Both the position numbers and the translations under genes were made by a program. The notes under the pieces are model-generated. The model did not search any database. It was given only the letters and a program-made list of their open reading frames with translations, and was not told the origin of the DNA. A DNA stretch of 40,184 bases, taken from NCBI GenBank assembly GCA_002898795.1, contig BEIG01000019.1, positions 1-40,184 on the forward strand, written 5' to 3'. Positions within the stretch are counted from its first letter, which is position 1. The number at the start of each line of letters is the position of its first letter. The stretch is from a bacterium HR30 (GTDB taxonomy: Bacteria > Desulfobacterota > Binatia > HRBIN30). This document shows, piece by piece, positions 1 through 40,184 of this stretch.

Positions 1-362
1 CGCACTTTGGTGTGCAACCGTGCGTCGCCCGAACCGTATTGCCAGTTACTCTCACCGCGAGCCGTTGTTTCGTCCAGGTAAATTGCCTCGTACTCCGCTT
101 CGATTTCCACCCAGTCGGCTGCACCAGCACGGAAGCCAAGCTGGGGAACGTGCCAACGTTGTTGGGATCGCAGTGCTCCAGGTGCGGTAAAAAATGGGAA
201 CCGCTCGTTCTGGGCGTAAGCCACGGCTACCGCGAGTTCGGCGCGGCCGTCGGGCAAAATCGCGGCATCGTAAGCAGACAGAGGCCGCAACGATGTATCC
301 TGAGAAAATGCCGCCACAGGCAGCCACGTCAGCACTGCGCCCAACCACCACCACGCCAGCAT
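1..362 (-). CDS. Probable outer-membrane protein, N-terminal part (runs off the left edge)
   Basis: An open frame reads from an ATG at 362 to the window edge without a stop, about 120 codons. A good ribosome site (GGAAGGAGG) lies 5 to 14 bases before the ATG. The product starts with a signal peptide (MLAWWWLGAVLTWLPVAAFSQ), then a mature part with alternating polar and hydrophobic residues, Trp/Tyr-rich segments (ADWVEIEAEYEAIYLDE) and a GDARLHTKV stretch. Such strands resemble those of outer-membrane beta-barrel or porin-like proteins, but the family cannot be named from this fragment. It is divergent from the DsbD gene, with about 100 bases between them. Competing frames in both directions lack a signal peptide or ribosome site. 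Confidence 0.65.
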   Translation of the reverse strand, partial: MLAWWWLGAVLTWLPVAAFSQDTSLRPLSAYDAAILPDGRAELAVAVAYAQNERFPFFTAPGALRSQQRWHVPQLGFRAGAADWVEIEAEYEAIYLDETTARGESNWQYGSGDARLHTKV

Positions 363-466
363 CACGCCTCCTTCCTCAAGCACAAATCTGTCGACGATAC
401 ACAAGCCATATCCGCGATGCCGCGGGCAATTGCAAGGCTCGAGCGACTGTGCTTGCAGCACCCAAC

Positions 467-2215
467 GTGCGCATTGTGCCGATGCTCCTCGCGGCGGTGC
501 TCGCCGCTGGAGCTGCCACATCTAGTGAAGTTGTCGAAGTAACGGTTCGCTCGGTAGCACCGAGTGCCATCCGTGGGGGTAGCATCCCGCTCGAAACCCA
601 GGTGCGGATTCTCCCGGGTTGGCACATCCATGGCCATGAACCCGATGAACCTTTCCTGATCCCAACAGAGCTTTCTTTCGAGCTTCCCGATGGCGTTCAG
701 GTGGGCAGGTTGCAGTATCCCCCAGCAGAAGGCCGCAGCTTCGCCTTCGCTCCGAACAAGGTCCTGCAAGTGTACCAAGGCACTGTCCGGATCGGGACGA
801 CGCTAACGGTAGCCAAGGATTTCAACGGCTCCGAGGTTTCCGTAGTTGCGCGGCTGCGCTACCAGGCATGCACCGACACCACTTGCGCCCCCCCGCGCAC
901 GGCAAGCGCACAGCTCGTGCTGCCCGTGGCCGATCGAGCTGAGGCTGGCGTGTCCGCAGCGACGGCAACACCCTCATCGTACGGGCCTGACTTCGCGCTG
1001 TGGTTGGGAGAGCGCGGGCGACTGGCCACGCTCCTCCTCGTCATGGTGCTTGGGCTCGGGCTCAATCTTACGCCCTGCGTTTACCCACTCATTTCTGTCA
1101 CCCTGGCTTACTTCGGCCGCCAAGCAGAACTCGCCGCCTACCATCGGGCACTGTTGGCCTTTGCCTACGCAACGGGCATTGTTGTTAGCTTCGTCGTTCT
1201 CGGGGTCGTCGCTGCCCTTTCGGGTGGCATGTTCGGAGCGTGGCTGCAGCAGAAATGGGTACTGCTCGCGCTTGCCTCGCTCATGGTCGTGCTGGCGATG
1301 GGTTCGTTCGGGCTCTACCAATTTCGGCTGCCAGCCGGGCTCAGCCGCCGACTGGGCAGTGCGATGCCTGGCCTCGTCGGTGCCCTGGCCATGGGAGCCA
1401 GCATGGGGGTGGTTGCGGCGCCGTGTGTCGGTCCGGTTGTTGTTGGCCTTCTCGTGTTCGTGGGGCAACGAGGCGACCCATGGCTGGGAGTACAACTGTT
1501 CGGGGCGCTCGGTGTGGGGCTAGGGCTACCCTACCTCGTGCTTGCCTTTGTCGCGAGTTCGCTCCGTGCACTGCCCCGCTCGGGCGCGTGGCTGCTGTGG
1601 GTGGAACGGCTCTTCGGTTTCGTGCTGTTGGCGCTTGCCGTGTACTTCTTGGCGCCCCTGCTACCGCGTCGCGCTGTGTCCGTCGCATACGGGGCCTTGG
1701 CTTTTGCCGCTGCGGTCGTGCTCGGGTTGTTTTCCCCCGGACCATCCACCGGCCCGGCGTTCCGAACTTTCCAGCGGGTTTTCGGAGTAGGCTTGCTTCT
1801 GCTCGGCACGTGGCTGGTTCTGCCCACCGCCCGGGGCGGGAGCATCGAGTGGGAGACGTATTCGGAACATGCTCTGGAGCGCGCCCGCAACGAGGGTCGG
1901 CCGGTGCTGATCGACTTCGTGGCCGACTGGTGTATCCCTTGTCATGAGATGGAAGCCACGACGTTTGCCGACCGGCGCGTGGCCCACCTCGCGCAAACTT
2001 TTGTCATGCTGCGCGCCGACCTGACACTGGAGAACGAACATACCAAGGCAGTAACGGATCGTTTCGAGGTGCGTGGAGTTCCCACCATTGTGCTGCTGGA
2101 CGCCAGCGGGCGCGAAGTGCAACGAATGGTAGGGTATGTTGGGGCAGAGGAACTCGCCTGGGCCATGGAAAAACTGGTCTCGCAGGCGAGAGAGAACAGG
2201 GCCCGGCCAGGTTAA
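467..2215 (+). CDS. dsbD: Thiol:disulfide interchange protein DsbD
   Basis: Inner-membrane electron carrier that takes electrons from cytoplasmic thioredoxin to periplasmic thiol proteins. From the GTG at 467 it has 582 residues, close to the 565 of E. coli DsbD. Order: signal peptide (VRIVPMLLAAVLAAGAA), periplasmic alpha domain with the cysteine pair in CTDTTC (about 135/140), multi-helix membrane domain with the two conserved Cys-Pro sites LTPCVYP (about 204) and AAPCVGP (about 320), and a thioredoxin-like gamma domain with DWCIPC (489/492). All three redox pairs are intact. The start is uncertain: GTG 467 gives an Arg in the signal n-region, but GTG 449 and ATG 482 are also in frame and no site has a clear Shine-Dalgarno. 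The frame stays open further upstream, but that part looks non-coding. DsbD can supply reductant for cytochrome c maturation, which fits the many CxxCH proteins further along. Confidence 0.93.
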   Translation: MRIVPMLLAAVLAAGAATSSEVVEVTVRSVAPSAIRGGSIPLETQVRILPGWHIHGHEPDEPFLIPTELSFELPDGVQVGRLQYPPAEGRSFAFAPNKVLQVYQGTVRIGTTLTVAKDFNGSEVSVVARLRYQACTDTTCAPPRTASAQLVLPVADRAEAGVSAATATPSSYGPDFALWLGERGRLATLLLVMVLGLGLNLTPCVYPLISVTLAYFGRQAELAAYHRALLAFAYATGIVVSFVVLGVVAALSGGMFGAWLQQKWVLLALASLMVVLAMGSFGLYQFRLPAGLSRRLGSAMPGLVGALAMGASMGVVAAPCVGPVVVGLLVFVGQRGDPWLGVQLFGALGVGLGLPYLVLAFVASSLRALPRSGAWLLWVERLFGFVLLALAVYFLAPLLPRRAVSVAYGALAFAAAVVLGLFSPGPSTGPAFRTFQRVFGVGLLLLGTWLVLPTARGGSIEWETYSEHALERARNEGRPVLIDFVADWCIPCHEMEATTFADRRVAHLAQTFVMLRADLTLENEHTKAVTDRFEVRGVPTIVLLDASGREVQRMVGYVGAEELAWAMEKLVSQARENRARPG

Positions 2216-2997
2216 AACTCGATGGAGAATCCCTCGCTTTCCTGGTTGTCGAGGTCCGTAAGCGTCACACGAGCGCGACGGTATGCCCCAAAGGGGACGA
2301 ACAAATAACCTTCCGCAGTTTCTCCCGGGTAGATCGTTCGGTCGTGCAACAACTGGCGGGCAACGGTTTCGCGCTGCTCCGGGGGTAACTTGCCCATCAC
2401 GGACTCGCCCGAAAGCGGAGCCACGCGGCGGCCATCGGGGGTTTGCAACTGAACGGCCGACGTTTCGAAACGGTATTTTCGCGAAGTTCGGTTCGCAATG
2501 CGGACGAGCACCGGAGCCACCCCTTGTTCACTGATATCGACCCCGAGACCCGATCCACTCGGCCGCTCCACCACCACGGCCACGTCCACACCAGTCTCCG
2601 CGAGCGGCCGCGGCGTCGGCCGCACCGCAGCCATGGCGGAGAAGGTTTTCTCGAACTGCCCGGCGAAGTCGAGCGCCTCCAGTCCTTGCCCTTCAGCCTT
2701 TGCCTGAATCTCGGCACCCATCGTCGTGCAAAACACCTGCACCAGCACCCGCCCGGTACGTCCCGCTTCTTCCCTTCGGCCGATCACCACTCCAGGGCTT
2801 CCGGGCTCCGCTTTTGTCACCTCCGCAATCTTATAGCCCAGCCGCTGTACTGTACCGATGGCAAGCTGTTGGGCTTCTCCACAAGTCATGCCCTTTTCCT
2901 CGATGCGCACGTATCGTCCGGCGCAAGCAGCCAGGACCATGGATGTCGCGACCACCGCGCATCCTATGGCTGGGACCAAGTTCCTTTTCTCCGCCAT
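2212..2997 (-). CDS. Hypothetical lipoprotein with two domains
   Basis: 261 residues with a signal sequence ending in a lipobox (VLAAC, Cys25), so probably membrane-anchored in the periplasm. The first domain (about 28-120) has a Cys at CGEAQQLA and an alpha/beta pattern ending in a second Cys (VFCTTMG); these two cysteines could pair. The second domain (about 140-261) looks like an immunoglobulin-type beta sandwich (VLVRIANRTSRKYRF, GYLFVPFGAYRRARV), as in extracellular proteins with DUF4352-like folds. I do not recognise a named family. Its 3' end overlaps that of dsbD by 4 bases in convergent orientation. It is divergent from the histidine kinase, with about 150 bases between them. Confidence 0.8.
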   Translation of the reverse strand: MAEKRNLVPAIGCAVVATSMVLAACAGRYVRIEEKGMTCGEAQQLAIGTVQRLGYKIAEVTKAEPGSPGVVIGRREEAGRTGRVLVQVFCTTMGAEIQAKAEGQGLEALDFAGQFEKTFSAMAAVRPTPRPLAETGVDVAVVVERPSGSGLGVDISEQGVAPVLVRIANRTSRKYRFETSAVQLQTPDGRRVAPLSGESVMGKLPPEQRETVARQLLHDRTIYPGETAEGYLFVPFGAYRRARVTLTDLDNQESEGFSIEF

Positions 2998-3151
2998 GAA
3001 GCGATTAAAACTCAGCCAAGCCCCCGAGCAAAGGCATGCGAAGAGCTTCCATGCAATTTTTCGCCGTCAAATGGCAAAGCACCCTCTTCAGCGGCACAAG
3101 AATTTTCGCTTGCCTGCACGGCCAAATTCATGTCATCAAAGAACAAGTACC

Positions 3152-5368
3152 ATGGAAGGGAGGCAGCCCAACGGCTCGGCCACGGGTGATGCAGGACACG
3201 AGCCTCTGGACTGGCTCGTTGTTCGTGCACGGACAGCGGCTTGGTTACTGATTTTCACCCTCCTGGCTTTCGCCGTCGTCGAGCTCGTTGTGCGCCCTGG
3301 GGAAAATCCCGCGGTCAGCGCTACCCACATACTCGGATTGGGCCTCTTGATCGCCCTAACCGTACCATTGTATCGCAACGTGGCACGGCGCACCTTAGTC
3401 GCCGTGGCGCTTGCTGGTGTGATGACGACAGCGGCGGTGAGTGCTGCGGTTGCCGCTTTAACTGGAGACGCCAATACTTCGTCGTTCATTTTCGTCGCAC
3501 TCGCGATGGGCAGTGCTGCGCTCTTGCCGTGGGGGGCCCGGCCACAAGCCCTGATTGCCCTGGGCTTAGCGTTCTTGTTCCCCATCGTGATTTATGTGGC
3601 GGAAGGTGGCTTCACTCCATTCCGCCTCCGCGAGTACCTGGGCTTGGTCGTGATCCTCGGCACCTCGGTGTATATCGCCGGAGAACTGGAGAGAAACCGG
3701 CGACGAGCCAGTGCCGAAATCCAACGTAGGCTCGACCACGAGCGAGAAATCCAACGGCAGCGCCACTTCTTACGAGCGGTGATCGACATGAATCCGCACC
3801 TCATCTTTGCCAAAGATCGCGAAGGCCGATTCACCTTGGTCAACCGGGCGGTGGCGGAGATCTACGGCACGACCGTCAAGGACCTCATCGGCAAGACGGA
3901 TGCTGACTTCAACCCCAATCCGGAAGAGGCAGCCTTTTGCCGAAAGATCGATCTCGAAGTTCTCGCTTCTGGCGAAGAACGCGTGATTCCGGAGGAGCGA
4001 ATCACCGATGCGAAAGGACGGGTCCGCTGGCTGCGCACCATCAAGCGCCCCCTGTTGTCCGCCGATGGAAAGGTGGAACAGGTTCTGGGCGTTGCCATGG
4101 ATATTACAGAGCAGCGCACGTTCCAAATGGAACTGCAAGAGGAAGTATTGGTGGCCTCTACCTTATCCCATGCAGCCGAAGAGATTATTGCCGCCCTCAG
4201 CTCCCCACAGCTCCCGGAAGCATTGTGTCGCGTAGCCACTTGGGCTCTCACTGGGTTGTGGGCCCAACTGTGGGCCGTTGACGAAACCTCTGAACGGATT
4301 ATTCCGGCCGCACAGCATCTTGCGCCGCCGGAGATGTGGCAGGCGATCCAGGTTGTCGAGATCGACCGGTCGATGGTGGCCGAATTGTGGCGCCGCGCAG
4401 AAGCACGGGAGATTGTGTTTCTCACTCCAGACAACGTCACCCAGTGGGTTCCCCAAGGTCTTCTTAAGTTGGCCAAAGGATTTTCTGGTGCAGTGGTTAT
4501 TCCCCTATGGCGTGGAACACAACTTTCGGGCGCCCTTGCCGTGGGGCTACCGGCGCAGTCGCCAGACCTTGCTCCAGCCTTGCAGCGGATCGCACAGGGG
4601 TTGTCTCAACTCGCCTCCCTAACGCTGGAAAATGCTCGGCTGCTGCAGGAGGTCGAGCGCGCAAGCCGACTCAAGTCCGAGTTCATGGCAACGATGTCCC
4701 ATGAATTGCGCACGCCTCTCAACGTGATCCTCGGTTACAGTGGATTGCTACTCGAAGGGGCCTTGGGAAATCTCACTGACGAGCAACTGGAATCTGTCAG
4801 CCGCCTTCGTCTGAACGCCTTACAACTGCTCGATCTGGTCAACGCGACACTCGATGTCACTCGGCTAGAAGCCGGCAAAGTTCCTCTCGACTTACGGCCT
4901 ACCTCGGTTGCCGAAGTCGTGGCGCAAACTGTGCGGGAAACGGTGGAGCAACTGCGCCCTCAAGGGCTCGACATCTGGCGGGCGGTCCCACCAACTTTGC
5001 CGCCGGTAACCACGGATGCCATCAAACTCAAGGTGATTTTAAAAAACCTACTCGCCAACGCGTTGAAGTTCACGCCATCGGGCTGGGTGCTGGTCGACGG
5101 ACACCTGGAGCCGGGGCATCTCGTTCTGCGAGTGTCGGATACGGGAATTGGTATCCCGCCGGCCCAACAGGACGTGATCTTCGAGCCGTTCCAGCAAGTT
5201 GCTGCGCCGCTCGACGAGCGGCACCGCGGTGTCGGGCTTGGGCTCTACATTGTCCGCCGTCTGGTTGACGCTTTCGGCGGCAACATTTCCGTAAGCAGCG
5301 AGCCCGGACGCGGCACCCAGTTTACCGTTCAGTTGCCAGTCGATCCAAAAACGTCAGCGAGCGCGTAA
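3152..5368 (+). CDS. Membrane PAS/GAF sensor histidine kinase, orphan
   Basis: 738 residues from the ATG at 3152. Order: short cytoplasmic tail, about six hydrophobic segments (about 30-180) forming a membrane sensor module, a PAS domain (about 206-319: FLRAVIDMNPHLIFAKD to DITEQR), a GAF-like region (about 330-490), HisKA with the H-box SHELRTPLN (phospho-acceptor His517), and HATPase_c with N-box NLLANALKF, G1 DTGIGIP, F-box FEPFQQ and G2 GVGLGLYIV. All catalytic boxes look intact, so it should be an active kinase. There is no receiver domain and no response regulator in the window, so its partner is elsewhere. The frame is open back to 2858, but that extension overlaps the divergent lipoprotein gene and has no membrane or domain features. 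The ribosome site before 3152 is weak. Confidence 0.9.
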   Translation: MEGRQPNGSATGDAGHEPLDWLVVRARTAAWLLIFTLLAFAVVELVVRPGENPAVSATHILGLGLLIALTVPLYRNVARRTLVAVALAGVMTTAAVSAAVAALTGDANTSSFIFVALAMGSAALLPWGARPQALIALGLAFLFPIVIYVAEGGFTPFRLREYLGLVVILGTSVYIAGELERNRRRASAEIQRRLDHEREIQRQRHFLRAVIDMNPHLIFAKDREGRFTLVNRAVAEIYGTTVKDLIGKTDADFNPNPEEAAFCRKIDLEVLASGEERVIPEERITDAKGRVRWLRTIKRPLLSADGKVEQVLGVAMDITEQRTFQMELQEEVLVASTLSHAAEEIIAALSSPQLPEALCRVATWALTGLWAQLWAVDETSERIIPAAQHLAPPEMWQAIQVVEIDRSMVAELWRRAEAREIVFLTPDNVTQWVPQGLLKLAKGFSGAVVIPLWRGTQLSGALAVGLPAQSPDLAPALQRIAQGLSQLASLTLENARLLQEVERASRLKSEFMATMSHELRTPLNVILGYSGLLLEGALGNLTDEQLESVSRLRLNALQLLDLVNATLDVTRLEAGKVPLDLRPTSVAEVVAQTVRETVEQLRPQGLDIWRAVPPTLPPVTTDAIKLKVILKNLLANALKFTPSGWVLVDGHLEPGHLVLRVSDTGIGIPPAQQDVIFEPFQQVAAPLDERHRGVGLGLYIVRRLVDAFGGNISVSSEPGRGTQFTVQLPVDPKTSASA

Positions 5369-5383
5369 CGGCTCTCGTAGCCG
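5369..5383. terminator. Small hairpin between convergent genes
   Basis: CGGCT-ctcgt-AGCCG directly follows the histidine kinase stop codon and sits between it and the convergent protease gene. There is no T-run, so termination is only a possibility. Confidence 0.25.
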
Positions 5384-5411
5384 AAGGCCGCGCCCGCTGG
5401 AGTTTGAACGG

Positions 5412-7439
5412 TTACAGGTCGTTATCGTCACGCAGATCGATGACCAATGGAAGCGAGTTGTTGGCCATGTTGCTGTCCGCGTTCTGGCCGCTCACGACCA
5501 CCCGTGCCGTGCATCGCACGGGGGAACCGGGGAACAGCGAAGACACCAAATCGGCTTTTGCCAGCATAGGGATTTGCGCTGTCACGCTCCCATTACTCGA
5601 CACGGCCACGCCACTGAACACCCGGAGCACCCGAGGCACCATCGGTTGCTGGATCAGTCCATCCGGGCAGTCGCCCGGATCCACGGCAACCGATACGGTG
5701 TCTGGCAAGGAGCCAGTTTTGATTTTCACCCTCACGGACTTGCTCATTTCGGACTTGCCACGTGGCAAGCGGAGGAACACTGGCTTAGCTTGCTCCAACA
5801 CCAGCTTCGTCGTCGCTTCGCGGCTGACGACATCGTTTTCGTCGATCACGTCCAGCGGCACGGCTACGCTCTCGTTGCCCGAAACAGGGTCGATGTTGTC
5901 CTGAGCAACTGGTTCCGCTCGAAACTGGAGCTCGCATCGAGCAGGGTCGGCATAATTGCTGGTGGCAAACGCCGTCGAGCGTACGTTGAGCCACACGGTC
6001 GCCTTCGCTTGATCCCCCGGGGCAAGGTCGACTTCAGCCGGAGCATCGGGAAACATCCCAAAGTTGGCCCCGCCCACCGTACCCGCGGGGCAAGTTCCGT
6101 CGCTGGTCACCACGCGGAATCTTGCGCGTTCTCCCCAGGTGTCAGCGTGGCGCAGCGTGACGGTCAGCGGCACGTAGACCTCGGGCTTGCCACGTCGAAT
6201 GCGCACCTTCGCACGCGCGGGTGGCACGAGCACGGCATCGTGCAGATTTGCGGCAGCCGGATAAATAAAACTCAGTGCAGCCAAGTCGTCTGCCCGCAAC
6301 GCGGCGCAACGGCCGTCGAAATGAGCATAGGCGAACATCGTTGCACGGGTGTCGCCTGAATGGCCAATGCCAATCGTGTGGCCAAGTTCGTGCGTCACCA
6401 CTTCGGCCACGTTGCAGGTATTCCAAAACGGGCATTCGCCCCAGCCATTGTTGAAGAGGATCTTCGCCGTGGTAATGCGCGGAAACGTTACGCCGTTGAC
6501 CGTGGTGGTCGTGGATTTCTCGGTGCAAAAGCCACCAATGGCGAGAACGCCGGAACAAAACCACGGGTCAGAAAGGACGTTCTGTGGATCATTGAAAACA
6601 ATCTGGGTTGGCCCGCTGCAATCCATTTTACCCGGAGCCATTTCCCCAGCTCTCTGCAGCCTGAGGGTGGCAATGGGCGGCTCCGACCAGGCAGCCATCG
6701 CAGCATCGATTGCTGCTCTTGTCTCTTCCGGGCCAATCGTGGCATCGCCTTGCGGGTCGATGTAGTAACCGACCGGCTCCCCCCAATCAGCCTCGAACCA
6801 ACGCCCAGGAGACGGCATTAGGGCAAAGGGGGCAACGTACAGGTCACTGATCCCCTCGCTCGTCAAATCCAACGGCTTGGCACGGGGCGCCGTTTTTCCT
6901 GAGGCTGCCTTGAGAATGGAACTCCGGAGCTCGGACCAATCGTAAACCGCACGGGTATCCGTGGGGCGGAGGGCACGGCCGTCCCACTCGAGCGCCACGG
7001 TCCCAGGGCCTAAATCGCGCAGAGCCGCCGATCGGCCACCGCCTTCCACGATGGCGTACTTTCCCAAAGCCAAACTCGTTGTTCCCCAACTTCCGTCCGC
7101 CCGGCGGCTAGCAAAGACCAGCACCTTTTCTCCCGGCCAATACACTGGCACGCCGAAGAACTGAGCAGAAACCTCCTTTGTGTCTCCTCCAAGCTCGACC
7201 AAACTCAACGACTCGGGAACGTGGCCTTTCAGAACCTCCGAAACGCGAAGCCGAACCACCGTTGACACCGTGCGGGAAGCGGCATCGTAGCTCGGCATCA
7301 CTGCGTCCACTGCACCAACCACTACAGCATCCGCTTGCTGAGCAAGCTGCTGCTCGTTGGCAACTAGAAATGTGGTCGCTTGTGCGACCCGGCAAAGCAA
7401 ACTCACGGTCAATACGAACAGGGGCACTCGGTAGCCCAT
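5412..7439 (-). CDS. Secreted matrixin-like zinc metalloprotease
   Basis: 675 residues. The signal peptide is MGYRVPLFVLTVSLLCRVAQA, and the ATG follows a strong GGGAGGA ribosome site. Residues about 23-150 form an N-terminal beta-rich region (LVANEQQLAQQADAVVVG) often found before secreted metalloproteases. The catalytic domain carries HELGHTIGIGH (zinc ligands His350, His354, His360, base Glu351), followed by GDTRATMFAY as the probable Met-turn. This is the metzincin/M10-like arrangement. After it come two Ig/CARDB-like modules (about 410-520 and 560-670), each with a Cys pair (GTCPAG, GDCPDG), probably for substrate or surface binding. Substrate unknown. It follows the phosphoesterase gene on the same strand after 186 bases, so it probably has its own promoter. 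Confidence 0.88.
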   Translation of the reverse strand: MGYRVPLFVLTVSLLCRVAQATTFLVANEQQLAQQADAVVVGAVDAVMPSYDAASRTVSTVVRLRVSEVLKGHVPESLSLVELGGDTKEVSAQFFGVPVYWPGEKVLVFASRRADGSWGTTSLALGKYAIVEGGGRSAALRDLGPGTVALEWDGRALRPTDTRAVYDWSELRSSILKAASGKTAPRAKPLDLTSEGISDLYVAPFALMPSPGRWFEADWGEPVGYYIDPQGDATIGPEETRAAIDAAMAAWSEPPIATLRLQRAGEMAPGKMDCSGPTQIVFNDPQNVLSDPWFCSGVLAIGGFCTEKSTTTTVNGVTFPRITTAKILFNNGWGECPFWNTCNVAEVVTHELGHTIGIGHSGDTRATMFAYAHFDGRCAALRADDLAALSFIYPAAANLHDAVLVPPARAKVRIRRGKPEVYVPLTVTLRHADTWGERARFRVVTSDGTCPAGTVGGANFGMFPDAPAEVDLAPGDQAKATVWLNVRSTAFATSNYADPARCELQFRAEPVAQDNIDPVSGNESVAVPLDVIDENDVVSREATTKLVLEQAKPVFLRLPRGKSEMSKSVRVKIKTGSLPDTVSVAVDPGDCPDGLIQQPMVPRVLRVFSGVAVSSNGSVTAQIPMLAKADLVSSLFPGSPVRCTARVVVSGQNADSNMANNSLPLVIDLRDDNDL

Positions 7440-7625
7440 TGATTGTCCTCCCTTTACCGGACAACCAATGCGGATCGCGTGCCAGGCGGCCGTTCAGGAC
7501 CGGCTTACTCCTTCGAGCAGCGGACAGACGTTACCTAGTTGACGCTCCCTCAGAAGCGGCAAAATGCTCACGGCTATAGTGGACACGGGCACTGAAGAGC
7601 CCATGTTACTTGCTCAAGCAAACGC

Positions 7626-9122
7626 CTACCGCCAGCGCGCGCCACCCAACCGGACGAGCTCAGAGTGCAGATCAGAGATCGTCTGTGCCGCGTCGCGACG
7701 GCGGTCGAGCGCACGTGGAATTCCCCCCGCATTGGCGAAGCGCTCGATGTCTTGAAGACCGGGCACGTCGCGGCTCGTCACCCCCAAAGCTACGCACTCC
7801 GGCGGCGCCTCGCGATCTACCGTCAGCACCGGCAACTGTGGGAACGGACGCGGATTGTCTGTTTCCAGGCGCACGCGATCGAATACGTCGAAGAAAATAT
7901 TCGCATTGCGATCGCGCATCGTCAGCGGCGGCAGTCGAAACAGAAACTCCAGGAGCGCAGGGTACGAGCTGTGCTCGTACAACGTGGAAGAGACAAAGCC
8001 CCGCCGCGCCCATGGCGACAGAACCAGCGCTGGCACCCGTGGTCCCAGCGCGCCGAAGCCTTCGGCTGCGCGTTCGTCGGGCACGGTGGGCGGCGGCACA
8101 TGATCGAAGAATCCACCGTGCTCGTCGTACGTGAGAAGAAACAGACTGCGCCGCCACTGAGGACTTGCTCCCAATCCGCGAACCACCGCGGCCACGAAAG
8201 CTTGGCCCAGTTGGATGTCGTGCGGCGGGTGATCGTCGTTGATCCCAAATCCTGGTTCTACCACGCACACCGGAGGAAGCGTCCCAGCACGAGCGTCTTC
8301 GAAAAACGCTTGGAGTGGCAACAGGCGCGTCCTCTGACCACGCAGGCTCGCCCAGAGGGCCAAAAACGGGAGATCCGTGTAGTAGTACTTCCACTCGATC
8401 CCGGCCTCGTTCAACACATCGTAAATGGTGCGGAAGCGAAACCCCGGTGGGTTAGGAAAGTCATTGTTTTTCCGGCCATCCGACTGGGCGGCATGGAGGT
8501 ACATGCGATTGGGCCATGTAGGGCCACGCACCGAACAAAACCATCGCTGGCAGAGAACAAATTCGTCTGCCAGCGCGTAGTAGATCGGGAGCTGGTGGCG
8601 TTGGTAGAAACCCATCACCTGGTCGCCATGCGTTGGCCCGACAGCAGCCCAATGTTCCCGCACGAAACCATCCATCCGGCCATCGTTGACCTGACGAAAG
8701 CTCGCTTCCCAACCGTGCGGGGGATCTTCGACGCAGCGATCGGTCATCGGGAATACGGACACCATTGTTCCATCGGGCCGAGGGTTGGCAAATGTGGCCT
8801 TTAACCCATCCACAGGCCGGCCTTCGATCAAAGAGCGCGCGCCGAAGTAATGGTCGAACGTACGGTTCTCCATCATCACCAACACAACGGTGTCGATCTT
8901 CAGTTCTTCTGGAGTGAGCGGCCTCGCCTCCCCGCTCAAACCGCCTTCGCCATCGTCACCACAACTCGAAATCCAAGGAGCCAAGGCAACGGCTCCAGCG
9001 GCGACACCGATTTTCTTCAATGCATCGCGGCGCGAAACTCCCTTGACTGTGCTCTCGGACCTCTTTTTTCTCCGGCCTGCTCTACGATCCCGCTTCACCG
9101 TCTTCACCTCGTGCGGCGCCAT
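7626..9122 (-). CDS. Tat-exported lipoprotein phosphoesterase (phospholipase C/AcpA family)
   Basis: 498 residues of the PF04185 phosphoesterase family, which covers non-haemolytic phospholipase C and AcpA acid phosphatases. The N-terminus has a twin-arginine signal (SRRDALKKIG, residues 30-39) followed by a lipobox (ISSCG, Cys54), so it is probably exported folded and then lipidated. Family motifs seen: ENRTFDHYFG (85-94, metal ligand Asn86 and nucleophile region), NDDHPPHD, TYDEHGGFFDHVPPP and YEHSSYPALLEF. Whether it cleaves phospholipids or phosphomonoesters cannot be told. No Shine-Dalgarno is visible; instead the ATG sits in a short inverted repeat (9116-9131). It stands apart from the upstream operon (271 bases) and the downstream protease. 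Confidence 0.92.
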   Translation of the reverse strand: MAPHEVKTVKRDRRAGRRKKRSESTVKGVSRRDALKKIGVAAGAVALAPWISSCGDDGEGGLSGEARPLTPEELKIDTVVLVMMENRTFDHYFGARSLIEGRPVDGLKATFANPRPDGTMVSVFPMTDRCVEDPPHGWEASFRQVNDGRMDGFVREHWAAVGPTHGDQVMGFYQRHQLPIYYALADEFVLCQRWFCSVRGPTWPNRMYLHAAQSDGRKNNDFPNPPGFRFRTIYDVLNEAGIEWKYYYTDLPFLALWASLRGQRTRLLPLQAFFEDARAGTLPPVCVVEPGFGINDDHPPHDIQLGQAFVAAVVRGLGASPQWRRSLFLLTYDEHGGFFDHVPPPTVPDERAAEGFGALGPRVPALVLSPWARRGFVSSTLYEHSSYPALLEFLFRLPPLTMRDRNANIFFDVFDRVRLETDNPRPFPQLPVLTVDREAPPECVALGVTSRDVPGLQDIERFANAGGIPRALDRRRDAAQTISDLHSELVRLGGARWR

Positions 9123-9131
9123 TGGTGGCGC
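9116..9131 (-). promoter_or_regulatory. Inverted repeat over the phosphoesterase start codon
   Basis: GCGCCA-ccaa-TGGCGC on the minus strand. The ATG (9122-9120) spans the loop/stem junction, and no ribosome site is visible upstream. A hairpin here could limit translation initiation. This is a sequence observation only. Confidence 0.3.
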
Positions 9132-9349
9132 AAAACCCCCGAACCCGCAATAGGCCCGACGCGCTAGCAGACAAAATTTCTCCGTACTTTAACGATTCCC
9201 AGTCGGCCGGCGCCTTGGGAGAAGGCGGCGGAGCCCGGCCTTGTGGGGTTGAGGCGTTCGAACGTCGCTCACCTTCAGCGGCCGAACGGTGACCATCCAA
9301 CCGCGCACTTTGGCACGACCGCTCTTGAAAGCACTAGTTCGTTTAACTC

Positions 9350-9362
9350 GGACCCACGGTCC
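9350..9362 (-). terminator. Possible weak terminator after the sigma operon
   Basis: GGACC-gtg-GGTCC on the minus strand, about 32 bases past the stop of the Spy/CpxP-like gene. It is followed by GAGTTAAACG rather than a clean T-run. It would mark the end of the sigma-led operon if real. Confidence 0.25.
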
Positions 9363-9393
9363 TTGGAGCTGGGCAAATGCTCGGATTAGTTCC

Positions 9394-9801
9394 CTACTGC
9401 TCTCTTCTGGCGCGGAGCTCTCGCCAACGCACCCGCTGCTCGGGATCGAGCACCCGGAGCGCGTCGCGATCGGCCAAGACCCGCAACCGCCCGCGCTCTT
9501 GAGCTAGGGCGGACCAATCGCTCCGTCCGCTCGCCGAGGCGTCGCGTTCCGCGGCAGCCATGCGCTCTGTCAGTGCACGCCAGGTGCTTTGCGCGCGGCG
9601 CAAAATCTGCTCGACCTGTCCGCGCTGTTCGGCGGAGAGATGTAAAACCTCAGATTGCCTGAGAATCGCGCCGGCCAGCCACTCTGGCTCCTCCAGCTCG
9701 CTTGCATCAGACCGCACGGCTTGGCCGGTCGCTAGCAGGAAAAGAACAACAGCGCCGAACAGCCGTGCAAGCCGCACGTTTGCTCGTTCCGCAGACACCA
9801 A
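9394..9801 (-). CDS. Small periplasmic Spy/CpxP/ZraP-like protein
   Basis: 135 residues: a hydrophobic signal segment (ARLFGAVVLFLLATGQAVRS), then an almost wholly helical, charged mature part with LSAEQRGQVEQILRRAQ and LDPEQRVRWRELRARR. The two LxxEQR elements match the LTxxQ repeats of Spy/CpxP/periplasmic heavy-metal-sensor proteins, which are stress-induced chaperones or metal sensors. The start codon is TTG at 9801 or GTG at 9798; neither has a strong ribosome site. Its start lies 6 bases after the cytochrome c stop, so it is probably translationally coupled and last in the operon. A signal peptide plus helices is weak evidence for the family. Confidence 0.7.
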   Translation of the reverse strand: MVSAERANVRLARLFGAVVLFLLATGQAVRSDASELEEPEWLAGAILRQSEVLHLSAEQRGQVEQILRRAQSTWRALTERMAAAERDASASGRSDWSALAQERGRLRVLADRDALRVLDPEQRVRWRELRARREQ

Positions 9802-9807
9802 ATGCGC

Positions 9808-10419
9808 TTAGTGCTTTCCCGGAGCTAGAGGCACACCTTTGCGGGTTGAAATAATGTAGGCTTCCAGGGCCTTCATTTTTTCGTCATCGTCACTGAGGCG
9901 AGGACCCTCCATCGGATTTTCGATGCACCAGTTAATCATGTCGCGCAGCAGGGCGATCCGTTTCAATTGTGTTTGGAATTTGGGGTAGGTCTCCGGGTGC
10001 GTGTTGCTCGCGTCGGGATGGCACATGTCGCATGAGATCCCGTTCGTTCCTAACTCCGGCGAGTGGAACAGTTTGTAGCCCTCGTCGATGGTGCGTTTCA
10101 GTTCCGCCTCCCAGACGCGCATTTCTCTCTCGGTGTGGGCCGCTCCCCCATGTGCCAGCACTTTGTTCTCTTCGTATTTCCGCATGAGTTCGTCCGCCAC
10201 CCCCCGTGCTTGCTCCGGCGACATCCTTTCCCCAGCGGCAACGCCGGGAACTACGACACTCGTTTGGCCATCGCACAAGCCAACCACCTTGCTCTTACCA
10301 TCCGGCGCAGGGGGCAGCTCATGTTTTACCGGTTGTTTTGCCCCGACGCGCAAGGCAAACACTACGGCACAAATTGCCGCGCTGATAAGCCCAAGAAAAC
10401 CAACTGGACGCATCATCAT
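9808..10419 (-). CDS. Mono-heme cytochrome c, periplasmic
   Basis: 203 residues. N-terminal hydrophobic segment (VGFLGLISAAICAVVFALRVGA) serving as signal or anchor, then one c-type heme site CDMCH (Cys130, Cys133, His134). The stretch INWCIENPMEGPRL (about 162-175) and the following DDDEKMKALEAYI resemble the SoxA/TsdA-type cytochrome domain, in which a Met or Cys near this place is the distal heme ligand (Met170 or Cys165 here). GGAG lies 6 bases before the ATG. It is downstream of the metallophosphoesterase (43 bases) and just upstream of the Spy-like gene. It is a plausible electron donor for the peroxidase in the same operon. Confidence 0.85.
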   Translation of the reverse strand: MMMRPVGFLGLISAAICAVVFALRVGAKQPVKHELPPAPDGKSKVVGLCDGQTSVVVPGVAAGERMSPEQARGVADELMRKYEENKVLAHGGAAHTEREMRVWEAELKRTIDEGYKLFHSPELGTNGISCDMCHPDASNTHPETYPKFQTQLKRIALLRDMINWCIENPMEGPRLSDDDEKMKALEAYIISTRKGVPLAPGKH

Positions 10420-10462
10420 GGTGTTCTCCTCCCTGTGCTAGCCACGGCTTGCGGCGGCTGCG

Positions 10463-11611
10463 TCAGTACGAGGGCCAGTCGACTCGGCCCTGCAACGGCT
10501 TGGCCAGCTCGGCCATACCCTGCTTGCCACGGCGAACGTGGTCGAAGGTCACGGTCATCGGATTGCGATCCCAGAGAACGTAATGCTTGTCGGCCTGACC
10601 ATCGGGACGCATGTTCACGCTACCCCACCCGCACCCATCGAACTGGTTGAACGGATCGGCTCGGACCATTTGAACCGTTAGCTCCGGGATCCCCTGCGGT
10701 GCGTACGGCCACGGCCAGGCAGTGGAGAGCACGCCGTGGAAGGTGATGTTTCGCAACCGGTGAGTGAGCACCTGATGCGTGTGGGCATGAATGACGGTAA
10801 CGGTTTCGAAGGGCGCCAAAATTTTATGCACCTCTTCAGCGTCCTCGGTCCAAAAATTCCATGGTCGGTAGTACTTGTAGAGGGGCGAGTGCGAGAAAAT
10901 GACGATTGGGGTCTTTTTGTCGACCTTGGCTAGATCCTTTTTCAGCCACTCTCGCTGCTCTTCGCCAACCATGAAGGGACGGCCGTTGGGATTGTCTAAC
11001 TGAGCCATGGCTAGCATCCGCTCCATGGGTGTCATCTTGGGCTCAGTCCAGTAGTCTTCCACGATCACGGAGTTCAGCACGATAAAGTGCACGCCTTTGT
11101 GGTCGAACGAATACGTGGGCTCGCCGAACATCTCGCGCCACTTCTCCCCGAGGTCCAGGTACCAATCGTGCTCGCCCACCATCATGCGCACTGGCGCCTT
11201 GAGCTGATCGAGCAACTGTTTACCGAGGGAAAGTTCTTCGGGTTTACCGAGCTGCGCCAAGTCGCCCCCGAAAAGCACAAAGTCGGGCTGCGGGTCGAGG
11301 GCGTTCACGTCATCTACTGCCTTCTGACACGCCTTGACGAAGCGATGGTTCAACCCCTTGTCCAAGATGTGGGTGTCAGAGATATAAGCGAAGGTAAACT
11401 TGGGTTGGGATTCTTTTGCTTCCGCCACGCGGATGAGTTGGAACGAGTGAGGGGGGAAGCCTTTCCAAAATGCGGTTGCAACCGCTGCAGCTTTTGCCGC
11501 GGTCTTGAAGAAATCGCGGCGACTCAACTTCGGTAGTTCCGCGAAAAAGCGTTCCCGTTCGGCAAGATACTCCTGCTTCTTGCGTTCCATTGGAAGCACG
11601 TACTTGGCCAT
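10463..11611 (-). CDS. Tat-exported metallophosphoesterase
   Basis: 382 residues from the ATG at 11611, which has a strong AAAGGAGGG site; the open frame extends to 11710 but overlaps the peroxidase gene. The N-terminus is MAKYVLPMERKKQEYLAERE, then a twin-arginine motif (LSRRDFFKTAAK, about 29-40) and hydrophobic stretch, so the enzyme is exported folded. Calcineurin-type metal motifs: SDTH (Asp79, His81), GGDL (Asp117), GEHD (147-150), SHSP (His241), and HAHTH (275-279). In the third motif the usual Asn of GNHD is Glu. Substrate unknown. It starts 29 bases after the peroxidase stop, inside the ECF-sigma-led operon. Confidence 0.9.
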   Translation of the reverse strand: MAKYVLPMERKKQEYLAERERFFAELPKLSRRDFFKTAAKAAAVATAFWKGFPPHSFQLIRVAEAKESQPKFTFAYISDTHILDKGLNHRFVKACQKAVDDVNALDPQPDFVLFGGDLAQLGKPEELSLGKQLLDQLKAPVRMMVGEHDWYLDLGEKWREMFGEPTYSFDHKGVHFIVLNSVIVEDYWTEPKMTPMERMLAMAQLDNPNGRPFMVGEEQREWLKKDLAKVDKKTPIVIFSHSPLYKYYRPWNFWTEDAEEVHKILAPFETVTVIHAHTHQVLTHRLRNITFHGVLSTAWPWPYAPQGIPELTVQMVRADPFNQFDGCGWGSVNMRPDGQADKHYVLWDRNPMTVTFDHVRRGKQGMAELAKPLQGRVDWPSY

Positions 11612-11640
11612 CTTCTTCCCTCCTTTTGCCGCGAACTCCC

Positions 11641-12780
11641 TCACGGGGCTGGAGCGGCCACCAGTTCCCCGGCTCGCGTTTTGCGCGACAGTTCCTTCAG
11701 TTCCTCCCAATCGAAATTCTTTCCACCGCTCTCGTCGGTCAGGGATTTCATGAATTCGATGATGTCGGCGATTTCCTCCTTCGTGAGGTTAAGAGGTCGC
11801 ATTCCCCCGTCGAGATTCGGGTTCGGCTCGCCACCGCGGTTATAAAAGTCCATGACTTCTTCCAGAGTCTTGAGGCTACCGTCGTGCATATACGGCGCGG
11901 TGAGAGCCACGTTGCGAAGCCCAGGAGTTTTGAAGGCACCGATATCTTTGGGTTCGCGGGTCACGATCCAGCGCCCGAGTGCTTCGATGCCTGGCTTGTG
12001 TGCCAGGGTCGACTCTGCCTCTTTGTCGCCCCGCGCTTGGATGGCCTGTGCTTCGCGTGCCAGTTGTTCGAAGTTCCCCTTCATCGCCACACCGATGTTG
12101 TGGAACTTGTTGTCCGTGAAGTAGGGGAAAGACCTGTTGAACTCGTGGCAAGTGACACACCGAGCTTTCCCTTGAAAAAGTTGAAAGCCACGCTTGGCAG
12201 CATCGCTCAGAGCGTTCTTGTCGCCAGCGAGAAAACGATCGAACGGAGAAGAAAACGGCGCCAATGTCCGTTCGAACGAGGCGATGGCCTGCACGATGCG
12301 GTCAATCGTCACTTCGGGCGAGCCAAATGCTTTCTGGAACAGCGGAGGATAGTCCGCGATGCTGGCCACAGCTTTAACCACGGCGTCGTGCGAAGGTTGG
12401 CCCATTTCCACCGGATTGATGAGGGGCTGTTTTGCCTGCTCCTCCAGCGTGGGCGCGCGGCCATCCCAAAACTGCACCTCGCTGAAACCGGCGTACAGCA
12501 CCGTGGGGGAGTTTCGCGCCCCGGCTTGCCCGCGAATCCCCGTGGCCACCGCTTTCCCGTCAGAAAAGCCGTGCAACGGGTCGTGACAGGAAGCACAAGA
12601 AACGGTGCCGTCGGCGGACAGTCGCTTGTCGAAATACAGCTTTTTTCCCAAAGCAACTTTTTCCGCTGTCAAAGGATTCTCTGCCGGGATCGAAGGTTCC
12701 AACACGCCGTTGGGTAGGTACAAGGCAAAGGCACCCAGCAAGGTTGCAACCGAGTTCTTCCATTCCCGCTTCAAGCCCAT
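11641..12780 (-). CDS. Di-heme cytochrome c peroxidase (CcpA/MauG family)
   Basis: 379 residues from the ATG at 12780, after GGAGGGGAG. Signal peptide, then two c-heme sites: CASCH (62-66) and CVTCH (208-212). Other family features: RNSPTVLYAGF, FWDGRAPTLEEQA with the conserved acidic residues near the active heme, and APYMHDGSLKTLEEVM (Met298 as candidate distal ligand of the high-potential heme; MauG has Tyr there). This points to a bacterial cytochrome c peroxidase, which reduces periplasmic H2O2 with electrons from a small cytochrome c, rather than MauG-type protein oxidation. It starts 13 bases after the anti-sigma stop. A mono-heme cytochrome two genes down could be its donor. Confidence 0.93.
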   Translation of the reverse strand: MGLKREWKNSVATLLGAFALYLPNGVLEPSIPAENPLTAEKVALGKKLYFDKRLSADGTVSCASCHDPLHGFSDGKAVATGIRGQAGARNSPTVLYAGFSEVQFWDGRAPTLEEQAKQPLINPVEMGQPSHDAVVKAVASIADYPPLFQKAFGSPEVTIDRIVQAIASFERTLAPFSSPFDRFLAGDKNALSDAAKRGFQLFQGKARCVTCHEFNRSFPYFTDNKFHNIGVAMKGNFEQLAREAQAIQARGDKEAESTLAHKPGIEALGRWIVTREPKDIGAFKTPGLRNVALTAPYMHDGSLKTLEEVMDFYNRGGEPNPNLDGGMRPLNLTKEEIADIIEFMKSLTDESGGKNFDWEELKELSRKTRAGELVAAPAP

Positions 12781-12793
12781 TGGCTCCCCTCCG

Positions 12794-13603
12794 CTAAAGC
12801 TCCCCGGTGACAACGGGGAAATCCACCAGCCGATCGCTCTTTACGTCCGTATGGCAGCTCGCACAGGCGCGAGCCCCGTCATGCTCACCTTCGCTAACCA
12901 AAACGTACGACAACTCTCCATGATCCCACAAGACCAATTTCCGACGTCCTACGGTAAACGTGTGGAACTTAGCACCATCGAGGACTACTGAGTGACGGCC
13001 GCCGGGGTCCTGCCCAGCAGCACCGATCAACAGCAGCGCAGCACCTCTTGGCGATCGGTACGTCACCGCCCCGAGCGACTCGCTGCCCAGGCGCACCACA
13101 CCCGCGCCCTCGGGTACCAGCCCCTCCGGCGAGCGCAGCGCACCGCGGGAATAGAACGGCAGACGCTGCGATAACCACTGATCCAGCGTGGCCACGTCAT
13201 GACTCCGCACGGACAAAACCAGCTCGTTTCGCAAAAGCTCTTCGTAGAGTTCGGCAGCAAGCGCCACGCGCGGCGGCAAGGTCCCCGCGGGCCGAAGCAT
13301 CTGCACGACGATCCAGAGCACTACCACCGCCACAGAGCCCGCCACGGCAACTAGGGCTCGCAGGAAAGGACGGGCAGTTGTTTGTTCCATCAACGCTTTT
13401 CGGATTTTATCTTCCAGCGCCGGCGGACACGGAACACGTGGATAGGAGTAGCGCACCAACTCAGCCAGCCACTGTTCGAGTTGTAAGCGTCGGGCGCACG
13501 TAGCGCATGCCTGTAGATGCTCTTCGAGCGGTAAAGCACGATCGACACTAATCTCGTGATCGATGTACGCGGAGATGTATTTTCGGAATTCGCTACAGCT
13601 CAT
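12794..13603 (-). CDS. Transmembrane anti-sigma factor with a C-terminal c-type heme motif
   Basis: 269 residues. The ATG at 13603 begins one base after the sigma stop (TGAAATG), which implies translational coupling. The N-terminus has the zinc-finger anti-sigma (zf-HC2) pattern: HLQACATC (His29, Cys33, Cys36) within MSCSEFRKYISAYIDHE. One membrane helix follows (about 80-103: FLRALVAVAGSVAVVVLWIV), then a periplasmic domain of about 165 residues. Near the end, where related anti-sigma factors read on from LSYVLVS into a plain helix, this protein has ARACASCHTDVKS: a CxxCH heme-attachment motif (Cys247, Cys250, His251), 18 residues from the C-terminus. It would be exposed in the periplasm, where c-type heme is attached. 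Start choice: the longer frame to 13663 overlaps the sigma gene and adds 20 residues of no recognisable fold. Confidence 0.85.
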   Translation of the reverse strand: MSCSEFRKYISAYIDHEISVDRALPLEEHLQACATCARRLQLEQWLAELVRYSYPRVPCPPALEDKIRKALMEQTTARPFLRALVAVAGSVAVVVLWIVVQMLRPAGTLPPRVALAAELYEELLRNELVLSVRSHDVATLDQWLSQRLPFYSRGALRSPEGLVPEGAGVVRLGSESLGAVTYRSPRGAALLLIGAAGQDPGGRHSVVLDGAKFHTFTVGRRKLVLWDHGELSYVLVSEGEHDGARACASCHTDVKSDRLVDFPVVTGEL

Positions 13604-13604
13604 T

Positions 13605-14162
13605 TCAGACACCACCCCGCTGCTTGGAGCTCCGCTGCCAACCTCGTTCCTCCAGTTGGCCAAGCAGTTGGGACCGCAGCAAGGAGCGCCCGCGGGCTAG
13701 CCGCGACATTACGGTACCGACTGGGCAACCTAGGATCTCGGCAATTTCCTTGTAGCTGAAACCCTCTACGTCCCGCAGATAGAGAGGGGTACGGTACACC
13801 TCTGGAAGCGCTTGGAGTGCTTGCCGCACTTCCTTTGCCCACTCTCGCTCCACGACAACCTGCTCGGGATCGAGTGTGCTGCTCTGGTCCCCGACCATAT
13901 CGATTTCCGGTGCAGCCTCGAGGTTGCGGGCGCGCTGGCGGCTCAAGTCGATCCACGCGTTGCGCAACACCACGAATAGCCATGTGCGTACGTTTGGACG
14001 GCCTTGGAGCTGGTCCCACCATTCGACCGCTTTCAACACTGTAGCCTGCACCAAGTCCTCGGCATCGCTGGGCCCCGCCAGCGAAAGGGCAAAGTTGTAC
14101 AGCGACGAAAGATGCGGAAGCAGCTTGCCCGCAACGGTACTCTGTCTCCATCGCCATGCCAC
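13605..14162 (-). CDS. ECF-type RNA polymerase sigma factor
   Basis: 185 residues from a GTG at 14162. Region 2 is PSDAEDLVQATVLKAVEWW and VRTWLFVVLRNAWIDLSRQ; region 4 is ALQALPEVYRTPLYLRDVEGFSYKEIAEIL followed by GTVMSRLARGRSLLR, the helix-turn-helix. These are the usual sigma-2 and sigma-4 blocks with nothing in between, as in group 4 sigma factors. It heads a run of six minus-strand genes with gaps of 1-43 bases and is probably autoregulated, though I could not identify its promoter by eye. The divergent gene at 14588 may be a target. The start is the weakest part of the call. Confidence 0.93.
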   Translation of the reverse strand: MAWRWRQSTVAGKLLPHLSSLYNFALSLAGPSDAEDLVQATVLKAVEWWDQLQGRPNVRTWLFVVLRNAWIDLSRQRARNLEAAPEIDMVGDQSSTLDPEQVVVEREWAKEVRQALQALPEVYRTPLYLRDVEGFSYKEIAEILGCPVGTVMSRLARGRSLLRSQLLGQLEERGWQRSSKQRGGV

Positions 14163-14587
14163 TCTTGGGCAACCTCGCTCTTTACCGTTTTCGCCTGAAC
14201 AACGAATGAACCGTGCCGTTTATTCCCACTCACCCGTTAATATCCATTGCCCAATTTTTCCCTGCGGGCAACGGCAGGGAAATGCTAGGCGATCTGGGTG
14301 GAGGCATCGTGCCAGCATTTCCCCACGCTGGCCAGCACCCGCCCTCGAGCCGCAGATTCCAACCATGGCGACGCGCTTTAGCCGATGGCGTCGAGCGAAC
14401 TTGCGCCTTTCCGCCGACACCCACCAATGTCGTCTTCCAAAGCTGAAGGTTCGGTTGGCTACGTTCTGAGCCCAGTAAACGCAGGAGCCGGACGACCTCT
14501 CGCCAAGTTTAAATGCTGCCATGATTATCGTTGCCAAACGGTTCAGATTTGTTGTAGACACGCCAGCCGAGGGAGGGGACAACAACC
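14163..14587. other. Divergent regulatory region, no gene
   Basis: 425 bases between the ECF sigma gene (minus) and the propeller/cytochrome gene (plus). It should hold promoters for both. It contains the 9-bp inverted repeat listed separately. Frames crossing it have no ribosome site or recognisable protein. Confidence 0.6.
14257..14282. promoter_or_regulatory. Perfect 9-bp inverted repeat upstream of the sigma gene
   Basis: TTTCCCTGC (14257-14265), 8-base spacer, GCAGGGAAA (14274-14282). It lies about 95 bases before the sigma start and about 305 bases before the divergent gene, between convergently pointing -10/-35 space rather than after a gene end. That makes an operator as likely as a hairpin; there is no T-run suited to a terminator. 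Confidence 0.4.
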
Positions 14588-17500
14588 GTGAAAAGAGGGA
14601 TCGCGTGGGTCGCAGCAGTCCTGGTGTGTTGTGCGCCGAGTTTGCTCCTACCGCCTCGGGCAAGCTGGGCGGGGTCGTATACGTTGTTCGAAAGCGGGCC
14701 AGTGCGGCCTTTGGCGCTGTCGCCTGATGGGACGAAACTTTTCGCGACCAACATTCCCGATAGCCGCCTGGAAATTTTTTCCATCGGTGCCAACGGAGTA
14801 CTGACCCACCTCGAGTCGGTGCCTGTAGGGCTCGAACCCGTCGCTGTCGCTGCACGAACGAACACGGAAGTGTGGGTCGTCAATCACCTCTCGGACAGTG
14901 TCAGCGTCGTCGATCTATCGAGTTCGCCTGCGCGGGTAGTTCGTACGTTGCTCGTCGGCGACGAGCCACGGGACATTGTCTTTGCGGGCCCCGGGAAAAC
15001 TCGCGCGTTCATCACCTGTGCCCACCGCGGCCAAAACAACCCCAACGACCCGCAGTTGACTACAGCAGGCGTAGGACGAGCCGACGTGTGGGTATTCGAT
15101 GCGACGAATCTTGGTAACACGCTTGGCGGCACACCTTTGACCATTCTCACGCTGTTCGGTGACACGCCGCGGGCCCTGGCCGCAACGCCAGATGGTACAC
15201 GCGTGTACGCCGCCGTTTTTCACAGCGGAAACCAAACCACCGTGATCAACGAAGGCTTGGTTTGTGACGACAGCACTAAGACAGATACGGTCGTGGCTGA
15301 ACCATGCACCGTGTCAGGAGTCAGTGTGCCTGGGGGTCTGCCCCTGCCAACGACGGATCACACTGGAGCCCCTGCACCCGAGGTTGGCCTGATCGTGAAG
15401 TGGAACGGTTCGTACTGGGCCGATAAAGCGTGCGCCAGCGGCCTCAAGTACGGATGGAGCTGCAAAACAGATGCGGATTGCCCAAACAGCGTGTGCGGGC
15501 GTAATTGGAACAATGCGGTCAAGTTCAATTTGCCGGACAAAGATGTTTTCGTCATCGACGCGACGGCAAATCCTCCGGTCCAACTCCCCGGCAGCGCGGG
15601 CTTTTTCACTGGGGTGGGAACGATTCTGTTCAACATGGCCGTGAACCCGGCAAACGGGAAGGTGTACGTGACGAACTTCGAGTCCCGCAACGAGTTCCGG
15701 TTCGAGGGTCCTGGGATTTACGCGGCGCAATTTGGCGGCACCACGGTGCAAGGACACCTTGCAGAGTCGCGGATCACCGTGTTGTCGGGGAGCAGCGTTC
15801 TGCCCCGACACCTGAACAAGCATATCGATTACGACCAACGGCCAGCACCAGCGGGCGTGAAGGACCACAGTTTAGCTACCCCGCTCGATATGGCCATTAC
15901 CAGCGATGGGCAAACGTTGTACGTCGCGGCATTCGGATCGAGCAAGGTCGGAGTTTTCAACACGGCCCAGCTCGAAAACGACACCTTCGTGCCCAACAAT
16001 GCCAACTACATCAGTGTCAGTGGTGGGGGCCCAGCAGGTCTGGCCTTGCACGAAGGGTTACAGCGTCTTTACGTCCTCACCCGGTTCGACAACGGCATCG
16101 CCATCGTCGATACAGCCACGAAAACCGAGATCGACCACGTCTCTCTCTACAACCCTGAACCCCCGAGCGTGGTCAACGGCCGCCGTTTCCTCTACGATGC
16201 CTTCTACACTTCCAGTAACGGCGAGGCAGCCTGTGCTAGCTGCCACATCTTCGCTGACCTCGACAGCCTCGCTTGGGACCTAGGCAATCCCGACGACGAG
16301 ACGCAAACCAACCCCCTACCCGTGAAACTTGCCTTTGCCATTGGGAGCGGGACGTTTCGCGACTTCCACCCGATGAAAGGTCCGATGACGACGCAAACTT
16401 TACGAGGCTTGGCCAATCACGGAGCGATGCACTGGCGAGGCGATCGCAACGGGGGGAGTTCACAACCGTTCAGTGCAGAGCTCGCGTTCAAAGCGTTCAA
16501 CGTGGCCTTTCCCGGTTTGCTGGGACGTACGAGTGAACTCACCCCAGCCGAAATGCAAGCATTTACCGACTTCATTTTGCAGGTGAAATTGCCCCCTAAC
16601 CCCATCCGCAACTTGGACAACTCACTCACCGCATCCCAGCAAAATGGGCGCAACTTTTTCTTTGGACCGCGCCGAGCCGACGGTCTCCCATTCGGGACGG
16701 ATGGTTCCGACAATGCTTTGGGGCATACCTGCAACGGTTGCCATGTGACCAACCGTTCCCAAGGGTTTTTCGGCACTGATGGTAAGGCCAGCTTCGAAAA
16801 TGAGCCGCAAGTGATCAAAATTGCTCATTTGCGCAACCTTTACCAGAAGGTGGGCATGTTCGGCATGGCGGCGGTGCCGTTCTTCAATTCGGGGGACAAC
16901 GGGCACAAAGGCGACCAAATTCGCGGCTTTGGATTCCTACACGACGGCAGCGTCGACACCCTATTCCGGTTCCTCAATGCAACCGTGTTCAATGACCAAA
17001 ACGGCGCTGGCTTCAACGGCGGCGACCAGCAACGCCGCGATGTGGAACAATTCCTTCTCGCCTTCGACTCGGATCTCTTCCCCATCGTTGGCCAGCAGGT
17101 AACGCTGACAAGTAACAACGCAGCGCAAGTGAACGCGCGCATCGACCTCTTGATTCAACGGGCGGCGGCGGGCGAAACGGACTTGATCGTCAAAGGCCGC
17201 TACAATGGCCAACTCCGCGGGTGGTACCGCACCGCAGTGGGCACGTTCCAACCGGATCGTGCAGGGGAAGCCGTATGGACCGACAGCGCCTTACGTACGG
17301 TAGCGGCCACTCCTGGGCAAGAGCTGACTTACACCGCGGTCCCGCTTGGTTCGGCTGTTCGTCTCGGTGTGGATCGTGACGAAGACACGTTTTTCGATCG
17401 GGACGAACTCGACGCCGGTTCGGATCCTGCCGACCCTAACAGCACGCCGGCGCCGGCAACGGCAACGCCAACGGTCACACCAACGGCGACCAGAACGTTG

Positions 17501-18415
17501 ACCCCGACGCGAACGCCGACTGCCACACCGACCCACACTCCTCCTCCCACGTTTACCCCCACACCAACTGCGACCCACACGCCACTGCCGACGCAAACGC
17601 CCACGAATACACCGCTCCCCACATCGACCCCCACACCATCCGCTACCCCGACCCACACGCACACCCCCACGCTCACGTTTACCCCCACCCACACGATCAC
17701 ACCGGGTGGACCGACTCTGACCCCAACCAATACCCTTCCGCCCACCGAAACTCCGACGGAGTCGCCCACGGCAAGTCCCTCCACTACTCCAACGCCGACG
17801 GAAACTCCCACCCCTGTGCCAACAGAAACCTTTACCCCGGAACCCACGGCTACTCCCACTACAATGCCCGACGTGTTTTGTAGCGGCACCAGCCAGCTAA
17901 CAAATCCGCGGCTCAAGCTAACGAAGCTGTCCACCCCAGCAGGGGACGACAATCTAACGGTGAGCGGTGCCTGGCTGCTGTCTCCAAACACACCACCTCC
18001 TAACCCTGTAGCGGAGGGAATCCGGTTTGCTGTATACGATTCGTTTGGGTCGCTAATCTTTCAAAGAATCGTGCCCGGCGGAGCAAGGCTATCCCAATCC
18101 ACCCCGGGTTGGACTCTCAGCGCCGATGGTCACGTGGCGAAATACTTTGACCCGGAGGGCATACAAGGCGACATCAAGAAAGTGGTGGTTTCGAGCTCCC
18201 GCCGCACACCTGGCCTCTTCACAGTGAAAATCACCGGCAAGCTCGGTAATTTCGTGGTTGCTCCCACTCAGCTCCCTCTTCAGGTCGTTATCGTGCTCGG
18301 CAACCAAGGCCGCGCTGTACTCGGTCAGTGCGCCAGTTACACTTTTAGGCCTAGCGGTGGTGTCCGACCGCGTTGTGACTTCTCTGTAACGGGGAGTACC
18401 CTCGTTTGCCGCTGA
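14588..18415 (+). CDS. Secreted beta-propeller/di-heme cytochrome protein on a Thr-Pro stalk
   Basis: 1275 residues, GTG start after GAGGGAGGGGAC. Signal peptide to about residue 28 (ASWA). Residues about 30-540 are YncE-like propeller blades ([35 protein letters not shown]). Next comes a CcpA/MauG-like half with two heme sites: CASCH (549-553) and CNGCH (715-719), including [21 protein letters not shown] and [22 protein letters not shown] thrombospondin-3-like Ca-binding stretch follows ([19 protein letters not shown], about 932-950), then a Thr-Pro stalk (953-1092) and a C-terminal beta domain (1093-1275, first Cys VFCSG). An insert at about 280-305 has several cysteines ([12 protein letters not shown]). 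I infer a surface or periplasmic redox protein held away from the membrane. It is divergent from the sigma operon and may belong to its regulon. Confidence 0.88.
17444..17863 (+). repeat. Thr-Pro coding repeat (stalk)
   Basis: About 420 bases of imperfect short repeats of the form ACNCCNACN, coding mostly Thr-Pro with Ala, His and Ser. The strand is strongly C/A-rich on one side, and the opposite strand stays open as a Val-Gly shadow frame. Probably a flexible, possibly O-glycosylated stalk; length may vary between strains. Confidence 0.85.
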
Positions 18416-18421
18416 AAAGTT

Positions 18422-18446
18422 TGGGGAGCCCTTCTTGGGCTCCCCA
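18422..18446. terminator. Strong hairpin between convergent genes
   Basis: TGGGGAGCCC-ttctt-GGGCTCCCCA, a perfect 10-bp stem with a 5-base loop, 7 bases after the propeller gene stop. On the minus strand it is followed by AAACTTTTC, which gives it a modest U-tract for the P450 transcript. Likely a shared (bidirectional) terminator. Confidence 0.75.
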
Positions 18447-18501
18447 GTGTGCAACTCGGCTCGGTTTTCAACGGAGCCGCTTTCGGTTTCCTGCCGCCGC
18501 T

Positions 18502-19770
18502 TTAGTTGGGCTTAAAGCGTAGTCGGACCGGCATTCGTTTTGGCCCACCAACGAACGATGCGTGCAACCGTTCTACCGGGCCAGCCAGTTCTACTGCATC
18601 GATGCGCCGGGCAAACTCGCGGAAGAAAACCTTGATATCCAACCGAGCCAGATGTGCTCCCAAGCAAAAGTGCTCACCTACGCCAAAGCCCAGATGCGGG
18701 TTCGGGTCGCGATCGAGCCGGAATACGAATGGGTCGGCAAACACTTCTTCGTCACGGTTGGCGGATGGGTAAAACAGGGCCACGGAGTCACCTTTTCGGA
18801 TTCGTTGGCCGCGCAGTTCGTAGTCCACAACCGCCGTGCGGGAGAAATGGATCACGGGCGTTGTCCACCGCACAATCTCGTCTGCCCCCGTTTCGATCAG
18901 CGAAGGATTGGCTCGTAATTTGGCGAACTCACCAGGGTGCTCTAACAAAGCAAGCAACCCGCCCGAGATCGAATTCCGGGTCGTATCATGGCCGGCAACC
19001 ATGATCAGGAAATACATGGAAAACAGTTCAAACTGCGGAACCGGCTTCCCATCGATCGTTGCCAAAGCGAGCACCGTGGACAAATCTTCTCTTGGATTTT
19101 TACGCCGATCTTGGGTTACTTCTTCCAAATACGCGAATGCCTCGGACAAAAACCCAAGACGATCTTCCCGTGTCTCGCCCGGGCGCTGAAACTCAGGATC
19201 CTCGATGCCGAAGTTCTCGTTGGTAACGCGCAATACAAACTGCTCCCGTTCTCGCGGAATCCCCAAGATCTCGGTAATCATCCGCAAGGGCTGCAAGGCG
19301 GCAACGTCGCGCACGAAATCGCACTCGACCCACTCTCCTGGCGGCCCAAGGGAAGTAAAGATTTCGTTCGTGAGTTCCACCAAGCGCCTTTCCAAGCGGG
19401 CAATGGCCCGCGGGGTAAACCAACCGCTGACCAACTTGCGGTAAAGGCGATGCTCCGGAGGGTCCATGTTCACCAACATCCGCAGCGGTGGGTCTTCCTC
19501 CAATGTCGGCCCAGACATCTCGGCGTCCGGAAACAGAATAAACCGCCCGGCACTGCGGAACTTCTCCGGCTGGGTGGACACCTCGATAATATCCGCATGC
19601 TTCGTTACCGCCCAAAATGGGCGATACCCTGGCGGCTGCATGTAGCAGACAGGTGCCTCGCGCCGCAGCCGGGCCCAAGCGGCATGAGGGTAACCGTGCT
19701 CGCCGTAGGTACGAGCACTGATGATATCGAGCTGATCGAGGGGAATCGACGCTACATCCTGCTCCGTCAT
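18502..19770 (-). CDS. Cytochrome P450
   Basis: 422 residues, soluble, full length for a bacterial class I P450. I-helix AGHDTT (259-264) with the oxygen-activating acid/Thr pair, ExxR at EIVR (298-301), heme loop FGVGEHFCLG with Cys369 as thiolate ligand. The HDTTRNSISGG pattern is close to that of steroid or fatty-acid C-terminal hydroxylases such as CYP125, but substrate cannot be told from sequence. GAGGTAA stands 8 bases before the ATG. It starts 23 bases after the prenyltransferase stop on the same strand, so the two are probably co-transcribed. It needs a ferredoxin and reductase, neither of which is in the window. Confidence 0.95.
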   Translation of the reverse strand: MTEQDVASIPLDQLDIISARTYGEHGYPHAAWARLRREAPVCYMQPPGYRPFWAVTKHADIIEVSTQPEKFRSAGRFILFPDAEMSGPTLEEDPPLRMLVNMDPPEHRLYRKLVSGWFTPRAIARLERRLVELTNEIFTSLGPPGEWVECDFVRDVAALQPLRMITEILGIPREREQFVLRVTNENFGIEDPEFQRPGETREDRLGFLSEAFAYLEEVTQDRRKNPREDLSTVLALATIDGKPVPQFELFSMYFLIMVAGHDTTRNSISGGLLALLEHPGEFAKLRANPSLIETGADEIVRWTTPVIHFSRTAVVDYELRGQRIRKGDSVALFYPSANRDEEVFADPFVFRLDRDPNPHLGFGVGEHFCLGAHLARLDIKVFFREFARRIDAVELAGPVERLHASFVGGPKRMPVRLRFKPN

Positions 19771-19793
19771 CGTCGCGTTACCTCAGGTCCGGG

Positions 19794-20798
19794 CTAAGCC
19801 ATCCACCGCGTGAAAATGCCATCGAGCAATACCCCTGCCAAGTAGAGAACGCCAAACCGCCGCGTGTGCTGGAATGCGAATGCGGAATACCAAAGGGGCC
19901 AGACGTTGGGTGGGAATCCCTCTGGCGGCGTTGCTGGACGTGGCTGCCGAAACACCTGAAACACAAGACGGTACCAAGAGGCTGCGCCCAGCGTCACCAA
20001 TAACGGCCAGCCAAAAGCTCCAGCGAGCACCAACCCGAGGGTCACCGCGTAGGCGGCCGTGCACAGTACCAGTGCAACGCGACGCGCGTTGGTTTCCCCA
20101 AGAATCACCGGTAAGGTGTGAATGTTTTTCTTGCGGTCGGCTTCCAACTTGTCGATGTGCTTCGCAAACAAAACCGTCGTGGCTGTTAATGCTACCGGCA
20201 GGCTAGCCCACAAAACCCGTCCGTCCACTTGGCCGGTTACGACGTAATATCCTCCCCCAACCATTAGTGGTCCCCACACCACGAGTACGGCCAGCTCCCC
20301 CAGGCCCACATATTTCAGTGGCCACGTGTAAAAAAGCACGAAGAACGCCCCGGCAAGGAGTAACCACAGTACTGGCTCGCCACGCCAAAATACCAGGGCC
20401 AAGCCGGCGACGAGTGCAAGCGCGCCCGTTACGGCGATGTATACGAGCATTTGGCTCAATGTTAGCAGCCCGTGTTCGAGCGGCTGCGGACCATACTGGG
20501 CGCGAAAATAGTTGTCTCGGTCAACGCCCTTCCAATGGTCCGTGAGGTCGTTCACCAGGTTGTTCGTCGCGTGCGCGAGCAACAACCCAACCGTAAGTAC
20601 CAGCCAACCACCGAAATCGAACAACCCGTCGCGCCACGCCAGCAAACCCGCCAGCGCCGCAGACACGAAAGTCATCACGAGCACGGCCGAGCGCGTGGCA
20701 ATGAGCCAACGCGAAATCACGTCCAGAGCCTGCCACTCCTCAGCCGAGATGCGAGGAATCACGCGCACTGCTTTTGCCCACATCGCTATGTTGACCAT
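19794..20798 (-). CDS. UbiA-family prenyltransferase (MenA-like)
   Basis: 334 residues, mostly membrane helices (seven to nine). The two Asp-rich motifs that bind Mg-prenyl diphosphate are present: NDLTDHWKGVD (83-93) and DKLEADRKKNIHTLPV (216-231). The sequence order ATNNLVNDLTD and the second motif resemble MenA (DHNA octaprenyltransferase) and related aromatic prenyltransferases. The acceptor is not known: no menaquinone genes are nearby, and the P450 downstream suggests a tailoring role on a prenylated product. GGGAGAG precedes the ATG. Confidence 0.88.
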   Translation of the reverse strand: MVNIAMWAKAVRVIPRISAEEWQALDVISRWLIATRSAVLVMTFVSAALAGLLAWRDGLFDFGGWLVLTVGLLLAHATNNLVNDLTDHWKGVDRDNYFRAQYGPQPLEHGLLTLSQMLVYIAVTGALALVAGLALVFWRGEPVLWLLLAGAFFVLFYTWPLKYVGLGELAVLVVWGPLMVGGGYYVVTGQVDGRVLWASLPVALTATTVLFAKHIDKLEADRKKNIHTLPVILGETNARRVALVLCTAAYAVTLGLVLAGAFGWPLLVTLGAASWYRLVFQVFRQPRPATPPEGFPPNVWPLWYSAFAFQHTRRFGVLYLAGVLLDGIFTRWMA

Positions 20799-21205
20799 CG
20801 GAGCTCTCCCGGTGTTCTCCGCCGTACACTACCCGATCGCCACAAGGGGGCAAGTGCCCCGTACTTCGGGGGTAAAATAAGCGAAGAGGCCGCTTCGCAC
20901 TGGCAGATGACCTCCCTCCACTTTTTTCTTCCAAAGCAGCCGTCCAAAGACTGTCGAGACATCGCAGGCTAAAGATGACCCTGTCCACCTTTGGGTCGGC
21001 CCGCGGTACATTGTCTTTTCGTCTCATCCAGCCCGAGTCAATGCAACCCTTCGCGTTTCTGTTCTTACGCTCGAACACCCGAAACTCCTTGCGCACGCTC
21101 AATTGCCCTGGCCCAGCGTTTCGGCGATGTCGGGTTTTCCAACCGCTCGAGCCGCCGTTGCTTGCACGCGTCGCCGCCCTGTGTTAGCGGCTTGAGCCGC
21201 GTTGT
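20799..21205. other. Gene-free tract upstream of prenyltransferase and tRNA
   Basis: About 400 bases. It holds a 6-bp inverted repeat (GCGAAG-aggccg-CTTCGC, 20881-20898) and, just before the tRNA, a palindrome GCGGCT-tg-AGCCGC (21187-21200). Promoters for the minus-strand gene and the plus-strand tRNA must lie here. No frame looks coding. Confidence 0.6.
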
Positions 21206-21279
21206 GGTCGCATAGCTCAGCTGGTTAGAGCGCCTGCCTCACATGCAGGAGGTCCGTGGTTCGAGTCCACGTGCGACCA
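21206..21279 (+). tRNA. tRNA-Val (anticodon CAC)
   Basis: Full cloverleaf: acceptor GGTCGCA/TGCGACC with discriminator A, D-arm GCTC/GAGC with loop AGCTGGTTA, anticodon stem CCTGC/GCAGG with loop CTCACAT (anticodon CAC, reads GUG), T-arm CGTGG/CCACG with loop TTCGAGT. 74 bases; CCA is not encoded. Confidence 0.97.
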
Positions 21280-21301
21280 TTGTTGCCGGACTGTGCCATG
21301 T

Positions 21302-21320
21302 CTGCCCAAGGCCAGGGCAG
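21302..21320 (+). terminator. Hairpin just past tRNA-Val
   Basis: CTGCCC-aaggcca-GGGCAG, 22 bases after the tRNA. No T-run, so the call as terminator is weak. Confidence 0.3.
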
Positions 21321-21934
21321 GAGTTCGCATTGGCCCGTGGCGCGATTGGCTTCTACCTCCGTCGGCACTTAGTGCAGGGGGATGCTTTTTCCAGCGGCGC
21401 CCAACTTGAGGGTCGATCGTGTTCTCGATCCCATGATTGCAGGTCGAGTACAGCTCAGGCAAAATGGGTAGCCAACGCGCCTCACCAGTCTGTGGCCTGG
21501 CGCAAATCGGGGATCGCCAACGTAGAATCGCGCAACCGCGTTTTTTCCCAGCCTTCTACCGAGCGTTGGCGCAGGAGTGTTTGTCCGCACTCTTGCGAAA
21601 TCTCATAGGTGGCACTCAAGTTGCGCCGGTCTCTTGTGTGAACGACCCTGCGGGAGCGTGCGGAAGCGAATCCTCTTTGTTCCGGTCGCAGACTGAGACG
21701 GTGAGAGGAGGCCCTTCCCTAGACCCTTTCCCCACTGTCGGGGAAGTCGGGGCAAAGGGCTTTCAGAGAAGCACACGCCACAATCCAAACTGCGGCCACA
21801 ACCTCGATCGCAGCAAGCACGGCGTGCTGAACGACCCTTATAGGCGCCCCCAGCTTGCTCGCGTCACGCGTATTCGAGCGACGAGCTTCGCAAGACTGGG
21901 GACGCCGCTACTGAAGGGATAGGGAAGCCTGGCC

Positions 21935-21954
21935 GTGAGCATGGCTATGCTCAC
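21935..21954. repeat. 8-bp perfect inverted repeat
   Basis: GTGAGCAT-ggct-ATGCTCAC in gene-free DNA. Could form a tetraloop hairpin or bind a dimeric regulator. No following T-run. Confidence 0.5.
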
Positions 21955-22619
21955 CCCAACACCACTTGGGCGCGAGGGGCCGATCGTATCCACGGGACAC
22001 GCAAAGCTCATGCGGGCTCCCAACTCGCCTTCAACTTAAAATCTCGGCGGCATCGTTTTCTCCCTGCTAACCCGGACCGCGCATTTGCGCGCCCGCGATC
22101 GCGAACGCGACGGTTTATCCCGTTCACGCCGCGCGTGCCCCTTGTCCGCAGCAACACCTCTGCGCAGTAACAAAGCCTCAGTCGCCGAGCCCCTCGTACA
22201 TCCTCCAATCCAACGCCGCCTTCGGCCTTACCCCTAGCCAGGTGAATTCATGCGGCGCCGAACCAAACACGGAGGCACCCGCGACCACACTAGGCCCCCA
22301 ATTGGGGTTTCCAACTAACACCTATCGTTTCGTCCGCTCCCAAGCGATTCGCGGTCCGATTTTTTGGTGGGGGTCTCGTGTTCTCCCGCATCATTGACGG
22401 GTAGAGCTCGAATGTCTGGCTCGTTTTCCGACACGTGGGTGTTTTGCCTCAGTAACGGGTAGTTGGAGGCGCCGAGCCTTCGTCATCGATCACCGGAACA
22501 TTCGCTGCCACACGTGCTCGGCGTGGCGGAAGCGTTCGCCACGCAACCGAGTCACGGCGGCCCCTACACGGGGACTTGCCTTGCTTTAAATCTCGGGATC
22601 ATTCGCGGGCCGAGCTCCC

Positions 22620-22650
22620 AGAGAAGAGAACTGCCAATGCTCTCTTCTCT
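22620..22650. repeat. 10-bp perfect inverted repeat, purine/pyrimidine arms
   Basis: AGAGAAGAGA, 11-base spacer, TCTCTTCTCT. One arm is all purine, the other all pyrimidine, within gene-free DNA about 560 bases before the giant gene. Confidence 0.55.
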
Positions 22651-23211
22651 TCCCTCTCGTCTCCTGCAGTTCCGAGCGGTCAACACCGCTCACCCTCCTA
22701 GAAGGCGACGGAATGTTTCCCCGAGGTCGTCTTTCCTTTGAGGTCCGTGACAGAGCCTTGATCACAAGGCCGACCCAACCTGATGGAGCTCCCTCATCGT
22801 CGCGGCGCACGCCGCGCCTATGGCCGCTGCCCTTCCCCTCGAACGATGCTCGGGCAGCACGTGGTTGTTTTCGCCCGCGGGGCCAAGGCTCATTGGGGCG
22901 AAGTGCGGCGTTCTGTCCACAAGGCGCATCCGCCTCGGAGGAGCATCTGCGGCGTACGCAATTCCCACTGGCGGCTTCGCCCGGTGCGACCAACCCATCG
23001 ACCGCAAGTTCAAACGTGCCGGTGGGCACGGAGTACCCCCGGTGAGCTAGCAGCGAGTTCTCACTGAAGGATTCGAAAATTTGGCTTGATCGTCACCGGC
23101 CCACACCTTAGCGTGCATTGTGATGGTTCAATCGCGAGGGACTCAACCTTGTTTGGGCACCTGTGGCCCGCGATGCAGATCATCAACGGAGAGGAGCGAA
23201 GAGTTTCTGTG

Positions 23212-26200
23212 ATGACGGAAAGGCGAGCTGTCACGTGTTTTCGATTGGGCTGGGGCGTGTTTTTGACATTTTTGTTCTTCGCAACTCCCGTTCCAGCGGC
23301 GCCGATTCCGAGTGCGTCGCTTAACGTCCCGGCTGAGATTCCCATCGGAGAGTCGTTCTCCTTCACTGTAACTTTCGATAACTCATCCCTGACCGATGCG
23401 GGCTACGGCCCATACATTGACCTCGAGCTCCCTACAATCGGGGCCGACGGTGCCGGTTCGGCAACGGACGACGGGATTGTATTCGTTTCCGCGACCTACC
23501 TTTCGTTTCCCGTGAATGTCCAGGTTCTGACCTGTCCGGTTGCTTCCCATCCCTACACCGGTCTTGCCGTAAGCTGCACGGCGGGCAACCAGTACGTCGT
23601 GATGGAGCTCCCATTTGGCAGCTTCACGAGCGACCAACCGCCCGCCTCCATCACGGTGAATGCTTCACTGAGCAATTTGGCGGATTTGGGCGTGCCCCTG
23701 ACGATCCGCGCGAAGCCTGGCTTTCGGTACGGCGCAGACCCACTCGACAATCCAGGGTCGGACCCGCCCATCACCGGAACGACGCAAAGCGCAGACGTCA
23801 CTCCGACACTCCTAACGTTATCGAAATCGTACATCGGCCCGGAAAACGAGACGGCCACCGGCCCTAACTTCCCTCGGCGCTACACCGTCACGGTGGATGT
23901 TGCCAATGGGCAGACCGTCTCCAACCTAGACGTACGTGATTTTCTTCCTCCGAATGTCGCATTCCTTACGGTCGTGTCGATCAGCCCAGGCTCGGGGAGT
24001 GTCATGTTGTCTCCTCCGAGCGGCGTTCCTTCGAACCCCCCAAACAACGAGTTACGGGTACGCTACCCTTCCATCGTTGGCGGACCAGGCGCGGATGCGA
24101 CCGTTGTCTTCGAATTTTTCGTGCCTCAGTTAGATGCCAGCGGGAACCCAGTAATCAACCCAAACTCAGGTGACGACGCAATCTCCGCCAATGAGGCGCG
24201 CGCGGAAGGGGATTGGGTTCCAATTGACAGTCGCGATCCCACCACGCATGTCACGCGCGACCCGGCCGGTCCGGAGCACATCCTCAATGATCGGTCGGTT
24301 GCTGTCCAAAAGTCGGCAACGATCGTAACGGACACGGGTCCCGCAGGTCCTTCTCCTGGGGACGTACTGGAGTACACGCTCGAATTCCAAATTTCCGATT
24401 TCTTTGCTTTTCGGAACCTGCGCATCGAGTATGACCAGCTATCCGACGGGCAGCGCTTTGACAGCACATTTACCCCAACGCTGTCGGTGACCGAAAACGG
24501 TTCGACCACCTCGGGACCGTTCGACGCCAGCAACTACTCGGTCACCGTGAACAGTCCCGGCACCGGCACCTCCGATATCTTCTTCGATATATCCGGAGAG
24601 CTCATCCTGCGGGGCTTTTCCGGGATGCTTCTCGGCGGTCTCGTCCCCGATGGTGGGTCACCTAACGACGGGCCCACGGTTGGCACTATACGCTACCGCG
24701 CCTACATCCTCGACCAATACTCGGACAATTTCCCCTCTGGCGACCCGAGCTTGAACAGCGGGGATAGTCTTTCGAACTCCGTTCGCATTGTCGGTGACGT
24801 GCTCGACAACGCGGCACTGACGCCAACCGGCTTCAACGAGGACGATGGGAGTAGCGCTGGTTTCACGATCGCAATCGGGTCGCTCGCGAAGTCGATCTAC
24901 GCGCGCAACGGGGTGGTCGGGCCGGTGACACAAATAGCCCCAGGAGACACCGTGACCTTTCGGCTGCAGTATCAAATACCCACGGGCGACGTGGAGAACT
25001 TACGCCTGGTGGACTGGCTCCCCTTGCCCGTTCTAAACGCAACCGAAGTAACGACGTTCAACGACACCACCTCCGCGACACCGCCTGCTGCGGGGGCGGC
25101 CCATTTTGGTCCAGCCGACACGTTCCGTGCGCTGTCGGGCATCGTGCCCACCCTGACCACGGATGCCACCGGGAATTGGGTTCAGTTCAGCTACGGTACC
25201 TTCGCTAACCCCGCCAATACATCCGCTGTGGTGGACGTGCTGTTCACCGTTACGGTTTCCGCTGCTCCTTTCGCCGACGGTCTTTACTTGACCAACCAAG
25301 TTCGAGCGTTGGAACAAAATACTACCGTCCAGACCACAACCACAGATGCCATCGTCCAGTTTCAACTAACGGAGCCGGTCATCCGTTGGTCGAACATTAA
25401 AGGTGCCGTCGCCAGTTCGAATCCGGCCGCAACGTTCAGCCCGGCAGCTGTCGGACCCGTGACTTTCACTGCGCCTGGCAGCGGCTGCCCGCGATTTTCC
25501 GGAACCATTCACTCAAATGGACTTAGCGCGAATCCCGTGCGCAGCGACGTAGCCAACGTGGATGCTGGCGATTTGGTTACCTTTGCCATCATAGTGGAAA
25601 ACACGGGGACAGGGTTGCACGGCGCGTTCGACATCAGGCTGCGCGACACGCTGCCGCCGGGATTCTCCATTCCTTCGGGCGGACCGAACTTGTGCGTTAC
25701 CGACGGAACCGGGGCGCCCATTTCTTATGTGAGCCTCGGTGGAGGATTATTCGATCCCGCGGGGGGAATCGAGCTTGTCGACCCAGGACCTACGTCAACA
25801 CCCGCCGGCGCATTAGATCCCTACGACCCAACAAACGGGCGGAACATCGCGGTGGTGACCTTTGACCTGCGGCTGGATGGTCCGGGCGACACCACGCCGG
25901 TGGCACCGCGGCAAACCTTGGTCAACACTGGAACTTTGTTCAACTACGCTGGAACGGAAGCGGGCCCAGATCATACCCTGACCGACGCCAACGATACGGC
26001 TTCCGCCGTGGTCGCTTCCCCGGCAGTGCAGAAGTCAATCCAGTCCGTGGTTCCGAACGGCACTGGGGGCTCCAGTGTCACCGCGGGCGATGTCATTACG
26101 TATTCAATCAACGTCACTTTGCCAGAGGGACGAACCCCGGGTTTAACCCTCACCGACCGCCTGCCAGCAGGGTTCGAATACGTATCAGGCTCTCTCACCG

Positions 26201-29200
26201 TGATCCCCGGAACCTTCAATGGCTCGGTCACTTCTTCCCCTTCCGTAACGACCTCTGGCAGTATTTCTACCGGGCAGCTTGTGACCATCAGCTTTGGCGA
26301 CGTTTTGGTCAACGCCGACAACGATTCGACCAATAATACCTTCCAGGTGACGCTAGCGGCTCTCGTCCGCAATGTTGCTCAGAACTCTGGCGCGTCGAGC
26401 CCGCAAACCAAGACCAATCGGGTGGATTTGAATTTTACCGGCAATCCCGGCGGGGCGGTTACTTCTACGGTCAGCACGACGTTCCGGGAGCCACGGTTAA
26501 CCCTGAGCAAGAGCATGAGCCCGCCGAACCCTGACGCTGGAGACGTGGTTACGGTGACGTTAACCGTAACAAACACCGGCACCTCGCAGGCGCACGACGT
26601 TGTGCTTTCGGACACGTTGCCGGCTGATCTGTTCGATACCACCCCGACCGTATCGGTCAACGAGGGAACGACGCCATCGGGGTTCACGTACTCCTACACG
26701 GCTCCGACCGTAACGTACACCGGAGGCCCGATTCCCGCTGGCGCCATCCGCACGTTCACGTTCACCACTCGTGTCCGCAGCGATGTGGTAACCGGCTCAA
26801 CTTACGTCAACGGTGCTAGCGTTTCTGGGGACTCGCAGGCTGGCTCCGTTTCTGAGCAGCGCACAACCACAGCCAATGCCACTGCCAGCGTCTCCGTGCC
26901 GTCAACCACCGCAAGTAAGGATGTTTTCGCGACGTCTGAGCCGAGCACCGACCCTGGGGACGCGAACGCCAACACCAACCCACCGGTTGCCATCGGCGAA
27001 GTGGTTACTTTTCGGCTGAACTTCACCTTACCGGAAGGCGTCACGCGCTCGGTGACCTTGGTCGACGCTCTGCCGCCTGGACTGCAACACATCCCGGGCA
27101 CGGCCTACTTGTCGCGCAACAGCCTTGCCCTCGTCAGTGCAGCCGATCCGGGTGGGATTAACGCGGCTGGCACGGGCGTCCCAGTTGCTGTCACGATCAC
27201 TGGTACTTCTGGAGAAGTCACGCTCGACCTTGGTGACGTGACAAATAGCGATACGGACAATACCACGCTCGAACAGTACACCCTCACGCTGAGTGCCGTC
27301 GTGGAAAACATTGCGACGAACAATGCAGGCACGAGCTTGGTCAACGTTGGCCGTATCCGTTTCCTCAACTTCAATGGCGTACAGCAACAAGTGAACACGA
27401 ACACACGGACCGCTCATGTCGCGGAGCCTGTGATTCAGGTCAGTAAATCGGCAAATCCCACGAGCGTGCAGGGAGGCGACACGGTCACGTTCACCCTCAC
27501 GATTGCCAACTCCGCATCCGGAACCAACGCAGCAAGCGCGTTCGACTGGGTCATCACCGACCCGTTACCAGCTGCGTACGTTTCGCCAGCCGTCGCTTCG
27601 GTCGATCCTGGCGGATCCGGTGCCTCCGCGGGCGCATCGTTCGCGGGCAACACGCTCACGGTCACGGTCGATCGACTCGATCCAGGAGAGACTGTCACCG
27701 TCACATACACGGCCACGGTCGATCCAGGAGTGCCCTACAACTTGGTGGTCACGAACACTGCTGCTGCAACTGCGACAAGCCTGCCAGGGACAAACGGTAC
27801 TGGCGGGGTAACACCTGGAGCATCAGGATCGCCCACGGGCGAGCGCACAGGCAGCGGAGGGGTCAACGACCTGACGGCGTCGGACAACGCCCAGGTTACC
27901 GCACAAGGCCCGGTGCTGTCCAAGATCACAGTCAACCCACAAAGCTACGTCCCGGTGGAGGGTACCGCGACATTTCGCATCGTCGCCGGAGTTCCTACGG
28001 GCATGACCAACAATCTGGTGATTACGGATACGTTGGCGAGCGGCTTAGGGTACGTGCCTGGCTCGCTCTCCGTCGTTTTGCCACCGGGAGCCACTGCCTC
28101 GAACTCGCCGCTTACAGACACGAACCCCTCCTTTTTCACACAATCCGGGTCCGTTCTGCAGTTCAACTTCGGTAACCTTAACGCCCCAAGCCCTGGCAAC
28201 ATCGAAATCAGCTATGACGTTCGCGTACAAAATATTTTGGCCAATCAGGACGGCACGTTGCTCGGAAACTCAGCCGTCATGACATTCCAGGATCCCAATA
28301 CCTTGGGGACTGTCACCGTGGGCCCGGTATCGACACCTGATCCGGTGCGAGTGGGCGAGCCGAATTTGGACATGACCAAAGTCGTTGTGTCTGGCGGCGT
28401 GGGAGCCGATGCCGGAGACACGGTGCGCTGGCGTGTGCAGATCGGAAATGTTGGCCACACGACGGCCTATCGGTTGGATTGGCGAGACACACTGCCGAAT
28501 GGCCTCTACCAAATCAGCAACGTGACGGTGACCCCCTCGGGCGGCAACGTTTTCCTCAACGGAACCACCACCACCGTGACTGCCGCGCATGCCGTGATCA
28601 GCACGACGACGAATACGAACGACACGATCTCGTTGCCTCTACTGCAAATGGAGGCCGGAGCGTCGCTGGAGGTCGAATTCGATTCCGTCCTGATGAACAC
28701 GGTCACACCAGGGCAAGTGCTCAACAACGTCACGAGGGGAACTTACACCAGCCTCGTCAGCGGCGGGCGCGACAGCTCTAGCAATGGCGGAAACGTTGAC
28801 GATGACGACGATTCCCAATTGAACAACTATGCGGAGTCGGCAAGCCAGGCCATCACGGTAGCGTCGAGCGTAGCCGTGGATAAGAACGTTTCCGCGCCCA
28901 GTTACACTATCGGCGAAGAGGCGGAGTACACCGTGCGTATCGATGTGATCGAAGGCACGGTTCCAAATTTGGTCCTGACCGACGTTTTGCCGGTTGGCCT
29001 GAGCTACACCAGTCACACAATCTCGTTTGGCAACATGGGTATGGTCGCCGCTAACCCAGCCTACAATACTCGCCTCGGTACAGGGCAAACGGTGAAATTC
29101 CAGTTTGGGGACCTGGTCAATCCTGCCAACGGCATTCTCACGGATGATTTTGTAGAGGTGCAAATCCGTGCTCGTGTGGACAACGTCCCTGCAAACCAAA

Positions 29201-32200
29201 ATGGCACCGTCTTGCGCAATGGGGAGCAAGCTGAGGGCTCGACCGTAACGGTTGAATACGGAAGCGGAGCACCGACGACAGTGACGTTCGATCACGATGC
29301 GGGTACGCCGGGAATTCAAGGTGTCCCCATTATCGTCGTGGAGCCGGAACTGGAGTTGGAAAAGACTGTCAGCCCAGCGAACCAGTCGTTAGGAGACGAA
29401 GTCACTTATACGATTACGGTGCGCCACCTTGCCACCAGCACGTCGACCGCTTACGACATCGTCATCCAAGACACGCTACCGAGTGGGCTGGCCTATGTCG
29501 CTGGCTCAGCGACGTTGCCCCCCGGAGATGTAACGGTTTCTGGCCAGACACTGACCTTCCGCGTTTCCTCGCTCACCGTGGTCGCCGGTTCGACGACGTT
29601 GACCTATCGCGCACGGGTGGAGCCGGATGCGGTCGTAGGAGCGCAACTGAGCAACAATGCCGTAATGACTTGGGCCAGCCTTCCGGGGGCCACTGGTGCG
29701 CCCGATAGCGGCCGTACGGGCGATGGCGGTTTGAATGATTACACGACCAGTGACTCCACGCCCGTTACGGTAGGCGGCACAGCCTTCATCGAGGCGGTCA
29801 AGCAAGTCGTTGACCTCAACGGAGTCGAGGTCCTGCCGAACGATCTGCTCGAGTACACGGTGGAACTAATCAACGGGTCGGAGCCCGTGGACAATGTCGT
29901 CTTTACCGATGTGCTCCCGACGTACGTGACGTATGTTGCAGGTACGCTGACATCGACCGCAGGTACCGCTTCGTTCAGCAGCGGGACGATTACCGTCAGC
30001 GTCGCGAGCCTGGCGCCAGAAGAGACAGTGACGGTCACCTTCCTCGTTGTCGTGAACCCAGGCACGCCGAAAGGAACGGTCATCGCGAACCAAGGGATTG
30101 TCGACTCGAACCAGACGAGCCCGGAGCCGACAGACTGGGACGGCAACGACGCCAACGGCGACCAGCCTACCGTTGTCATCGTCAAGAACAGCGCGCGAGG
30201 AAGGCTGCGGGCCACCAAGACCGCGAGTTTGCTCATGGATACCGTGCCACCCTCGGGCACAATCAATACCGGAGATACCGTTCAGTTCACCGTGACCCTG
30301 TTCAACGATGGACCAGTGACCGTAGAACAAGTAAGGTTCTCGGACGTTGTTCCAGCCGGTCCGCCGGGAATCGTCGTCACAGCGGTGAGTACGACCCAGG
30401 GCACGACGCCTCCTCCCTCCAACAACGTCGTCATCTCGGACATTGGCTCCATCGACCCAGGGGCATCCGTAACCATTACGATCGTCGGAACGGTCAATGG
30501 TGACGGACTCATTTGCAACCAGGGTATAGTCCAAGCACGCCAACCGAGTTCGCTGAGCACCGACGAGAACGGCAATCCACTCGATGGCGCCCAGCCAACG
30601 TGCGTGAATGCAGCACCGGCCGGCGAAGTTGGCGAGCCGGAGTTGGTGACGGACAAGTCCTGGCGGCTTGTTTCTGACACCAACCTGAGCGGTGGAGTCA
30701 ATCCTGGGGAGGTTCTGGAATACACATTGGCGGTTGTGAACCGAGGATCCAGCACGGCAACCGACGTGCGAGTGGACGACACCTTGGCTTCGGGGATCAC
30801 GCTCATACCGGGAAGCGTCACCACCAGTCAGGGCTCAGTGGTGAGTGAAAATCCGCTTTTGGTCAATGTCGGCATCCTCGAGCCTGGTGGAGTGGCCGTC
30901 GTGCGTTACTTGATGACCGTCGATTCTGTTTCGCCCGGAACGGAGGTCACCAACACGGCCATAGCGCGGAACGCGGAAGGGGATACCGCTTCTGCCTCCG
31001 CCAGTTTCACGGTGCAAACACCGTTTATTGATCTTGCCATCGAAAAGTCGCACTCAGCAATGTTCCGCGTGGGTCAAAACGGAACCTATACAATCGTTGT
31101 GCGCAACGTCGGTATGCTTCCAACCAATGGTCCGATTACGGTTGCAGACACCCTACCAAACGGGCTCACCTATGTTTCCGCTAACGGCACGGGCTGGTCT
31201 TGCGGCGTCAGTGGTCAGACGGTCAGTTGCACGTACACGGCAAGCTTGCCACCAGGACAAAGCCGGACAGTTGTGCTCGAAGTCGCTATCGGCAATGCTG
31301 CCTACCCAACCGTAACGAACGTTGCGCTGGTGCAAACAGCCGGCGATGCCAATAGCGCAAACAACACTGCCTCTGATGCAACCCTAGTCCGACTTGCGCC
31401 AGCGGGAGCGCCACCCGACTGTGGCGTGGATTTGCGCAAGAGCCACACGGGAACAATCGAGCCCGGCGCTGAGTTAACCTACACGCTCGCCTGGACAACC
31501 AACTGCATGGAGCCGCTCGTCGACTTGATTCTTACCGACTATCTACCCTCCGCGTTCGACATCATTAGCGTGACGACGAGCGACGGTACGGTCACACTCA
31601 GTGAGCAGACCGTTACCATCCGCATCCCCAGCTTGCCTCCTGGCCCCGCGCAGGTGGCCACCATTCGAGTTCGGGTGAAGTCCGATGTAACCAGTGGAGC
31701 GCGAATCGAGAACACTGCCGTGATCGAAGATGTATTTGGCCGCCGTTACTCTGCTACAGATTCGGGCCGTGTGCGTGGCCTGCTGACCACGCGAAAGCGG
31801 TGTTTCCTACGGGCACAACGCTACGCCGCGCCTGGACGCTACATCACTTACACCAACCGTTACTGGAGCCTGGACCCGGGTATGCGTCGAGTATCCCTCG
31901 AGTTACCTGAATGGCTCGAAGTCCAGTCCATCTACCCAGAACCGTCTCAAGTCGATGGAAACTTATACGTCTGGGACGAACTCCCGCCGACTGCGGGTAA
32001 AGTACGCATCACCACGAAGGTTTCACTCGATGCGCCAGACGGACTCCTTCTCCCGGCGATCGCGGAGGTAACAGACAGTGGTGGGGCCGCCGAGGTCGGG
32101 CGCTGCACACACGAGTCGGTTGTACGCCGACCGCAACGCTTGTTCGGCACGCTCAAGGGGAACAGCAAAATTTTCTCCAACGCAGCCATGGTGTACGGTG

Positions 32201-32475
32201 CCCGGTATCGCAATGCCGTTGAACCCATTCACCTGACGCTCGTCCTCCCACCAGAGGTCGAGTTGCTGAGCGCCGTCCCGGAACCGGTGCGTCGCGACGG
32301 CAACAACTTGTTCTTCGAGAACCTGCCACCTCCTGCGGGGATCGTGAAGATCAAGGTTCAGGTTGGTGACCTACCGCCTGGAACGTTGCTGACAGCGGGC
32401 ATGACGTTGACGGATGCCACAGGCGTTGTCGTGAACGCGCAACACGTTACCGAAATTCGCCAACCGAGCCCCTGA
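23212..32475 (+). CDS. Giant secreted DUF11-repeat protein, adhesin-like
   Basis: About 3,087 residues. Signal peptide MTERRAVTCFRLGWGVFLTF and LFFATPVPAA; the ATG at 23212 follows GGAGAGGAGCGAAGAG (in-frame GTG at 23209 and ATG at 23173 are alternatives). After it come about 18 modules of the DUF11 / fimbrial repeat type, each with a line such as GDTVTFTLTIAN, then LTDVLPVGLSYVxGS, then a closing LxNxA. The last two modules (from about 31795 and 32140) form a different, mutually similar pair with YPEPSQVDGNLYVW and VPEPVRRDGNNLFF. No LPXTG, PEP-CTERM, autotransporter barrel or C-terminal helix is seen. Such proteins are usually cell-surface or matrix adhesins. It stands alone, with 1.9 kb before it and a convergent gene after it. 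Confidence 0.9.
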   Translation: MTERRAVTCFRLGWGVFLTFLFFATPVPAAPIPSASLNVPAEIPIGESFSFTVTFDNSSLTDAGYGPYIDLELPTIGADGAGSATDDGIVFVSATYLSFPVNVQVLTCPVASHPYTGLAVSCTAGNQYVVMELPFGSFTSDQPPASITVNASLSNLADLGVPLTIRAKPGFRYGADPLDNPGSDPPITGTTQSADVTPTLLTLSKSYIGPENETATGPNFPRRYTVTVDVANGQTVSNLDVRDFLPPNVAFLTVVSISPGSGSVMLSPPSGVPSNPPNNELRVRYPSIVGGPGADATVVFEFFVPQLDASGNPVINPNSGDDAISANEARAEGDWVPIDSRDPTTHVTRDPAGPEHILNDRSVAVQKSATIVTDTGPAGPSPGDVLEYTLEFQISDFFAFRNLRIEYDQLSDGQRFDSTFTPTLSVTENGSTTSGPFDASNYSVTVNSPGTGTSDIFFDISGELILRGFSGMLLGGLVPDGGSPNDGPTVGTIRYRAYILDQYSDNFPSGDPSLNSGDSLSNSVRIVGDVLDNAALTPTGFNEDDGSSAGFTIAIGSLAKSIYARNGVVGPVTQIAPGDTVTFRLQYQIPTGDVENLRLVDWLPLPVLNATEVTTFNDTTSATPPAAGAAHFGPADTFRALSGIVPTLTTDATGNWVQFSYGTFANPANTSAVVDVLFTVTVSAAPFADGLYLTNQVRALEQNTTVQTTTTDAIVQFQLTEPVIRWSNIKGAVASSNPAATFSPAAVGPVTFTAPGSGCPRFSGTIHSNGLSANPVRSDVANVDAGDLVTFAIIVENTGTGLHGAFDIRLRDTLPPGFSIPSGGPNLCVTDGTGAPISYVSLGGGLFDPAGGIELVDPGPTSTPAGALDPYDPTNGRNIAVVTFDLRLDGPGDTTPVAPRQTLVNTGTLFNYAGTEAGPDHTLTDANDTASAVVASPAVQKSIQSVVPNGTGGSSVTAGDVITYSINVTLPEGRTPGLTLTDRLPAGFEYVSGSLTVIPGTFNGSVTSSPSVTTSGSISTGQLVTISFGDVLVNADNDSTNNTFQVTLAALVRNVAQNSGASSPQTKTNRVDLNFTGNPGGAVTSTVSTTFREPRLTLSKSMSPPNPDAGDVVTVTLTVTNTGTSQAHDVVLSDTLPADLFDTTPTVSVNEGTTPSGFTYSYTAPTVTYTGGPIPAGAIRTFTFTTRVRSDVVTGSTYVNGASVSGDSQAGSVSEQRTTTANATASVSVPSTTASKDVFATSEPSTDPGDANANTNPPVAIGEVVTFRLNFTLPEGVTRSVTLVDALPPGLQHIPGTAYLSRNSLALVSAADPGGINAAGTGVPVAVTITGTSGEVTLDLGDVTNSDTDNTTLEQYTLTLSAVVENIATNNAGTSLVNVGRIRFLNFNGVQQQVNTNTRTAHVAEPVIQVSKSANPTSVQGGDTVTFTLTIANSASGTNAASAFDWVITDPLPAAYVSPAVASVDPGGSGASAGASFAGNTLTVTVDRLDPGETVTVTYTATVDPGVPYNLVVTNTAAATATSLPGTNGTGGVTPGASGSPTGERTGSGGVNDLTASDNAQVTAQGPVLSKITVNPQSYVPVEGTATFRIVAGVPTGMTNNLVITDTLASGLGYVPGSLSVVLPPGATASNSPLTDTNPSFFTQSGSVLQFNFGNLNAPSPGNIEISYDVRVQNILANQDGTLLGNSAVMTFQDPNTLGTVTVGPVSTPDPVRVGEPNLDMTKVVVSGGVGADAGDTVRWRVQIGNVGHTTAYRLDWRDTLPNGLYQISNVTVTPSGGNVFLNGTTTTVTAAHAVISTTTNTNDTISLPLLQMEAGASLEVEFDSVLMNTVTPGQVLNNVTRGTYTSLVSGGRDSSSNGGNVDDDDDSQLNNYAESASQAITVASSVAVDKNVSAPSYTIGEEAEYTVRIDVIEGTVPNLVLTDVLPVGLSYTSHTISFGNMGMVAANPAYNTRLGTGQTVKFQFGDLVNPANGILTDDFVEVQIRARVDNVPANQNGTVLRNGEQAEGSTVTVEYGSGAPTTVTFDHDAGTPGIQGVPIIVVEPELELEKTVSPANQSLGDEVTYTITVRHLATSTSTAYDIVIQDTLPSGLAYVAGSATLPPGDVTVSGQTLTFRVSSLTVVAGSTTLTYRARVEPDAVVGAQLSNNAVMTWASLPGATGAPDSGRTGDGGLNDYTTSDSTPVTVGGTAFIEAVKQVVDLNGVEVLPNDLLEYTVELINGSEPVDNVVFTDVLPTYVTYVAGTLTSTAGTASFSSGTITVSVASLAPEETVTVTFLVVVNPGTPKGTVIANQGIVDSNQTSPEPTDWDGNDANGDQPTVVIVKNSARGRLRATKTASLLMDTVPPSGTINTGDTVQFTVTLFNDGPVTVEQVRFSDVVPAGPPGIVVTAVSTTQGTTPPPSNNVVISDIGSIDPGASVTITIVGTVNGDGLICNQGIVQARQPSSLSTDENGNPLDGAQPTCVNAAPAGEVGEPELVTDKSWRLVSDTNLSGGVNPGEVLEYTLAVVNRGSSTATDVRVDDTLASGITLIPGSVTTSQGSVVSENPLLVNVGILEPGGVAVVRYLMTVDSVSPGTEVTNTAIARNAEGDTASASASFTVQTPFIDLAIEKSHSAMFRVGQNGTYTIVVRNVGMLPTNGPITVADTLPNGLTYVSANGTGWSCGVSGQTVSCTYTASLPPGQSRTVVLEVAIGNAAYPTVTNVALVQTAGDANSANNTASDATLVRLAPAGAPPDCGVDLRKSHTGTIEPGAELTYTLAWTTNCMEPLVDLILTDYLPSAFDIISVTTSDGTVTLSEQTVTIRIPSLPPGPAQVATIRVRVKSDVTSGARIENTAVIEDVFGRRYSATDSGRVRGLLTTRKRCFLRAQRYAAPGRYITYTNRYWSLDPGMRRVSLELPEWLEVQSIYPEPSQVDGNLYVWDELPPTAGKVRITTKVSLDAPDGLLLPAIAEVTDSGGAAEVGRCTHESVVRRPQRLFGTLKGNSKIFSNAAMVYGARYRNAVEPIHLTLVLPPEVELLSAVPEPVRRDGNNLFFENLPPPAGIVKIKVQVGDLPPGTLLTAGMTLTDATGVVVNAQHVTEIRQPSP
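31795..32470 (+). repeat. C-terminal pair of a distinct repeat in the giant protein
   Basis: Two related modules, first with RYITYTNRYW, LPEWLEVQSIYPEPSQVDG and ELPPTAGKVRI, second with RYRNAVEP, LPPEVELLSAVPEPVRRDG and NLPPPAGIVKI. Each is preceded by a Cys (KRCFLRAQ, GRCTHESV). It differs from the DUF11 modules before it and may form a cap or an attachment module. Confidence 0.65.
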
Positions 32476-32516
32476 GACCCTGGTGCGCATGCACCCCAAT
32501 GTGTGAGGGTGGCAAG

Positions 32517-32535
32517 AAGAGTTGGTCACTCTTTT
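32517..32535 (+). terminator. Possible terminator of the giant gene
   Basis: AAGAGT-tggtc-ACTCTT running into TTTT, 42 bases after the stop. AT-rich stem of 6-8 pairs; moderate support. Confidence 0.4.
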
Positions 32536-32749
32536 GCTGCCCTCACGCGGCCGCCGGCGATCAGGAAAAGGGCCCAGTGGAAGAACGATTGATTTTCGTT
32601 CACAGCGGTGCGTGTGCTTCTGGCGTCCGCTCACTCACTCGCTGCTGCCGGACGCCGGTCAAGTCAAGTGGGGTCACCCAGCAACGATCCAAAATTGCAC
32701 GACCCGGTCCCTCACCAACCCGATCAGACACTGGGGCCAAACCCAGAGC

Positions 32750-33985
32750 TTACTCGATGTACCCTAGGGCGCGAAGCCGCTCCTTGGTTGCCTGATCTAC
32801 TGCATCGGTTGCCGAGCCTTTGGCGCGAATCTCTCCTTCCACGGCAGGTAGCCGCGCGTAACGTCGGCGTTTTTCGAGAGCCTCGAAGTTGCGCGCCCCC
32901 GGCAAAAAGGCCTGACGCAAGATGGATCCAGGAATACCTTCCGGCAAAGGCACGTCGGCCAAAGCCAGTAGGGTGGGCAGCACATCGAGTGGGCTTACGG
33001 CGCCGAGATCTACGCCCGCTTTGATTGCGGGGCCAGCCAGCAGAATGAGTGCAGAATCGGCGGCTTCCTTGCTTTCATGAATACCCCGCGGACCTTCATT
33101 CTTCTGGTTTGCCTCAAACCCGTGGTCAGACAAGATGACCAAGTGGGACTTGACGTGCGCCCGACGGAGAACGTCAGCAATAAAGCCGTCAACGTTTCGT
33201 ATGTGCTGACGAACCTCGTTGCCCCCGAGTCCTTCTTGGTCCTGCGCGTCCCACGCCATGTGAGACACGCGATCAAGGCCATTGAGGTAAATGAGCAGTG
33301 TCTCCACAGGAACCACCTGGTGCGCTTGGTAGGCGAGCATCAGCATGGTTCCATCCAGTTGAGCCGCATCTGCAGCAGAGAGGACTTTCGGCAGCGCCTG
33401 CCGCCGTGAAATCCGGACCTGACCTACCAGTTCCAATGGATACGTTGGTGGAGCCTCGTTACCCGTGGCTCGGCCGTACGTAATTGCGGACAAACCCGCC
33501 ACCTCGGCTTCGAAGTAACGATCGGTCACGAGAAAACCCCGGATCTCCTCTGGAGGATACGAGAACCACCAGTTCACCACGCCCACACTTTTTCCGGCCT
33601 GGGACACAATTTCCCAGAAGGCTGGGACTTTTCGATTTGTCGATCGGAACAGCTCCCAACCCCGGTCCGCTTTGAACACAAAGCCGTGAATGCCGTGGGT
33701 ATTGGGTAGAGCGCCCGTGGCAAACGTCGTCCAAATGGCGGGCGACACCGGCGGTAGGCCCAGGTCGGAATTGCGTATGGTCCCTACAGCCGCTCGTCCA
33801 TACAACTCCCGCAACGCAGGGATTTCTCCTTGGGCCATCAAACGGGATACCATACGACTGTCCAGCCCATCGATACCGAGGATAATCAGCTTTGGCGATG
33901 GGGACGAATCTCTTCGCAGCAACCAAACGGACGCAGCGAACAGCGCCGCAAACAAAGCAACAACAACGATGAGCAACTTCCGCAC
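32750..33985 (-). CDS. Membrane-anchored alkaline-phosphatase-superfamily phosphodiesterase
   Basis: 411 residues from the GTG at 33985, which begins MRKLLIVVVALFAALFAASVWLL-type anchor (GAGGT upstream). The open frame extends 96 codons further upstream, but that part is Cys/Trp-rich and non-coding in style. Motifs of the type I phosphodiesterase/nucleotide pyrophosphatase family (PF01663): IILGIDGLD (metal Asp39), PAIWTTFATG (nucleophile Thr86 or 87), NGLDRVSHMAW (Asp238, His242), SDHGFEA (Asp287, His288) and GIHES (His303). It ends in RLRALGYIE, common in this family. Substrate could be a nucleotide, lipid head group or glycan phosphate; neighbours do not help. Confidence 0.9.
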   Translation of the reverse strand: MRKLLIVVVALFAALFAASVWLLRRDSSPSPKLIILGIDGLDSRMVSRLMAQGEIPALRELYGRAAVGTIRNSDLGLPPVSPAIWTTFATGALPNTHGIHGFVFKADRGWELFRSTNRKVPAFWEIVSQAGKSVGVVNWWFSYPPEEIRGFLVTDRYFEAEVAGLSAITYGRATGNEAPPTYPLELVGQVRISRRQALPKVLSAADAAQLDGTMLMLAYQAHQVVPVETLLIYLNGLDRVSHMAWDAQDQEGLGGNEVRQHIRNVDGFIADVLRRAHVKSHLVILSDHGFEANQKNEGPRGIHESKEAADSALILLAGPAIKAGVDLGAVSPLDVLPTLLALADVPLPEGIPGSILRQAFLPGARNFEALEKRRRYARLPAVEGEIRAKGSATDAVDQATKERLRALGYIE

Positions 33986-34238
33986 TGGACCGACCTCTAG
34001 AACCTGTACCCCGAGAAGCCACCAACCACAACCCCAGCATAAAAAGCCCGTGGCCACTCCCTTTGCTTGACACTGCGCAGTCGGTCCGGCCCACGGCGCT
34101 CGAAGCCAAGCCTGGCGATGGGGGCGGGCGCAAGGCCGTCCAAGCGGCTCGCGACACGGCGGCTCGCAACCGGAGACGGGATGGCAAGCGTGCTCCATTT
34201 GCCGCGCACGCCAAGCCAACCCGCACGACGCAGGAGAG

Positions 34239-34274
34239 GCAGTGATCCAGGCAGTGATCCAGGCAGTGCCCAAG
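34239..34274. repeat. 12-bp tandem repeat, three copies
   Basis: GCAGTGATCCAG twice in perfect copies, then a third degraded copy (GCAGTGCCCAAG). Non-coding context. Confidence 0.85.
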
Positions 34275-34416
34275 TTGGCCCCGAGAGAGAGAAGCCCATG
34301 GTCTCATGATCACGGCGGCGTGAGAAAGAATGCAGAAGCCGACCTTGAGGCGGCTCATCAGGCACTCGCTGTTTGGAAGGCCCAGGTGTAGGCCCCACAG
34401 TTGAACCCGCGCCGAC

Positions 34417-34430
34417 CGTGACTGGTCACG
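34417..34430. repeat. 14-base palindrome CGTGAC-tg-GTCACG
   Basis: Perfect half-sites in gene-free DNA, about 355 bases before the membrane protein gene. Possible operator; no protein is identified. Confidence 0.35.
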
Positions 34431-34784
34431 AAGCGTGCCTGCCAGTATCACCCATTAATGTCATTCAGAGTACCGCCAAACCCCCACGCAGCTCCTATCC
34501 GATAACGACCCCGAACAGGGCGCGCCCGCACTGAACCGCTGCCGACACTCCTAGAGCAATCGCAACGCAACGGTCCTCTTGCGGTTTGCTGCGAAACCAG
34601 CCACACGAAGCCCCAAATGCACTCTTGCTCGGCACGGCTCGCTCCAGAGCAAGCTACTGCCGTGAAAATGGTCACCAAAAAGCCAGAGCCAACTACCCGT
34701 TGCTTCCGTGCCTGTGGCACTCTGCTAGCGCCGTGACCCGTCGCACCCTATGTAAGAGTCCCTTCATCGAATAGAAAGGCGCTC

Positions 34785-35405
34785 ATGCCCTCGGTTGGAA
34801 CGTTGTTGCGAGTCGCACTCGGCGGCGCCATTGCTGCGACCGCCGGCGACCTCTTACAACTCTCCATTGCAACGGAGATCCTTCGGCTTCCAGAGAGGCT
34901 GCTAGGCAGCCTCCTCCTTGTCGGAACAGTGCTCGGCGTTTTGGGAATCCCGCAGTACGCCTATGGCTATTCGGCAAGGGCTGCACTTGCCCTTAGCAAT
35001 CGGCGCCGCTGGAAACTGGTCACCATCCATGGGGGACACTTGTTTGCAGCATTCGGTTGTGCGGTGCACGGGGCAACGGGGCTATTTCTCTCCCTGGTTC
35101 CCAGGCGGGGGCATGCAGTAGATCCATATCAGGGCATCCTGGAATCCGGTCCTATTCTGCTGAGCCTCTGGGGGATCGCAGCGCTCGCTTTTCTGGCGGC
35201 GACTCTAGCTGAGGTATGCCTCTGTCGGAACTGGCGAGAACGAGCATTCAATCCATTGGTACTTACGCTGGCCATCGTTCTCATCGCTGAGCTTTTCCCC
35301 CCCGAGCTCGGCCACATCGTTGGGCCAGCCTCAGTTAACATCGCTCACGTGTTTTTCTTCGCTTTCCACTTACGGCAAGCCAACACCAAACATCGGGACA
35401 ACTGA
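34785..35405 (+). CDS. Small integral membrane protein, unknown function
   Basis: 206 residues with about six predicted membrane helices (VALGGAIAATAGDLL, LLGSLLLVGTVLGVLG, LFAAFGCAVHGATGLFL, LLSLWGIAALAFLAATL, PLVLTLAIVLIAEL, ASVNIAHVFFFAFHL). GAAAGG lies 7 bases before the ATG. His residues at IHGGHLF, AVHGATG and ELGH sit at membrane edges, which is compatible with metal or heme binding but not proof. Family not recognised. It is a single gene, convergent with the FkbM gene. Confidence 0.8.
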   Translation: MPSVGTLLRVALGGAIAATAGDLLQLSIATEILRLPERLLGSLLLVGTVLGVLGIPQYAYGYSARAALALSNRRRWKLVTIHGGHLFAAFGCAVHGATGLFLSLVPRRGHAVDPYQGILESGPILLSLWGIAALAFLAATLAEVCLCRNWRERAFNPLVLTLAIVLIAELFPPELGHIVGPASVNIAHVFFFAFHLRQANTKHRDN

Positions 35406-35850
35406 ACCCGTGTAGTTTTGCCCGTCTCGTTTTGCGCCCCACGTCGGCACAGAACGCGTCGCCGGGGAGAGAGTGACCTTCATCACCTCAGGTCCGCGCT
35501 TTGTCGAAACAAGAGCTTTCGTGGGGGAACGAAAAAACGAGTGGCACTGTCGAGCGACAAATTGTCGTCTGGTCCGCGTGGTCCCACCCGCCCACGCCGT
35601 GCCTCCCTGCCCAGCTCGCCCCAGCTCAGCACGCTCTCGTCATTTCACGGACCCGCCCGCGAACATGTTGTACTAGGGCGGGAGCCGAGACGGAGCGCGA
35701 GGACTTAGGCAGCTTCCCAAACGATTCGCTCCCTAACGTCGGGACAGAAGCGATTACCATCGCCTGCCTTAGTCACGAGCTCCCCCGGCCTACCCACAGG
35801 CGGCTAGGCCCACATCGTTTCTCGGCCGACGATCCACCGCCCGCCCCCTT
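35406..35850. other. Gene-free tract between convergent genes
   Basis: 445 bases. Short frames only, none with a ribosome site or protein-like composition. No strong hairpin seen. Confidence 0.5.
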
Positions 35851-36651
35851 TTATTCTGGGAGATGGGCGTAGACGTAGCCCAATTTCCCGCCAGGGTCAC
35901 CCTCCTGTTGTACCCGGAACCCAATGCTCTGCAGCCTTTCAACGAGTTCCTGCGGCGAATGCCCTGGTACCGCGTGCCACTCGATCGCCATTCGGCGTAC
36001 GCGCCGCAACACCGATTCCGAAGCGGTCAGTACAATGTCGTACTCCGCGCCCTCGCAATCGATTTTCAGCAAATCGCATCGCTCGATGGAGTTTCGCGTG
36101 AAGATCTGCTCCAACGTTGTGCAACGCACCCAGATCGTCTGTTCGTCGCTGGTGGTAGCGGGAACCAATCGGTTCAACACCTCTGCACGGGTCAGTGCTA
36201 GCCGTTGTTCACCCTCACGAGCTGCAACCGCAAGCGGGAACACCTGCACTCGCCCGGCAAGCTCGCTGGCGCGAGCGTTTTGCCACAGATCCGCAGCCGC
36301 TACCGGGCTAGGCTCAAAGCAGTACACCACACGCGGCCTAAACTCTTTTGCCACGTACAAAGCGAACACTCCCACGTTCGCCCCAATGTCCAGCACTGTC
36401 GCTTCCGGCTGAAGAGGTGGCCGGCGAACCCGGTAGCAGTCGTGCCGCCAAACCTCATTGTACAACCCCATCAATGGCACACTGCCGTGAGCACGGAACT
36501 CCACGCCATTTCGCAACACCAAGCGCTGGACATCCCCGTCGACCCAGTAGGCCCGAAACACATCGGTCCAATTGACAACCTCCCATGCGTATCGAAGCGC
36601 CCGGAGCGCCTTGAGGGGACGGACCTTCCTGATCGGCATAGGAACGTCCAT
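35851..36651 (-). CDS. FkbM-family SAM-dependent methyltransferase
   Basis: 266 residues. SAM-binding motif I VLDIGANVGVF (87-97), acidic CFEPSP (111-116), and the family-typical KIDCEGAEYDIV (196-207). These are the signature of FkbM methyltransferases, which O-methylate sugars or polyketide-type groups. ATG at 36651 has AGGA 5 bases before it; GTG at 36666 is an alternative start with AAAGG. The N-terminal 60 residues (MDVPMPIRKVRPLKALRAL) are basic and unlike the core. No glycosyltransferase is next to it, so its substrate is not clear. Confidence 0.92.
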   Translation of the reverse strand: MDVPMPIRKVRPLKALRALRYAWEVVNWTDVFRAYWVDGDVQRLVLRNGVEFRAHGSVPLMGLYNEVWRHDCYRVRRPPLQPEATVLDIGANVGVFALYVAKEFRPRVVYCFEPSPVAAADLWQNARASELAGRVQVFPLAVAAREGEQRLALTRAEVLNRLVPATTSDEQTIWVRCTTLEQIFTRNSIERCDLLKIDCEGAEYDIVLTASESVLRRVRRMAIEWHAVPGHSPQELVERLQSIGFRVQQEGDPGGKLGYVYAHLPE

Positions 36652-36901
36652 ACTCGTCCTGTCCACCCTTTGCTACTGCCGGAGAGTGAAAGGCCTGCCA
36701 GCGCAAGGGTGTGGCCACACGCGCCCCCAACTTGGACTTTCCGTTGAACTGGCAAGTCTCCCGCAGGAAAACCTTCCCTCGCTCACAGTTACGACCTCGA
36801 CCTCACGTGAAAACTTCGCCCGATCACCTGGCAAAAGTGGTCGGCCGCGTTATCCACTTTCGGGCCTGCTCGCCAGATGCGCGGAAGCGTAACGCAATGC
36901 A

Positions 36902-36929
36902 TTGACACTTATGACGCAGAGCGTTAAAA
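36902..36929 (+). promoter_or_regulatory. Candidate sigma-70-like promoter of the phasin-like gene
   Basis: A perfect TTGACA (36902-36907), then a 16-base spacer to TTAAAA (36924-36929), about 20 bases before the ATG at 36951. The -10 matches the consensus only in part, and the leader would be short. Confidence 0.35.
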
Positions 36930-36950
36930 GGTGGCGCGGGAGGACGGTCC

Positions 36951-37457
36951 ATGGCAACGAAAGCGGCAGTCAAGCGGGCACCACAGCACGGCCAAGGGTG
37001 GATCGCCGAGGCGAGCACGATCGTGCGCCGCGTGCAATCGGGGATAAGCTTGGGCGACGAGGCTCTTCGCGCCTGGAAGACATTTCGCGAACGATGGCAG
37101 CGGCTTGCCACGGGGCTTCGGCGTGAAAGTGCGGCTTTTTCTCGTGATGTGCAAAAAGAGCTTCGCCGGCGGGTCCGAGACGTTCGAGCTCAAACCCAGC
37201 CGTGGCTACAGCCGTTGGAAAAAAACGCACAGCGAGCGATCGTGGCCTTGCGCAAGCGCACGGAGGAACTAGAGAAAGCCGCGCGTCGCGGAGCGCATCG
37301 GATCTTGGTCGATCAACTCGAGGTGGCCCCGCGTAAAGAGGTAGAGCAGCTACGGCGTCGGCTTTCCGAGTTGGAAAAACAGCTCAGCCGGCTTGCGAAG
37401 CCGCGAAAGGAAAAGGCGCTGCGCGCGGTACCGACGAACATTCCGCCAGCAGCGTAA
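36951..37457 (+). CDS. Phasin-like coiled-coil protein
   Basis: 168 residues, no signal peptide. Almost wholly helical with heptads (RKEVEQLRRRLSELEKQLSRL, about 128-149), many Lys/Arg/Glu, and a basic N-terminus (MATKAAVKRAPQ). This matches phasin-type (PhaF/PhaP) granule-surface proteins and similar DUF-type coiled coils. GGGAGG precedes the ATG. There is no PHA synthase or depolymerase in the window, so a role in polyester granules is only inferred. A DNA- or RNA-associated coiled coil is the other option. Confidence 0.8.
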   Translation: MATKAAVKRAPQHGQGWIAEASTIVRRVQSGISLGDEALRAWKTFRERWQRLATGLRRESAAFSRDVQKELRRRVRDVRAQTQPWLQPLEKNAQRAIVALRKRTEELEKAARRGAHRILVDQLEVAPRKEVEQLRRRLSELEKQLSRLAKPRKEKALRAVPTNIPPAA

Positions 37458-37491
37458 GAGCTTCCTGGCCCCTCCCTTCCCTCCCGACCCC

Positions 37492-37540
37492 GCACGAGGG
37501 GGGTGGTTCCGCACGACCCCTCGGGCCATTCCCCTCGTGC
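37492..37540. terminator. 10-bp inverted repeat between convergent genes
   Basis: GCACGAGGGG (37492-37501) and CCCCTCGTGC (37531-37540), 29-base spacer, lying between the phasin-like stop and the HyuB stop. Perfect arms; no T-run. Probably a shared stop or folding element. Confidence 0.45.
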
Positions 37541-37543
37541 TCC

Positions 37544-39160
37544 CTACCCTTGAGATTTTCCCCAGCCTCCGCCTCCGGGGGTCTCTATACGGAGGCGATC
37601 GCCAACACCCAGCATCACGCTCGCCTTTGCGGGAAGAAGTCGCTCGCCGTCTCGCCCTTTCTGGGCATGCCGGCGTAACCAGTTCCGGCCGCGTCGCGCT
37701 GCGCCGCCGCCCCACAGTCCCCAAGGCGGGTGGCGCCGTCTTTCCGTGAGAATAGAAGCGGTAACGGGCGCTAGCGCTTCGATCTCTCGCACGATGCCGT
37801 CGCCGCCGGGATGGCGCCCTTTCCCACCCGAACGCCGCCGAATGGAGTAACGGGTCACCCGCAAAGGAAACTGCGCCTCTACGGCCTCGATGGGGGTGTT
37901 CATGGTGTTGGTCATGTGGGTGTGCACGCCAGAAGCTCCCGGCAGGTGGGGCCCGCCGCCGGCGCCCCCACCAATCGTCTCGTAGTACGCGAACTGCGTG
38001 TTCGGACCTGGCACCACCCCTCCGATTGCAAGGTTATTCATTGACCCGCAGCTTGCCGCCGGTACGGTGTCAGGCGCGGCTCGAGCGAGCGCCCGCAAGA
38101 TTGTGTCCACAATCCGTTGCGAGGTCTCGACGTTTCCCGCCGCAACGGCGGCGGGAAATGTTGCATTGACCACGGTTCCTTCGGGGGCCAGAAGCCGCAC
38201 CGGGCGCATGAGCCCCGCGTTCGCGGGGATCTCTCCCCGTGCCAGCAACTGAAGGCAATACAGTGCAGCGGCCCAGGTTATCGCCAGGTTGGCATTCACG
38301 CCCCCACGAGTCTGCGGCGCCGAACCAGAAAAGTCGAACGTGATCGAATCTCCCCTCACGATGACCGCCACACAAATGCGTAGATCAACATTGCCCATTC
38401 CGTCATCGTCCAGGAAATCACGAGCGCGATACACGCCATCGGGCAAGCTCTGCAGCACGGAGCGCAAGCGCCGCTCCGAGTAGTCCTGCAATGCCGCCAT
38501 TGCGGAGCGGAGGCGTGCCATGCCCACAGCCGATGCGAGCTCCCGAAGGCGCACTGCACCAATCCGTAAAGCTGCGAGCTGGGCAAAGACATCGCCTCGA
38601 CGCTCGTGCGCCACCCTCGTGTTCGCTTCGAACAAGGTCAAGATGTCCTCGCACAGGCGGCCAGCGCGAACGAGGTGGACCGGAGGCAGGCGCAAGCCTT
38701 CCTGGTAGATTTCCTGCGCCAAGCCCATGGATCCAGGAAAGTTGCCACCCATATCTGCGTGGTGCGCGCGCGCCGCTACGAACCCTAGGGGCAGTCTACC
38801 GCGCGGGAGATACACCGGTGCCACCAAGGTCACGTCGGGCAGATGCGTTCCCCCGGCGAAGGGATCGTTGAGTAGGATCACGTCACCCCGTCCAGGCTTG
38901 CGGCGGGCAAGAGCAGCCTCGACCGCGAGCTGCATCGAGCCCACGTGCACGGGAATATGGGCAGCCTGAGCAACGAGTTGGCCCCTCGCGTCGAACACGG
39001 CACAGGAATAGTCGCGCCGCTCCTTTACGTTGGCAGAGAAGCCGCTGCGCCGGAGCACAACCCCCATTTCTTCTGCGACCGCAGCCAGACGGTGACGAAA
39101 GACTTCGATCTCGAAGGGGTCCAATTCCCCCCTTGGCGTTTGGCGCACCCGTGACACCAC
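37544..39160 (-). CDS. hyuB: Hydantoinase B/oxoprolinase family protein, unpaired
   Basis: About 538 residues. The family (PF02538) runs DPFEIEVFRHRLAAVAEEMG, RRDYSCAVFD, LVAQAAHIPVHVGSM, NDPFAGGTHLPDV, FDFSGSAPQTRGGVN, and ends TPGGGGWG. HyuB proteins normally act with HyuA (hydantoin, N-methylhydantoin or acetone-type ligase chemistry), which is absent on either side here: the downstream gene is convergent and the upstream gene divergent. The start is open: the TTG at 39205, GTG 39160 (AAAGG upstream), GTG 39148 and a TTG at 39124 directly before the DPFE start all fit. I chose 39160. Confidence 0.92.
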   Translation of the reverse strand: MVSRVRQTPRGELDPFEIEVFRHRLAAVAEEMGVVLRRSGFSANVKERRDYSCAVFDARGQLVAQAAHIPVHVGSMQLAVEAALARRKPGRGDVILLNDPFAGGTHLPDVTLVAPVYLPRGRLPLGFVAARAHHADMGGNFPGSMGLAQEIYQEGLRLPPVHLVRAGRLCEDILTLFEANTRVAHERRGDVFAQLAALRIGAVRLRELASAVGMARLRSAMAALQDYSERRLRSVLQSLPDGVYRARDFLDDDGMGNVDLRICVAVIVRGDSITFDFSGSAPQTRGGVNANLAITWAAALYCLQLLARGEIPANAGLMRPVRLLAPEGTVVNATFPAAVAAGNVETSQRIVDTILRALARAAPDTVPAASCGSMNNLAIGGVVPGPNTQFAYYETIGGGAGGGPHLPGASGVHTHMTNTMNTPIEAVEAQFPLRVTRYSIRRRSGGKGRHPGGDGIVREIEALAPVTASILTERRRHPPWGLWGGGAARRGRNWLRRHAQKGRDGERLLPAKASVMLGVGDRLRIETPGGGGWGKSQG

Positions 39161-39240
39161 GCGGCTTGTACCTTTGCGTAACCTACCCTGCAAACTCCCC
39201 CGCAAGTAGGATATGTTCTCAAAAGCTGGAAGAGGGAGCC

Positions 39241-40184
39241 ATGTTCAAGCTGCGCCGCGTCGGTGTTGACACACTGAGTGAGCACGTCGTGTTCATTCAC
39301 GAACAAGCTGTGGTGGACGGAAACTTAGGGTTTCGCCCGTTGGACCGTGTCCGGGTTTGGGGACACGACCCTGGAACCGAAAAGACTCACGAGATCATCG
39401 GCGTGCTGAACTTCTGCACGAATCAACTCGTGAAATCTGACGAAATTGGGCTCTCGGAGATTGCTTTCCGCGACCTCGGTTTGCCTGAAGGGACTTCGGT
39501 TGCGGCAACCCATGCTCCAGCACCGAAAAGTGTCGACTTGGTACGAAGCAAGCTGTGGGGGAATCCCCTAGACGAGTCATCGTTCACCGAGATTCTGCGC
39601 GACGTCGTCGAGCACCGTTACTCGAAAGTCGAGCTCTCGATGTTCGTTCTGGCTTGTGCGTTACGACCCATGCAGCTCGACGAACTGGTGGCGCTCACGA
39701 AAAGTATGATCTGCACCGGCACCGCGTTGAAGTTTTCTCACGCGCCCATTGCCGACAAGCACTGTATCGGTGGGATTCCTGGCAACCGCACGACCATGAT
39801 CGTAGTCCCCATTCTTGCCGCGCTTGGTCTCACCGTGCCAAAAACCTCGTCCCGGGCAATTACCAGCCCCGCAGGTACTGCCGATACCATGGCTGTGCTT
39901 GCCAACGTGGCCTTCGACCCGCCGGAGCTTTACCGCATCATCGAACGCGCCGGAGCTTGTATCGCCTGGGGTGGAGCACTCGGTCTTGCTCCGGCTGACG
40001 ACATTCTCATCACGGTCGAGCGGCCCATGGAAATCGACACGGAAGCCCAAATGGTGGCATCAATCCTGTCGAAGAAGAAAACTGCGGGGGCAACACATGT
40101 GCTTATAGACATTCCGGTGGGGCCCAGCGCGAAAGTGCGCAATCTTGAACATGCCCAGCGGCTTGCATCGCTCTTTCAAGCCGT
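39241..40184 (+). CDS. AMP/thymidine phosphorylase, archaeal-type family, N-terminal part
   Basis: Open from the ATG at 39241 (AGAGGGAG before it) to the window edge, 314 codons without a stop; the whole protein should be near 500 residues. The first 85 or so residues (MFKLRRVGVDTLSEH) match the extra N-terminal domain of AMP phosphorylase. The core has KHCIGGIPGNRTTMIVVPI and KTSSRAITSPAGTADTM, the phosphate and nucleobase sites. Archaeal members phosphorolyse AMP, CMP or UMP to ribose 1,5-bisphosphate, feeding the type III RubisCO route; bacterial ones are often annotated as thymidine phosphorylase. Divergent from the HyuB gene. Confidence 0.9.
   Translation, partial: MFKLRRVGVDTLSEHVVFIHEQAVVDGNLGFRPLDRVRVWGHDPGTEKTHEIIGVLNFCTNQLVKSDEIGLSEIAFRDLGLPEGTSVAATHAPAPKSVDLVRSKLWGNPLDESSFTEILRDVVEHRYSKVELSMFVLACALRPMQLDELVALTKSMICTGTALKFSHAPIADKHCIGGIPGNRTTMIVVPILAALGLTVPKTSSRAITSPAGTADTMAVLANVAFDPPELYRIIERAGACIAWGGALGLAPADDILITVERPMEIDTEAQMVASILSKKKTAGATHVLIDIPVGPSAKVRNLEHAQRLASLFQA

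Follow-up and report, generated by a model that had tools for sequence, protein, structure and literature searches.

The genes considered here lie on the reverse strand of a 40,184-nucleotide stretch of DNA from bacterium HR30, referred to as the window, in the order sigma factor, anti-sigma factor, MauG/MbnH-like peroxidase, metallophosphoesterase, SoxA/TsdA-like cytochrome and LTXXQ-like protein. The ECF sigma factor has 185 residues, a GTG start and matches to Sigma70_r2 and Sigma70_r4_2 (13605..14162). The anti-sigma gene (12797..13603) is followed by a di-heme peroxidase gene with two CxxCH motifs (11641..12780, ATG at 12780). The peroxidase matches CCP_MauG at E 5.7e-62 with the frame read from 12786, and falls below the cut-offs of both TIGR03791 and TIGR04039. 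The metallophosphoesterase (10463..11611, ATG at 11611; Metallophos E 5.3e-17) probably bears a Tat signal, judging from the residues SRRDFFK; the TAT models match it weakly and under their cut-offs. A mono-heme SoxA/TsdA-like cytochrome c with a CDMCH motif (9808..10419; PF21342 E 1.4e-12) precedes a small LTXXQ-like protein (9394..9801; PF07813 E 4.7e-4, below cut-off), with which the operon probably ends. Two further features of the window are a divergent beta-propeller protein at 14588-18412, matched by the Lactonase model and containing two CxxCH motifs and a long Thr/Pro-rich stretch, and an open frame of about 3129 residues at 23086-32472, delimited by a crude gene caller. In the available part of one report, a gene of Starkeya novella named YVTN is placed close to a sigma gene of RpoE1-like type (PMC6527743).

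The anti-sigma frame (12794-13603, reverse strand) starts with ATG, stops with TAG and codes for 269 residues. The preliminary description had read it as a zinc finger at His29/Cys33/Cys36, one membrane helix and a periplasmic domain with CASCH 18 residues from the C-terminus, and all three elements are correctly placed. The zf-HC2 zinc anti-sigma domain covers residues 3-37 (13493..13597), including Cys3, His29, Cys33 and Cys36, and scores 34.7 bits against a curated Pfam cut-off of 22.2 (E 1.8e-8). The most hydrophobic 20-residue segment of the protein, residues 84-103 (13295..13354), is its single membrane helix and corresponds to helix 80-102 of an AlphaFold2 model; about 165 residues come after it. 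CASCH, a predicted c-type heme attachment motif, occupies residues 247-251 (12851-12865) and is followed by 18 residues. Compared with the RsrA model TIGR03988, the protein reaches 41.4 bits and stays under the cut-off of 62.5. A profile of its family matches the solved structures of RsrA (5frf, E 1.1e-7) and RsiW (5wuq, E 0.0042).

Eight relatives of the same architecture came from searches at the levels of family, order, class and phylum. Together with the window protein these nine anti-sigma factors span six genera and three families: two relatives belong to the same genus (63 and 51% identical), one to another genus of the family (29%) and five to two other families (22-29%). In all nine, the anti-sigma gene lies directly 3' of an ECF sigma gene. 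His29, Cys33 and Cys36 are invariant in the alignment of the nine. Cys3, presumably the fourth zinc ligand as in RsrA-type proteins, is kept in five and absent from the four f8 proteins.

CxxCH is likewise kept in all nine proteins, at 22-63% identity to the window protein, with middle residues that vary among members (CASCH, CSSCH, CAVCH and CIVCH). It is C-terminal to the one hydrophobic helix in every case, which by the inferred topology places it on the exported side. The motif arose in 70 of 200,000 shuffles of residues 106-269 and in 675 of 200,000 shuffles of the whole protein; the periplasmic count and the ninefold conservation together rule out a chance motif. A frame error, or a motif borrowed from the neighboring peroxidase, was also rejected: the anti-sigma frame has its own TAG (12794-12796), and the peroxidase frame reaches its first ATG 13 bases later. 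The window genome contains four zf-HC2 matches, three of them over cut-off, and only the window protein among them carries CxxCH.

The two cysteines of the motif are the sole periplasmic cysteines in all nine members, which makes zinc binding or a disulfide improbable; the absence of other cysteines and the conservation of the histidine favor heme over a site for zinc or thiol chemistry. Cytochrome c assembly proteins, sought through PF01578, were found over cut-off in all eight genomes searched (the nine CxxCH genomes minus G520). Judged from these features of the sequence, the most likely fate of the CxxCH tail is attachment of a heme by the cytochrome c maturation machinery. Besides the histidine of the motif, no periplasmic His or Met is invariant across the nine aligned members; His228 is kept in five. 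Since no distal ligand is invariant, the sixth coordination site may be open or water-bound, which could suit a ligand sensor.

Relatives with and without the motif indicate how the tail may have arisen. A scan of the 148 genomes of the class gave 14 matches, nine with CxxCH and five without; the five have a periplasmic domain of similar kind. The CxxCH clade is small (9/148 genomes). Two phylum scans, each of 395 genomes with at most nine candidates scored per genome, gave matches in G000, G105 and G368, the second also in G049. The anti-sigma factors of G368 and G049 are two further relatives without CxxCH, and within these scans no CxxCH anti-sigma factor was seen outside the class. A scan of plasmids for anti-sigma relatives gave no match, and one of genome contigs gave a single weak match over residues 26-76. 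The C-terminus of several non-heme relatives is a plain helix such as SDLNRAELQQFADLL. Profile alignment (hhalign) of the nine CxxCH proteins with five non-heme relatives gave 99.2% at E 6e-20 and ends four residues before CxxCH, which marks the motif as a defined addition. In a tree of 20 anti-sigma factors (without the short G005, G467, which the motif filter missed, the second G001 match, L008 and the later G049), a branch separates the nine CxxCH proteins from the rest; its support is moderate (89/90), and it recurs in 88% of 200 bootstrap trees. The profile comparison and the tree suggest that a standard scaffold acquired CxxCH once. Six non-heme relatives (L005, L009, L010, L011, L012 and L024) have two periplasmic cysteines at a spacing of 40 to 44 residues, which are perhaps a disulfide sensor.

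The domain carrying the tail comprises residues of about 108-242 (12878..13282), delimited by the AlphaFold2 model and the alignment to the non-heme anti-sigma domain. The model, built from nine sequences, has a mean pLDDT of 76.8 and is poor at the tail, where blocks have values of 57 and 38. In a second-look structure comparison, ranks 1-6 were C-terminal domains of RseB/MucB with Z-scores of 8.1-8.9 and identities of 11-12%; the best, 2v42_B, has Z 8.9 with an rmsd of 2.5 over 91 aligned residues. The comparison tool cautions that a best Z of 7 to 8 is common, and the top Foldseek match is 1vr8 (E 3.3e-4), with RseB reaching E 0.028. For these two reasons, the likeness of the modeled fold to the C-terminal domain of RseB/MucB is suggestive only.

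A predicted ECF promoter, GGGAATAAA-N14-CGT (14202..14227, reverse strand), lies 39 bases before the sigma start and is the sole match in the genome. Its position upstream of the sigma gene predicts autoregulation. When the pattern GGGAATAAA-N{13,15}-CGT was searched in the nine genomes, G000, G001, G002, G004 and G105 each had one match, always upstream of the sigma gene; the reversed control pattern gave seven matches over the nine genomes and a single match in two of the five promoter-bearing ones. As the pattern was derived from the intergenic regions of these same loci, its presence there is not independent, whereas its uniqueness in the genome is. The strict pattern is absent from the anti-sigma locus of the four f8 genomes and has ten matches elsewhere in them, probably by chance. 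At the f8 loci themselves, the divergent promoter contains GGGAATAAA and, at a similar distance after it, GTC.

The promoter resembles those of the ECF26 group. In the parts available of the cited work, the Sinorhizobium meliloti rpoE1 operon (ECF26) is given the promoter GGGAATAAATCCATAGCCCTCCGTGTCTTATC and the group a consensus of -35 GGAATA and -10 GT (PMC6180224), while another report gives ECF26 boxes as GGAAT and CGTC (PMC6527743). The window promoter conforms to this consensus (-35 GGAATA, -10 GT or CGTC), its -10 CGT agreeing in part. It shares the -35 GGGAATAAA and a like spacing to the -10 with the rpoE1 operon, whose -10 is TGTC where the window has CGT (PMC6180224, in part). A tblastn search of plasmids with the sigma factor gave many rhizobial sigma genes at 34-43% identity among the matches listed. 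Two of four rhizobial plasmid sigma genes have GGGAATAAA-N14-CGT about 35 bases before the annotated start, a count that leaves out the unannotated L122 and L123. The four rhizobial plasmid anti-sigma genes beside sigma relatives have neither CxxCH nor HxxxCxxC. As far as the available text of the S. meliloti studies goes, sulfite and compounds that generate it are linked to RpoE1 and RpoE4 and do not induce RpoE3 and RpoE6, and the RpoE4 targets include sulfite oxidase, cytochrome c and pseudoazurin (PMC3511301). In a second source, also available in part, the signal named for the cognate pair is sulfite, and that for RpoE1-like factors is taurine or tetrathionate (PMC6527743). A third says of the ECF26 group of S. 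meliloti that its mechanism of activation 'remains hypothetical' (PMC6180224, in part).

Sigma, metallophosphoesterase and SoxA-like cytochrome genes adjoin the CxxCH anti-sigma gene at all nine loci, and a MauG gene at five. The preliminary description had proposed asking whether CxxCH is kept together with the HC2 domain, and it is, in nine of nine sigma/anti-sigma pairs adjoining metallophosphoesterase and cytochrome genes. At the four f8 loci, three of them on short contigs, the pair and the metallophosphoesterase operon are divergently oriented, and no MauG gene was seen within 5-19 kb per locus. In the f8 locus checked with Pfam (L030), genes further along the metallophosphoesterase operon encode a SoxY-SoxZ fusion, a multiheme cytochrome and a cbb3-type oxidase. 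The fusion (L030:13397-14224) also matches desulfoferrodoxin over cut-off.

Metallophosphoesterase matches (E ≤ 1e-40) occur in 40 of the 148 genomes of the class, and 39 of these loci were examined, the G442 fragment being left out. Nine have the CxxCH pair, 28 do not over 998 to 5840 bases upstream, and two (L089 and L095) lie at a contig edge with almost no upstream sequence, so that the pair cannot be judged there. No CxxCH anti-sigma factor was found at these 30 other loci, L089 and L095 being nearly devoid of upstream sequence. MauG is present at 29 and the SoxA-like cytochrome at 28 of the 30, with the misses at contig ends; GGGAATAAA occurs at one, L084, in an unrelated place. That the cassette needs the anti-sigma factor was therefore rejected, with 28 of 39 metallophosphoesterase loci lacking the regulator pair. 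There is a weak zf-HC2-like match several kb from the cassette in L068. In L082 (4486-5307), a sigma factor with a C-terminal zf-HC2 domain and no CxxCH lies 3' of the MauG-metallophosphoesterase-cytochrome cassette, and L114 likewise has a sigma factor with zf-HC2 attached C-terminally.

The loci of the non-heme relatives differ in content: none of 13, covering 3 to 16 kb each, has a MauG or SoxA-like gene. One of them, in G444, has a sigma factor, an anti-sigma factor without CxxCH and a metallophosphoesterase in a row (L132:6422-8900). This enzyme is distant (33% identical to that of the window). GGGAATAAA occurs on the same strand at 8843 before the sigma gene and at 7433 before the metallophosphoesterase. 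The surrounding 16 kb yielded neither a CxxCH-containing frame of at least 110 residues nor a MauG or SoxA-like gene. In G442, which belongs to the same genus, the stretch examined has neither GGGAATAAA nor a metallophosphoesterase. Homologues in the same operon context that lack CxxCH had been named at the outset as evidence against a heme sensor, and G444 answers to this in part: its pair adjoins a metallophosphoesterase, with no cytochrome gene in the 16 kb. The absence of MauG, the SoxA-like gene and CxxCH frames makes its context not the same as that of the CxxCH loci. G444 is one exception to the proposal that only the heme form accompanies the metallophosphoesterase, which was rejected, and it indicates that the pair, the GGGAATAAA box and the enzyme type can co-occur without heme. 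This single case counts against a need for the heme tag in such an operon, and suggests that heme and cytochromes were later additions to an existing set of pair, box and enzyme type.

We interpret the window protein as an RsiW/EcfR-like anti-sigma factor that has gained a c-type heme tag and reads the periplasmic redox state or a heme ligand, and give this sequence-based reading a probability of roughly 0.6. In this mechanism the cytoplasmic zinc domain would clamp the sigma factor, one helix would span the membrane and the sensor domain would be periplasmic. The CxxCH tail would replace the last helix of that domain and receive heme from the cytochrome c maturation machinery. A change at the heme iron, whether in its oxidation state or through binding of a small molecule (for instance a sulfur compound, peroxide or NO), could then alter the periplasmic domain and free the sigma factor through proteolysis or a conformational change via the helix. 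The freed sigma factor is predicted to transcribe its own operon from GGGAATAAA-N14-CGT, comprising sigma, anti-sigma, di-heme peroxidase, metallophosphoesterase and SoxA-like cytochrome, so that sensor and operon products would be heme proteins of one compartment. Sulfur compounds are candidate signals on account of the promoter type and the SoxA- and SoxYZ-like neighbors, and peroxide on account of the MauG-type neighbor in five loci; the analogy with sCache_heme suggests NO, and the redox poise of the adjoining cytochromes is a further candidate. Peroxide, NO and CO, which the preliminary description had put forward, are guesses as ligands of the anti-sigma heme. The odds are somewhat better than even that these proteins represent a class of transmembrane anti-sigma factors that senses via a periplasmic covalent heme c, with the last helix swapped for a cytochrome fragment, and so forms a kinase-free switch from heme to transcription.

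In a narrower form of this explanation, the heme would swap electrons with one of two partners, the SoxA-like cytochrome or the di-heme peroxidase, and report the poise of the cytochrome pool rather than a small molecule. The SoxA-like gene in the same or the divergent operon at nine of nine loci, the SoxYZ fusion, multiheme cytochrome and cbb3-type oxidase downstream in L030, and the heme-less sister G444, with a metallophosphoesterase and no cytochromes, all point this way; the lack of a second invariant His or Met as sixth ligand argues against it, and we consider this form rather unlikely. Alternatively, the anti-sigma factor might be stable or active only when loaded with heme, such that the operon tracks cytochrome c maturation or heme supply. 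A bare C-terminal CxxCH without an invariant distal ligand would fit a maturation substrate, and c-type cytochrome genes adjoin the anti-sigma gene at all nine CxxCH loci and were seen at none of the 13 non-heme loci. However, the whole periplasmic domain is conserved beyond the tail, which such a gauge would not need; we consider the idea distinctly unlikely. That there is no heme at all, with CxxCH serving as a thiol or metal site, or left over as a remnant, and signaling by proteolysis as in RsiW, is more improbable still: relatives without CxxCH exist and several carry other periplasmic Cys pairs, but the histidine is kept with both cysteines in all nine proteins at low identity and cytochrome c assembly proteins are present.

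Several known systems resemble the window protein in part. RsrA is soluble and RsiW is not known to carry heme; the window protein resembles both in its cytoplasmic domain, through the profile matches to 5frf and 5wuq. RseB is a separate protein that is not known to carry heme. The likeness of the modeled domain to RseB and MucB, periplasmic regulators of RseA and MucA, is one of C-terminal domain fold. EcfR of S. meliloti (ECF26), as described in the available text, is like the window protein in having an N-terminal anti-sigma domain, a membrane helix and a periplasmic domain with an RsiW-like C-terminal part (PMC6180224). That text does not mention a heme on the anti-sigma factor.

The closest precedent for a gained tag is sCache_heme (DUF3365/Tll0287, GSU0582). 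According to the part of the description at hand, this periplasmic Cache sensor gained a short cytochrome-derived CxxCH on a scaffold usually without one, and heme Cache domains tied to signaling modules bind NO (PMC12889525). There, CxxCH lies between strands of the Cache fold and the output goes to kinases, chemoreceptors and cyclic-nucleotide enzymes, whereas the window protein has a C-terminal CxxCH, another modeled fold and a sigma factor as output (PMC12889525, in part). No Cache chain was recognized among the listed structure matches of the modeled periplasmic domain, a list from which absence excludes nothing. Heme-c sensor domains are known on kinases and chemoreceptors (PMC12889525, in part), and one on an anti-sigma factor would be new, if our reading of the protein sequence is right. 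Full-text literature searches, with subscription journals mostly outside their coverage, found no heme-c anti-sigma factor among the results listed. The periplasmic domain would then be a second example, after Cache (PMC12889525, in part), of a sensor that gained a cytochrome heme tag. The bacteria that carry it may thus read extracytoplasmic heme or redox chemistry directly into transcription. A heme on the anti-sigma factor, if true, would give the signal a chromophore, so that spectroscopy of the regulator could directly follow the binding of ligands and changes of redox state, with the heme-less sister G444 as a natural comparison. The tag would also bear on the question of how ECF pairs of the RsiW/EcfR layout perceive their signal.

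The cassette itself extends well beyond these pairs. The metallophosphoesterase and SoxA/TsdA-like cytochrome (9808-11611 in the window), usually with a MauG-type peroxidase, are widespread in the class. The cassette is possibly a Sox-like pathway in which the metallophosphoesterase replaces SoxB, which is speculation. Related metallophosphoesterases are found on plasmids of Sinorhizobium and Phyllobacterium, beside SCO, hemA and cbb3-type oxidase genes.
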